Shown: positions 1-64,000 of the stretch, piece after piece
How the letters are laid out: each line of letters opens with the position of its first letter
Position numbering within the stretch: position 1 is the stretch's first letter
Assembly: GCF_030269925.1 (NCBI RefSeq)
Contig: NC_085133.1
Span: forward strand, 516,001 to 580,000
Direction of reading: 5' to 3'
Origin: Bombyx mori
Taxonomy: Eukaryota; Arthropoda; Insecta; Lepidoptera; Bombycidae
DNA length: 64,000 bases
Notes under the pieces: generated by a model
Seen by the model: the letters and a program-made list of their open reading frames with translations, nothing else
Database searches by the model: none
What the model was told of the DNA's origin: nothing
Position numbers and translations under genes: made by a program

Positions 1-417
1 TATTATAATATAATAATAATTATTAAAAATATAAAAATAATTTGAATGCGATATATTGAGTTAAGTTTGCAGTGTATTGCGCGTCTTATCCATTAAGGAC
101 ACGGACGGCATGTGCATAATATGGAGTGTTATTTGATGGCTCAAGGACCCTGCAAAAGACTCAACAATCGTTTACAACCTACCTGGGATAACGGCTTTGT
201 AATTTTGCGAGAGAAATAAGTAGGATTACGATAAGCTTCCACCAGTAAAAGCTTCTCCAAAGTAAGCTTAGTTGAATTTCAAATTAAATAATTCTAAGGT
301 GTACGCAAAAAGAAAATATTAGGTATCTAATAAATAAAAACTAAAATGAAAATAAAGTCGTTAAAACTGCATTTATGTTACGATTTAAAAACAAATTTAC
401 TGATTCTCATTTGTTTT

Positions 418-795
418 TTATTGCTTAGAAGGGTGGACGAGCTCACAGCTCACCTGGTGTTAGGTGGTTACTGGAGCCCATATACATCTTCAAAGTAAAT
501 GCGCCATCCACCCTAAGATATAAGTTTTGAAGTCGTCGTGGCCTATACGATAAAACGTCCGGTGCATTCTTGTAGATGTGTAATGGCTCCAGTAACAACT
601 TAACACCAGGTGGGCTGTGAGCTCGTCCACCCATCTAAGCAATAATAAAAAAAAAGATACAAGTTCTAAGGTCTCAGTATAGTTACAACGGCCGTCTCAC
701 CCTTCAAACCGAAACGATTACTGTTTCACGGCAGAAATAGGCAGGGTAGTGGTACCCACCCGCGCGGACTCACAAGAGGTCCTACCACCAGTGAT
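418..795 (-). mobile_element. Bm1-type SINE interrupted by a second copy
   Basis: The - strand body runs 418-530 and resumes at 661-795; the break falls in the same short word (gatAtaagtt / gatAcaagtt) on both sides, which looks like a target duplication of the inserted copy. Confidence 0.75.
531..655 (+). mobile_element. Bm1-type SINE with internal deletion, nested
   Basis: Head (gtcgtcgtggcctatacg) is joined directly to the tail (ggctccagtaac to AATAATAAAAA); most of the body is missing. Confidence 0.7.
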
Positions 796-1103
796 TTTTA
801 ATTGAAAATTTCCAATGTTTTGAATACTGTACAGTTTTCAAAGCATACAGTTAATAAACAGTTTTTAACGCGTATACGAGCTGTGAAAATCTAAATGAAT
901 ATTGTGGTTAATTCTTGAATATATTACCGTAATTGTTTTTATAAAAAAATACCTGCCTAGAAAAGTTATTCGACAAGCCTATGATTATTGATACGAACGT
1001 TTAGTATCTAATTGGATTTTTAAAGAACAAAAAAATACAAAATAGAAACGATTGCTATTAAAATTACTTATTCAAATATACTTATTATAATATTTATTAT
1101 TAA

Positions 1104-1400
1104 CTAGCTGACCCGGCAGACTTCGTAGTGCCTCAATCGATAAATAAAAGACCTAAACATTTGTGTAAAATAAACTTAAAACAAACAAAAGGAATCCGTC
1201 CGACGGGGGACACATCAAAGGAATAACAAAATTGTTATTTTTATTTAATTCCGAGCATTTTCATATTTATCTTTTACCTTTTAAACCTTCTCTGGACCTC
1301 CACAAATAATTCAAGACCAAAATTAGTCAAATCGGTCCAGCCGTTCTCGAGTTTTAGCGAGACTTACGAACAGCAATTCATTTTTATATATATAGATAGA
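1104..1400 (+). repeat. Dispersed repeat beginning agctgacccggcagacttcg
   Basis: Starts actagctgacccggcagac and ends in an AT run (tatatatatagata). A piece of the same start occurs at 54539-54600. Class uncertain. Confidence 0.5.
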
Positions 1401-2750
1401 TTATTATATTCAGTTTGCAGATGATAAAAGAAAGTATTTTAATTAATTAATACAACATAGTGTTCGGCTTTTAATATAGAATATTATTTATACTAATATT
1501 ATTTAACAAGATCACGAACTGATTTTAGAAAAGGAATTCATAATAATTAAGAAAGTAACAAAGTACATAGAATTAATGTCAATTAAATGATCATAATTTT
1601 TTTGCATGTAAAAATTTCGATATTAACATTGGATGTATGTGCTGCATATTTTTCTGCAGATATATTAAACCATAGTAAAAGCAATGCTCACGGTAAAGTG
1701 TGATTAATAAATATTTGTGTCAGATAAATTATCTAACATATGGTGAGCTCTCGCCACTTGAGCTTAGAAATCCAGGCAGACATCTCACGAGAGGAAGATA
1801 TTTGGGAGTTCGGGTTGTATTTTTTTTGTTATAAAATAAATCTGAATACTCACAGGGTACGCAGGCGATAACAGTTCAATTTACTAGTCGCACACACATA
1901 ATAATAATATATAACACGCACACACACAGAGACACAAAGTTAATTCACAAAAAAATACGTTTTCACTGCTGTAATTTTCATTAATAAAACATTTTTAATT
2001 CTCATCATTGTTACGACAATTCTTGTTACGCATTTTTTTGTTTGTTATTCTTACTGAATGTTTTGGACAAAGAGTCTTTTTTTTATTTAGGATTTTTTAT
2101 TATTATTGGTGGTCGAAGAGTCGTGTCTTAGGACAGCAGGGCGGGCGGCGCGCGCACCTATGCCTAGCTTCAGACGGATGCGCGTAGAAGCTCCGCTAAC
2201 ATCACATCATTGGAATGACCCAGATAAGTAGCAATGAATTATTTTTAAAATGACGACGCATCGATGCAACGCAATGCATAAACTACACTAATCATTCGCG
2301 CCTTCTGATACAATGATTAGCGTTGGCTTCGGTCTTTGAGGTCAAAGGTGCGTGACCTTTGAGGTCATTGAATTGGGTCACCCCGGGTGTATAGGTTTAT
2401 GTGTGGTATTGCATTACGTTAGGAGTTGAGGGAAAATTATTTTGCAAGTTGTCGCCACGTTGCTAGCAAAATCGTGTTTAAAATTCGTTAGACCTTGTTT
2501 AATTAACTAACAAATTTTACCCTTTAAAATGAGATAAGGTAGTATTTTCTTAGGTTAATCCTGTTACTTTTATCAATTACTTTTTGAGCGTAAGACTCTT
2601 CATTAGGCTGAGAAATGGATATCTCAAAGTAATCTATTTTAGTATAATATGATTTGGACCCTTGATCAAGAGTATTACAGTTAGCAGGCCATTTGATGTT
2701 AAGTGGCTACCGCAGTTCACAGACGAGACATAAAATTAAATTCTAAATTT
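1400..2750. other. No gene recognised
   Basis: AT-rich DNA without a supported frame. It holds short CA runs (1890-1930) and the half-site cluster at 2334-2381 listed separately. Confidence 0.5.
2334..2381. promoter_or_regulatory. Cluster of AGGTCA nuclear-receptor half-sites (candidate)
   Basis: TTTGAGGTCA occurs twice in direct order, with TGACCT between and GGGTCA after. One pair is DR1-like (AGGTCA, one base, AGGTGC) and one is everted (TGACCT, three bases, AGGTCA). No gene start is evident nearby, so function is open. Confidence 0.3.
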
Positions 2751-2754
2751 TTTT

Positions 2755-2882
2755 TTTCTGCTGCTTAGGTGTATGGACGAGCTCACAGTCCACCTGGTGT
2801 TAAGTGGTTACTGGAGCCCCTAGACGTCTGCAACGTAAATGCGCCACCACCTTGAGATATAAGTTCTAAGGTCTCAGTATTG
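2755..2882 (-). mobile_element. Bm1-type SINE, tail part only
   Basis: Tail and lower body present from gcttaggtgtatggacgag; the copy stops at ggtctcagtat. Confidence 0.75.
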
Positions 2883-3491
2883 CATTAAGATGTGCAATGT
2901 ATCTTGGAAAAAAAGCTCCTGATTGCATCGCCACGTATTAGGGAGGTATTGTGGGGTTTATCTTTGTGAGCCTTTAATTAGCTAAGCCATGAGTAGGGTG
3001 TGTAATGCAACTATTTAAATATACATATTGTTTTTATTGGCAAACAAATAAGTCAGATAAGAGGAAATAGTTAAAAGAAGTGTCTCCTGCACGTAGGACG
3101 TTGCAATGGATATATATATTACTGGAGATATAAAGTCAGGAAGGGTTGGCTTCAGGTACGTCTGGTCGTATAACTCATACCTCTGTATGATAAGAGCACA
3201 TTCTGGGTCGACCTCACGTAATGTGGGACAAAGATAACAAGAAGAATAAAGACAGAAGAGTTCGTGATGATATAAGGTTATCGGGGTTCGTAAATATCGC
3301 TACATGAATGCCACTGCCCACTTGAAGAGAAGTGAAAGTCTCCACTTTTTTAAAAACAGCTGTTCCACCTCTAAAACCTGAACGATTCTGTGGGATAGAA
3401 ATAGACCCGTGGTACATACCCGTGAGGATTCACTATATCTTCTACTACATTTCCGAATATTCTCAGAATGGGAATTGTAATAGTATTGTAG

Positions 3492-3690
3492 CTTTCATGT
3501 CACTACTTCTGCCGTGCAGCAGTAATGCGTTTCGGTTTGAAGGGTGGGGCAGCCGTCGTAACTATACTGAGACCTTAGAAATTATAACGAAAGGTGGGTG
3601 GTGCATTTATGTCGTAGATGTCTATGGGCTCCAGTAACCACTTAACACCAGGTGGGCTGTGAGCTCTTCCACCCATCCAAGCAATAAAAA
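3492..3690 (+). mobile_element. Bm1-type SINE, 5' truncated
   Basis: Begins near cttctgccgtgcagcagtaatg and runs to an A tail; head missing. Confidence 0.8.
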
Positions 3691-4404
3691 AAAACATGGT
3701 ATATAGTGGCGTTGAATTTTTGAGGTCCGAATCGACAGACAACCTTTCTGATGTAAGGTGTATAATCCAGTAATACCACAAGGTTACTGCTGTTGCCGCC
3801 TTCGGATAGCTTCTCATCTGCTCTCGTATTAAAAGTAGAACATGTGATTGTTTCGCGGCAGAAATAGACAAGACAGTGGTATGTATATAATTATGTGCGC
3901 GGGTTCGATACACTGTACCGCGCAGTGTATTAGCACCAAATTCAGCGGGTCATTGAACTCGCGGCCTACTGTAACGCAGCACCGGTCAGCGTAACAATTC
4001 CGTAAGTAAACAAAATAAAAATGAAACGTGGCGCTCAAATAATAAATTAAAATAAATTGAGTTTTTCATACAATGGTATGCGCTACGGCGTAGCGGCGTA
4101 GATCGTGGCAATTCGCTACGTGCTACGAGACCCCTGGGAGATCACGTCTAACAGTTTTACCCTACTACGGACTCACTTGGACTTATGAAACGCAAACTTT
4201 AAAGTTAATCGCAATAGAGCTTTACAACTTTGCTTTATCGTTCCAATCTAATTGATACTATGAGCTGACGGATCGGAGCCGTTATAAGTGTTACTATTAA
4301 CAGTCATTGATCAATAATATTTAAAAAATCATCAATACCGTTGGTCATACTAAGGCGCCGAACACAACTTATAAACCTTGTTCGACGATCGTGACATATT
4401 GTTG

Positions 4405-4815
4405 GATTAGTGGTTGGATGAGTTAAGCGATTACTGGAGCCCATAGACATCTACAACGTAAATGCGCCACCCACCTTGAGATATAAGTTCTAAGGTCTCT
4501 GTATAGTTACAGCGGCTGCCCCACCCTTCAAAGCGAAACGCATTATTGCTTCATGGCGGAAATATATAAGGCGGTGGTACCTACCCGTGCGGACTCACAA
4601 GAGGTCCTACCACCAGGAATTACGAAAATTATAATTGTGCGGGTTTGATTTTTATAACACGATGTTATTCCTTCACCGTGGAAGTCAATCGTGAACATTT
4701 GTTACGTACGTTTTTCATTAGAAAAATTGGTACCCGTCTGCGGGATTCGAACACCGGTGCATCGCTACATACAAATGCACCGGACGTCGTATCCTTTAGG
4801 CCACGACGACTTTTA
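4405..4815 (-). mobile_element. Bm1-type SINE with tRNA-like head
   Basis: Head (ggattcgaacacc ... ccacgacgac on +) and most of the body present; tail end degraded near gttggatgagtt. Confidence 0.8.
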
Positions 4816-5194
4816 AGGATGGACGGATGCGAGAATGAACGCGTCTGTTTCAGGTAATGGAAATGATGGCGAAAAAGGAAGAGAGGCTGCCTTCAGAGCC
4901 CTCCCTATTAGACATATAGTGCAAAAACAATCAATGCCCTTAGGTTAGCGAGTTTTTTAACGGTCTCGATAACGTAAAAGTTAACTCAAATTTGTATAGA
5001 ACGTTTGCCAACGTTTGCCGCTAGTTATTACGATATCGGAACGAACCGCCAGCTACAATAGTTACGCTAAGCTGCCGAAACAAATGGTAAGGTGAAATCT
5101 TCTAAGTCAGTCAACGAAACGTAAATATTTAAGCGTTGCGTGTTATACTAACGTGCGGGCGTGAAATGGGGGACGACGCATATAATTTTTTTGT

Positions 5195-5435
5195 TTTTGT
5201 TGTTTTGATGGGTGGACGAGCTTACAGCCCACCTGGTGTTAAGTGGTTACTGGAGCCCATAGACATCCACAACGTAAATGCGCTACCCACCTTGAGATAC
5301 AAGTTCTAAGGTATCAAGTATAGTAACGACGGCTGCCCCACCCTTCAAATCGAAACGCATTACCGCTTCACGGCAGAAATAGGCAGGGTGGTGGTACCCA
5401 CCCGCGCGGACTCACAAGAGGTCCTACCACCAGTA
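5195..5435 (-). mobile_element. Bm1-type SINE, head missing
   Basis: From a T-run and gatgggtggacgag to ctaccaccagta. Confidence 0.8.
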
Positions 5436-5647
5436 AAAATTTGGCAGGAAATTTCGGTCACGTAATGTTGAATCGGAGACCATGGACAGCACGACAACAA
5501 AGCAACAACTTTCGCGCCTTTAAATATGAGGTTAAAGTCTGCTTGGTTTTTTGAATAGTGGGATATGGTTGGGCGTATCTTGAGTTGTGATGTGTATGTT
5601 TAATAAAAAACGGGTATGCTCTGGATTAGTTTAAAATTATATTTTTT

Positions 5648-5905
5648 CGTACTTAAGCTGGGAGCCTTGAGAGGCTATATCAGCGTAACTTTAACTAGTA
5701 GGTGAGCTCACGGGGCTCAAACCTGATGACGTTGCTAACACGAACCCTAGCAGGAGAAGTGCTTCGCAGAATCTACCACCGGGTCGGAAACGCGACCCAC
5801 TGAGAAGATCCGGCGAGAAACTCAGTGGGCTGTGTCTGAGGGTTAATTTACTCGTCGAGCCTTTCGTCGCTTGCAACGGGTTCGACAAGGGCGATGACCG
5901 GATAT
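5648..5905 (-). mobile_element. Jockey-type LINE, 3' end fragment (family 1)
   Basis: Matches the 3' end of the element at 58820-60170: the words ctcacggggctcaaacc, gcagaatctaccaccgg and gagaaactcagtgggc on + are its reverse complement. Confidence 0.7.
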
Positions 5906-5934
5906 TTTGATAACAGTAATGCGCCACTTTATGT

Positions 5935-5985
5935 CACACACACACATGCGCATGCACGCCTACACACACACACATGCATTACGCA
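5935..5985. repeat. CA-rich microsatellite
   Basis: Imperfect (CA)n interrupted by TGCG words. Confidence 0.7.
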
Positions 5986-5989
5986 TGAT

Positions 5990-6975
5990 GCACACATAAC
6001 TCAATACAATAATACAATAGTATTGCTGGCTAGTAACGCATCACATCGTCAGTAATCGATTATAATTAAAATATAACCAATTTCTGTGTACAGTCGAACA
6101 CAACAGCAAACCTTCGTCAGTACAGATGCGGACAGCAGCGTTGTATTATTCAACGTACAAAACACTTGAAACGGTCGGGGCCACGAAACTAGCGTTTTAT
6201 TTTATAATACATAACGCAAAATAATTTTATTATTTTAGTTTTGAAGCGTCGTGTCGACACACGTGTTGGGGTGTTGAGTTTATATAACAATAAATTGTAA
6301 AACTTCCGGTTTTTTTGAATAAATAAATTTATATTTTGGTAAAATGAAGAACAATTTTTTTTCGAATGCGTGATTGACCTAACGGCTCATTGTTGTTACG
6401 AAACCTAAGATATTAACAACTAAAATGCCATCACTTAGCTTGACACATAATATGTTCTGGAAAGCGTTACTCCTTCGCGACAGAAATGAGCGTTTAAGAC
6501 GATCTACCACCAGCACGTTCTAATGTAATTAAGGTTTTCATTCCACGTTTGAGTTGGATGCTGACATTCAGAATGTGGTCGTCGTATCCGTAAGGATATG
6601 TCACCGCTTAATGAGACGTAACTACATCATTCACTTCTATTCATTTGCAGCAATAATTAAAATAATAGGACTGGCAAAGACCTAAAACTTTCTATCAATA
6701 ATTACAATATAATATTAATAAAAAAAATTAAATTTTTGAAGATTGCCAATTGAAGTTGATATTTATAAGATATTTTTTATATTTATTTATATTATAGATA
6801 TTTATAAGATATTATATATATAGTTATATAGATATTTATAAGATATTTTTTATTACAGTTGGTTGTGCGGTCGGGCTTAAATGTATTAATCAAATAGGTT
6901 TCCTGAATTCACACGTACGTTTCGCACACGTTGTGATCTAACATCGATGCTGGCTTGTCACATTGTACAATAAAG
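5990..6975. other. No gene recognised
   Basis: AT-rich; contains a short run of tatttataagatatt repeats at 6760-6855. No supported frame. Confidence 0.5.
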
Positions 6976-6979
6976 TATA

Positions 6980-7390
6980 CTAGAGGTCCCACAGTAGTCG
7001 AAATTCGACTATATTTAATTGGAATTATAAGTTTGTACACTATTATGATTGTATTTTATACTTCTATAATCACAAATTTCACCAATACTGCACTATAAAA
7101 ATATTAACAAAGACAAACAATATTTAATCTATTCTCAATTTGACAACAGACGCCAAGAACAAAAGTTTGACAATAAATAGTATGCATGCGTGTGTGCGTC
7201 AAATACATGGTTTGTAGTGTGTGTAATGTTTTCTTCATTGATTTAATGTATCTTTTGAAAAAATATTAGCATTGTGCACTTCTTCTCTATATTCTCTATA
7301 AGTGTGCAAAATTTCATACTCCTCCGTCCGCGCAATTTTCGTAAAAAGGGATACAAAGTTTTTACTTCACGTATTAATAAAGTATATGAA
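6980..7390 (-). mobile_element. Non-autonomous Helitron-like element
   Basis: On the - strand it ends with a hairpin (agtcgaatttcgact), 12 bp and CTAG followed by T; the 5' part carries ttaatacgtgaagtaaaaac. Same family as 18427-18842. Confidence 0.65.
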
Positions 7391-7399
7391 GGGTAGTCG

Positions 7400-8210
7400 C
7401 ACATTGTGTGCTGGCAACTGCGAGAAACTACTTTTAGATGGCGCTAGTGGCACGTAGATGAGACACATACGTTTTGGTAGTTGAGACGGTGAATCGCCAG
7501 GTGGGGAATTAGTTATTTATAAGCCGTTGCGCGGGGTGTTCTGCATGCAATTAACCGGATGCGTCTTGGTGTACGGACCACTGTCTTTCGACAGTCATTA
7601 CTGCACAAGCATTGGACACGGAACATTGTCTTTGGCGATTAGTACTGTCCCTATTGCTGTGGGCGCACGGAACTCTGTCTCTGACAGACAGTACTGCTCT
7701 ATGTGACCGCCTATATTGCCATTTGCTGTCTACGAAATTGTCCTTGATTTGGTTATCATTAACGATTATCATTTAATTAGTTCAATCTCCATTTTTTACT
7801 TTATTTAAATTAGTGGGTTACGATAGTTCATTATTTAATAGTAACAAATCCCTGTATGCCATACCTCGGCTTCCTGACGTCTGAATTGTAATCCGACATA
7901 TACTCATTTTACATGTAGTTTCTTCATTAGGGTACTAAAATAATTATTTTAAACTTAAACAATATTTTTTATGGCCCCAAGATGTCGTCGTTTCGATAAC
8001 GTCAAAATACGCAAGAACTTTATGTCGGCGAGTGTACTCCACAAGGCCGGTGTGTTGTGCACGCGACAGTACCATTGTCGGAGATAGACTCGTTGACAGT
8101 ATTGTCCGTTTGTTGCTCATCATTTTGTAGCATCATATTGATTTTGAAAGCGGTTCAGTGCTCTTAATGCAAAGGATAGACTTCCTGATGGTCAGGACGC
8201 ACGGGGTCGA
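7400..8210. other. No gene; cluster of short inverted repeats built from ACTGTC/GACAGT
   Basis: Short hairpins such as ACTGTC-tttc-GACAGT (about 7571), CTGTC-tct-GACAG (about 7676) and GACA-gtat-TGTC (about 8095). A TATA-like word (tatttataagcc) lies near 7514. No supported protein. Confidence 0.35.
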
Positions 8211-8214
8211 GTTT

Positions 8215-8425
8215 TTTTTCTATTTATTGCTTAGATGGGTGGACGAATTCACAGCCCACCTGGTGTTAAGTGATTACTGGAGCCCATAGACATAAGGTCT
8301 CAAGTATAGTTACAACGGCTGCCCGACCCTTTAAACCGAAACGCATTACTACTTCACGGCATAAATAGGTAGGGTGGTGGTACCCACCCGCGCGGGACTC
8401 ACAAGAGGTACTACCACCAGTAAAA
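8215..8425 (-). mobile_element. Bm1-type SINE, internally deleted
   Basis: The stretch between cccatagacat and aaggtctcaag is missing, and the head is absent. Confidence 0.75.
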
Positions 8426-8439
8426 AAGTCCCTAAGTCC

Positions 8440-8570
8440 CCTAAGGTCCCTAAGTCTGCTCCTAGTGTTAAAGCTGAAGGCGTCTAATGCAAGGGGTTAT
8501 TGGATCTGATGGATCCATAAGCACGGGTTTCGTCACTGGATACAAGCCCAGCGAGCGTTCCTCATTCCGA
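8440..8570 (-). mobile_element. LINE fragment (family 2)
   Basis: Shares gctgaaggcgtctaatgcaa and ttggatctgatggatcc with the reverse complement of 15985-16035. Confidence 0.5.
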
Positions 8571-9059
8571 CGAGTTTCCAAATGGTTTTGAACGATTCTT
8601 GAATACCAAATGAAACTATAATTCATTCTGAAGACGTAAATAATAATATATACTTTAACTTGTTTTTTCATCGTCACTTCCTTTCATCTGTTGACGGACG
8701 AAAAATAATGTAAAGCAAATAAAATTCTGTGTCTTTCATGTTTTTTTTTTTTTAATTTAATACTCACTTGTGGAAAGGTCGTGTGTTGTAAATTACGAAT
8801 ATATGAAATAGCCGAAACTTGTTTTTTTTTTAAACCGACTTCAAAAAAAGAGGAGATTTTAAATTCGACTGTATGTTTTTTTTATGTTTGTTACCTCATA
8901 ACTTTTGACTGGGTGAATCGATTTTGATGATTCTTTTTTTATTCGAAAGCTGATGCTTCCCGTGTGGCCCCTTTCTATTTAGTCCACTTCTGATAATGGT
9001 ATCCAGAGAGAAAACCACCAGTCTTAAATTTGCATTAAGTAGGTATTAATTTTTAATGA

Positions 9060-9390
9060 AATAGGTACTTAACAAATATTCACGAATGACTTCCACGGTG
9101 AAGGAAAAACATCGTTTAATAAGAATAAAACCCGCATAATTGTCATTTGTGTAATTACGGGTGGAAGGACGTCTTGTGAGTCCGCACGAGTAGGTACCAC
9201 CACCCTGCCTGTTTCTACCGTGAAGCAGTAATGCGTTTCGGTTTGAAGGCTGGGGCAGCCGTTGTACTGTAAAAACGGAGACTCAGAGCTCACGTCTCGA
9301 GGGGATTGGCGGCATTTACGTCTATGGGCTCCGGTAACTCGGTACTTAACACCAGGTGAGCTCGTCCACTTGTCTACTTGCTATAAAAAA
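9060..9390 (+). mobile_element. Bm1-type SINE, head partly missing
   Basis: Starts in taggtacttaacaaatattcac and runs to the tail with a diverged lower body. Confidence 0.75.
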
Positions 9391-9870
9391 TAATACAAAT
9401 ACGAAAGTAGCTGTCTGTAACGTCTCCGTATCCAAATCCCTGGAATGCTTTTGATAGAATTCTGTATAGAAATACTTTGAACTGCGGGAAAGAATATGGG
9501 CTAAATCACTTTTGATACCATTGTCAAGTACAAGTCTCACTACAGATCGTGTGACGGAAAGCCAGTACACAGTAAATAATGCATCTGTCCATTTTCCTCC
9601 ATAATTCATTTCAATTTATGAAACACAAAAACAATTTCTCAACATTCATTTTGAATGCTCCGAACGAATTTAGTCTTTAGTCGTCCAAGAATAAGAACGA
9701 CTTGTAATTATAGCAATGATGAATAAATTCTTCCCGTTCGTTCTAATTGAAGGTGCTGATGTTTGACATTTAAATGACAGTGACAGGGTCGCAGTCGAGG
9801 GATTTTTTTTATATGAAATTATCTATTTGAATATTCGCTGATTTAAAACGATAGGCTTAATAGCAGGTTT
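9390..9870. other. No gene recognised
   Basis: Unique-looking AT-rich sequence without a supported frame. Confidence 0.4.
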
Positions 9871-10330
9871 ATTTCGAGGTGGAGATAATTTACGTCGGTA
9901 AAAGTAACACCATCTGTCGTCGAATAGCAGACATGAATATCAAAAGAACTAGTAATATCGAGAACACTTATCGAAGTGTAACGCCATCTATTATCGAATA
10001 GCGGAAAAACATATTGAAACGACTCGCCCTATCAGGAATCTTCTCGATAATTGTGGATTTGTCGTCTCAACTATAAAAGCGTTGCAGAGATGACATGAAA
10101 GCAGTTAGGAAGCGGTTCTACTCGAAGCGAAACAGTGAACGGATCACCTGAAGCGAAGCGGAAGAAGTGAATTGAGAATTGTAAAGTGTTCTAAGTGTTT
10201 AAAAGTGTTTTAATTTGTACTTTGTAATTTTTTATAATTTTCATTTCTGTCAAATTAATTTATTTATAATAAAAGAAAGGAACAAAATTAAATTAATAAA
10301 TTACAAAAAAATAAAAATAATTTGTACTTC
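9870..10330 (+). mobile_element. LTR-like repeat with TATA box (solo LTR candidate)
   Basis: Contains ctataaaagcgttgc at about 10071 and tcgaagcgaaacagtgaacg downstream. A related copy lies inverted at 48470-48835. No internal gag/pol is seen, so a solo LTR is the best guess. Confidence 0.5.
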
Positions 10331-10344
10331 AGTGAAAGTTTTAT

Positions 10345-10500
10345 TAAATCAAATCAAATCAAAAAAATTTTTTATTCAACATACATGAAAGTACATACTT
10401 GTTGAACGTCAAAAGAACTACCGCCAATTCACAAGAACTAGCCTCCGTCCTGAGAAGAATTGGCAAGAAACTCAGCGGGCATGACTTTTTTTTTTTAATA
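10345..10500. repeat. Dispersed repeat with (AAATC)n start
   Basis: Shares attcaac...atgaaagtacatacttgttg and cctccgtcctgagaagaatt with 12640-12795; both start with aaatcaaatca units and end in a T run. Confidence 0.65.
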
Positions 10501-10559
10501 TTAGATTTTTTTTTAGTAGTTGTTTTTTTTTTATCCCGAGCCCTAGCGCGTTACTCTTA

Positions 10560-11590
10560 AAAACGTGGAGGATCATGGCAAATCGAGGTTATCATGTCAG
10601 GAAGATGTCGTAATTGGAACGACATTAAAAAGTTACAATGATCGTTAGTACAATATTAAAACAGTGACGTAGAGCGATTGTAGTGATACAGTATCACAAA
10701 AACTAAACGAGGCGTTTTGCCACTCCTCCTGTGGAGATCACGTCCGCTTAGTCGACTTCAGGAGGAGAGAGATTATGTGAGTTCGTCACAATGGCACCTT
10801 GAAGCCGAAATCTGTCGTAAGTTCAGCTTGGTTGTAACCCTACATCGCTAATGAATCACCATGTTATGATGCTCAATAATTCCATCTCGGCTGGGGACGG
10901 GATTAGTGCAAGTACGCGCTGAGCCTGTGTTTGGCCTGTATATCATTACACCGACAGCTCATTATATCTGTTTTCGATCTCACGGCCCACCAATACCACC
11001 ATGAAGTGTCAAGATCTTCATCACCCCTCCTCCGGGCTCATCGCCAAACCATCTTCATGATGATACTAACCATTCATAGTGGCTTTTGATTGATCTACCG
11101 CGTTGATGAAATTTTTATTTAAGTATATCGTTATAAGCATCCCTAGCATATCGATAGTTGCACGCCAAGTTTGTCACGCGAATCTACCTCTTCCCTGCGT
11201 CGTATTTCTCAATGCTAAGGGTCGTAGTCTCTCTTTTGTATCATTTTTTCTTGCACGATTTTTCTCTATCCCTTTCTGTCTCTTGTGGTATGAAGCGCGT
11301 CAAAAGAATACAAACGTAGAAAATAAAATTTGAATTAAGCGTGTACCAAGTACGTCTCCCGGGACATGCTGATCGAATACCAGAAAGGAATTCAACAGAA
11401 AGTCCGGCACTGCTTTATAGGTCACCTATTTATAGTCAGGTCAAAGACATTATGTTGTCTCTTTCACGCCGCAATTAATCACTCTCGCTGTGTTTTATTT
11501 ATAGATTTTATTTAAAAGTGAATTTTAGTTAGGTGGGTCGCGGCAGCTCAGCTGTACCGAATGGAAATATTATTTCAGAGATTTTAGACG
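10560..11590. other. No gene recognised
   Basis: Mixed-composition DNA, no supported frame or known repeat. Confidence 0.4.
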
Positions 11591-11591
11591 T

Positions 11592-11815
11592 AACTAGCTG
11601 TACCCTTCCGCTTCGCTGGGCATTTAAAATTAACATTATTATTTCTCACGCCCCGCAAAGGTTCTCATCATTAACGCCCCCGCAACTGGTGTAGGGAGTA
11701 AGTACATTATTTTCTACATGGATACCAAGTTTCAAGTCAATCGGATGCATGGTTCAATAGTTATAACGGAACATCCGTAATAACCACTGTAGATTTATAT
11801 ATTAGTATAGATTTT
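11592..11815 (+). repeat. Dispersed repeat (cttcgctgggcatttaaaat family)
   Basis: Related copies at 52485-52740 (+) and 49095-49320 (-). All share gataccaagtttcaagtcaa and end in atatattagtata. Confidence 0.65.
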
Positions 11816-12049
11816 AATACTTCTGTAATGAAATACGTACTTGACAGGTATTAGCGAATTATTCCCATTATTTAAATTTACTAGATTTTACATACCTATT
11901 AACTATCACTTGAGATACAAAGAAAGATATTTACTTTGTCTGGGACTCAATGTTAGCACGGAGTCTATGGTCATCAATCGCTTTGACCAAAATAATGATT
12001 ACATCTATGTTATTAATTTAACTGACGACGAACAATAGATAATGTAACT

Positions 12050-12188
12050 ATACTTGAGTCCTTAGAACTTATATCTCAAGGTGGGTGGCGCATTTACGTT
12101 GTAGATGTCTATGTAGCTCCAGTAACCACTTAACACCAGGTGGGCGGTGAGCTCGTCCACCCATCTAAGCAATAAAAATAAAAAAAGA
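12050..12188 (+). mobile_element. Bm1-type SINE, 3' third
   Basis: From ttgagtccttagaacttat to the A tail. Confidence 0.75.
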
Positions 12189-12559
12189 TTCAAATTGAAG
12201 ATTCGTCTTCCCGGCAGAACTGCTATCGGAACCCGGGAAGAATTTCGCCAAACGAAATCCTTAATTCGACATTGTTCATTTCTCATTTACAGCTAAACTA
12301 ATCATTGAATTTTGATGGAACTTGGCACGGATATAGCTCGTTACATTCTAATCGGTGTGACTAATCTAAGAAACTGCAGGAAATTACTGACACACACTGA
12401 AAATACAATGGAATTTCGTTCAATATTTACAGCTCACCCAAGAATAATATTTGTCTCTGTATACCTATCTATACTATATGGTATGATGCACAGATCTGGA
12501 AATTTAAAATGCACCATTCAACACCGAATAGCCGCAGCGTAGCTAAAATGGCGAGAAGT

Positions 12560-13370
12560 AAGTGGTGTCTAGGACGATGCCCGTTAAGCTCAAGGGTATG
12601 ATCTATAAGACCATAATAAGGCCTGTTATTATGTATATAATCAAATCAAATCAAATCAAATCAAAATTTTTTTATTCAACATTAATGAAAGTACATACTT
12701 GTTGAACGTCAAAAAGAACTACCGCCAATTCACAAGAACTAGCCTCCGTCCTGAGAAGAATTGGCAAGAAACTCAGCGGGCAAGGCTTTTTTTTTTTGAA
12801 ATATTAGAAATTTTTTTTAATTTTAAATATAGGTTTTTTTAAATATTCATTTTTACAATAAGTAATTATAACATAACAATTATTACAATATTGAAATGCC
12901 CGGAGCGAGCAACTCATTCCCACTTTGTGCAATCTTCTAGCAGCTTTATGGCAGCGAAACATGGGCGGCAACTAAAAGGAACGTGCATACCATTCAAGTT
13001 GCTGATGAAGATGCTGAGGTGGATGTGCGGCGTGACTAGGCTCGATAAAATCCGCAACGAGTAGGTGCGTGGAAGTCTAGGTGTACGGGACATCGCCGAC
13101 AAGATGCAGGAGAGTAGGCTGAGATGGTATGGTCACGTGAAAAGGAAGCCGACTACGTTGGAAATTTGGCGCTACTGCTCGACCTCCCCGGTCGGAGACC
13201 TAGAGGTAGACCCAAGACAAGGTGGAGGGACGTAGTGCTGAAGGACAAAAGAGAATGCCATGTTGCTGACGAGGACGTTGAAGACAGAGCGAAGTGGAGG
13301 AGTAAAGTCAGGAAAGCTGACCCCACCACCATGTGGGATAAATAGCTGGGAAGAGAGAGAGAGAGAGAGA
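12560..13370 (+). mobile_element. RTE-type LINE, 3' end, frameshifted
   Basis: The segment at about 13110-13345 encodes Gly-Arg-Arg-Pro-Arg-Gly-Arg-Pro-Lys-Thr-Arg-Trp and Met-Trp-Asp-Lys-stop, the usual C-terminus of RTE-like reverse transcriptases in Lepidoptera. It is followed by a (GA)n tail. Upstream coding is broken and interrupted by the repeat at 12640. Confidence 0.65.
12640..12795. repeat. Dispersed repeat with (AAATC)n start, second copy
   Basis: Same family as 10345-10500. Confidence 0.65.
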
Positions 13371-13371
13371 G
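13355..13371. repeat. (GA)n microsatellite
   Basis: Tail of the RTE-type LINE. Confidence 0.8.
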
Positions 13372-13739
13372 TATACCTATCTATACTTTGAAAAAGGTGA
13401 CGTAATTGTAACCAAACTGTATCATATTATTAAACATTTTTGCGGCGAAAAAATCAAGTGTGAAACCTAAATAATGAGTTCAATTAGTTTTCCGAAAGTG
13501 CATAACGCAAAAATGTTCAATCCAATTAAGCAGTTGTTAACATAAAGTATTAATTTTTTTTTTTCACTATAGTGGTTATCGGGTATGTATGCGGTTCTCT
13601 AATTTTTATGGTAGACAAAGAAGCTGTATACGGTAACTGCTATGCAACTCTGTGAATCCGTCTGAGTATACCAGAGTTCCTATCATATCACTGCTTCAAA
13701 CGAGTGCTGAAGTTTTTTTAGGTGTTTACAAGCAGGGAG

Positions 13740-13850
13740 CTCTTTTTTTATGGCTTAGATGGGTGGACGAGCTCACAGCCCACCTGGTGTGAAGTGGTTA
13801 CTGGAGCCCATAGACATCCACAACGTAAATGCGCCACCCACCTCAAATAC
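13740..13850 (-). mobile_element. Bm1-type SINE, tail part only
   Basis: Tail to cacccacctcaaat; rest absent. Confidence 0.7.
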
Positions 13851-14229
13851 ATGTTTATTTCGTGAAAATCGGTCGACTGAATCAAAAGACATTTCGCTAA
13901 GAACCTCACAAAACCGGGCCACTCGCACGACACTAAGCACTAGCATGTACCGTAGTAATACGATGTATGTAATATATAATTATATTATACAAGAAGTACA
14001 TATCGTATGAACTGTTTAATTATACTAACCAACAACAGAACGAGAGACCTTGCGTTTTAACAAGCTGAACTTATATCGCCTAGTAATATTATTGGCAACA
14101 GCTTTCCTTACAAACAACAGTAACTGTTTATGTAAACACTAAGAAGTTAAGACGTACGCATTGACATTCATTCAAAGAATAATTACGTGATAAAATCGAT
14201 TTAACTAAAAATAAGACTTCATAAGGTTT

Positions 14230-14735
14230 TTTTTTTATTTATTTTTTTATTGCTTAAATGAGTGGATGAGCTCACAGCCCACCTGGTGTTAAGTGGTTAC
14301 TGGGGCCCATAGACATCTACAACGTAAATGCGCCACCTACCTTGAGATATAAGGTCTAAGGCCTCAGTATAGTTACAACGGCTGCCCCACCCTTCAAACC
14401 GAAACGCATTACTGCTTCACGGCAGAAATACGCGGGGCGGTAGTACCTACCCGCGCATTACTGCTTCACGGCAGAAATACGCGGGGCGGTGGTACCTACC
14501 CGCGCGGACTCACAACAGGTCCTATCACCAGTAATTACGCAACTTATAATTTTGCGGGTTTCACTTTTATTACACGACGTTATTCCTTCACCGTGGAAGT
14601 CAATCGTGAACATTTGTTGAGTACGTATTTCGTTAGAAAAATTGGTACCCGCCTGCGGGATTCGAACACCGGTGCATCGCTTCAACACGAATGCGCCGGA
14701 CGTCTTATCTTTTAGGCCACGACGACATTTTACGT
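14230..14735 (-). mobile_element. Bm1-type SINE, full length with a 49-bp tandem duplication
   Basis: Head, body and tail are present. The segment starting gcattactgcttcacggc occurs at 14406 and again at 14455, differing at one base. Confidence 0.85.
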
Positions 14736-14914
14736 GATTTACGTGATAAAATCGATTTAACTAAAAATAAGACTTAATAAGGTATAGTATAACATTCAGC
14801 TCACGTATTAGGCCACGGACGGATGTAATTAAATCGATTATTATAGATTGTTGTGTGCATCAGGGCCCCAAAACTGCGATACTTTAAGTCAAATAATTTT
14901 TTGTATGGAAATTA

Positions 14915-15118
14915 GCCTATTTCTGCCGTTAAGCAATAATGCGTTTCGGTTTGAAGGGTGGGGCAGCCGTTGTAACTATACTGAGACTTTAGAACTTATA
15001 TCTCAAGGTGTGTGGCGCATTTACGCTGTAGATGTCTATGGGCTCCAGTAACCACTTAACACCAGGTGGGCTGTGAGCTCGTCCACACATCTAAGCAATA
15101 AAAAATAAAAAATAAAAA
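14915..15118 (+). mobile_element. Bm1-type SINE, 5' truncated
   Basis: From tatttctgccgttaagcaat to the A tail. Confidence 0.8.
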
Positions 15119-15189
15119 CTTGTAGCGGATGCCCCTAAACGTATTTGTTGTTAAAGTTAAGGCATTTAATTATTGTATAACTAAACACA

Positions 15190-15640
15190 GGAAGTCGTCG
15201 TGGCCTAAAGAATAAGACGTCCGGTGCATTCGTATGTAGCGATGCACCGGTGTTCGAATCCCGCTAGCGGGTACCAATTTTTCTAACGAAACACGTACTC
15301 AACAAATGTTCACGATTGACTTCCACGGTGAAGGAATAACATCGTGTAATTAAAACCAAACCCGCAAAATTATAATTTGTGTAATCACTGGTGGTAGGAC
15401 CTCTTGAGAGACCGCACGGGTAGGTACCACCACCCCGCCTATTTCTGCCGTGAAGCAGTAATGCGTTTCGGTTCGAAGGGTGGGGTAGCCGTTGTAACTA
15501 TACTGAGACCTTAGAACTTATATCTCGAGGTGGGTGGCGCATTTACGTTGTAGATGTCTATGGGCTCCAGTAACCACTTAACACCAGGTGGGCTGTGAGC
15601 TCGTCCATCCATCTAAGCAATAAAAAAATAAAAAATAAAG
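15190..15640 (+). mobile_element. SINE, Bm1 type, near full length (reference copy)
   Basis: About 440 bp. A tRNA-like head has box A near TGGCCTAAAGAATAAGACG and box B GGTGTTCGAATCCC. A body follows with the marks GGTGGTAGGACCTCTT, GCAGTAATGCGTTTCGG, CTTAACACCAGGTGGG and GTGAGCTCGTCCA, and an A-rich tail. This copy defines the orientation used for the others. The name Bm1 is from memory of Bombyx repeats. Confidence 0.85.
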
Positions 15641-15974
15641 GAAAAAAATCTTACAAGTCTTTATTTGTTATAGACAAATTGATTAAATTTTATCAATTTG
15701 TGGTTTTTGATCATTTACAAAATCCTTCATTAAACATAAAATAGAGGATAGGTAATATGTTACTGCCATCTACAGGACCAATGAGAAACTAATCGAAGCA
15801 AAGCCATCTAGTGGCCGACGTCCGTAAACATTTTTGTTGAGTGCTTGAGTTGCTAATCTATAACTAATTTATGTGTATTATCTATGGTGTGCATTATTGC
15901 GATCTTATCTCTACAATGAGCGGCTTAATTTGACGACCTAATGTATTGAGATACAGTTGTAAGTTGAATCCCGT

Positions 15975-16350
15975 TACACGTCCTTACGGATCCATCAGAT
16001 CCAATAACCTTTGCATTAGACGCCTTCAGCTCTAACATTAGGAGCAGGCTTAGGGACCTCGGTAACCGTACTCGTCGAACTCGACAAAGAGTTCGCCGTG
16101 CAACCTAACCCATGAATCAGCTCGCTGAGTTTCTCGCCGGATCTTCTCAGCGGGTCGCGATTCCGATCCGCTAGTAGATTCATTCGCGAAGCAGCTGCTC
16201 TTGAGCTGTTAGGTCTCCTTCGAAGGCGCTCGGGTAGCTGTTATTAAATCCCACCCCTCCTGGCTGAGCCTTTGCTCGCCCACCTGTCCTGGTGAAACTG
16301 GAAAGGCCTCCGGGCCACCAGTAATCCTTCAATCACAAAAAAAAAAAGAA
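15975..16350 (+). mobile_element. LINE 3' end (family 2) with A tail
   Basis: Marks: gctcgctgagtttctcgccg, ggctgagcctttgctcgc and cctccgggccaccagtaatc, then A11. Other copies lie at 22885, 35955 and 54945. Confidence 0.7.
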
Positions 16351-16488
16351 TCCCGTTAGATATGGTAGAAAGCTGTCGAGAATATGCGATGTACATCCAT
16401 TTTAACACGATTTTACTAATTTTTTTTATCTACATAAGGCAATCTTAGAAAACCGGGGTTCATAGCCATCACGTGTATACCACCGACC

Positions 16489-16680
16489 TTGAGAGATCAT
16501 GTTAAGCTCTTGATTATATTGCATAAGAGCCTTCTAATCCAGAAAGTTTTACTCTTTGATGAAACGGGTATGTGTTGCACCAGTGATAAACAACAGTCGA
16601 CGTCTGCAGATTATTATGATGAATGGAAAGAGTCACTAATCAACGTACCAAAATCAACTCTATGGTATGTTTTCTATTAG
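16489..16680 (+). CDS. Coding-like frame of unknown origin, 63 codons
   Basis: I do not recognise it. Its second half (Phe-Asp-Glu-Thr-Gly-Met-Cys-Cys, Ser-Ala-Asp-Tyr-Tyr-Asp-Glu-Trp-Lys-Glu-Ser-Leu) has an ordinary protein composition rather than that of random AT-rich DNA. No splice partners or family are evident. It may be a fragment of a transposon or a captured exon. Confidence 0.2.
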   Translation: MRDHVKLLIILHKSLLIQKVLLFDETGMCCTSDKQQSTSADYYDEWKESLINVPKSTLWYVFY

Positions 16681-16784
16681 GTCCAAAATCAGATATAAGT
16701 CAATATATGATTGGTAAGTTAGTACGTAGAAGATACATTGTACAGATTTAGTGAGAAATTATTTTACTTCGGAAAAACTTTTTA

Positions 16785-17242
16785 ATTTTTTTTATTGCTT
16801 AGATGGGTGGACTAGCTCACAGCCCACTTGGTGTTAAGTGATTACTGGAGCCCATAGACATCTATAACGTAAATGCACCACCCACCTTGAGATATAAGTT
16901 CTAAGGTCTCACGTATAGTTACAACGGCTGCCCCACCCTTCAAACCGAAACGCATTACTACTTCACGGCAGAAATAGGCGGGGTAGTTGTATCTACTAGG
17001 TATCTATCTACCCGTGCGGACTCACAAGAGGTCCTACTACCAGTAATTACGCAAATTATAATTTTTTTGGTTTGATTTTTATTACGCGATGTTATTCCTT
17101 TACCGTGGAAGTCAATCGTTAGCATTTGTCAAGTATGTATTTCATTAGAAAAATTGGTACCCGCCTGCGGGATTCGAACACCGGCGCATCGTTACACAGG
17201 AATGCACCGGACGTCTTATCCTTTAGGCCACGACGACGACTT
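16785..17242 (-). mobile_element. Bm1-type SINE, full length
   Basis: Tail at 16785, tRNA-like head near 17165-17242; a short insertion (tatctactaggtatc) lies in the middle. Confidence 0.85.
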
Positions 17243-17974
17243 CGGATCTTTATCGGAATACGATGACACCCGAACTGTCAATGAATGACTTACCCCTACG
17301 GCTCTAAGAATGCTCTAAGATGGGTACTGAAGGTACTTAGACAGCAGGATAAATACGAACTTTTCCGAAAAATTACGAAGGAAATTCTTTTCTCGATGTA
17401 TCTGTACCGCGAATGAAACAGAGAGTAAAGTTTTGATAACATTTTAAATTGTCAAAATATAAAATTTAAATTACCAATGTTGTAGGGTATTGTAAACTTT
17501 TTTATTTCTGCCTTGCGATGCGTTCCTATCAGGACGATGGGGTTTTGCAATACTTTTAGAACTTCCAATTCATATCTCAAAGTCAGTGGTGGTGATAGTC
17601 TCACTATGGTATTTATGGGGTTCAGTAACCACATAGGATTGTGGACTCGTATTTACTTGTTATGTAAATAAAGAAAACATAAGAATGAGCTTAGTCGATG
17701 CGCGGAGAATGTGGTAGTATTTAAAGATACGATATTTATATTCGTTTAGGATTGACGACACTGGAAACTTGCGCAGTGAAGTGGTAACCGAATCTCGGAG
17801 ACATTACAGCTGGAATACCATTGCACACACGCTATTTGACGAGTCGGCACACACATTTAGTTTTTTGGCTAATCACATTATTTTATTATATTATTATATA
17901 GTAGTAAAAAAGGTGCTTCAGAAAGTTTTTCGTTTTTGAATTGACTACTCGACTGTCATATTATCCGGACTTTT

Positions 17975-18350
17975 TTGGCTACAGAAATGCAAAACCAGTA
18001 TGTCTACAACCGCAACAACTTTTTCCGGCAAGATGGAGCCATTTCACATGCTACAAATGACTCATTAGCTGCTCTTCAAGATTTATTCTCAGGAAGAGTG
18101 ATAAGTCGCCGAGGAGGCAACAACTGGCCACCGAGGAGCCCTGATTTAACGCCTGCAACTTTTTTTTTTTTTTTTTTTTCCTGTGAGGCTACCGAAAAAG
18201 TAAAGCTTACAATCCATTGCCACCCAACCTGAATGTTTTGAAGCAAAGAATCATTGCAGAAATCAACTCTTAATCCACGAGCGATGCTCCAGCGAGTGAT
18301 TGAAAATTTTAACACCAGGTTATATGAGTGTGAATGGTGCACATTTGCAA
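17975..18350 (+). pseudogene. Mariner transposase C-terminal fragment
   Basis: Retains the Pro-Arg-Ser-Pro-Asp-Leu-Thr-Pro signature that holds the last catalytic Asp region, but the frame breaks at the T run at about 18161-18179. Later residues (Ile-Ala-Glu-Ile, Leu-Gln-Arg-Val, Arg-Leu-Tyr-Glu-Cys) are in another frame. Confidence 0.7.
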
Positions 18351-18426
18351 CGGTTGTTTTTTTTATAAATAAACTTTAAGAACTGTTCTTTAATTTAACA
18401 ATAAATAATACGAGTTTTAATAAATA

Positions 18427-18842
18427 CTAGAGGTCCCGCAGTAGTCGAAATTCGACTATAATTAACTGGAATTGTAAGTTTGTACACTATTATGATTGTA
18501 TTTTATACTTCTATAATCACAAATTTCACCAAGACTACACTATAAAAAATAATAACAAAGACAAACAATATTTAATCTCAATTTGACAACGGACGTCAAG
18601 AACAAAAGTTTGATAATAAATAGTATGCATGCGTGTGTGCGTCAAATACATGGTATGTAATGTGTGTAATGTTTTCTTTATTGGTTTAATGCATATTTTA
18701 TGCATTATTTAAAAAAAAAAAATTAGCATTGTGCACTTCTTCTCTATATTCTCTATAAGTGTGGAAAATTTCATACTCCTCCGTCCGCGCAATTTTCGTA
18801 AAAAGGGATACAAAGTTTTTGCTTCACGTATTAATATATAGA
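18427..18842 (-). mobile_element. Non-autonomous Helitron-like element, complete
   Basis: Read on the - strand it begins TC (after A) with tatatattaatacgtgaagc. It ends with the hairpin agtcgaatttcgact, 12 bp and CTAG (before T). 416 bp, no frame. It lies inside the mariner remnant. TC...CTAG ends, a subterminal hairpin and A/T insertion are Helitron hallmarks. Confidence 0.8.
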
Positions 18843-18964
18843 TTGTTGATATTTATTTTACATCTAAAAACGAAAAACATTCTGAGACACCCCTTATGAT
18901 CTCAAACGAGGCTTGCGGAGAGTACTTAATGGTTGGCAGCGGTTTGGCTCTGCCCTTTTTTTTC

Positions 18965-19385
18965 CCTACCTAAGCTGATGGTCTAGGCTCTAGGGAGACC
19001 ATATCAGTGTAACTTTAACTAGTAGGTGAGCTCGCGGGGCTCAAACCTGACGACGTTGCTAACACGAACTCTAGCAAGAGCCGTACTTCGCAGAATCTAC
19101 CACCGGATCGGGAACGCGACCCACTGAGAAGATCTGATGAGAAACTTAGTGGGCTGTGTCTGTGGGTTAATTTACTTGCCGAGCCCTTCGTTACAGGCGA
19201 CGGGTTCGACGAGAACGATGACCGGTGCTTGGGGTACTTAAAAGCACCGTTAGTGGATCAGGAGGATCCGAAATGACGTGCTTTGGGCGACGTCGACTGT
19301 TTACCATTTGGTCCGCAGGATCGGCTATATAGTTCCCGGCGGCCACGATGAGAGGATTCTCGTGTCGTGCCGCATTATCGAAGTG
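18965..19385 (-). mobile_element. Jockey-type LINE 3' end (family 1), includes end of the RT frame
   Basis: The 3' UTR words match 58820-60170. The distal part (gcggccacgatgagaggatt on +) is the reverse complement of the RT C-terminal coding region there. Confidence 0.7.
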
Positions 19386-19389
19386 TTGG

Positions 19390-19492
19390 CTCTGCCCCTG
19401 GCATTGTTAACGTTTGGTAATAAGCGACGGTAACCACTCACCATCAGGTGGGCCGTACGATTGTCTGCCTACTCGTCTGCCTAATAAATAAA
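19390..19492 (+). repeat. LINE/SINE 3' tail (family 3)
   Basis: Marks ctctgcccctggcattg, taaccactcaccatcaggtg and an A-rich end; also at 20370, 31035, 31570 and 34775. Confidence 0.6.
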
Positions 19493-19499
19493 AAATGTA

Positions 19500-20030
19500 G
19501 TTTAGTTTAGTAAAAGCTACAGGTTCTTTTCAAACATTTTCATCAGGGCCTAATGTTTCAATTAAATTTATCTCTATAATTCATTATTTCAGTAGAATCT
19601 TAACTTAGACTTTTAGTAAACTGGACGATCGAATCCACATTTTGTTCTGGTAATATTCTATATTTCGTACGTTTTAAAATAGGAAAGGTATAAATTATTT
19701 TAAAGTAAAAAATATTCCGTTTAAAAATAAGAATCTTTGACATTGGCAACGAAATTATACATGAATATATTTACACATGGGCAGAGCACGCGTTATAGTT
19801 CGTATATTATCGAATTAAACCATCAGCCGGTTCATAGATTTTAACGTGACTATGAAATTTTTAAAAGAGTGTGTCAGTGTGTGTTTTATATAATTTTAAA
19901 TTCAAATTTTAAATTAATTTTAATTTTAAAATTTATATAATATTAATTAGTCGAATATCAGTTTTGTCGGTCGATCTTTGAATTAATCAAAGATATCTAA
20001 GAGAAAGACGAATTGGCTTAAACGACATTT
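19500..20030. other. No gene recognised
   Basis: AT-rich, no supported frame. Confidence 0.4.
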
Positions 20031-20369
20031 CGCTTGATACGCGAGGTTTTTCACAAGTGGTCCTACCACCAGTAATTGCAAGGCAGCCGGTATTACAAAC
20101 GAAGTAATCTCGCTCGGGTAGGTACCACCGTCCTGTTTGCTTCTGTCACGAAGACAGTCATTCGTTTCAGCTTAAAAGGTGGCACATCTGTGATGCGATA
20201 CAATTACGTCGTGTCGCGGCACTTAACGCCAGTTAGGCCGTGAGCACGTTCACATATCTATGCACAAAATCTCATTTAAGAAGTCTTCCTTACGTGCTTA
20301 AGTAAGCTGTGGCGTACACGGTTTGTATGAGTAATTGTTTGTATGTCCGCTATTCACAGCTCAAAACGA

Positions 20370-20480
20370 ATATGCCCCTGGCATTGCTGAAGTCCATGGG
20401 CGACGGTAACCACTCACCATCAGATGGGCCGTATGCTTGTCTACCTATGCCTGCGTATAATAATAATAATAATAATAAAT
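20370..20480 (+). repeat. Family 3 tail followed by (AAT)n
   Basis: Ends in a seven-unit AAT run at 20456-20477. Confidence 0.6.
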
Positions 20481-20865
20481 TCACTGATAACAGAGGAAAA
20501 TAACTTGCCTTCAAAGAGAACACTAAATCAGGCAATGAATATAGTAATAATTTGCAAAACACTCACCAATGTATTCTATAATTAAATATTCACTACACTA
20601 CGTATAAAATTTGCGATTCTTTTTCACATACGATCCTATATCTAAAACTGAACCCCACATCACCATTGATTCACAAATGCAAGTACAAGAAACACTTTGA
20701 TGACTTCAAAACGGTAACTTTATTAATTCACATTCGATACGGATTCAATCTTGAAAGCGTTTCTCGCAATACGCCAATGACGACGACATAGAATTTTAGC
20801 GACGTAATGTGATTTTTTTCGTATTATTAAAATAATGAATATGAATTTTCGTATCGTCTGTCGGA

Positions 20866-20945
20866 AGTGTTCGGTATAAATAAACGGCGCGTGGCCGTTC
20901 TAGCGAGCTTTCGGACGATAGGGCCGGCCAACGCTGTGGTAACAT
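20866..20945 (+). promoter_or_regulatory. TATA-containing core-promoter-like block
   Basis: GGTATAAATAAACGGCGCG at about 20870 is followed by a GC-richer stretch and a possible donor (CTGTG then GTAACA, about 20939). It could be a promoter or an LTR; no attached gene is proven. Confidence 0.25.
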
Positions 20946-20991
20946 CGACTATCGATAAAAAATTGAATTTTTTTTTTTAATGCTTCGATGT

Positions 20992-21014
20992 GAGAGAGAG
21001 AGAGAGAGAGAGAG
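20992..21014. repeat. (GA)n microsatellite
   Basis: Uninterrupted GA run just before a SINE-free repeat block. Confidence 0.8.
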
Positions 21015-21384
21015 TATTCTTTATTGTACACCAAAAAACAAATAAACAGTGCGATACATTAAACACAGAAAAGTACAATTGGCGGTCTTATCGCTAAGAG
21101 CGATCTCTTCCAGACAACCATCAGGTGGACAAGAATCATTTGGAAACGAACTACGCGCGGTGTACCATTCCAGTGAGATACATATACATATATCTACACA
21201 TACATACACACATACATATCTCCGTAAATATACATACAATTAATACACAAAGTATTATAATATAATAATAATTATGATGTGCTCCATCAAACAACTATAT
21301 AAAACTTTCTCCTTCTATAATTCAAAGTTGGGTAAAACTTTGGAAATTGTTACGCTCTTTGACTATCGAAAACCTATGGATAAA

Positions 21385-21720
21385 ATCTTTTTTATTTTTA
21401 TTGCTTAGATGTCTGGATGAGCTCACAGCCACACAGCCACAGGTGTTAAATGGTTTCTGGGGCCCATAGACATCTGCAACGTAAATGCCGCCACCCATCA
21501 TCAGATATAAGTTCTAAGGTCTCAGTATAATTACAACGGCTGCTCCACCCTTCAAACCGAAACGCATTACTGTTTCACGGCAGAAATAGGCCAGGTGTTG
21601 GTGCCTACCCGTGCGGACTCACAAGACGTCCTACCACCAGTAATTACGCAAATTATAATTTTGCGGGTTTGATTTTTATTACGCGATGTTATTCCTTCAC
21701 GTGGACGTCAAATCGGCAAA
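21385..21720 (-). mobile_element. Bm1-type SINE, head truncated
   Basis: Tail to ccttcacgtggacgtcaaat; a short duplication (cacagccacacagccac) lies near the tail. Confidence 0.75.
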
Positions 21721-22880
21721 TCAATTTTGTTCCCGCTACGGCAGAAAAAAAGCACGGGTTAAGCCTTCCATCACATGTTTCTTTTATCGACAACCGCTCA
21801 ACAGTAAGCCAACCCCAAATATTGATTTTTAAATTTTTTAGTATAACACAACTGTATAAAATCTCCACTTATTAACATTTAAATTAATTATTAAAAAATA
21901 ATACACTATTGAATTCACCCTTTTGGATGTGAACACAACATGCATAAGGTCGGTTTTGATGTCGTCATAATATGCTGACTTTTATTAAATTTATTAAATA
22001 ATAAAATAACAATATAGATAGATATAAAAACAAAACAAAAAATTAAAATTGTTTTTTTTTACGTTTTGCAGTATTTCAATTCAAAACTTAAAAAAAACAA
22101 TTAATTCATTAAACAAGAGGGTAATTATTGTTAAATAATAACCAAATGTGATGCACAGCTCAATGTAGGTCGTTATAAAACATGAAATTCAAATATAAAA
22201 AATAATATGTGGAGAAATGTAATAAAATGGATTGACAGCTTTGTTGATTAAGAATAATCCTTTCTATCTGTTAAAAAAAAAAACAACAATAAAAAGACAG
22301 ATATATCAAAATTGACTGAAAAAGCTGATTACGAAAATCGTTTTCAATGGCGTTGACCTCTTGAATAGACGCGCAGCTCTTATCGTAAATCGAGCTATCG
22401 TTGTCTCCGTCAACTTAAAAACGAAATTCTGTTCTATATGGGCTTACTAAAGACCGAAATTCTATTATCTTCGACAGATTTATAAATGGTTCTAGACTAA
22501 TGTCCGTTTTGTAATGCTAGTTCACTCAGAAAACCTTGGTTGGATCCTTTTGCAATAATGTAAATGACTTCATTAATTTAAAATTGAATACTTGTCGATT
22601 CGTTCAATTCTACATACTTGTCGAACTCGATCAAGAGTTTGTAGGGGAACACACACACATGCTTAATAACGTATGTGGCGTGTTACCTGGCTACGTAATG
22701 CAAGATGTCATCTTCACCATTCCACGCTTGTGGGAAAAGGATATTGGGACGACAGTCCAGTTGTAACGGCCATACAGCGAACACAGTTCCACTTAGATAG
22801 CTATAATAAAACTGTTGTACCTATTGTATTTCCCGTAAATATACAAGTGTGTGAGTTAATAACGACTTTCATTTACAACA
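21720..22880. other. No gene recognised
   Basis: AT-rich; open frames here are short and show no family resemblance. Confidence 0.4.
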
Positions 22881-22884
22881 ACTG

Positions 22885-23145
22885 GGCTCATCCTAAAGAG
22901 TTCGACGTGCAACCTACCCCATGCATTAGCTCGCTAAGTTTCTCGCCGGAACTTCTCAGCGGGTTGCGATTCCGATCCGGTAGTAGATTCATTCGCGAAG
23001 CAGTTGCTCTTGAGTTGTTAGGTCTCCTTCGGAGGCGCTCGGGCAGCTGTTAACAAACCCCACCCCTCCTGGCTGAGCCTTTGCTCGCTCACCTGTCCTG
23101 GTAAAACTTGAAAGGCCTCCGGGCCACCAGTAATCCTTCAATCCA
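22885..23145 (+). mobile_element. LINE 3' end (family 2)
   Basis: Same marks as 15975-16350, ending in A-rich DNA. Confidence 0.7.
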
Positions 23146-23499
23146 AAAAAAATAATACTCGAATCTCTCTTCTTCATCGTTCCCTCACTGCTGAGGATCG
23201 TGACCACAGATGACTTTCCTCCATAGTGTCCGGTCATGGGTGTCATGGGCATGGTATAGACCACCACCAACTTTCAACTGGGTAAATCGACTTTCTATGA
23301 TTTTTTTATTTGAAAGTTGGTGCTTTCCGTGTTCTTCCTACTTGGTCCAGTTCTGTCAATGGCACCCATGAGAACTGCGGCTGATGTCGACTCCGAAATT
23401 AAAAATAATTGTAACTACATTATAATATTATCGTAATAAAAAGTTATAGAAGAAAGAATACGCAAATATTTTTTTTACTTTTTTGTGTATAGGTATATG

Positions 23500-23640
23500 T
23501 GACTATACTTGAGTCCTTAAAACTTATATCTCAAGGTGGGTGGCGCATTTACGTTGTGGATGTCTATGGGCTCCAGTAACCACTTAACACCAGGTGGGCT
23601 GTGAGCTCGTCCAACCATTTAAGCAATAAATAAATAAAGA
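23500..23640 (+). mobile_element. Bm1-type SINE, 3' third
   Basis: From cttgagtccttaaaacttat to the A tail. Confidence 0.75.
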
Positions 23641-23979
23641 AGTCGGTTATGATTTTTTTTAGGCAGTTTTTTGGTTTTTTTTTGTTTATAATTCACATAA
23701 TATAATATCTAAGGAAGTTATCGAACAATGAATTTAGCAGTGCACATCACTAATCCAACGAAAGCTAACATCGCGAGATAATATCGATGATCGCTGACGG
23801 CCACACTAGCACCGGACCGCATCATCCAATCCACGATGACACTGAGTGTAATAACCCTGTGACGTGTATGGACATTATGGTATTGGTGATGGAATAATTA
23901 CTGAAAACTCCTACTCACTCACTTTTAAGACGAACACCTATTTTCTTAGGTGTTCGTACACAGTACGTTACAAGTATCG

Positions 23980-24232
23980 TTACTGGTGGTAGGACCTCTT
24001 GTGAGTCCGCGCGTGTAGGTACCAACACCCTGCCTATTTTTGCCGTGAAGCAGTAATGCGTTTCGGTTTGAAGGGTGGGGCAGCCGTTGTAACTATAATT
24101 GAGACCTTAGAACTTATATCTCCAGGTGGGTGACGCATTTACGTTATATAATATATGTCTATGGGCTCCAGTAACCACTTAGCACCAGGTGGGCTGTGAG
24201 CTCGTCCAGCCTTCTAAGCAATAAAAAAAGTT
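23980..24232 (+). mobile_element. Bm1-type SINE, head missing
   Basis: Starts ctggtggtaggacctcttg; a short duplication (tatataatatatg) lies in the lower body. Confidence 0.8.
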
Positions 24233-24234
24233 TA

Positions 24235-25440
24235 AAGGATTATGTATAGAAACTGATCTAAAGCCATAACGAGTTGTTGGTACGGTTCAGTCTAGATCTG
24301 CCGCCAAGACGAAGGTTTGGGTCTAACCGCTTTTTTTATTTATTCAACTAAAGTTCATTGTCTTCTTTTACAATTGTTCCATATGGATATTAATTAAAAT
24401 TTATAACCGTTTACCTGATATTTTCAAGGATAAAAATAATCGATAATTCAAAAAGGATGTAAAGTATTTTTTGAAAATAACGTTATAATGATAGTGGTTA
24501 ATTTTTAAATGATAACAATATGTAATCGATTAGATCTATTATTTTATGGGTTTAATCGATTATGAATGTAATTAAATTCTTTATGACTATAATTTATGAA
24601 TATTACAAATTAATATGTTAGTAATCTTCAATTAATTCTATATTTATTTTATATTTGCACACTTTTTATTCAAGTAAAAACATGCTGGATTGTTAAAATT
24701 ATATAATACCATTATTTATGTACCATATCTGTGGCAAATAAATCGTTTTGAATTTGAATTTGAATATTATCTACTTAAAAAATATTAATTTACAATATCT
24801 GGTCATATCTAGCTTTCGCACATCGGTGTGGGCTTTAGACATCATCACATATCAAGTCAAGTTGATGACTCACTAATCAGCACGTAGTCTTCACTAACAT
24901 TCAAATTCTCAGAATCGTTTACAAAAATAGCATATAGCTTCAATAAAATTGCTGCAACTCCACTGTTCTCCGCATTCCGTAAGAAATCAATAAAAACAGA
25001 GACTAGCTATCTCCTGGACTATTTATTCATAGCACGGTAGCCAATATTGATTAACTTATCATTCCCATGCGACATTTACCTAATTCTTATTATTTAGGAT
25101 ACTTTTATTCGCTCTTGAAGAGCTCAAGCTCAAGCTGGACGAGCTTTGAGGTCAGCTTTAGAATTGGAATAGTTCTTGACGTGATTTGTCCTGAACTATG
25201 ACTGGTTTCCTTACACGAGAAACGAAATAAAGACTAAATAAATGGAAAATACTTAGAAAATCTAATGTTCCTTGAACTTTGGAACGCAATATCGAGTGAA
25301 ATCACTAAATCGAAATATTCTGAAAAATAATGAGCGAGAGAAATATGTTTTCGCAATGCGACGGTGCTAAAAAAGAATATTGGAATTGATTTAGTCAACA
25401 AAAAAAAATATTTATGAATAAATGTTGTTGGCATTTTTTA
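24235..25440. other. No gene recognised
   Basis: AT-rich, no supported frame or repeat. Confidence 0.4.
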
Positions 25441-25447
25441 TTTATTT

Positions 25448-25755
25448 TTGGAACGAAGTTCCTTATCGCGCGTTGTGAAAGGGGGCTAGACGAAAAAAAT
25501 TCTTACGAAAAGTTGTCACGACACTTTTTAGATCCGACATTCTGACCAATCAACGTGTAGGCGCTTATCGCGTGACATTGCTCGTATCCGATTGGTCCGC
25601 GTAATGAGTACAGTTTCTCGAGATAGCGTTTCAACAATAGTAATTTAGTTCATAGTATTGTTTTTTTCTTCTTCATAATGCCGTAATTTATTATTATAAC
25701 TTAAAAAAAAATACAACTCCTTCACTAATTAATCGAAAGGAACTTCGTTCCATCC
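25448..25755. mobile_element. MITE candidate with ggaacgaagttcct ends
   Basis: tggaacgaagttcctt at the left and its inverted counterpart aaaggaacttcgttcca at the right frame about 300 bp without a frame. Confidence 0.5.
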
Positions 25756-25779
25756 GGGTGTCCCTTGACACCTCTAAAG

Positions 25780-26025
25780 TTTTTTTATTGCATAGATGGG
25801 TGGACGAGCTCACAGCTAACACCAGGTGTTAAGTGGTTACCGGAGCCCATAGACATCTACAACGTAAATGCCGCCACCAACCTTAAGATATAAGTTCTAA
25901 AGTCTCAGTATAGTTACAACGGCTGCCCTACCATTCAAACCGAACGCATTACTGCTTCACGGCAGAAATAGCTAGGGCGGTGGTACCTACCCGTGCGGAC
26001 TCACAAGAGGTCCTACCACCAGGTA
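25780..26025 (-). mobile_element. Bm1-type SINE, head missing
   Basis: Tail to gtcctaccaccaggta. Confidence 0.8.
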
Positions 26026-26489
26026 GTAGTACCACACTGTATTATAACAAACACCCCAGAAATCGATTAGGCTGGATGGTATCCCACCATATCTTTGGCA
26101 CATCTAACCATTCAAACATTATACTCATTTAATACGTTTAAAGAAAAAAAATTAAAACCTCTTTCAAATGCAACAGTTACCAGCGACCCGTCAGAATAGT
26201 TTGAAAAATAATCATTCTATGTGACAGGCTACGAAAAATCAGTTCCAACAAATACTGCAAAATTTTCAGTTTAAATTTATAAAAATCTTTCACTAACAAT
26301 GTCATTCTAATGTTCAGAGTACGTGAGTTTGTTTGTATTAATTGTTTATAAGGAGCACTAGTAATTTATTTACAAATATTAAGAGTGGATAGTACACGTG
26401 AAACATTTAAGGCAAGGGTTCGAGAACTGTTTCTCATCTAATTGATATTTTTATATGTATATATTTATGTATATGCAGTTAATTACGCC

Positions 26490-26700
26490 AGGTGGGGGAG
26501 GAAGGTCCTCGAATGGAGGCCACGGGTACAAGGAGCGTGGGGCGTCCTCCAACCAGGTGAACTGACGACTTAGTGCGCACGGCGGGAAGTCGTTAAATGC
26601 GGAAGGCGGAGGACCGTATTATGTGGAAGGCATTGGGGAAGGCCTATGTCCAGCAGTGGGCAGATAAAGGCTGATGATGATGATGATGATGATTTAATTA
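26490..26700 (+). mobile_element. RTE-type LINE 3' end with (GAT)n tail
   Basis: Words tggaaggcattggggaagg, cctatgtccagcagtggg and a TGA/GAT run are common 3' ends of lepidopteran RTE elements. Confidence 0.55.
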
Positions 26701-26707
26701 AGTTTTT

Positions 26708-26785
26708 TAATTTTTTTTTATTGCTTAGATGGGTGGACGAGCTCACAGCCCACCTGGTGTTAAGTAGTTACTGGAGCCCATAAGT
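26708..26785 (-). mobile_element. Bm1-type SINE, tail fragment
   Basis: Only the tail up to ctggagcccata. Confidence 0.7.
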
Positions 26786-26956
26786 TCAAGTATTTTTATC
26801 TATAAAAATTATGTATGTAATATATTACATATGTTTAAGTAAGTAGCTAATATCACTATAACACTACATCTAATAAGGTTCATCTCTGCACTCCCCTAAT
26901 GTCAGAGAATGCCTATGGCATTAAGTCCGCCTTTATACTGTAAGTATATAAAGTTA

Positions 26957-27392
26957 CTATATATTAATACGTGAAGCAAAAACTTTGTACCCCTTTTTAC
27001 GAAAATTGCGCGGACGGAGGAGTATGAAATTTCCCACACTTATAGAGAATATAGAAAAGTGCAGAATGCTAACATATTTTTAAAATTATGCATTAAAAAT
27101 ACATTAAATCAATAAAGAAAATATTACATACACTACCATGTATTTGACACACACACACACACACACATATACCCTTTATTGTCAAACTTTTGTTATTACT
27201 TAAAGTCTAGTCAAATTGAGAATAGGTTAATATTCCTTATCTTTAATATTACGAGTATTTGTCTATAGTGTAGTCTTGGCGAAATCTGTGACTATAGAAA
27301 TATAATAATAGTCTTTGACAATACAACCATAATAATGTCCAAACTTATAATTTCAATTAATTATAGTCGAATTTCTACTACTGCAGGAACAC
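26957..27392 (+). mobile_element. Non-autonomous Helitron-like element, + strand
   Basis: Begins ctatatattaatacgtgaag and ends near actactgcaggaac. The terminal CTAG is lost where the adjoining SINE starts. It contains an (AC)n run. Confidence 0.65.
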
Positions 27393-27514
27393 TTTTTTAC
27401 TGGTGGTAGGACCTCTTGTGAGTCCGCACGGGTAGGTACCACCGCCCTGCCTATTTCTGCCGTGAAGCAGTGATGCGTTTCGGTTTGAAGGGTTGGGCAG
27501 CCGTTGTAACTATA

Positions 27515-28216
27515 GGCGATCCGCCCGGTCCTCTCGGACTGGGTGAATCGCGACCGAGGACGTCTCACCTTCCGAGCGACGCATGTGCTCACGGGACACG
27601 GCTATTTCGGTCGCTACCTGCACCTCATCGCCCGGAGGGAGCCGACGCCGAAGTGCCACCACCGCAGTGGCTGCAAAGAGGACACAGCGGAGCACACGCT
27701 CGCGTACTGCCCCGCTTTCGCGGAGCAGCGCCGCGTCCTCGTTGCAAAAATAGGACCGGACTTGTCGCTTCCGACCTTCGTGGCTACGATGCTCGGCAGC
27801 GATGAGTCCTGGCAGGCGATGCTCGACTTCTGCGAGTCCACCATCTCGCAGAAAGAGGCGGCGGAACGGGAGAGGGAGGGCGGCCTGGCAGAGCCGCCGT
27901 ACCGCGGAGACCGACGTAGTTGGTCGTCGACTATCGCCTCGACGACCCGTCGGTCGGGCGTCCTCGGGGTGGCGCCCCGTGTATGGTTGTAGTGTTGACC
28001 GCGGGAACCCCCTTACTCTGATCGGGTTCTGACCCCGGACGGAGATCGGACGTCGGGTGTAAGAGTGCAGGGGAGTCGTTTAGTGGGTGGATCCTAAAAT
28101 CTTTGGGACCGCGATCTGCTCTCAACACCTGCAGATCGTTGAGTCTCACATACCCCGCGCGCCCCCTAGGTGCGGGAACCTCGTAGGAGGTTCGGCCCCT
28201 GGCCCGAAAAAAAAAA
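27515..28216 (+). mobile_element. R1-clade-type LINE, 5' truncated, 702 bp
   Basis: Encodes the end of ORF2 with a Cys-His knuckle (Cys-His-His-x3-Gly-Cys ... His-Thr-Leu-Ala-Tyr-Cys), then about 220 bp of 3' UTR and A10. It is GC-rich against its surroundings. A 3'-end fragment of the same family lies at 60343-60432 (-). Confidence 0.75.
27543..27992 (+). pseudogene. LINE ORF2 C-terminal fragment
   Basis: Zinc-knuckle-like tail of an R1-type reverse transcriptase protein: Gly-His-Gly-Tyr-Phe-Gly then the Cys/His cluster. The RT and endonuclease domains are absent by 5' truncation. Not functional as it stands. Confidence 0.65.
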
Positions 28217-28359
28217 GCCGTTGTAACTATACTGAGACCTTAGAACTTATGTCTCAAGGTGGGTGACGCATTTACATTGTAGATGTCTATGGCCTCCAGT
28301 AACCACTTAACACCAGGTGGGCTGTGAGCTCGTCCATCCATCTAAGCAATAAAAAAAAA

Positions 28360-29110
28360 TACTATAAAATAAATAATATAGGTTACTGCTCGGAGTTTCT
28401 CAGTCGGGTCAATCTTCGGTAGAAATCAATTTCTGTGTAGGCTCCTCCATCTCCAGTCGAGGCTATTGCTCCCAAGCTCCACGCCGTGCGCTAGACAATG
28501 AACCCGTGTCGCGGTCGTTTCTGATTCAGGATTCACTATTTGAAATTACAAGATCAGTGAATTGACCGTTCTGATGCTAAGTGAATAGCCACCGATAACA
28601 GAGCTAGTAATAATGCTTTATTTGATTCCACAATAATTAGGTAGAGCTTCATTAATTTAGTATTTAATAATTATTTATTTATTTATTTTATTTATTTATT
28701 TATTTAAAGCTTACCAGCAGGGCTTACAGTAAGACATAAAATAACATTGACATGTATAGAGCAATTGATAACTGCAACTCTAATTAGAGGCAATCACAGC
28801 ATGCATTACGTTACTATATCAACAGAGATTTAACAATACTAATAATAATAATAATAAAAAAACAAAAACAAAAGAAAGACAACAAGGACAGTAATACCCG
28901 AGTACTTAGACCAAGGCTAAGTAACCATATTATACTATTACTAAGTAACCATAATAAATCTACTACTCATGCAATTTAATCTCCTTCCTTGACGTATCTT
29001 GTATTGCATAGCTGTATCGTTGGAGCTAATGATTGGTTCACAGCAAAAATAGGCAGAGTGATAGTCCGTGCGACTTTACAATACGTTTTATCAACAGTAA
29101 AGATGATCCC
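28360..29110. other. No gene recognised
   Basis: AT-rich; a (TTTA)n run at 28670-28705 and an (AAT)n run near 28840. Confidence 0.5.
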
Positions 29111-29111
29111 A

Positions 29112-29310
29112 TAGACAGTCCACTGAGTTTCTCGCCGGATCTTCTAAGTGGGTCGCGTTTCCGATCCGGTGGTAGATTCTGCGAAGCACTGCTCTTGCTA
29201 GGGCCAGTGTTAGCAACACTCCCGGTTTGAGCCCCGTGAGCTCACCCACACGTCAAGGAGAAGCTGAAATAGCCTCTCAAGGCTATCAGCGTAGGTAGGA
29301 AAAAAGAGAT
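29112..29310 (+). mobile_element. Jockey-type LINE 3' end (family 1)
   Basis: Contains gtttctcgccggatcttc, tggtagattctgcgaagc and ctctcaaggctatcagc. Confidence 0.7.
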
Positions 29311-29632
29311 GACTAGAATGTAGGTTCGCCACATTGACGTGACACGTTTCAGGCGCCGCAAACACGGTCACCATGTTTTGAATAATGGGTCTTGTCCACC
29401 GATGCGTCCGGCTCGTGGTTACCGTACTCCTGTCGCTGTTTGGATTGAGTAGCGCTTGCACGAAGAAGGTCTACATTGCTTGTCGATCTCCTGCTCCGTG
29501 CACCAAGTGATTGGGTGGTAAGGTTATTGTTGCCTTAAATCATAATATTAGAAGTATTGCATTCGGTTAGCCATTTAGTTTATTGTGGGAGTTTATACGA
29601 GCATTTCGATCTAAAACAGAAAATTGTCTGAG

Positions 29633-29815
29633 ATTTTTTTTTATTGCTTAGATGAGTGGACGAGCTCACAGCCCACCTGGTGTTAAGTGGTTAATGGAGC
29701 CCATAGATATCTACAACGTAAATACGCCAACCACCTTGAGATATAAGTCCTAAGGTTAGTATAGTTACAACGGCTGCCCCACCCTTCAAACCGAAACGCG
29801 TTACTGCTTTCTGAT
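29633..29815 (-). mobile_element. Bm1-type SINE, head side missing
   Basis: Tail to aaacgcgttactgcttt. Confidence 0.75.
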
Positions 29816-30100
29816 GACTGTTCGGGATTCTGAGGACTGATCGGCAATCGAAGCCGGATGTTGTGGTTTCAACACTTTACCAATGGTGATGGCGGAACTC
29901 GAACTGCTAATCAAGTATAGCAATGTATTTATCCAGTTTGGGGATGACTAGTATCTATTGAAAATCTATTCTCAACAACGCTACGTTAACGTAGACTGAA
30001 TAATTTAGCTAGTTCTAGGAATGAAAGCGATTTTATAAATCTTAGAATGCGATTCAGAATACGTAGGTATGACTAAGCGCAGTTTGTTTCAGGTATCAGA

Positions 30101-30238
30101 ATGGCCAAGTTCACTCACAGCTTGTACATTATACTGTTTACGTTAATCTCTCTGTTTATATTCGGCGCGTCTTGTTGCAAGAAGAGTATTCCGTGCACTG
30201 GACGAGCGCCCTGCAGGCGTGGCCCTTTTAGGAACTGA
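30101..30238 (+). CDS. Micropeptide A, 45 aa, hydrophobic segment plus Cys-rich basic tail
   Basis: The product is unrecognised. Seen: residues 8-23 are strongly hydrophobic (many Leu, Ile, Phe) and could be a signal peptide or a membrane segment. The tail has Cys at 25, 26, 32 and 38, with K27 K28 and R35, R39, R40, R44, ending Phe-Arg-Asn. The spacing C26-x5-C32-x5-C38 with Pro37 before the last Cys matches the other four frames of the locus. The ATG lies 8 nt after the splice acceptor at 30091-30092, with A at -3 and G at +4. The stop is 6 nt before the proposed donor at 30245 (GTATAA, the weakest donor of the set). Inference: a secreted or membrane-anchored peptide of 20-25 residues with one or two disulfides. 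Length is too short for the frame alone to be convincing; the family repetition carries the call. Confidence 0.7.
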   Translation: MAKFTHSLYIILFTLISLFIFGASCCKKSIPCTGRAPCRRGPFRN

Positions 30239-31034
30239 AAATTGGTATAAATAATAATAATAATTTATTTATTTATCTCTTAAAGGTATAGTACAAATAC
30301 AAATGAAAATTAACATTATAATTTATATAAAAAAATATTTATAAAATATCTGTATCTCTATTTAATTTTCTTTAGAATGGTCTCTAGAAGAAATTTGTAA
30401 CGAAATTTATTACATAAGTAGACTAGCTATGCTTGGAATGCAATAAAATTAAAAATAGTAGTGTCGATGACATTTTTGTTACCAGAGCTTGCTAATCTTA
30501 TGACATAATATGTACAATTTGTAAGTTTTTTTTTTGGCGATTGTAAATTATAATTTTAGTTGATATGTTTGAATACTTTTAGCTTTTGATGTGAAACATC
30601 TATAGCCGCACGTAAAACCGATTTCTGGCGTGGCGACGCATGCCGTGGCGACGCGTCGCCATGCGCAATCGACTGTGCGATTCTCTCCCACTCGATTCGG
30701 CGTTAAGCCATCTCTCTCGCTACACTGAGCTCGGATACCTATAGTGTATACTCCGTAGTGTATACAGTGCTGTTTACTACAGTACACATAACCTGTGTTT
30801 TACTTGATAACAATTTTTTTTTGTAATATTTTATTTTATCATTATGACGCATTTAGTCCCTATCACAATCTGTTCTTTTCTGCATATTACTTTTACAAAA
30901 TAATGTCGATGTTTCACATCTGCCAGGTGTCCCGTGACGGCTCACATTTTTGATTAGAATATGAATAAAAACCATTATATTACGTTAAATGACAGAAAAC
31001 TAAGCTTAAAAATGCCGTGTTTGTAAGCCAAATC

Positions 31035-31112
31035 AATGCCATTATCCATGGGTGACGGTAACCACTTGCCACCAAATGGGCTAGAAACTTGTCTACATAT
31101 AGCAATAAAAAA
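31035..31112 (+). repeat. Family 3 tail fragment
   Basis: catgggtgacggtaaccac to an A run, in the intron between micropeptide exons A and B. Confidence 0.5.
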
Positions 31113-31569
31113 GTCCAAAATATGGCATGTTAGGATTTGTTCAAACGATTGAAACGTGTTTGAGTTAAACTAACAATTGAGTCACCGCGGACGCGACTCG
31201 GAGAAGACATTAATGCAATTGCTCAATGAATCCGATTAATTTTACGATAATGTTTCGTAATTGAACCGGTTCTAGTATTCTTGGCAGTGATCTAACGTGT
31301 GCCGTTGGCTAGTTCCGCAAAAGAGTTTCGATCGGACCTAGAGAATAACATATGAGAGCTTTACAATATGGGCCGCGATAAAATTATTCACATTTGATAA
31401 TTTGGTTTATATTACCGACGTAAGATAAATAAATCGAGTAGCGTTTCAAGGCTTTTCATTTTTCTTTTGATAATGGTGGAGCGTTTAAGGCCGTTGTTTT
31501 GGACTAGAGAAATGTGTGCTTGAAATTCGGTTATACAAATGGCACAATTTTCCGATTGGCTATGACATG

Positions 31570-31722
31570 TCCTTCTTCAAACGAGGCTTGTGGAGAGTAT
31601 TAAGTGGTGGGCAGCGGCTTGGCTTTGCCCCTGTCATCGCTGAAGTCCATGGGCGACGGTAACCACTCAGCATCAGGTGGGCCGTGTGCTCGTCTGGCTA
31701 CAAGGGCAATAAAAAAAAGTTT
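31570..31722 (+). repeat. Family 3 tail
   Basis: cttcaaacgaggcttgtgg to an A run; also in the A-B intron. Confidence 0.6.
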
Positions 31723-31902
31723 TCTAATCATGACTATGATTTATGGCAATCGTAGACGAAGCATAGAGCAACGACCACAGAAATTTTAAATTCCATCTAT
31801 TTAATGAGTTTTTTTATTTTAAGGAAATAAGTTTGTTATTAAACAGATATGTCGGTAGGAGTATTGTGAGCATTCGCGAATGAGTACCGCCCATTTATGC
31901 TG

Positions 31903-32085
31903 CGATTTTTTTTATTTTTTAATTACATGATGTAATTCCTTCACCGTGGAAGTCAATCGTGAACATTTTGTTAAGTACGTATTTCATTAGAAAAATTGGT
32001 ACCCGCCTGCGGGATTCGAACACCGGTGCATCGCTAGATACGAATGCACCGGACGTCTTATTCTTTAGGCCACGACGACTTCACT
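31903..32085 (-). mobile_element. Bm1-type SINE, head half only
   Basis: From a T run to ccacgacgac; tRNA-like head intact (ggattcgaacacc on +), tail part missing. Confidence 0.75.
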
Positions 32086-32224
32086 TTGTTCCTATCACTA
32101 TTCAGTGGTATATTACCGAACACCTTTGTCAGCATAATTGGCGTGACGCGTTAACTTTGTTTCCACATCAACAGCCGCGTCACTCGGGGGCATTCATAAC
32201 ATTAACATTTCATTGATTTACTTA

Positions 32225-32345
32225 ATATCTTACACACACTACATACCATGTATTTGACGCACACACGCATGCATACTATTTATTATCAAACTTTTGTTCT
32301 TGACGTCTGTTGTCAAATTGAGAATAGAATAAATATAAATAAATA
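32225..32345 (+). mobile_element. Helitron-like internal fragment
   Basis: Shares accatgtatttgacgcacac and gttgtcaaattgagaatag with the other Helitron-like copies; both ends missing. Confidence 0.5.
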
Positions 32346-32424
32346 TTTACTAACAACCACGCCACGTTAACTAGTCCCGTGATAAGTTCGTTAAGAACTT
32401 GTGTTACAGGTACCAGATAACGGA

Positions 32425-32590
32425 AATAAATGTAAGATTTTTATTATACACATACATATATTTAAGATACATCCATAACCCTGGAAAAGACATTTATATT
32501 TATCATACAAATATCTTCCCTTGGCGGGATTCGAACCCACGACCCCCTTGTGTAGTGACCATGTCACTTACCACTACACCAGACGGCCGT
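32425..32590 (-). mobile_element. tRNA-headed SINE of a second family
   Basis: On - strand: box A-like tctggtgtagtggtaag, box B gggttcgaatcccgcc, then a body with ttccagggttatggatg. It differs from Bm1. It could also be read as a tRNA pseudogene. Confidence 0.65.
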
Positions 32591-32596
32591 TAGAAT

Positions 32597-32652
32597 CAAA
32601 GATTCTGTTGCTTAAAAATATTAATAAATATTTTTAAGCAACAGAATCTTTG
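32597..32652. repeat. Perfect hairpin, 26-bp arms, 4-base loop
   Basis: Arms 32597-32622 and 32627-32652 are exact reverse complements around AATA. It adjoins the tRNA-headed SINE. Confidence 0.85.
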
Positions 32653-33197
32653 AATTCAGTACAATGGTGGATACGTCCCCATATCTCAAAATGTCTCCCG
32701 TAATCACTGAATACAAGGCCGTAATTAAAAAACATAGACTGTTTAAAATTTGATGTTACTAAGATCATTTATTCATTATTATCCTTTAGTTGGACACTAA
32801 ATAGTTGTTTGAAACGCTACATCCGTTTAACGTTTAGACGAATTTGTAAACAAGCAGCATTTGATTTGGATTCCGCCTGTTTTTTATCTCCAAACTATTT
32901 ATTTTAATTGATTCTTTAGTTTTAGAAACGGTTTAAAAAAAAAGTTCTGCGCGTATTTCTGGGGAAATGACTCAGACAATCGTTTTCCGTTTTGAGGTTG
33001 CACGTAATGGAACACTGAATAATGATTACGTTTAGTTATTTTTGAATGTTGTATCCGATATTTTGGGTGCAGCACGGGTCGCGTGTTCGCTTGCGATGTA
33101 TTGGCTTACGTTGATGAGCTGGGAATCTTAGTGCAGGGAGGCAGCCATCGCGAAGTCTCAATTTGAAATGTATTCGAGGGAAGTAAGACAAGATGGT

Positions 33198-33445
33198 TTT
33201 TACTGGTGGTAGGACGTCTTGTGAGTCCGCACGGGTAGGTGCCGCCATCCTGCCAATTTCTGATGTGAAGCAGTAATGCGTTTCGGTTTGAAAGGTGGGG
33301 CAGCCGTTGTAACTATACCGAGACCCTAGAACTCATATCTCAAGGTGGGTGGCAGCATTTTTGTTATAGGTGTCTATGGGCTCCGGTAACCACTTAGCAC
33401 TAGGTGGGCTGTGAGCTCGCACACCCGCCTATGCAATAAAAAAAT
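33198..33445 (+). mobile_element. Bm1-type SINE, head missing
   Basis: From ctggtggtaggacgtct to the A tail. Confidence 0.8.
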
Positions 33446-33789
33446 CCACATCCAGAGGGAGAGAATATAAAGGTCGGTGGATGTCGTGAAACAAATACTA
33501 CCTAACTAATTGCCACTTAAATCTTTCTATCACTTGGATCTTCTAGTGTGTAGTTTAGAATTCAGTGTAAGTTTAGATAAGGCCATGAAGAGATTGTGGC
33601 TCTTTATTTATGCATAATATTATTTTTTATATCATCAGAAGTCTGTACGAGTATATAATGGTTTTTATTCAGGGCCAAAAATACGTGTTTGTTCAATCTT
33701 AAGATTAGAGTCGTAAAGTCGGTATTGTCAATGTACGTGCAAGCAAAAACTATTTTTGCAAAAGAAAACGGTAAAGTTAGTTTTTAAAC

Positions 33790-33975
33790 TACTTCTTCTC
33801 CACCTTATCCCACTAGGTGGGGTCGGCACAGCGAATTTTTCTATTCCATTCTCTTCTATTAGCTGTCATCTCAACACTCACTCCTCTCTCTCTCATATCG
33901 TCATTCACACACTCCATTCATGTCTTCTTCGGTCGACCTCTTTCCACTACCATTTCCATACATCTCCTAGTCAAA
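33790..33975 (-). repeat. Dispersed lepidopteran repeat (ccactaggtggggtcgg)
   Basis: ccttatcccactaggtgggg and CTCTCTC-rich DNA. I know the wording as a common Lepidoptera repeat, possibly an RTE end. It lies just upstream of exon B. Confidence 0.4.
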
Positions 33976-34057
33976 TGCATCAGGTTTATAAAAATTGGTT
34001 TGTATTGGTTTTATGTTTCGTATAGCAAATAATGATGTTATTTAAACAGCCGAAGTG

Positions 34058-34180
34058 ATGAGCGCTTGGAAGCCGCTAGTAGCTGCTTTTTATTTATTGG
34101 TGATCTGCGTGCTGGAAGTCATCGGATGCGGGAGCAAACGTATCACGTGTAACCCTGAGAATCCGCCGTGCAAGAAATAA
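34058..34180 (+). CDS. Micropeptide B, 40 aa, hydrophobic segment plus Cys tail ending in KK
   Basis: Unrecognised family member. Residues 6-22 form the hydrophobic segment (containing Cys17). The tail after Gly23 has Cys24, Cys31 and Cys38 spaced x6 and x6, with Pro36-Pro37 before the last Cys and Lys39-Lys40 at the end. The Ile-Thr-Cys-Asn core and the Glu-Asn-x-Pro stretch are shared with micropeptide C, which suggests these two exons are the most recent duplicates. The ATG is 8 nt past the acceptor (AG at 34048-34049), G at -3. The stop TAA overlaps the exon end: one base follows it before the donor GTTTGA. A hAT-type MITE sits only about 30 bp into the following intron. Function is unknown; secreted or membrane peptide is inference from the hydrophobic start. 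Confidence 0.72.
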   Translation: MSAWKPLVAAFYLLVICVLEVIGCGSKRITCNPENPPCKK

Positions 34181-34212
34181 GGTTTGAAAGTTATCGAATT
34201 CGTTGTTTATGT

Positions 34213-34465
34213 CAGGGGTTCCCAAACTTATTTTGTCTACTGCCCACTTTGAGAATTAATTATTTTTTAGCGCCTTCATTTTTTCATCTATTTAAAAATT
34301 AATATAGTGAGAGCTGAGTCGGTGTCTAAGAGTACTCATAGATAAAATTACAAATCACCTCCAAAGCCTCACACAAAACCCCCATTTTATTTGGGTCTCT
34401 TACCGCCCTCCTTTAGGCCTGAAGCGCCCACAAGGGGACGTTATTGCCCACTTTGGGAAAGGCTG
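34213..34465. mobile_element. hAT-type MITE, 253 bp
   Basis: Ends caggggttccc and gggaaaggctg; flanking 8-mers gtttatgt / gtttatat look like a target duplication. A sister copy lies at 47624-47868. Confidence 0.7.
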
Positions 34466-34774
34466 GTTTATATCAACAGGATCAACTGCTTCTAGCAACA
34501 TAGATTGGATATTGAGATGCGGGAAACCGATACGAGGTTGAGTATAGGGGGCATTCTAGACCAGCCTGGTTCTTAGTGATTATCGGATCTTATAGATGTT
34601 ACCACTTGAGCACCGACATACATACGACTTGAAACATTAGATCAAAGTCTCGTATTGTTTTGCGTAACTACATAAATAAGTGTATAACAAATTATACATA
34701 AATAACTACATGACATAAATGATTTGTCCAGTAATTAAGCAAATTGTCATTGTGTTGCACTTTTGATATACGTT

Positions 34775-34868
34775 GCTGCCTCTAGCATTGCTGCTGTCTA
34801 TAAGCGACGGTAGCCACTTACCATCCCGTTGGCAGAATGCTCGTCTGGATACAAAGGCAATAAAAAAA
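34775..34868 (+). repeat. Family 3 tail fragment
   Basis: gcctctagcattgctgctg to an A run. Confidence 0.5.
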
Positions 34869-35544
34869 ACACGTGTGGCACTCGGGGACTGCCGCGGTAA
34901 AGCTATTGCATAGCACATTTTTATCAACTTATGCAATTATAATTGGACAATAATAATTTAATATTAAAACAATAATAAAATAAGACCACGCTATATTTAT
35001 AATCACATGGAACAGAGTGGCTCAAGAAAGAAAGGAATGGAAAAGGTTGGAGGAGGCCTTTGCCGACTGGCAAACAGATCTAGGAAAGATAACCAAACAA
35101 CAAATATTAGTTTAAATTTATTCATATCTATTAAGTTTTAGATTTTAATGCTAAATTTTACATAAGTTTAAAAATTCATTGTACTAAGAGATCTGAATAA
35201 AAGGCTATATTATTATTATTATATTTATAAACATTAACAAAAGCAAAACATTAACTTCCCCTTCACACTCATAAGCTAGACCGCGCGAGAGAGAGACGGG
35301 CAGACTTTTCATGATGCGCATGCAGTGCGATGTCACGCCGCGCGTTTATTCACAAACACTAACAAGCGCAACGTGTGAATGTGTTGAACGCGAGCTACAT
35401 GGTAGGCGGAGTGTGGTGTTAGGTTTTATTTTCGTTACGGAATTTCTTGATTCGGTCGTCGCGCTCAAAGCCCGCGATAAAAGCTATGCAATAGCTTAAA
35501 AACTTCAAATGTTCTGTGTTGAATTTGATTGCAGTTTGTAGGCG

Positions 35545-35682
35545 ATGGACAAAGCCATCATACAAGAGATCATAGTACTAGTGGTGACGTTACTGCTGGC
35601 TTACTTGGAGTCCTGTCTCGGCTGCACGAGGCACGAGTACATTACCTGCAACGAGAACAGCCCTAAGTGCGATAAGAAGTGA
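35545..35682 (+). CDS. Micropeptide C, 45 aa, hydrophobic segment plus Cys tail ending in DKK
   Basis: Unrecognised family member. Residues 9-21 are hydrophobic (Ile, Val, Leu), preceded by a charged start (Asp2, Lys3, Glu8). The tail has Cys24, Cys27, Cys35 and Cys42; C27-x7-C35-x6-C42 fits the locus pattern, with Pro40 near the last Cys and Lys44-Lys45 at the end. The ATG is 10 nt after the acceptor at 35533-35534; a second AG at 35540-35541 would leave only 3 nt. G is at -3 and +4. The exon continues 33 nt past the stop to a strong donor (AAG then GTAAGT at 35716). If spliced from exon B, the gap from the B stop to this ATG is 11 nt. Immediately downstream the intron takes in a dispersed repeat at 35755. 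Confidence 0.72.
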   Translation: MDKAIIQEIIVLVVTLLLAYLESCLGCTRHEYITCNENSPKCDKK

Positions 35683-35754
35683 AGATTTTTTAATATATTG
35701 AAGTGTCCTTTCAAGGTAAGTTCCAGATATCGCATACAAGAATATTGTAGTGAC

Positions 35755-35955
35755 TTTTTGGCGGGAACGCGAGGAGTGAAGTTGTGTGATCTGTTTTATT
35801 TTGTCTATTTAAGTGTTTCTTCAGGTTTAAATGTGTAATAACGGTGATTTATTAACTGTTTAATATCTGTGAAAGTGCAGAAATGTGGGAAAATGAAACA
35901 AAGCCGTTGGACGTAACTTCTCGGGTTCCTCCAAAAGTTCACTGAAAATCTCAGT
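35755..35955 (+). repeat. Dispersed repeat X, truncated by a LINE
   Basis: Starts gactttttggcgggaacgcg; same sequence as 41161 and (inverted) 50283. The C-D intron of the micropeptide unit contains it. Confidence 0.7.
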
Positions 35956-36110
35956 AAAGCGAAGCAGTTGCTCCTGAGTTAAGTCTCCTTCGGAGGTGCT
36001 CGGGCAGCTGTGAGCAAACCCCACCCCTCCTGGCTGAGCCTTTGCTCGCCCACCAGTCCTGGTGAAACTGGAAAGGCCTCCGGGCCACCAGTAACTCTTC
36101 AATCATAAAA
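35955..36110 (+). mobile_element. LINE 3' end (family 2), short
   Basis: cgaagcagttgctcctgag to ccagtaactcttcaatc and an A run; abuts repeat X. Confidence 0.7.
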
Positions 36111-36429
36111 AAAACGTGAACTACATTTATAAAGCTTGATTGTGCGGGGTTGAAATTACTCAAGCTAAAAGTTATGTTATGGTAAAAACTCGAAATCTCT
36201 TCCGACCATTATTGTTAGTGGCGTCTTATTTTAAAATTTTACTGCCAGATTTATGTACCAACTATTAGTGTAACTATTAGTGTTACCAACTATCATTAGG
36301 AAAATATTTTATAAGATTACTGATTTCTGAAAGGTTTGATGATTTTGGGGCTAATTTTTGTTCTTGTTTAGTTGGATTTTTTGGTAAACCAGTAAAAATT
36401 TTCGAATGAAAAAAAAAATGTTAGCCTAC

Positions 36430-36775
36430 TAATACCAATTTTTCCAATGAAATGTTCTCGATTGACTTCCACGCTGAAGGAATAACATCGTGTAATAAAA
36501 ATCAAACCCGCCAATTATAATTTGCGTAATTACTGGTGGTAGGACCTCTTGTGAGTTCGCTAGGTACCACCACCCCGCCTATTTATTTCTGCTGTGAAGC
36601 AGTAGGTAATTTAATGCGTGTCGGTTTGAAGGGTGGGGCGGCCGTTGTAACTATACTGAGACCTTAGAACTTATATCTCAAGTTGGGTGGCGGCATTTAC
36701 GTTGTAGATGTCTATGGGTTCCCCTAACCACTTAAAACCAGGTGGGCTGTGAGCTCGTCCACCCATCTAAGAAAA
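36430..36775 (+). mobile_element. Bm1-type SINE, tRNA head missing
   Basis: Starts ccaatttttccaatgaaa; tail lies 55 bp before exon D. Confidence 0.8.
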
Positions 36776-36836
36776 AGGAAAAAAATGATCTAGATCATTT
36801 AGCATCGACAGTTATTTTGCTTTTCGTAGTCCAACA

Positions 36837-37001
36837 ATGGCGCTGATCATCAATGAGTTTGTCCTGCTTCTGCTGCACATAGCGGTGTCAGTTTTTGACT
36901 TGACGCGCGGCTGCGGACGAAAACGGCAATGTGGCGACGAGGGTCAGCCCTGCGGTCAGTTCATCAATAAAAATCGAGTTCGGATGCTTCGGAAAACAAC
37001 A
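36837..37001 (+). CDS. Micropeptide D, 55 codons in this exon; its stop is supplied by the next exon
   Basis: Unrecognised family member. Residues 4-20 are hydrophobic; Gly25-Cys26, Cys32 and Cys39 give C-x5-C-x6-C with Pro38 before the last Cys. A basic extension follows (Lys45, Arg47, Arg49, Arg52, Lys53). The ATG is 7 nt after the acceptor at 36828-36829, A at -3 and G at +4. The exon ends in phase 0 at a good donor (GTAAGT at 37002) without a stop. Splicing to exon E puts TAA directly after codon 55. Splicing instead to exon F would add Lys-Lys and TAG, giving the same KK ending as B, C and E. Unspliced read-through would add seven codons before a stop at 37023. The two spliced endings are predictions that separate the polycistronic model from the exon-choice model. 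Confidence 0.68.
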
Positions 37002-37094
37002 GTAAGTCTTACTTTATGTGTATAGCTTAAATTTGGCTCTCATATTCTTATATTCAGTGTGTCTACTGTATTTTGCTCGTGGTAGCTCGGCAAG

Positions 37095-37260
37095 TAAATT
37101 AACCCATAGACACAGCCCACTGAGTTTCTCGCCGGATCTTCTCGGTGGGTCGCGTTTCTGATCCGGTGGTAGATTCTGCGAAGCACTGCTCTTGCTAGGG
37201 TTCATGCTAGCAACGTCATCAGGTTTGAGCCCCGTGAGTTCACTAAGCTAGGGGGAAAAA
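37095..37260 (+). mobile_element. Jockey-type LINE 3' end (family 1)
   Basis: Same marks as 29112-29310; D-E intron. Confidence 0.65.
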
Positions 37261-37444
37261 AAGCGCCCGCATGGGAAGGTGCCACCACTCCGGTTACCAA
37301 TTAAAATCAGGTGGGCTGTGAGATCCATGCATCTAAGCTATACATTTTTTTTGTACTAATGATTGTCGAAGTAGTTGATTGTGAAATCAGCAAGAAGCTG
37401 AGAATACAATAGAAATCAGATTTAAATGTGAATGTTGCCTTATC

Positions 37445-37545
37445 TGATTTAGTCACTTCCGGTTTGAGCCCCGTGAGCTCACCTACATGTTAGGGTGAAG
37501 CTGAAATAGCCTCTCAAGGCTATCAGCATAGGAAAAAAAAGGAAA
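37445..37545 (+). mobile_element. Jockey-type LINE 3' tip (family 1)
   Basis: ggtttgagccccgtgagc to ctctcaaggctatcagc and an A run. Confidence 0.6.
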
Positions 37546-37818
37546 AAAATCTGATTTAACAGCATCCCGTGGACCTCGCTCTAGTGTATTGTGATTGTCA
37601 ACGGGCATATATTGGTGGAAGGACGAATTGTATGCCCGCATTTCCTATAGTTCCAGACGTCATATTTCCAATTCCTAAAGGGTGGGGAAGCTTTTATACA
37701 ATACTATAAACCTTAATGTGTAAAGGCGAAAGGCTGCATTCACTGTCTGTTGTCTCTATGCCCCGATAACTGTTTTACATTCAATTATTCTTGTATTACA
37801 TTGCAGTAAACAGAAGAA

Positions 37819-38778
37819 ATGGTCGAAAAGTGTATGCTCTTTTTACTTTACATCATCATATTGATCGTGATGGTTTATGGGTGCAAGAGCAGAAGACGTT
37901 GCCCCAAGTATTGCCTCCCGTGTACCTATAAAGGACCCATAATTGAGGTCTTGTCTCCTAAGCCGGTTAGTTTTACATTGAACTAATATATTATTTGTAT
38001 CACTGTTGAATAGTAACAGAAGTGTTAGCGAAGATTTGTTTAAATATTGAGCTGCTTGTGTACTATGCTACAGCATGTAGTACGCTTGGAAAAAAAATAA
38101 CTTTCTGATTTTTTGTTGTCTGTTTGTTCCTAACGCCATCATATTATGTGTACCAGAAGCTAAAACCACAAAATTACGATTATATTAAATATGGCTTGAA
38201 GGATAATTGTTTGAAATGTTGAATGGAATCTGGTCTGGAACAAAGTTAGACCATGCAGAAGCAACCAAAGCTAGTAATCAGGTCGATTGTTGATAGTCTG
38301 CTGTCGTCTGAAGTGTTTAGCGAGTTATCAGACATCACATCACTTGCAATTAAGTCAGTCTTAATCCTACTCGATAAGGCTTATCCTACCTTCAAAACCT
38401 ACCCGCTCGGCCTTCAATACTACTTATTTCTGCCGTGAAGCAGTAATGTGTTTTGGTTTGAAGGGTGGGGCAGCCGTAGCTATACTTGAGACCTTAGAAC
38501 TTATATCTCGAGGTGGGTAGCGCATTTACGTCGTAGATGTCTATGGGCTTCAGTAACCACTTAACACCAGGTGGGCTGTGAGCTCGTCCACCCATCTAAG
38601 CAATAAAAAAAAGTAATAAATCGTATTTCCATTATTTTGTCTTATATTGACTGAAGTTGTCCTATGTATCGTTAAAATCTATCAACAAACACAAGTGAAA
38701 TGATCTCTGACGTTGGCACTAACAGACGAAATGGTTGGGTTAAATAAACTTTTTTGTTTTTGTTTACAGAAAAAATAG
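37819..38778 (+). CDS. Micropeptide E, about 51 aa, two exons (37819-37965, 38770-38778)
   Basis: Unrecognised family member. Residues 6-20 are hydrophobic. Gly21-Cys22, Cys28 and Cys35 give C-x5-C-x6-C, with Pro34 before the last Cys, an extra Cys32 and an Arg triplet (25-27) between the first two. Exon E starts at 37807 with TAA (the stop of frame D after splicing), and this ATG follows 9 nt later. Its frame is open to the donor GTTAGT at 37966; joining to the acceptor at 38768-38769 adds Lys-Lys and TAG. Without splicing the frame would run seven more codons to a TAA. The KK ending agrees with B and C and supports the splice. A SINE (38425-38615) occupies the intron. Confidence 0.68.
38425..38615 (+). 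mobile_element. Bm1-type SINE, 5' truncated
   Basis: tatttctgccgtgaagcag to the A tail; E-F intron. Confidence 0.8.
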
Positions 38779-38846
38779 CGGAACTTTTTTTAAAGTTTGA
38801 TGTAACAGAAACGTTTTTGTAATAAAAAAGTTAAGATAATTGAAAA
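38770..38846 (+). other. Shared 3' exon of the micropeptide unit
   Basis: A T-rich acceptor ending in ttgtttacAG precedes AAA AAA TAG, in frame with exon E (and equally with exon D). An AATAAA lies 43 nt after the stop codon, so this is a plausible last exon; the 3' end itself is inferred. Confidence 0.6.
38821..38826 (+). terminator. Polyadenylation signal AATAAA of the micropeptide unit
   Basis: Canonical hexamer 43 nt downstream of the stop codon in exon F; cleavage would be expected near 38840-38850. It fits the exon model but hexamers are common in such AT-rich DNA. Confidence 0.5.
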
Positions 38847-38916
38847 GCTTCTTATTTTCTCTAATTTAGATGTGTAAAAGATGTTTATATCTTTCATCTT
38901 ATATCTTTTATTATCT

Positions 38917-39160
38917 TTACTGGTGTAGGACCTCTTGTGAGTCCGCACGGGTAGGTGTCACCACCCTGCCTATTTCTGCCGTGAAGCAGTGATGCGTTTC
39001 GGTTTGAAGGGTGGAGCAGCCGTTGTAACTATACTGAGACCTTAGAACTTATGTCTCAAGGTGGGTGGCGAATTTACGTTGTAGATGTCTATGGGCTCCA
39101 GTAACCACTTAATACCAGGTGGGCTGTGAGCTGGTCCACCCATCTAATCAATATGAAATA
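38917..39160 (+). mobile_element. Bm1-type SINE, head missing
   Basis: Lies between the micropeptide unit and Sec24. Confidence 0.8.
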
Positions 39161-39227
39161 AAAATTATATTCCACTACGTGTGAAATGGTTTCATTAGGA
39201 GTATGCCGTCATCCAAAATGAGACGTG

Positions 39228-39340
39228 TGAGGGCTGCCCCAACCTTCAAACCGAAACGCATTACTGCTTCACGGCAGAAATAGGCAGGGTGGTGGTACCT
39301 ACAAGCGCGGACTCACAATACTTCTTACCACCAGTAAAAT
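39228..39340 (-). mobile_element. Bm1-type SINE, middle fragment
   Basis: ggctgccccaaccttcaaac to ttaccaccagtaaaa. Confidence 0.75.
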
Positions 39341-39344
39341 ACTC

Positions 39345-40675
39345 TCTCTGCATAATTTTCTCACATACGATTCCTTCCATCTGCTGCGATCCTTGGCTTG
39401 GTGAAGGGCATCGTTGAACTTGATGTTGAGAGATCGAATTTGGTCAGACCATATCGTGGGACTGCGCCCTCTGAGACGTTTGTCCTACATCAGCTGTTCA
39501 AGATTGTGACCCTCATTTCCAGCAATGTGTCCAAAGACCAATACTTTAGGAAGGCATATGGCTAACGGTAGATATGGTTACGATTGTTAATAATGAAACG
39601 AATATTTAAAAATAATTCATATATATTTATTTACAATTCCAGACTCCTTTATAACAATTAGATACTAAGAATTATAATATCGGCACTAATTAATTACATA
39701 ATAGGGGTTTCTGCCAAAAAATTGTTGACGTTTTCAATGAGACAAGGCGGCGGCCGCACCCACGTGAGGCATGAGGTCGGGGACGGTGTCATGGGACCGC
39801 CTCAAGCCGCTTGTTCATAGGAACACGAACTTGACAACATTCCCTTGACAGAGACGAGGCGTCTGGTGTTGCAATATTCAAAAATAAAATTACATCAAAC
39901 TGATTTATCCTTCAAATGATTTCTACAGTCTTAACAAATCACACTAAAGTATATTCTTTTGCGCCGCCATTTTGAAATCGATTTTGAATCGCTGCAATAA
40001 TTTTTTGAGCATTGCAACACCGCGCCAACTTAAACTATGATTACATGCAAGTCAAATCGGAAACGGTTCGCGAGACGAGGGACTAAGAGTACTGAGACGA
40101 GACGGGAGGGTAGTCACAGTTGTACTTCACTTTTGACGGGTTTTGACGGTAGGCGCAACAGTTTTAAAGGGGTAGTTTTTTCCACTACCCTCAAAACATT
40201 ACAGGGTATTGCGTTCTCACGTGACGAGTACAATTTAAAAGATGTCTGTATTCGTATCGACACGACTTTGCCGGGGCTCGAAGCTGATTCGTAGGTACAA
40301 TGGTCCCTGGGAACGCACTTATCTCTGTAAATCGAGACGCGACGACGTACTCCAGTTTGGTACTCATAAGAAAACTATATAGATTAACATTTACTTTTAC
40401 GAGTATACCAAACAGTCTCCTATTAATTATTAACCAAACAAAACTCATAACATTTATGTCTTTATATAGAAAACAGCTATCTGTGTTGCCAGCTACAAAA
40501 TTAATTCGAACGCTCGACGGTGTTGCCATCTCTTGTCACTGGACAGCAATACAAATACAAAAGTCATGAAAACGTTTCATTAGTATTTTGTTTTAGCATT
40601 ATTTTCGAGTTGGGCGTCAAAGTGAATTGAAAATACGTATTTTTAAATTATTATACCTGGCAGTCACCCACACGT
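39345..40675. other. Region between the convergent genes, no gene recognised
   Basis: Mixed composition with GC-richer blocks near 39750 and 40060. Frames up to 112 codons exist on both strands but none shows a family or splice pattern. Confidence 0.4.
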
Positions 40676-40676
40676 G

Positions 40677-40682
40677 TTTAAT
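40677..40682 (-). terminator. Possible poly(A) signal ATTAAA for Sec24 exon 17b
   Basis: About 150 nt past the stop codon on the - strand. Confidence 0.3.
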
Positions 40683-40832
40683 AATGTATTTGCGAGAGTC
40701 CGGTCAAGATGAGTGTCTGATATACGCTCAGTTAATTTATCTCTTTAGAATTACGCCGTGTGTCTATGTGAGGGCCTATAGCCGGAGCCGCGGTCCGTGG
40801 GCCCTCCTGCTCCGGCTGCACGTGTTCGGATG

Positions 40833-40970
40833 CTATAGAAGTTGTCTGATCTCCTTGTGCACGTGGCAGAGGAAGTCAACGTATGACGCGCTTCCGTCGA
40901 CGCCTCGGTCCTCGACCAGGAAGTGACGTAGCACCGTCTCTAATTTGTCGTGTTGGCGCATTATCGTTAG
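40833..40970 (-). CDS. Sec24CD: Sec24 alternative last exon 17b (distal, canonical)
   Basis: Acceptor catttcAG at 40972-40971, then 45 codons and TAG. It encodes His-Phe-Leu-Val-Glu-Asp-Arg, Ser-Tyr-Val-Asp-Phe-Leu-Cys and His-Lys-Glu-Ile-Arg-Gln-Leu-Leu at the very end, which is how Sec24C/D proteins normally finish. It joins exon 16 in phase 0, skipping 17a. ATTAAA on the same strand at 40682-40677 is a possible poly(A) signal. Confidence 0.85.
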
Positions 40971-43900
40971 CTGAAATGAGATTGGGACAGTCAGTTTTGG
41001 TTGGCAGCCGTGAGCAACGCTCAGGGAGGATAACTCAAGAGAGCGTCTGGGTGGTATGTGATTGGAATGATACAGAGATGTAGAGTATATTTATTGCGAG
41101 ACGGTCACGGCTTTCGGTTCGAAGGAACCAGCCCTTATATACCTTGAGACTCTGACCTCTACTCCGGACTTTTTGGCGGGAACGCGAGGAGTAAAGTTGT
41201 GTGATTTGTTTTATTTTGTCTATTTAGTGTTTCTTCAGGTTTAAATGTGTAATAGCAGTGGTTTGTTAACTGTTTAGTATCTGTGAAAGTGCACAAATGT
41301 GGGAAAACGAAATAAAGCCGCTGAACGTAACTTCTCGGGATCCTCCAAAAAGTCCACTGAAAAAGTCTCAATAAAAGACCACCATTTTACTGAGCTTATC
41401 TTTAATTTTCATTACTTCTCATTTCATTTCATGTCATGTTTCATATTAATCAACTTCATTTCATTTCATAATATCATTTTTCATATAAAAAAAGTTTCAT
41501 TAAAATTAAAATAAAACTTGACTTAATAAAGGTCTTAGTTACCAGATCATAAAATCCCTTAAAAAAAAGATCTTTACTCCCTAGCCGGAGGGTAGCGTGC
41601 AGTGTGCGGCCACCGCTAGACTGCCCCGATCGAGCCGCTGCCGTGCGACACGGTCAAGGCAGTCCGGTTCAATTTTAAAATTCAATCCGTATCGTCATAA
41701 GTAATTAGGAATACCCGTTTGAAAGGTTTCACCACAAAGAGAAAATCTTGCATCGAGCTGGTGAAATTGCTCGGTCTACCGACGGTCCCAATGTTCGGAA
41801 CTTGTATACTGGGTGTTAGGAGACCGCTTCCAAAATCGAAGACAGACGATACTACTAATGACTCGTCTGATGATGGGACAGAAAAAAAAATCGATACTGA
41901 TTATAAAAAAATATATATTTTTAAAACGTTTTATTTATGCTCAATCATGTTAGTGCAGCTAAATGAAACGATAGTTTCATAAAAAATACATTATTGAAAT
42001 CAGGATCGATTTTTTTCCCGTCCCATCATATCATTATCCCATCATCTCATATCAAATATAAATTACTAAAATCAGGATCGGTTTTTTTCCCGTCCCATCA
42101 TATCCTTATCTCATGATCTCATATCAAAAATAAATTACTAAAATCAGGATCGGTTTTTTCCCGTCCCATCATCTCATATCAAAAATAAATTACTAAAATC
42201 AGGATCGCTTTTTCCCGTCCCATCATATCATTATCCCATCATCTCATATCAAAAATAAATTACTAAAATCAGGATCGATTTTTCCCGTCCCATCATATCA
42301 TTATCCCATCATCTCATATCAAAAATAAATTACTAAAATCAGGATCGCTTTTTCCCGTCCCATCATATCATTATCCCATCATCTCATATCAAAAATAAAT
42401 TACTAAAATCAGGATCGATTTTTCCCGTCCCATCATATCATTATCCCATCATCTCATATCAAAAATAAATTACTAAAATCAGGATCGCTTTTTCCCGTCC
42501 CATCATATCATTATCCCATCATCTCATATCAAAAATAAATTACTAAAATCAGGATCGATTTTTCCCGTCCCATCATATCATTATCCTTTCATCTCATATC
42601 AAAAATAAATTACTAAAATCAGGATCGCTTTTTTTCCGTCCCATCATCAAAGGTGTCATTACTACTATATTCTGTCTTCTTTTTCGGAAGAGGTCTCCTA
42701 ACACCCAGTACATGCAAGCTTATCTTGAAAATTTCGTAAATTCAGGCATCTGTCACATATCTTGTATTCTATGATAGCTACCGCCACACCAGAGTCATTC
42801 ATACGAGAACTCAAGATGATGGTGTTTAGTATGAAAGCTTCAAAAGTTTAGCTCGTGATAAAAAAAAAAATCAAATTAGTGTGATATCGAAAATCAAACC
42901 AAATTAATCGCATTAAAAGCGCTTTGTAATTAAAAGTACTTTTACGGTTAGGTTCTTCTCTTAATAAACACGAGGTTCATTAATAGAAAGAAAAAAAAAA
43001 AAAAGAATGTATTAAAAAAATACATAAATACTATTTATAATCTCACGAGTGAGCTAAATAGCTTTTTATTAGAATTATCTGAATAAACCTAACCTAATCT
43101 ATCCTAAGAAGAAACGAGCCTGGAGATCAGTAATACAGGACCTTTTTTTATTGCTTAGATGGATGGACGAGCTCACTGCCCACCTGATGTTAAGTGGTTA
43201 CTGGAGCCCATAGACATTTACAACGTAAATGCGCCACCCACCTTGAGATATAAGTTCTAAGGTCTCAGTATAGTTACAACGGCTGCCCCACCCTTCGAAC
43301 CGAAACGCATTACTGCTTCACGGCAGAAATAGGCAGGGCGGTGGTACCTACCCGCACGGACTCACAAGAGGTCCTACCACCAGTTTAAAGCATTTAGCAC
43401 CAAAGCATTAGTAGGTTCCTATCAAATCTGGATGGGCAGGAAGAGGACTGCGGAGAATGCAGGTGAGCGTGATGCATATTGATAGGGAACCCTCAAATCT
43501 ATATTCCAGGATCCAGAGTCCAGTGGTAGACTCCAAATTCCTTCTTAACAACACAATGGCGCCGCGGATTGTTTAGAGATTCCATTAGTTTTAGTTTTCA
43601 TGGTTTCTTTTCAAATAAATATAATGGTTTTTTTTTGGACAGTAGTCTATATTGTCATTCTGTCTGTCACGATAACGAAAGATTGAACCGTAAAAGTAGT
43701 TTTAATTATGATTTACGATCCGCGGAGACCGAACGTAATACTGAAGCGATTTATCTCAAAGTGAACACCAGCGGTTAGAGGTCAAGCCATCGCTAAAGCA
43801 CGGGTTTATGTTCGCGTCGATACCGTCCACGCTAACAGCACACGCGACGGCATGTGGTCACCAGCAGCAGTAGAATGAAATACAAAAAGCCACACTCAAA

Positions 43901-46900
43901 ACTTTAAAGCCATCTTCAAAAAGCATTTCAAAACAAACTTGCACACGTTGTTCCCCACAAGCAGCTCCGCCTTAAGACCTAAACCAAATTCCCCCACAAC
44001 AGAACTGGAGAAAGGCCCCAAGCACCAGCCCAGCCGCCGCCCCCGGGAGCCCGGGCCTCCGCCCCCCGGGGCCGTCGCCGCGACAACCTACATCATTTTC
44101 TGGACTTGTTTGTGCGTGGCCAACAGATACTCAGTATAGGATTCGGCACCATTTACACTCCGATCTTCGACCAGCATCTTCCTAAGTTCCACCTCCTTCT
44201 TGTCGTACTGGTGTACCACTAACAGCTAAGCAAGAGATAGAACAGTTTCAAACACGCATGCAGAAGACATCAGGGGAAGTGGGCTTTACATTTTTAAAAG
44301 GGGGGAGGGTAGGAGGAGGAGAATGGGTGTCAATAACTAACAGATCGGTTACCGGTTCGATTTGACATTTTCTGTCGGTTGGATATCGACTGCTGTAGTA
44401 TTATTTCAAATTAAATCAGAATTTTAAACACACACAAGTATTAGTTAGTGGATTTGAAGTTACTTAATAAATTTGGTGGTTTTTTTGCAATGTTTTTGAT
44501 TTATCAATAGTAATATCGTCGATATCTCCTAAGATCATAACTTGGCGCTAGTATCGATAAAGTTATCGCGTTGTCCCCTACCTACAGTCAGCTCTTCGAG
44601 GGCGCCGGACTAGAGCAGCGGTCGGGGGAGCGGGATAAATTACCCCAAATGGGGTAAAATGCAATTTTGGGGGGTAAAAATGAAACTTTTGTGAGTAAAA
44701 AGTATATATTGAAGTGAAACTTCTTTAGAATCGTTGTGATTTCAAACTCAAAACAAGAAATTATCATTTACTTGTATTTTATGTGGGGGCGATTTTTTTC
44801 TTCAACTGTATATTACATATATTACTATTATTAGCGTTTTGTATTACAAGGTATTACATTGATAAATTGAACAAATTATGTTTAAATTAAATTTTTAGTT
44901 ATTGTTTACTTTTCAAAATTATCATGGGGGCTATAATATGAAAAATACTAAAAAGAAGCGATTTCGTTTTTTTTCTGTTCTTCGCCATGGGGTAATATCA
45001 ACTTACACAAAAATATTTTGGGGTAATAATTAAAAAAGTTCCCAGACCACTGGGCCAGAGGCTTCGAAGCACTTCTTCTATATCGTTCCGTCACTGCTGA
45101 GGATCGCGACCACGTGTGACGTTCCTCCACTGTGTTCGATCATGGGTGGCAATAACCGAAGCACTAGACCCACTGTATCACTGACATTGCTGATGTCCAT
45201 GGACAACGGAGTCCACTCACTTGACCAATCAAGCTGGTCACATACCTGCTTGTACTGCAATACAGTATGATTGTGGTCCAGTGCCTGAGTTGGATATTTT
45301 TACTTTTAGGTTAGTTACGTTTATAAAAATGATCAAGGGCATCCTCCAGTTCAGTAGTGTAATTGTTTAATTTTATATTGTGAATAAAATTATTTCCTTA
45401 CATTATAAGTTAGATTAGTTTTAAGTGGTCGTGTTGTTCTGTCGTATAATTGTAAGGAACGTTGTTGTACTAATTCAGCACTATGTCTTGTTTTGTCGTG
45501 CGCACGTAACTTATGTTGCAAGCCAGATTTTGTTTCTTTTTACTTGTGTTTTTTTTATGTATATTTTTAGCTTGTAATGTGTATTGTGAGCCTAACAAAT
45601 AAATAAAAAAATTAAAAAATAAATCAATAGATAATGATCCATATAAATGTCAGTTACAGTGATTTCTTAAAAATTAATTAGTAAGGACACAGTTATAAAA
45701 GAAAACTACAACAACATATATACTACATACGATTGAAATACGGCACTACGAGCAAATTCTGTGAACCTCTCTGCAATTATTCAGAAAAGGTACATCTAAT
45801 CTTGAGAATATGCTTGTCTGTACTGCAATATAGTACGATTGTGGTCCAGGGTGCAGGTCCAGGAGGGGGAGGGGGGTTGGGGGGCGTCCCCGTGCTCACC
45901 CGCATGCAGAGGCGGCGTGCGTCGCGCGCGTGCTCGATCTGTGCGCGCACGGTACGGCTGATGGGCGTGTCGAGGACGGGCAGCTCGTAGACCGTGGGCT
46001 CGATCTGTTGAGGGGAGCTCACGCCGAACACGTCGCGCACGAACTCGGCGGGCGCCTGGGACCCCACCCACAGCAACATGTGCACGCCGTTCTCTATCAC
46101 GGGGAACCATTACTCACTATATAGCCCTCGATAACCAGGGCAACAATTACTGGTGGTAGGACCTCTTGTGAGTCCGCGCGGGTAGGTACAACCGCCCTAG
46201 CTATTTCTGCCGTGAATCAGTAATGCGTTTCGGTTTGATGGGCGGGGCAGCCGTTGTAACTATACTTGAGACCTTAGAACTTATATCGCAAGGTGGGTGG
46301 CGCATTTACGTCGTAGATGTCTATGGGCTCCAGTAACCACTTAACAACAGGCGGACTGTGAGCTCGTCCACCCATCGTAGCAATAAAAAAAAAACAAAAA
46401 AAAAATACCAGTTACAGTAGATTGGGAGGAATACGGACAAATCTGGGATGTCACAATACTTTTATTGGGTTGTTACAGATTTAACTTTGTTGCACTGAAA
46501 ATTACTTTTATTTAGTGTTTAACAATATTAAATAGTTTAATTTAGTCATTAAAGTTTTGTAACTCATTAAAGATAATAAAAAGTTAATTACTTAAAGTTA
46601 GGTACCTACCTAACAACAAAATAGTGCTAGCCCTATTGTCCCCATACGCCAAGGTGAATCGGGTCAAGCTAGTTTTCTCAGTTTTTGTGTATATTTTGTA
46701 ATGAATTATGTATAATAACGTATCGTATCTAAAAATTTAAGCCTTCGGAACCATTAAAAAAAACCATTGAAAATTTGTGTTGGATTTGGAAAGGGTCCCA
46801 ATTCCATTTTACGGCAATAAAAGAGATAAATGTACTATAAGCGAATGAACGACCAATATATGATTATTCAAAGTTCCATCCACGTGACGTCATTTGAGCT

Positions 46901-49900
46901 CATGAACATCGGATGTGATAACGAAAGGAGTATCTATATATTAATACGTGAAGGAAAAACTTTGTATCCCTTTTTACGAAAATTGCGCGGACGGAGGAGT
47001 ATGAAATTTCCCACACTTATAGAGAATATAGAGAAGGAGTGCAGAATGCTAATTTTTTTTAAATTATTATCTGTAAATCCACAATATTTAATATTATGAT
47101 AAAATCCCTTAATATTTTACTATTTTTTAAGTATCCTTATGGTTATTAAATAAAACATTAACTGACTTAACTAAGTAACCATTGTCTGCATTGGATAATG
47201 AAATCGATAACCATTTTAACTAGCAATCAATATGATTAGGCGCGGTTGGACTGGGCACACAAGAGCATTGATTTAGTAATTATTAGAAGTAAACATTACA
47301 TACCCAGTAAATATACCCCGAATTCATTCATCTTGTCTATGGAAGCCCTCAGCGGGGTGAGCTTAGCGTCCGGCGAGTCAGCCAGCTTGTGCAGCGGGAG
47401 CAGGCGAGGGTAAGTGTAGACCACGGATGTGGCCACGTCGGCGGTGAGCGCACGGTACATCGCGCACGAGCGGTCGTCGCACGTGATGTCGGGGCCTGTG
47501 GGGGCCCAGGGACCACAATAAGGTTCGACTCGTCCACACCAAGACGCACGATGACTTTAAGGTAGACTACTCATCTATACTATTTTCTTTGAAAATGTGA
47601 TATAAAATTTTATTCCACTAGATCAGTGGTTCCCAAAATTATTTTGTCTATTGCCCACTTTGAGAATAAATTATTTTTTAGCGCCCGGTTTTTTCACCTA
47701 CTTAAATACCACTCTAGCGAGAGCTCTGTCGGTGTCTATGAGTCTTCCTAATTTAAATTCCAAATCGCCTCTACATAACGCACCCTTTTTTTCTGGGTCT
47801 CTTACCGCCCCCTATTTAAGCCTGAAGCGCCCACAAGGGGGCGTTATCGCCCACTTTGGGAAAGGCTGCATTAGATGCTGATGAGCGCTTCCAACTCGTC
47901 CCGACTTTACAAGTGACTATGAAGACAGCCTCGCCGCCGGAGAGGGTTATTATGGCCTCTAGGACTATTCTAACTATGTCCGGTTTGTGTGAGTGTGAGT
48001 TTGCGGGGCTCAACCTGAGAGAATTTACAATCACTGGCCCCAGTCAGAGCAGTGGGTCACTGATTCTAACATTGGATCGTACATTTCACAAAAGTTACGC
48101 TACATACAGGTGCGGGAGGTACGTACCTCCGGCCAGCGCGTCGGAGCGCAGCAGACAGCAGGTGTAGAGCGGCAGCAGCTTCATGGACTCCGGCAGCACG
48201 AGCTGTCCGGCGGCGGAGGGCGAGGCGCAGTGGCGGCGGTAGGCGGCCAGCGAGCGGGCACAGCGCGCCCCCAGCGCCTGCCGCGCCGCGCGGCCCCCCG
48301 CCTCCCGCACCGCCCACACCGCTGCGGCACACAGTGCGCTGTCAGTACCCACTCTCTACTGTCTCTCTACTTATTTAATTAGGTTCCACAATCTATACAT
48401 ATAAATAAAATTGGAGTGTCTGTTTGTAATATTGAAATAACCGCTTTTTACTACATGCATATTGTTACGCGCTGGGTTTCGGGATAAATAAACTTTCACC
48501 AAAGTACAACTTAAAAACTGCATTCAACACTTAAAACACTTAAACACTTCATAAACATTTTAAAACACTCAACAAACACTAAAACTCTCAATTCGCTTGT
48601 TCCGCTTCGCTTCAGGTGATCCGTTCGCTGTCTCGCTTCGAGTAGTTCCGATTACTGACTGACTGCGTGCCATCCCTTCAACGCTTTATATCGCAATCGA
48701 GAATGTTCCACACAACTCTAGTCGTAATCTGTCAATAGATGGCGTTGTAATTCTCGAGCATTCTGGATCTTTCGATATTCGTTCGACTATTCGGCGATAG
48801 ATGGCGTTACTCTTACCGGCGTAATAATATGAATATATATACGGTACATACACTAAAATAACATTTTTTACAATTTTTGTCTGTCTGTCTGTCTGTTTGT
48901 TCCTGCTAATCTCTGGAACGGCTGGACCGATTTTGACGAGACTCACTGATAGGTAGCTGATGATATAAGGAGTAACTTAGGTTACTTTTTTACTTTTAGA
49001 CTAACTTCGCCTCGCGGCGTCACCCGCGGCACGACAATATCCGCGGGTAACATCGCGGGACTCAGCTATCAATAATCAAATTTAATGTTTCCAAAGCGAA
49101 GCGAGGGCGGGTCGCTAGTACTAATATATAAATCTGCAGTGGTTTTTACGGATGTTCCGTTATAACTACTGAACCATACATCCGATTGACTTGAAACTTG
49201 GTATCCATGTATAAGGGACATGTACTTAATGGATAGGCTAATATTTATATGTGTGTTGGACTTCCTAATAATAGTGACAATAAATAAGAATGTTAATTTT
49301 AAATGCCCAGCGAAGCGGACGAGTACGGCTATTAATAATAAAAAAATACCCAACTTTTAAGGCTAATCTTCTTTATATGTGGTATACATATGTAACCTCT
49401 ATAAGATTTATCTTAAAAGTGGTTAATAATGTTATAAAGATGACATAAATGGACTTTTGAATATTGAAGAATATTGACAGTAAAAGAAGGAACATTAGAA
49501 ATATAAAAGCATTTTGGAATATTGAAATATAAAAAAAGTGGTGAAGCAATAGCTTTAAATGTTGTTTCTCTTTATAGAGCAACTCAATTTGTGCTATAGT
49601 TTTACTAGGCTAAACTGTATTTTGATGTAAATAAAATAATACATTATATATATATATATATCTAAGTAAGTGAACCCTCGGACGTAGTAGGGGAAAGTTC
49701 GCGCATTTACACTCATGTGCAAAAATATTATTTACTCTGTGTCATATTGCTACTAATTTTTTAAGGGATTTTTTTTCTTTTGCTTAGTTGGACGGACGGG
49801 CTCACAGCCCACCTGATGTTAAGTGGTTACTGGAGCCCATAGACATCTACAACGTAAATGCGCCACCTATGACCTTGTAACTAAGATCTTTACGTCATGT

Positions 49901-52900
49901 CTTATTTTAATTTATATTCTTATTTTTATGAAAAACGATAACAAATATGAAGTGAAATGAATTGAAATGAAGATAATTAATTTGAGGCATTAATCAGCTT
50001 GGGATGAAATTAAATGAAATAAGATGAGATGATATGGGGTGAAATATAATCTCAGTAAAATGGTGGTCATTTACTGAGATTTTTTCAGTGAACTTTTTGG
50101 AGGATCCCGAGAACTCACGCCCAGCGGCTTTGTTTCATTTTCCGACATTTGTGCACTTTCACAGATATTAAACAGTTAATAAACCACCGTTATTGCACAT
50201 TTAAACCTGAAGAAACACTAAATAGACAAAATAAAACATATCACACAACTTCACTCCTCGCGTTCCAGCCAAAAAGTCCCTAATGCTATTAAGGTATTAA
50301 AAACAACATAGAGTAAAATAGCTATTATTTCTATTATTAGGTCTATTATTATTTTTAGGTCAAAAGACATTAAAATTTATATTATGTTCTTTAAATTTTT
50401 TACGAAGCCTTTCTACGGTTCGGAGTTTAGCTGTTTGTTATGTGGTTATTATGAATGCATCTTTTATTACAGATTGATCGAAACTATCCATTCCGGTAAC
50501 TTTCTTCTTCCCTGATCTTTTTTACCCGGAATTCGAAACACGGCGAGCAAGTCGGAGTCCTTAGCTTCGTTAATAATGCACCTAACAGTACTCACTGTTT
50601 TTGTTACTTCCGAAATCTGTTTTACTGTTTCCATATCATTCTTTCCCTGTTTTTTCATAAAGCAATATACGTCATACGCCATTTTTCTAGTTTGTCTTTT
50701 TAATACTACACCAGTTTGTCGTGGCATAGTGTATTTTTTTATAAAATATCAACAAACACTCAACAAATAGCAATAACAACAAAATCAACAAACAATTATA
50801 ACAAAAAAATTTAATGATTAATAACGATAGAATTTTCACTGTACGCGAGTGTACTTTTGGGAGTCAGCGGAACGAGGGCGCGGGGCGGGGCGCCGGGGTC
50901 GGCTGATCTACCATTAGCCGCCCTCATCACCAAATCGGTTCTGCCCAGTTAAGTTCATTTGCTCACTTTGCCGGGTCATAGACACGTTTGAGTCTTTTTG
51001 TACGGATACTTCGATTCCGTATAATCAAATAAGTTTTAATTAAAATGAGTATAATAGCGGCTCTAACACCGCACGACGCACTTACCTTGTTTGGTCAGGA
51101 AGTTGATGCAGGTGTCGAGCTCCATGCTGCGGTAGACGTCGGCGAGCTGGTGCGCCACGCTGAGCGCCAGGTTGAGCACGCGCAGCCGGCGCTGGCCCGA
51201 GCGGTGCGTGTACAGCAGCGCCGCCTGCACGTACACGCCCTCCTCCGCCGTCAGCTTGTCGTCGTGCTTCACCTCGATGCCGACCGCCTTGTCCGCGTCT
51301 GCGGGACGGGGGGCGGGTCAGTGGGGGGGCGCGAGGCTGCGGCAGTACGCGGCGGGCACGCACCCATGACGGCGAGCTCCACGTCGGTGGTGTTGGACAT
51401 GAAGAAGTGCCCGTAGAAGTCGGTGGGGCGCACGCCGGTGGACGTCCGCAGTCGCATGACGGCGTCGTGCGCGGCCGGACGTCGCAGCGCGCGCCGCACG
51501 TCCCGCAGCAGCCGCGCGCCGTCGCACTCCGCCTGCACACAGCACGCCGCCGTCAGTACGGGGTCCGCGGGGCGGGGCGGGGCGGGGCGGGGCGGGACGG
51601 GGCGGGGCGGGGCGGGGCACGCACCGTGAAGTAGGTGTACTTGTAGAGCTGTCCGCCGGTGAGGCGCGGCAGCTGCCCCACGGTGGCGGCGTCGATGTAG
51701 GCGTTGTTGCAGGCGAACAGCTGCACGGCCACGCCGGCCGCCGAGCACGCCGCGCCCAGCTCGTTGTACGCGGTGTTCTGCGGACCTGGGACCGCGCGCC
51801 GCTCGATTAGTGGCCGGGTTGTGCGCGAAAATGTATCCTAAGGTACCTTTTCGCCCTATTATACAGAATTTTCTTCAGACGGAAATTGGACGTTAGTTAA
51901 ACGTGGCCATTGTGGTGTGCACGGCCATATGCTCATTCGTGGCTGAAGGAACGTCTCGTGTGCAATGGAACAGAGCGTAGGTCTGTGGGTCATGTGTATG
52001 TCATGTGTACATTATAAGTGCAATGCGTGTAAAAAACATTGCGCACATTCAGAAAACAAACGGAGATAGCAAAGACAAATTTGATTTTCAATATTTGCAG
52101 ATGTATTATAATTGACATAGCTTTTACGTTTGAACTGCTTGCTCGTCTCCTAGTGCAAGCTGCATGTGGTCCCTCTCACCCAATATCTGCTTTTCCTTGT
52201 CGGTTCCCAAAAGCTTCCTGTCCTCGCGGTTGACGAGCTTCCCGGGCGCGTTGTACGTGGGCAGCGTAGTGTGGAACACGAACAGCTGACCGGCGGTGTC
52301 GGCAGCTTTCAAAGCTTCCAGACCAGCCTGGTCGAGGAATAATATGTTTATAGTAGAGCATAAGCAAACCAAAATGACGAACATCGAACCTGCGGCTGCA
52401 CGACACTGACGCGTTGAGTATTAGTTATATCAACTCTGTCTCCTTAGCTACTAAATGGTTGAGGATTTTAGCCGCGTTATAATTTACAAGCTGTATCCGC
52501 CCGCTTCGCTAGGCATTTAAAATTAACATTATTATTTCTCACCCTCACAAGGATTCTCACCATTAACGCCCCCGTAACTGGTGTAGGGAGTCCAACACTC
52601 ATTTAAATATTAGCCTATCCGTTAAGTACATGTATATTCTACATGGATACCAAGTTTCAAGTCAATCGGATGCATGGTTCAGTAGTAATAACGGTACATC
52701 CGTAAAAACTACTGTAGATTTATATATTAGTATACATATACATTTATTTATATTATTAATAATAAGCAAAGCTGTGGACCAACTGACTGATCCCAAAAGC
52801 TCCGTGTCGAGCGGCCCATTGGCGACCCCGACTGACCTGAACGGCCGGCAGCATGACAGTCTCCGTCTCCTTGTTCTCTCTGAACATGGCGGGAATCTGC

Positions 52901-55900
52901 TCCAGCAGGGAGGCGAGCACCGAGCCGCTGTCCTCGACCCTCTCCAGGAACCCCTCCAGGATGGGCACGAACATGTCGCCCACGTCGCCCACCGACAGCA
53001 TTTGGGCTTGGCCTAAGCTGCCCTGGAACAAGCACACGCCGGACCTCCTCGTGACGTCACTGTACACGACGCGCCCCTCGGGTGGGGGTTACAGTGCGTT
53101 TCAAATAAGAATGTGCACGTCAATGACCCCTTGATCTGTCAAAGTTCGATAAGTATGGATAGCAACAACAATAAATTATCTTCTATTTTTTTAATGAATT
53201 GTTTGCCTAATTATGAAGATTATTAATATGTCTGTCTTAATAAACCATACATACCTATATAATTTTTTTGATATGTTGCATTTGACCGTACTGGTCGAGA
53301 TAAATTAAACATGAATTTAAGATTATATATTAAAAAAAAAACACCTATTTAAAAATCAATACTGTCGGGCCCTATAACTTATGGATGGGCGACGATGATT
53401 ATGATCACTCAAGCAGCAAACTCGAAGATCTGAATTATAAATTAATATTTAAAAAATCCTAACTTTTTTTACTGACTCTACCAATTCTTTTCGATTTGAC
53501 GGCTATGACGTCACAACATGGCGCAGGTCCATGGACATTCTCGTTTGAAACGCGTCATACCTTGATGTTGTAGAAGTGAACGGTCGAGCTGTAGGTGATG
53601 AAGCCGACGCGGGTGTAGCTCTTCCCTTGCTCGTCCTTGGGCAGCTCCTGGAAGAGCAGACGGGAAGGCTTATTGTCGTTCGGTTCCGTTACAGCAGCGG
53701 TATTTTTTATCGCTTAGATGGTGGACGATGGTGGATGAAAGGCGACTGCATGCAGCAGAGATGCGAATGTTGCGATGGATGTGTGGAGTAACGAGAATGG
53801 ATAGAATAGATGGAATGAATATGTTAGAGGAAGTCTGAAAGTGGCACCTGTGACAGAGAAGCTGAGAAGTGCGCGTTTGAGATGGTATGGACATGGTAAG
53901 AGAATGTTAACTATGAATGTGGAAGGATATAGAGGAAGAGGAAGACCTAAGAAGAAATGGAAAGACGATATGGGTAAGAGAGGAGTGAGGTAAGAGTGGA
54001 AAAAATGGTATATGATAGAAGAGTATGGAAGGAGAAAACATGTTGCGCCGACCCAGGTGACTGGGATAAGGGTAGGATGATGATGACGATGGTGGACTCA
54101 CAGCCTACCTGTGTTAAGTGGTTACTGGAGCCCATAGCCATCTACAACGTAAATGCGCCACTCACCTTGAGATATCTCAATTATAGTTACAACGGCTGCC
54201 TCGCCCTTCAAACCGAAACGCATTACTGCTTCACGGCAGAAATGGGCAGGGCGGTCGTACCTACCCGCGCGGCCTCACAAGAGGTCCTACCACCAGTAAT
54301 AAGTCCGTCCCCGCGCGCTCACCCGGATGATGTCGAGGATGTTCTCGCAGAACGCGTCGACGAGGCCGCTCTTGACGGCGTTGTACGACACGTCCAGCAC
54401 GAACACGGTGGCCGGCGGCTTCGGCAGCGTGTTGTTCTGCGAAGGACAAACTTTTTTTTTAAAGCGATTTTATGACCTGGTAACTAAGACCTTTAAGTCA
54501 TGGCTTATTTTAATTTATCTTGTTATTTTTATGAAAAAACTAGCTGACCCGGCAGACTTTGTAGTGCCTCAATCTATAAATAAAAGTAGGTCTTAGGAAC
54601 ATCCATAAAAACCACAGTAGATTTATATATTTAATATAGATTAACGATGAAATAAGGCACAAATATTTAAAAAGTAACGTAGTGCCATTAGAAGTTAAGT
54701 TTCTAACGAGGCACACACAAATGACGTCACAATCCACTAATTCAATTAGTTCCGTTCGATGCAGCGACTAGTACCGACCCTGCAGTACTCGGTGGTGGCG
54801 ACTATCTCGTAGGCCCCCAGCGCCATCTCCGCCGGCACCCGCCCGTACTGCTGCATGCTGTTCACGTACTGAGTGTACTCCATCGGCACTGCAACGAGAA
54901 GCAAACGTGGTTTTAATACGCTTTTTTTTATGATTTAAAGGTTAACTGGTGGCCTGAAGGCCTTTCCAGTTTCACTAGAACAGGTGGGCGAGCAAAGGCG
55001 CAGCCAGGAGGGGTGGGATTTGCTAACAGCTGCCCGAGCGCCTCCGAAGGAGACCTAACAACTCAAGAGCAATTGCTTCGCTTTAGAAACTCAGCGAGCT
55101 GATGCATGGATTAGGTTGCGCGTCGAACTCTTTGCCGAGTTTGACGAGTACGGTTACCGGGGTCTCTAAGCCTGCTCCTAGTGTTGGAGCTGAAGGCGTC
55201 CCGCTTTTATTAGCTTCATACGTATGTATTTTATTATGTAACGGAATCTTTGAACACGATTTTGACCTCTTTCAAAACGTCGGATTAACTAGAAATTTGG
55301 CATACTTATTAAGGACTACTGACAATATAATATTTAAAAAAAAAAATTAAAAAATTTAAATTCAAGTAAAAAATAGAAAAGAAATTTGAATGAATAATAG
55401 TGTAAGAAAAAAAAAATTTTATTGTAAAAAAGCATATATAAGCATTCAGGATATTATCAAAATAACCCTTCTACTCATATCTGTTCATAAAATATATTTT
55501 TACAATAAAAATTTTTTTCTTACACTCTTTTTAATTCAAATTTATTAAAATTTATTTTCTATTTTTTAGTTGGATTTTCTATAAAAGCGTATTTTTTTAG
55601 TTTTTTTAAACTATTATTTATTTACTGCACTAGAGGGTTGGAGGCCTTTCCAACCCTCTAGTGCGGTCACGGTGGAGGTATCTGTGAAGCCGCGAAGCAG
55701 TAATCCAGTTCGAAGGTTGCAACAGTCGTTTACTATACAATTGAGACTTAGATATCATGTTTCAAGGTGAACGTCGGTGGACTGGAGCCACTTAACAATT
55801 GGTGCGCCGTACAAGCGTCTTTGCAAAAAAAAATCAACCACCGTGATATCGAAAATTAAATTTTATTGTGAACTTGCTGTCCCGCTCTTTAGCCCGGAAT

Positions 55901-58900
55901 TTAAGAGCTGGTTGGTGGTAGAACTATGATGGTACACACCACTTCAGATTCGATTATCTATGGTATTATGGTATAGTGGTTTAAGACTCACCCTCAGTAG
56001 TCGCCTTGCAGAAGGCACACTTGAAATGTCTCCCGGCGTCCACGAACTTCATGTTGGGGCACATGTAGGCCTTGCAGCGGCAGCAGCGCACCGGGCCCAT
56101 GCCGGGGGACCCCGTCAGCGCCGCGAAGTCCAGCAGCGGCGGCTCCAGCTCCTGCCCCACCGTCTCCGCCATCGGGGACACCTGGGGACGAGCGAGCGAT
56201 GCGCGAGTTCATTCTAACACACTCCGGGGTCCTAGAGAGACTGAGATAGTCTAAATATACTTTAGACTATCTCAGTCTATATACTAGATACTTTTGTCCT
56301 GCCTATACTGATACTACTTGATTTTCACCCCGCCTATTTCTACCGTGAAGCAGTAATGCGTTTCGGTTTGAAGAGTGGGGTAGCCGTTGTAACTATACTT
56401 GAGACCTTAGAACTTATATCTCAAGGTGGGTGGCGCATTTAAGTTATAAATGTCTATGGGCTCCAGTAACCACTTGGTGAGCTGTGAGCTCGTTCACCCA
56501 TCTAAGCAATAAATAAATAAAAAAGATAGTCTTTTTTTTTACCTGTGCTGATAACCTTGAGAGACTATTTCAGTTTCTACTTGACGTGTAGGTGAGCTCA
56601 CGGGGCTCAAACCTGAAGACGTTGCTAACAAGAACCCTAGCAAGAGCCGTGCTTCGCAGAATCTACCACCGGATCGGAAACGCGACCCACTGAAAAGATC
56701 CGGCGAGGAACTCAGTGGGCTGTGTCTGTAGGTTAATTTACTCGCCGAGCCCTTCGTCGCAAGCGACGGGTTCGACGGGGACGGTGACCGGTGCTTGAGG
56801 TACCTAAAAGCTCCGTTAATGGATCGGGAGATTCTGTAATGACGTGTACTATCTCAAAGAAACTTACGACCAAACAGAACGGCATGGCGGTTTGCTTCAG
56901 CAGGTCTGCGGTCACAGGCACCGTGTACATGGAACTCCGAATGTAGCGGGGACCTGGGAACAGAGAGGTATGTTGGAACCGTTCAAGGAAACAAGGTTGG
57001 CTGATTGAACTTATCGTTTCTGAGATGATAACATCACGCACGAAAAGCTCAGCATAGCTGATTACTCTTGGCAGAGCAGTCCTGGTCATGTGGAATGTTA
57101 TTACTGGTGGTAGGACCTCCTGTGAGTCAGCACGGGTAGGTACCACCACCTCGCCTATTTCTGCCGTGAAGCAGTAATGCGTTTCGGTTTGAAGGTTGGG
57201 GCAGCCGTTGTACTATAAAAATTAGACCTTAGAACTCATATCTCATGATAGATGGCGGCATTTACGTTGTAGATGTCTATGGGCTCCGTTGACCACTTAC
57301 ACCAGGCGGACCGTGAGTCCATCCACTCGTTTAAGCAATAAAATGTACACAATGAATACGGAAATGCAGGACGCTACTTAAGCGTTATTTTACGCGTCCA
57401 CAATAGACAAATAGTGGCACCTTTTAGCGGACTCAAATGTAATTATCAAATATGTGAATATAATTCGATTAAAAGATGTCATTGTATGGTGCATTGTGCA
57501 TTCTTTCTCCACTATGAAAATGATTTGTTGGTCCGCTTTAGGTACATACAAGTACCTTTAAAAAAAACATATCTGCCCCTGAAAATACCATTATATTGAG
57601 CAGCTGCATCTAATAGGCTATTTACCATCAAATAAATGCTAATTAAACAAGATAAAAAAACTTCTTACTGGCATTCCCTTTGTCGTCAACGATGAAATCG
57701 GTGGTCACCAGCGGCGGAACTAATCCTTTACCATTCGTAACAAAGACACCACCCCGGTTCTGTTGGTCATCCAACATCACCTCGATCTGTGCAATAGAAA
57801 AACAAATTTTCAATATGTATAAGCAGATTTAAAGCCTTGAAGATTATCGTTAATACAGTTAAGATAGTTTTATGATATGCAGGAGATAAGGAAATCGATT
57901 TCTCAAACTGGTAGCGGTGGCTCCTGATACAATACGGGTCATAAACACGATGTAGCATTATCACTTACATCTACATCTTCATATATACACATATGTATCT
58001 ATATCTATATGCATGCCTAGTTTATTTACAAGATGCTGAGATATGTTAGGGTAATCAATGACAGCATCGGCAAAAAGAGGAAGATTGACAGATTGACTAA
58101 AAAAGTTCAGTGCAAGAGAAATTTAAGCCGACACAGGGACAGTACAATATTGTGTACTTTTTGACAAAACTCTACTGTGTTATTAAACTTAGGGCTTTTA
58201 TATTAGATGAAAAAGATATACTGCATTGATCTTATAATAAATTGAAGATAATTGGTCTATATTGTTCATCATAAAGGATGAGCTGCCTAATCGCTGGACA
58301 CACGCTTAGATAGCTTCCATAACTAATCCTATGTTCTGAACAATTCTGAACTTAAGTTTATGATGGTCATTTTAATTAGATTTGAATTAGACAGAGAATA
58401 ATTTAAATTAATTATATTATTAACATATTTCAGATGATATCTTATAGTCGAATATGAGAATTTTTACTCATCTCAAAATGTTAAATGAATATTTATTTTC
58501 TTACCGGACTGGGCATTTGGTCCGGATCTAGGGTTTTCTGTGGTGGTTGATACTGCTGACCTGGGTAGCTTGGCTGTTGTGCTGGGAATGGAGGTTGGTA
58601 CTGTGGCGGGTAGCCTGATGGTTGTCCTTGATATTGTTGCCCATGGCCTTGTGGTGGAAGGGGTGGCATGCCTGTTGGTAAAAAAATTATTCAATACTAG
58701 CAGATCCGACAGACAGTCCTGCATACACAAAATGAATGAATGAATGCATGCTCAAAAATTTATTCAAATCGGTCTAGCCATTTAGGTGGAGTTCTGTGAC
58801 ATACAATCATACAATAGAATTTATATATATATATAAATCCATTCCGACAGGAGCCCTCTTCTTCGATATAGCGAAGGCGTTCGACAAAGTCTGGCACAAC

Positions 58901-60164
58901 GGTTTGATATACAAACTGTATAACATGGGAGTGCCAGACAGACTCGTGCTCATCATACGAGACTACTTGTCGAACCGTTCGTTCCGATATCGAGTCGAGG
59001 GAACGCGTTCCCGGCCCCGTCACGTCACAGCCGGAGTCCCGCAAGGCTCCGCCCTCTCCCCGTTACTATTCAGTTTGTATATTAACGATATACCCCGGTC
59101 TCCGGAGACCCATCTGGCGCTCTTCGCCGATGACACCGCCATCTACTACTCGTGTAGGAAGAAGGCGTTGCTTCATCGACGACTTCAGACCGCAGCTACC
59201 ACCATGGGACAGTGGTTCCGGAAGTGGCGCATCGACATTAACCCCACGAAAAGCACAGCGGTGCTCTTCAAAAGGGGTCGCCCTCCGAACACCACGCTGA
59301 GCATCCCTCTCCCGACTAGGCGCGTCAACACCCCCGCCCCCGCCGTTCGCCCAATCACGATGTTCGACCAGCCCATACCGTGGGCCCCGAAGGTCAAATA
59401 TTTAGGCGTCACCCTCGACAGTAGGATGACATTCCGCCCCCACATTAAGACGGTACGCGATCGTGCCGCCTTCATCCTAGGACGTCTCTACCCGATGATA
59501 TGTATGCGAAGTAAAATGTCCCTTAGAAATAAGGTGACACTCTACAAAACTTGCATACGCCCCGTCATGACCTATGCAAGTGTAGTGTTCGCTCACGCGG
59601 CCCGCATACACTTAAAATCCTTTCAAATCATTCAATCCCGTTTTTGCAGGATAGCCGTCGGAGCCCCGTGGTTCATCAGGAATGTCGACCTCCATGACGA
59701 CCTGGACTTAGAGTCCATCAGTAAGTATCTGCAGTCGGCGTCCATGCGCCACTTCGATAAAGCGGCACGACACGAGAACCCTCTCATCGTGGCCGCCGGT
59801 AACTACATTCCCGATCCTGCGGACAGAATGGAAAGCAGTCGACGTCGCCCAAAACACGTCATCTCGGATCCTCCCGATACACTAACGGTGCTTTTAGGTA
59901 CTTCAAGCACCGGTCACCGTTCTCGTCGAACCCGTCGCTTGCGACGAAGGGCTCGACGAGTAAATTAACTCTCAGACACAGCCCACTGAGTTTCTCGCCG
60001 GATCTTCTCAGTGGGTCGCGTTTCCGATCCGGTGGTAGATTCTGCGAAGCACGACTCTTGCTAGGGTTCGTGTTAGCAACATCGTCAGGTTTGAGCCCCG
60101 TGAGCTCACCTACTAAAGTTAGGGTTACGCTGAAATAGCCGCTAGGGCTATCAGCTTAGGTAGG

Positions 60165-60205
<41 letters not shown>

Positions 60206-62524
60206 TAAGATGAAGCATTCAAAACCAATAAGTGGCGTCAAAATATATACAATTAACATGTCACAATAGCTCTCTATAATAGAGGATCTAAGCATATGAG
60301 TTTTTTTTACAGCACAGGAGTCCACAAGCCCTGATTTATACTTTTTTTCGGGCCGGGGACCAAACCTCCTACGAGGTGCCCGCGCCTAGGGTACGCGCGG
60401 GGTATGTGGAACTTGACGATCTGGAGATGTTGGTTCGATTCATAGCCAAAGCCAACTGAATTCTGCTGTTTATGTTCAGATATAAAGCAAAAGTCTTAAT
60501 CATATTATACAGTAGTTATCGCACCCTTTAAACTGGAATGCATGATTGGTTTTCCTGCAGAAATAGATAGATCAATTTTGTTTTTTATGATTTTATTGCT
60601 CAGATGGGTAGACGTGCTCACAGTCCACCTGGTGTTAAGTGGTTACTGAAGCCCATAGACATCTACAACACAAATGCGCCACCCACCTTGAGATATAAGT
60701 TTTAAAGCCTCAAGTATAGTTACGGCTGCCCCACCCCTCAAACCGAAACACCTTACTGCTTCACGGCAGAAATCGGCGGGGTGGTGGTACCTACCCGTGC
60801 TGACTCACAAGAGGTCCTACCACCAGTAATAAGTATTTTAGTAGTTTATAGAGAGATTTCACTTGTACACATCGCGCTACCAATACGACAGCATATAAAC
60901 TAACCGTGTATCTGTTTTTAATTAATAATAATAATATTTATTTATTTCTCCTTATTGGTATAGTACAAATAGTAATAGAGATTAATCTTATAATTTATTT
61001 TGTTAGCCTTTAAAAGTGCTGAAGTCTGTACTAGGTTCAAAGACTTGTGTTACTGGTCTCCAGGTTTCTTTCTTGGCAGAAATAGGCAGGGTGGTGGTGC
61101 CTACCTGTGCGAAATCACAAGAGGTCCCACCACCAGTAAAATTGTACACACTTGTCGATGTCGCACTGTATCCTGCCACTGGGAAGTGATTTTAAAAGTA
61201 GATGCTTACCAGGAAAGGCTGCACTAGTAGGTGGCCCAGGTGGCGCTCCATATCCAGGCTGAGCAGGAGCATTGGGAAACTGTCTTTGCTGGGCCAAGGG
61301 TGGTGGCATGTGTGGCATACCGGGCATCTGTTGGTATGGACCTTGGGGCCCAAAACCAGGTTGTTGAGGAAAACCAGGTTGCGGAGGAAGGCCGGGCTGA
61401 GGTAAAAGCCCTTGTGATGGTTGTGGAGGGAGTCCAGGGTGGCTGGGTTGCGATGGAAGCCCTTGTGTTGGTAGCCCAGGTGGGCCAGGTTGAGGTTGTC
61501 CAGCCTGGACTGGTTGGGCTGGCAGACCAGGCGGGCCAGGTTGAGATAGGAATCCAGCTTGCCCTGGATGAGAAGGTATTTGACCAGGTTGTTGTGGGAA
61601 GCTAGGTTGACTTGTAGGTGTGCCTTGTTGACCAATATGTGGAGGTTGTCTCTGTCCTGTTTGCTGCTGTAGACCCGGTCCAAGTTGTGGAGGTTGGGGA
61701 GACATTCCTGGTTGCAAAGGTAGGCCTTGACTTGTCGGAGGGAGACCATGTTGGGGTCCTAAGCTGGATTGACCAGGCTGAGATAACCCTTGCCGTGGCA
61801 TTTGGCCCGGGTGAGGTGGGGCTCCCTGTCCAGGCCCTGATTGAGGGCCTAATGACTGTGGATTGAGGCCTGGTTGCCCAGGAATAGGGCCAGCTCTTGA
61901 CTGAGGTATTCCTGTTGGTATAGAACTTGACTGAGATTGTGGAGGGCCCTGCATTCCCGGACCTGGCTGAGGGGCTGCTCCAGGTTGAGCAACCATTCCA
62001 GCTGTAGGTTGATTTGGTGGCATTCCTGGCCGCACCGGTATAGGTTGATATGGAAAACCACCCTTAGAATGAGGTGGCATTTGACCAGATATACCCTGTG
62101 GTTGACTCATAGGTGGCATGGGCTGACTTGGAGGTCGCTGAGTTTCAAATCCTTCTTGGGCTGTTAGTGCCTGTCCTGTTGCAGAAGGAGGTCTCTGTCC
62201 TGTCATTGGAGGGAATTGTCCTCCCGCAGGTGGTCTAATCGGCATTGGAGCTGGCCGTTGACCTTGCCCTGGTCCAAAATTTGGTGGTGCTTGACCAGGA
62301 GGTAGCTGTGTAGGAGGGATATTGAATCCTTGTGAGCCATTTATGTTCATGTTCTGCATTTTCTGTGCCATGTCCTGATCAAATTGCTTTTGTGGCCCAG
62401 CCGGCATCTGACTATAGATGTTAGCATTCTGTACTCCATTGTACTCTTGGGAGCTAGGTGGATATATCGGGTTGTTGGGAGCATTATTATTTTGCCCAGG
62501 AGGTGGATATTGTGGATTCATCAT
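40833..62524 (-). CDS. Sec24CD: Sec24 (Sec24C/D class), COPII coat cargo-binding subunit, complete, about 1,260 aa
   Basis: Sec24 pairs with Sec23 in the inner COPII coat at ER exit sites and binds cargo and SNARE export signals. Coding exons (descending): 62524-61210, 58671-58505, 57786-57669, 56953-56868, 56181-55992, 54888-54779, 54436-54323, 53647-53561, 53022-52837, 52327-52180, 51785-51625, 51532-51364, 51298-51086, 48321-48127, 47495-47304, 46093-45900, then 40970-40833 or 44225-44088. All borders are GT/AG and phases join, giving 3,783 nt. Residues 1 to about 490 are Pro/Gln/Gly-rich. A zinc finger has Cys595, 598, 617 and 620. The trunk, beta-sandwich, helical and gelsolin-like regions follow in family order. 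Wording around the zinc finger (Arg-Cys-x-Arg-Cys-Lys-Ala-Tyr-Met-Cys-Pro) fits the C/D class rather than A/B. It is longer than human SEC24C because of the N-terminal exon. Start: tandem ATGs at 62524 and 62521, A at -3 of the first. Confidence 0.93.
41159..41548 (+). repeat. Dispersed repeat X, longest copy
   Basis: From gactttttggcgggaacgcg to ggtcttagttaccagatca, including several TTTCATTTCA words. Intron 16 of Sec24 (long splice form). Confidence 0.7.
41807..42710. repeat. Inverted-arm element with internal minisatellite
   Basis: Left arm 41807-41896 and right arm 42624-42710 are imperfect reverse complements (ctgggtgttaggagacc in both). The inner ends of the arms run into the repeat unit of the array. 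Confidence 0.75.
41997..42649. repeat. 70-bp tandem array with 140-bp alternation
   Basis: About nine and a half units of roughly 70 bp containing aaatcaggatcg, cccgtcccatcat and ctcatatcaaaaataaat. From 42207 on, units alternate ggatcgctt / ggatcgatt at exact 70-bp steps (42207, 42277, 42347, 42417, 42487, 42557). One early unit is shorter. Confidence 0.9.
43140..43385 (-). mobile_element. Bm1-type SINE, head missing
   Basis: T run and gcttagatggatggacg to gtcctaccaccagt. Confidence 0.8.
43701..43706 (-). terminator. Possible poly(A) signal ATTAAA for Sec24 exon 17a
   Basis: About 385 nt past the 17a stop codon on the - strand. Confidence 0.25.
44088..44225 (-). CDS. Sec24CD: Sec24 alternative last exon 17a (proximal, diverged)
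   Basis: Acceptor tatctcttgcttAG at 44227-44226, then 45 codons and TAG. It keeps the family core Leu-Val-Glu-Asp-Arg and a Ser-Tyr-x-x-(Tyr/Phe)-Leu pattern, but differs from the canonical end (Lys-Met before the core; ends Gln-Lys-Met-Met). Aligned without gaps to exon 17b it matches at 19 of 45 positions by my count. An ATTAAA on the same strand at 43706-43701 could serve as its poly(A) signal. No frameshift or stop, so it looks used rather than decayed. Confidence 0.8.
   Translation of the reverse strand: MLVVHQYDKKEVELRKMLVEDRSVNGAESYTEYLLATHKQVQKMM
44605..45055. repeat. Probable transposon remnant with ggggtaa words
   Basis: Paired words taccccaaatggggtaaaat at the left and ttggggtaataatt at the right; no frame. 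In Sec24 intron 16. Confidence 0.3.
45900..46093 (-). CDS. Sec24CD: Sec24 exon 16, gelsolin-like domain
   Basis: Starts with [11 protein letters not shown], the gelsolin-like fold entry, and ends at Cys-Met-Arg in phase 0 before GTGAGC. Both candidate last exons start in phase 0. Confidence 0.9.
46148..46400 (+). mobile_element. Bm1-type SINE, head missing
   Basis: Begins 55 bp upstream of Sec24 exon 16. Confidence 0.8.
46933..47062 (+). mobile_element. Helitron-like element, 5' end only
   Basis: Starts TCTATATATTAATACG and stops after agtgcagaatgctaa. Confidence 0.65.
47304..47495 (-). CDS. Sec24CD: Sec24 exon 15, helical to gelsolin-like domain
   Basis: Encodes Tyr-Pro-Arg-Leu-Leu-Pro-Leu-His and ends Gly-Val-Tyr-Leu-Leu, completed to Glu-Asn-Gly across the next junction. 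Acceptor gcccccacAG, donor GTATGT. Confidence 0.9.
47624..47868. mobile_element. hAT-type MITE, 245 bp
   Basis: Ends cagtggttccc and gggaaaggctg; flanked by cactagat / cattagat. In Sec24 intron 14. Confidence 0.7.
48127..48321 (-). CDS. Sec24CD: Sec24 exon 14, helical domain
   Basis: Encodes Tyr-Arg-x-x-[10 protein letters not shown] and [11 protein letters not shown], typical of the helical domain. Donor GTACGT at 48126; about 70% GC by eye. Confidence 0.9.
48470..48835 (-). mobile_element. LTR-like repeat, inverted relative to 9870
   Basis: Shares gtgatccgttcgctg, cgcttcgagtag and the agatggcgtta words. Sec24 intron 13. Confidence 0.5.
49095..49320 (-). repeat. Dispersed repeat (gggcatttaaaat family), inverted copy
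   Basis: Contains ttgacttgaaacttggtatc; Sec24 intron 13. Confidence 0.6.
49648..49661. repeat. (AT)n microsatellite
   Basis: Short TA run in Sec24 intron 13. Confidence 0.6.
49770..49875 (-). mobile_element. Bm1-type SINE, tail part
   Basis: Tail to gtaaatgcgccaccta, abutting repeat X. Confidence 0.7.
49884..50283 (-). repeat. Dispersed repeat X, inverted full copy
   Basis: Reverse complement of 41159-41548 over most of its length, ending ccagccaaaaagtccc. Confidence 0.7.
50467..50727 (-). pseudogene. Transposase-like N-terminal frame, 86 codons
   Basis: The frame reads as an N-terminal helix-turn-helix segment of a Tc1/mariner-like transposase ([12 protein letters not shown], then Pro-Gly-Lys-Lys). 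It stops before any catalytic domain. Sits in Sec24 intron 13. Confidence 0.4.
51086..51298 (-). CDS. Sec24CD: Sec24 exon 13, beta-sandwich to helical domain
   Basis: Contains Asp-Lys-Ala-Val-x-Ile-Glu-Val-Lys-His-Asp-Asp-Lys-Leu and Gly-Gln-Arg-Arg-Leu-Arg-Val, characteristic of Sec24C/D. Donor GTAAGT, phase 1 out. Confidence 0.92.
51364..51532 (-). CDS. Sec24CD: Sec24 exon 12, beta-sandwich
   Basis: Contains Met-Arg-Leu-Arg-Thr-Ser-Thr-Gly and Asn-Thr-Thr-Asp-Val-Glu, family motifs in the second beta-sandwich segment. Very GC-rich; intron 12 is only 65 bp. Confidence 0.92.
51569..51618. repeat. (GGGGC)10 pentanucleotide repeat
   Basis: Ten 5-bp units, one with G to A (gggac), in the 92-bp intron 11 of Sec24. 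The tract stops six bases short of the donor side; the transcribed strand form is C-rich. Confidence 0.95.
51625..51785 (-). CDS. Sec24CD: Sec24 exon 11, trunk domain
   Basis: Ends with Leu-Thr-Gly-Gly-Gln-Leu-Tyr-Lys-Tyr, the conserved end of the trunk. The donor GTGCGT is followed, six bases further on, by a C-rich pentanucleotide tract. Confidence 0.92.
52180..52327 (-). CDS. Sec24CD: Sec24 exon 10, trunk domain
   Basis: Encodes Ala-Gly-Leu-Glu-Ala-Leu-Lys-Ala-Ala and the Asp-Arg-Lys-Leu-Leu-x-Thr-Asp-Lys-Glu-Lys motif, both family hallmarks. Donor GTGAGA. Confidence 0.92.
52485..52740 (+). repeat. Dispersed repeat (gggcatttaaaat family)
   Basis: Same family as 11592-11815; Sec24 intron 9. 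Confidence 0.65.
52837..53022 (-). CDS. Sec24CD: Sec24 exon 9, trunk domain
   Basis: 62 codons, phase 0 at both ends, with Asp-Met-Phe-Val-Pro and the Leu-Leu-Glu-Gln-Ile-Pro-Ala-Met-Phe motif of the trunk. Acceptor cttgttccAG, donor GTCAGT. Confidence 0.92.
53561..53647 (-). CDS. Sec24CD: Sec24 exon 8, trunk domain
   Basis: 29 codons including Val-Gly-Phe-Ile-Thr-Tyr and Val-His-Phe-Tyr-Asn, a signature of the Sec24 trunk. Acceptor ctcttccAG, donor GTATGA. Confidence 0.92.
53710..54085 (+). mobile_element. RTE-type LINE 3' end, decayed
   Basis: Words encoding Leu-Arg-Trp-Tyr-Gly-His and Gly-Arg-Gly-Arg-Pro-Lys-Lys-Lys-Trp in order, then a GAT-rich end; Sec24 intron 7. Confidence 0.6.
54088..54300 (-). 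mobile_element. Bm1-type SINE, head missing
   Basis: Ends only 22 bp from the donor side of Sec24 exon 7. Confidence 0.8.
54323..54436 (-). CDS. Sec24CD: Sec24 exon 7, start of trunk domain
   Basis: Encodes the von Willebrand A-like trunk entry with Val-Phe-Val-Leu-Asp-Val-Ser-Tyr-Asn, highly conserved in Sec23/Sec24. 38 codons, phase 0 at both ends. Confidence 0.92.
54779..54888 (-). CDS. Sec24CD: Sec24 exon 6
   Basis: Links the zinc finger to the trunk domain; ends Ile-Val-Ala-Thr-Thr-Glu-Tyr-Cys-Arg, the family boundary to the trunk. The donor is a weak GTCGGT at 54778, chosen because it keeps phase 0 into exon 7. Confidence 0.88.
54945..55205 (-). mobile_element. LINE 3' end (family 2), inverted
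   Basis: gtggcctgaaggcctttcc to gagctgaaggcgtcc on +; Sec24 intron 5. Confidence 0.7.
55362..55575. mobile_element. MITE with long AT-rich inverted ends
   Basis: gtgtaagaaaaaa...ttttattgtaaaa and its inverted counterpart, extended outward to about 70-80 bp per arm with mismatches. Sec24 intron 5. Confidence 0.65.
55992..56181 (-). CDS. Sec24CD: Sec24 exon 5, zinc finger
   Basis: Carries the Sec23/Sec24-type C2C2 zinc finger: two CxxC pairs at protein residues 595/598 and 617/620, all four ligands present. The spacer Lys-Ala-Tyr-Met-Cys-Pro is typical of the C/D class. Confidence 0.93.
56238..56278. repeat. Perfect hairpin, 18-bp arms, 5-base loop
   Basis: agactgagatagtctaaa and its exact reverse complement around TATAC; Sec24 intron 4. 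Confidence 0.85.
56325..56530 (+). mobile_element. Bm1-type SINE, 5' truncated
   Basis: cgcctatttctaccgtgaag to an A-rich tail; a few bases missing in the lower body. Confidence 0.75.
56530..56850 (-). mobile_element. Jockey-type LINE 3' end (family 1), inverted
   Basis: Includes the last codons of the RT frame (Leu-Leu-Gly-Thr-Ser-Ser-Thr-Gly region, decayed). It ends about 20 bp from the donor of Sec24 exon 4. Confidence 0.65.
56868..56953 (-). CDS. Sec24CD: Sec24 exon 4
   Basis: Encodes Ser-Pro-Arg-Tyr-Ile-Arg and the following segment up to Met-Pro-Phe, as expected just before the zinc finger. Acceptor gttcccAG, donor GTAAGT. Confidence 0.9.
57100..57345 (+). mobile_element. Bm1-type SINE, head missing
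   Basis: ctggtggtaggacctcctg to gtttaagcaataaaa; Sec24 intron 3. Confidence 0.8.
57669..57786 (-). CDS. Sec24CD: Sec24 exon 3
   Basis: Encodes the conserved Val-Pro-Pro-Leu-Val-Thr-Thr-Asp-Phe stretch at the start of the beta-sandwich part. Acceptor attgcacAG, donor GTAAGA, phase 0 in and phase 1 out. Confidence 0.9.
58505..58671 (-). CDS. Sec24CD: Sec24 exon 2
   Basis: Continues the Gln/Pro/Tyr-rich N-terminus and ends with Leu-Asp-Pro-Asp-Gln-Met-Pro-Ser-Pro, the conserved entry to the folded core of Sec24. Acceptor caacAG, donor GTAAGA. Confidence 0.9.
58820..60170 (+). mobile_element. Jockey-type LINE, 5' truncated, with long RT frame (family 1 reference)
   Basis: Encodes the C-terminal half of a reverse transcriptase, 3' UTR (gtttctcgccggatcttc ... 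gctatcagcttagg) and an A/AT-rich end. Inserted in Sec24 intron 1, opposite to the gene. AT microsatellites flank both ends (about 58824 and 60170-60200). Confidence 0.8.
58832..59968 (+). CDS. Reverse transcriptase fragment of a Jockey-type LINE, about 380 codons open
   Basis: Open without stops. RT motifs seen: [11 protein letters not shown], then Gly-Val-Pro-Gln-Gly-Ser, then the catalytic Phe-Ala-Asp-Asp-Thr-Ala, then Lys-Val-Lys-Tyr-Leu-Gly-Val. The Ala-Asp-Asp form fits the Jockey/CR1 branch. The endonuclease, ORF1 and first RT motifs are lost by 5' truncation, so it cannot move by itself. An ATG lies upstream at 58796 in flanking DNA, but the true start is missing. The C-terminus is Arg-rich and the same 3' end occurs in six shorter copies in the window. 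Confidence 0.8.
   Translation, partial: YKSIPTGALFFDIAKAFDKVWHNGLIYKLYNMGVPDRLVLIIRDYLSNRSFRYRVEGTRSRPRHVTAGVPQGSALSPLLFSLYINDIPRSPETHLALFADDTAIYYSCRKKALLHRRLQTAATTMGQWFRKWRIDINPTKSTAVLFKRGRPPNTTLSIPLPTRRVNTPAPAVRPITMFDQPIPWAPKVKYLGVTLDSRMTFRPHIKTVRDRAAFILGRLYPMICMRSKMSLRNKVTLYKTCIRPVMTYASVVFAHAARIHLKSFQIIQSRFCRIAVGAPWFIRNVDLHDDLDLESISKYLQSASMRHFDKAARHENPLIVAAGNYIPDPADRMESSRRRPKHVISDPPDTLTVLLGTSSTGHRSRRTRRLRRRARRVN
60170..60201. repeat. (AT)n microsatellite
   Basis: About 15 TA units at the LINE 3' end. Confidence 0.85.
60343..60432 (-). mobile_element. R1-clade-type LINE 3' tip
   Basis: ttcgggccggggaccaaacc and ctacgaggtgcccgcgcc match the reverse complement of 28130-28216. Confidence 0.65.
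60590..60830 (-). mobile_element. Bm1-type SINE, head missing
   Basis: Sec24 intron 1; tail to gtcctaccaccagtaat. Confidence 0.8.
61072..61138 (-). mobile_element. Bm1-type SINE, short internal fragment
   Basis: ttggcagaaataggcaggg to caccaccagtaaaat, about 70 bp from Sec24 exon 1. Confidence 0.65.
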
Positions 62525-62544
62525 CTTATGGTAAGCCGTATCAC
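61210..62544 (-). CDS. Sec24CD: Sec24 exon 1 (first coding exon), Pro/Gln/Gly-rich N-terminus
   Basis: Acceptor at 62545-62546 (ctattttcAG), 20 nt of 5' UTR, then ATG at 62524. It codes 438 residues dominated by Pro, Gln and Gly, with many Pro-Gly, Gln-Pro-Gly and Leu-Pro-x-Gln-Pro repeats. Low complexity is usual for this region of Sec24C/D and is thought to be disordered. The donor GTAAGC at 61209 leaves phase 1. Confidence 0.9.
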
Positions 62545-62545
62545 C

Positions 62546-63698
62546 TGAAAATAGAATATGCTGTTGTAATTTATTTATTAAATTTCTCACATGTTACATT
62601 ACATTAGTGGACTTAATGCCTTTAGCATGCTCTACGAGTCAGCCAAGGGTGATACAGAAAAGAACATAGTAGGTGGAATTATTAAATTATTAAAGGAATA
62701 CAGATACTTTACTATTATGTTATATAATATACTAACTATTCTTATTAAATGACCAGATAATAGTTTTACATACATAAACTAAATTCATTAATAAACATAA
62801 ATTCTTCATAAATTTAATGATTATAATAAATACATACATCAACAATATAATGAATATATATCTAATATATTAAATACTATGTGCCAATCCTGCCAAAATT
62901 GCCAGTAATGCAGCATGCTCTTTTCTCTTACAGTCAATTTTTTCTACACTATGCTTTCCCTCTTAAGATAAGCATAAATATACAATATTTTAAACACAAA
63001 ACGATTAATGATTAGAGGTGGTGCCTTCCAGGGAAAAATAGATTATACGAGAAGAGAGGAGAGAAGAACAAATAAAGCCAAAGCTATGTGAGGGATAAGG
63101 AAAAATTACATTGTTATAAGTATGATGGAAGGATGATTTTCTTAGTAAATTTAAGTTTTTTTTGTTAATGTTTTTATCTATAAAAACAGTTTTTAGAACC
63201 AATTTTCATTTATGTGACACAGAAGATAACCTCTTTGTATTTTTAAAAACAGAAAAAGGTTTTTGCCTTATGACAATAAAAAATTATTTAAGTAGGTATG
63301 CAATAACTTTTAACGTCATATTTTTGTTACATGTTATTTTACGTTGTAAATATATGACGATAATACTCTAAAACAATAAATTCTATCAATAAAGGCAGAG
63401 TTATTCAGATTTTGCCCTATAATTACAACTTGATTTTGTCTCAAGTTTTGTTGTTTTTTCTTTGTAGTTATAGATTTACTATGAATGTAGATACATTTTT
63501 GTTTTCATTTTCAAGTCTTTGCATGTTTTATTAGTAATTTCACACAAAAACATCTAAATAGTTGAAGAAATAATAAAAATCTTGTTGGTGTAATTTTGAC
63601 AGTTGTCTTGTGTTTTCGTTTGTGTGAAGTTTTCACTGTGTTTTATGCAAATGAATATTACGTGTTATGAAAATAGTATTTAATCCCGGTATACTTAC
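62546..63698. other. Sec24 5' UTR intron (inferred), no other feature
   Basis: AT-rich and free of the SINE and LINE copies that fill the rest of the window. Confidence 0.4.
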
Positions 63699-63790
63699 GG
63701 CTTCTGAGAGATATAAAAACGAAATTACACAATAAAAAACGTAAACAAGACACACAAATCACTTAAAACGTCGGGGCCACGTATTAGCAG
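63699..63790 (-). other. Sec24CD: Probable Sec24 5' untranslated exon
   Basis: A good donor (AAGCC then GTAAGT at 63698-63693) pairs with the acceptor at 62546-62545 in front of the start exon. The 5' limit and start site cannot be read from sequence; no TATA box is evident. The 1.15-kb intron between is AT-rich with no other feature I can name. Confidence 0.45.
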
Positions 63791-64000
63791 TGTTGTCACA
63801 CTAAAAACGCTTATGTGGAACTTTTCTTACGAGCACGGTGCTGCGTGGAACGAAATGAATTCTTTACTTTAAGTCTAAATTTTATTCCCATAAAGCTACT
63901 TACGAAGTAATTGATGATACAAGTCTTATTTTTGATTATTTTAAGAAATACAATTGAAATAGACATTGATGGAATTAAATGTTTTAAAGATTTTTATTTA

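Follow-up and report, generated by a model that had tools for sequence, protein, structure and literature searches.

Do short open reading frames (ORFs) lying in series at one silkworm locus belong to a single gene that yields several peptides from one message, or to several neighboring genes? The window analyzed here is a 64-kb stretch of Bombyx mori DNA, and all coordinates below are window positions on the + strand. Six short ORFs of one layout follow one another on that strand within 8.6 kb. An earlier note on this DNA had described five such frames, A to E, and a final exon with a stop and AATAAA. Inspection of the sequence recovered all five where they had been placed, and exon F indeed carries TAG, with AATAAA at 38821. 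The count itself did not hold, as ORF 0, upstream at 29385–29510, had been missed and raises the number of members to six. Each predicted exon from 0 to E holds a complete ORF, except that D and E receive their stops from the following exon. The predicted features are as follows.

29353..29517, + strand, predicted exon 0; acceptor in top 10% of AGs (score 0.6), donor GTG/GTAAGG at 29518 in top 1.6% of GTs (score 4.4)
29373..29381, + strand, two-codon minimal upstream ORF ATG TTT TGA, 3 nt upstream of ORF 0
29385..29510, + strand, ORF 0, 41 aa; putative signal peptide followed by C-x7-C-x5-C
30093..30244, + strand, predicted exon A; acceptor in top 4.8%, donor GTATAA weak
30101..30238, + strand, ORF A, 45 aa
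34050..34181, + strand, predicted exon B; acceptor score -0.63 (top 19%), donor GTTTGA weak
34026, + strand, alternative start of exon B; acceptor AG scores better (1.8), 32 nt before the ATG and 24 nt upstream of 34050
34058..34180, + strand, ORF B, 40 aa
35535..35715, + strand, predicted exon C; acceptor in top 9%, donor CAAG/GTAAGT in top 0.03% of GTs
35545..35682, + strand, ORF C, 45 aa
36830..37001, + strand, predicted exon D; acceptor in top 2.5%, donor ACA/GTAAGT in top 2.6%
36837..37001, + strand, ORF D, 55 aa; stop TAA from the first bases of exon E (37807–37809)
37807..37965, + strand, predicted exon E; acceptor in top 4.9%, donor CCG/GTTAGT in top 2.8%
37819..37965, + strand, ORF E, 49 aa, or 51 with KK from exon F; stop TAG in exon F; the most divergent member
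38770..38840, + strand, predicted last exon F; TAG at 38776–38778, short 3' UTR, AATAAA at 38821, acceptor in top 0.12% of AGs; 3' end placed tentatively at 38840

By inspection and hydropathy, all six peptides have a hydrophobic N-terminus with small residues around a putative cleavage site (SSA/C, GAS/C, VIG/C, CLG/C, TRG/C, and VYG/C); peptide D, read by eye, has T at -3 and G at -1. The residue before the first conserved Cys is A, S or G in every peptide (D again by eye), a feature that points to a signal peptide more than to a membrane anchor. The best 19-residue hydropathy values (1.97–2.53) would permit an anchor, but two features judged by eye disfavor one: acidic or polar residues toward the end of the segment in B, C, and D, and the small residue that precedes the first Cys. 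Thus, of the two possibilities previously raised, secreted or membrane micropeptides, the sequences suggest that a signal peptide cleaved before the first conserved Cys is the better fit and a membrane micropeptide the poorer. Such cleavage would release peptides of 17–30 residues with 3 or 4 Cys and a net charge of +1 to +8.

Could such frames arise by chance? A pattern scan for ATG-initiated ORFs of 25–90 aa with a hydrophobic stretch followed by C-x3..9-C-x2..8-C returned eight rows in the window, corresponding to seven distinct ORFs, six of which are the array members. The same scan gave eight matches in total across 20 third-order Markov windows of 64 kb, and four rows, or two distinct and unrelated ORFs, in 200 kb of flanking chromosome. 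The density of the layout pattern in the array is above chance. The members are also more alike than chance would give: when each was omitted in turn from the profile, the omitted member ranked first among non-training segments in five of six cases (E 2e-7 to 0.007), with HMM E-values of 4.6e-7 for 0, 0.0068 for A, 2.2e-7 for B, 1.7e-5 for C, and 5.1e-4 for D. The profile of the other five did not recover member E significantly (E 2.2, rank 13). Nine of the 15 tail pairs were not significant; the E tail paired with those of A and D at shuffle p values of 0.023 and 0.018. At the DNA level, exon–exon similarity reached z 4.0, and 2 of 30 flank pairs exceeded z 2 (2.7 and 3.7). Sequence comparison thus indicates that at least five of the six frames are related, in support of the tandem-duplicated family proposed earlier.

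Local repeats cover none of the 1032 exon bases vs 38% of the 8456 predicted intron bases. Exons came out equally repeat-free in 3 of 1643 circular shifts (counting the unshifted arrangement) and in 39 of 20,000 random placements. The array ORFs have a GC3 of 0.58–0.72 against 0.39–0.40 overall across 28–40 kb, a contrast that is weak evidence because 150-nt flanks span 0.20 to 0.55. That the frames are chance or decayed ORFs without function, as the lack of homologues in the protein collection searched might suggest, is extremely unlikely in view of the similarity among members, the repeat exclusion, and the chance controls.

At the sensitivity of the genome search, the family appears confined to this place. 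In the 462-Mb genome each peptide matched only itself, save for one weak match of peptide 0 (E 0.038, three stops), and exons 0 and C each have a single genome match at the DNA level. A profile search of 100 kb on either side gave no convincing extra copy. The next-best flank match, C27:443805-443870 (E 0.021), spans 22 aa that include a hydrophobic stretch and C-x5-C; it has no ATG and no third Cys and was rejected. Also set aside was a possible decayed seventh copy in the window at 33581–33655, too weak at E 0.075, with no ATG and one Cys after its hydrophobic stretch.

Joining the predicted exons in order gives ORFs of 41, 45, 40, 45, 55, and 51 codons (0 and A to E) separated by 15, 14, 11, 40, and 9 nt, which reproduces the spacings formerly reported from A–B to D–E (14, 11, 40, and 9 nt). 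The gaps contain no ATG. In this model, consecutive non-overlapping small ORFs share one predicted message, as in animal polycistronic small-ORF genes. The good ATG context claimed earlier is borne out, with a purine at -3 in all six and G at +4 in five. Stop-codon readthrough fusing all the frames was rejected, because three of the five gaps (14, 11, and 40) are not multiples of three.

Splice signals along the array are uneven. The donor of C scores 8.1, and those of 0, D, and E are fair (top 1.6–2.8% of GTs), whereas those of A (-3.9, equaled or bettered by 41% of all GTs) and B (-0.2, 11%) are poor. Within 300 nt downstream of A or B no donor scores above 1.1, and after A none exceeds 0.2. 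Of the donors noted earlier after exons A to E, that of C is thus near-perfect and those of D and E are fair, while A and B have weak ones. Donor signal past the true stops of 0, A, B, and C is significant (p 0.0018), carried by C and 0. An acceptor had likewise been placed 7–12 nt before each ATG; five of six members agree, but the B acceptor is weak and 34026 scores better. An acceptor-like AG at this distance precedes 49 of 1013 plus-strand ATGs (binomial 1.5e-6 for five of six), where both the distance range and the score floor were chosen after seeing the finding. When the full 40 nt ahead of the ATG are considered, acceptor scores stand out only slightly (Fisher p 0.02).

These weak donors of A and B bear on whether the members are instead small genes clustered side by side. 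Each gene would then have a 5' non-coding exon, followed by an intron that ends just ahead of the ATG, and would use a separate poly(A) site; the donors past the stops would be chance. Gene clusters for small secreted peptides are common in insects, and AATAAA or ATTAAA occurs in five of the six intervals. However, the 582 nt between 0 and A contain neither signal, and the 805 nt between D and E contain no AATAAA and a single ATTAAA. Given also the near-perfect donor after C and a D frame that is open into its own donor, we regard separate genes as very unlikely.

The same signals could instead mark a boundary between two adjacent polycistronic units, a bicistronic 0–A that terminates with the poly(A) signal at 30442, and B-C-D-E-F, transcribed from a separate promoter within the A–B interval. 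About 200 nt past the A stop lie AATAAA at 30442 and ATTAAA at 30448, where a transcript could end; the A donor is the poorest in the array, the A–B interval is the longest (3811 nt, with ten AATAAA), and the B acceptor is weak. Nevertheless, AATAAA is common by chance in AT-rich DNA, the acceptor-to-ATG spacing in the model is 8 nt in both A and B, and a promoter was identified for neither unit. We consider this division rather unlikely.

A further alternative accepts one pre-mRNA but makes it mostly monocistronic, with cassette exons alternatively spliced to a common 5' leader and one peptide per mRNA. With an acceptor so close to the ATG in five of six exons, any exon could follow the leader and become the first cistron. 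Exons 0 to E are all of 132–181 nt, and D and E end in phase 0, so that either reaches the in-frame TAG of F (D by eye). On the other hand, the fair to strong donors on 0, C, D, and E make serial inclusion the simple default, and no leader exon was found: a donor search of 15000–29352 outside repeats gave none scoring at least 6. Mostly monocistronic cassette use is accordingly judged unlikely.

Based on these data, we favor, with modest confidence, the view that a tandem-duplicated coding exon gave rise to one pre-mRNA, likely a spliced polycistronic message, and likely to six small secreted Cys peptides. The weak A and B donors, the weak B acceptor, the AATAAA at 30442, the unlocated leader, and the unrecovered member E count against this view. 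The ancestor would have had a 5' leader exon, one exon holding a whole ORF, and a 3' exon with a poly(A) site. Tandem duplication of the middle exon would yield the present array, because every copy brings its own acceptor, ATG, frame, and donor. The N-terminal signal peptide of each ORF would be cleaved immediately ahead of the first conserved Cys. Later ORFs would be reached by termination and re-initiation across the 9–40 nt gaps, and exon skipping would probably assist by placing a later exon beside the leader. With several stops lying ahead of exon junctions, the message might be a target of nonsense-mediated decay. Re-initiation after short upstream ORFs usually improves with distance and drops with ORF length (PMC5972666), so that gaps of 9–40 nt and ORFs of 40–55 codons are not favorable to it.

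The collections searched offer no relative. The six-member alignment gave 14 candidates in the protein collection, none at E <= 1 (the search used at most 100 words), and peptide C alone gave no candidate sharing three words. This negative carries some but limited weight, because Lepidoptera are represented in the collection by at least one protein (a Sec23/Sec24 trunk domain protein of Pararge aegeria) and short unannotated peptides are easily absent from it. Pfam returned sub-threshold matches only (best E 0.081) and PDB sequences none that is a relative (best E 0.26); neither showed a match to a curated antimicrobial, toxin or neuropeptide family. Among viral contigs, searched with peptide D only, 59 pattern matches included no relative. 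The earlier note, too, had recognized no family. Insect antimicrobial and immune clusters such as the Bomanins and cecropins also consist of tandem small secreted, often cationic peptides, as here, although these are separate genes and the array has no Pfam match above cut-off. Titles and abstract beginnings of the literature matches listed reported no such silkworm gene, and the main text of a silkworm small-ORF survey (PMC9841908) does not contain polycistronic, cysteine, tandem or signal peptide; some of the frames may be in its supplements.

In tarsal-less/polished rice/mille-pattes, one mRNA carries several short ORFs for related peptides and re-initiation gives access to a later ORF (PMC9622821); a serial order of short ORFs on one message is likewise what the spliced model of the array predicts. 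Pri peptides are described in a review as 11–32 aa long, with a shared LDPTGQY and no predicted structure (PMC11475943). The array peptides differ in having 40–55 aa, a hydrophobic N-terminus with a Cys tail, and one ORF per predicted exon, and LDPTG(Q/L)Y is absent from all six translations by eye, in line with the earlier view that they are unlike those peptides. By description rather than peptide sequence, Drosophila CG43200, with several small ORFs on one fly transcript (PMC4568590), is similar to the predicted array. The hemotin locus (CG43194 and CG43210) potentially gives a polycistronic RNA; of its two small ORFs, one encodes a putative transmembrane peptide (PMC4807881), and their lengths of 88 and 59 codons contrast, again by description, with six ORFs of one layout here. 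According to the review cited above on Pri peptides, polycistronic transcripts carry 32 of the 298 small ORFs that are conserved between fly and human (PMC11475943). Polycistronic small-ORF genes are thus already known in animals; one secreted-peptide cistron per exon would be a different build. If true, it would show how a multi-peptide mRNA can come about by plain exon duplication, offer six successive steps at which re-initiation could be tested in an insect, and bring to a model animal a peptide family that has no known relatives.

A more specific version of the six-cistron mRNA from exon duplication, possible but doubtful, is that the co-made secreted Cys peptides pair by disulfides, with mRNA linkage setting their proportions. 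Four of the six peptides have an odd number of cysteines.

The five short frames, A to E, which the earlier note had described as Cys-tail micropeptides encoded one per plus-strand exon, are all present in the sequence as described. When both strands were scanned for short frames that open with ATG and encode a hydrophobic stretch and then three spaced cysteines, a sixth family member emerged, ORF 0 (29385-29510), 0.6 kb upstream of A. The window yielded eight rows: A to E, a nested ATG of E, an unrelated frame at 45513, and ORF 0. With the same scan, 20 simulated windows gave 8 matches in sum (0-2 per window), and 200 kb of flanking chromosome gave 4 rows representing 2 distinct frames, neither of which was matched by the family profile.

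Leave-one-out profiles, each built without the member sought, retrieved five members as the best new segment in the six-frame window: 0 (E 4.6e-7), B (2.2e-7), C (1.7e-5), D (5.1e-4) and A (0.0068); member E reached only E 2.2, at rank 13. Tail-only comparisons (1000 shuffles) gave values ≤0.025 in 6 of 15 pairs (0-A, 0-C, A-E, B-C, B-D and D-E), the other nine being not significant (0.137 or more). Exon DNA showed weak similarity in several pairs (z up to 4.0); intron flanks mostly showed none, with two of 30 flank pairs at z 2.7 and 3.7. Third-codon-position GC is high in the ORFs (0.58-0.72), which carries little weight because flank GC spans 0.20 to 0.55. There is thus good support for the family and for its arrangement of one ORF per exon, with five members backed by sequence and the sixth, E, by layout.

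Repeats, defined by matches to 200 kb of flanks and the remainder of the window, cover 38% of intron bases and 0 of 1032 exon bases, an arrangement equalled in 39 of 20000 random placements and, counting the unshifted position, in 3 of 1643 shifts. Six stretches in or beside the array introns, each with 96-98 local repeat matches, are likely one SINE-like family, as judged by eye:
28002-28377
29613-29809
33193-33452
36427-36814
38417-38628
38890-39352

The predicted message joining exons 0-A-B-C-D-E-F is 1032 nt long and carries six ORFs in series. It reproduces the gaps of 14, 11, 40 and 9 nt previously noted for A-E; with ORF 0 included, the gaps are 15, 14, 11, 40 and 9 nt, and none of the five contains an ATG. 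In the model, exon E supplies the stop of D, and the last exon, F, supplies that of E, followed by a ~60-nt 3' UTR with AATAAA at 38821. Scored with insect splice-site weights, not trained on this sequence, the acceptor of F is strong, the donor of C near-perfect, those of D, E and 0 fair, and those of A and B poor; for the four ORFs that end within their own exon (0, A, B and C), the donor signal after the stop has Fisher p 0.0018. Modelled acceptor-to-ATG distances are 7-12 nt for five exons and 32 nt for exon 0; in exon B, the modelled acceptor is outscored by an AG lying 32 nt ahead of the start codon. One further element could regulate the array:
29373-29381, plus strand, two-codon minimal uORF (ATG TTT TGA), 3 nt before the ATG of ORF 0

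The interval from 0 to A has no poly(A)-like hexamers and that from A to B has many, so two separate units, 0-A and B-F, are a less likely alternative. A single polycistronic mRNA across the array appears the likeliest reading.

For tal, one report (PMC9622821) describes loss of the next ORF's translation once the first ORF's stop is removed, indicating 5'-to-3' re-initiation. According to a review (PMC5972666), re-initiation after short uORFs usually requires distance and short ORFs; in Drosophila, DENR-MCT-1 aids it whatever the distance where a short uORF has a strong start context, and this support drops as uORF length rises. All six array ORF starts have a purine at -3, which, with gaps of 9-40 nt, would suit DENR-MCT-1-type re-initiation. 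Exon skipping would be a likely complement, because ORFs of 40-55 codons would render such re-initiation inefficient.

The residue directly before the first conserved Cys is A, S or G in all six peptides, and that at -3 of the predicted cut (placed by eye in D) is S, G, V, C, T or V; signal peptidase prefers such residues at -1 and -3. Predicted mature peptides have 17-30 residues, three Cys (0, B, C, D) or four (A, E), and net charges from +1 (C) to +8 (E). The odd Cys number suggests disulfide pairing between chains. Cationic secreted peptides like these could be immune effectors or signals.

The window is 516001-580000 of contig 27, and the whole genome searched comprised 461,668,930 bases in 30 contigs. 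Each peptide matched only itself there, bar one weak match for peptide 0 on contig 20 (C20:1240145-1240252, minus strand; 40% identical, three stops, E 0.038), treated as noise or a very old relic; this search did not find the paralogues from one another, and therefore distant copies could escape it. DNA searches of the genome gave one match each for exons 0 and C. No relatives were found in the protein collection, Pfam or PDB sequences, nor of peptide D in viral contigs. Two segments matched the profile weakly:
33581-33655, between A and B, without ATG (E 0.075); possibly a decayed further copy
C27:443805-443870, plus strand, contig 27, ~72 kb before the window begins (E 0.021); a hydrophobic stretch then C-x5-C, without ATG or third Cys, perhaps chance or an old relic

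Two neighbouring features were recognised:
52759-53067, minus strand, Sec23_trunk match (E 1.1e-12) in a Sec24-type gene downstream of and convergent with the array; other minus-strand exons of this gene were recognised by eye alone
58796-59968, reverse transcriptase frame (RVT_1 E 2.6e-29), presumably a retroelement of non-LTR type

A further frame, at 61115-62590 and rich in proline and glutamine, could represent the N-terminal part of the Sec24-type gene, as judged by eye.
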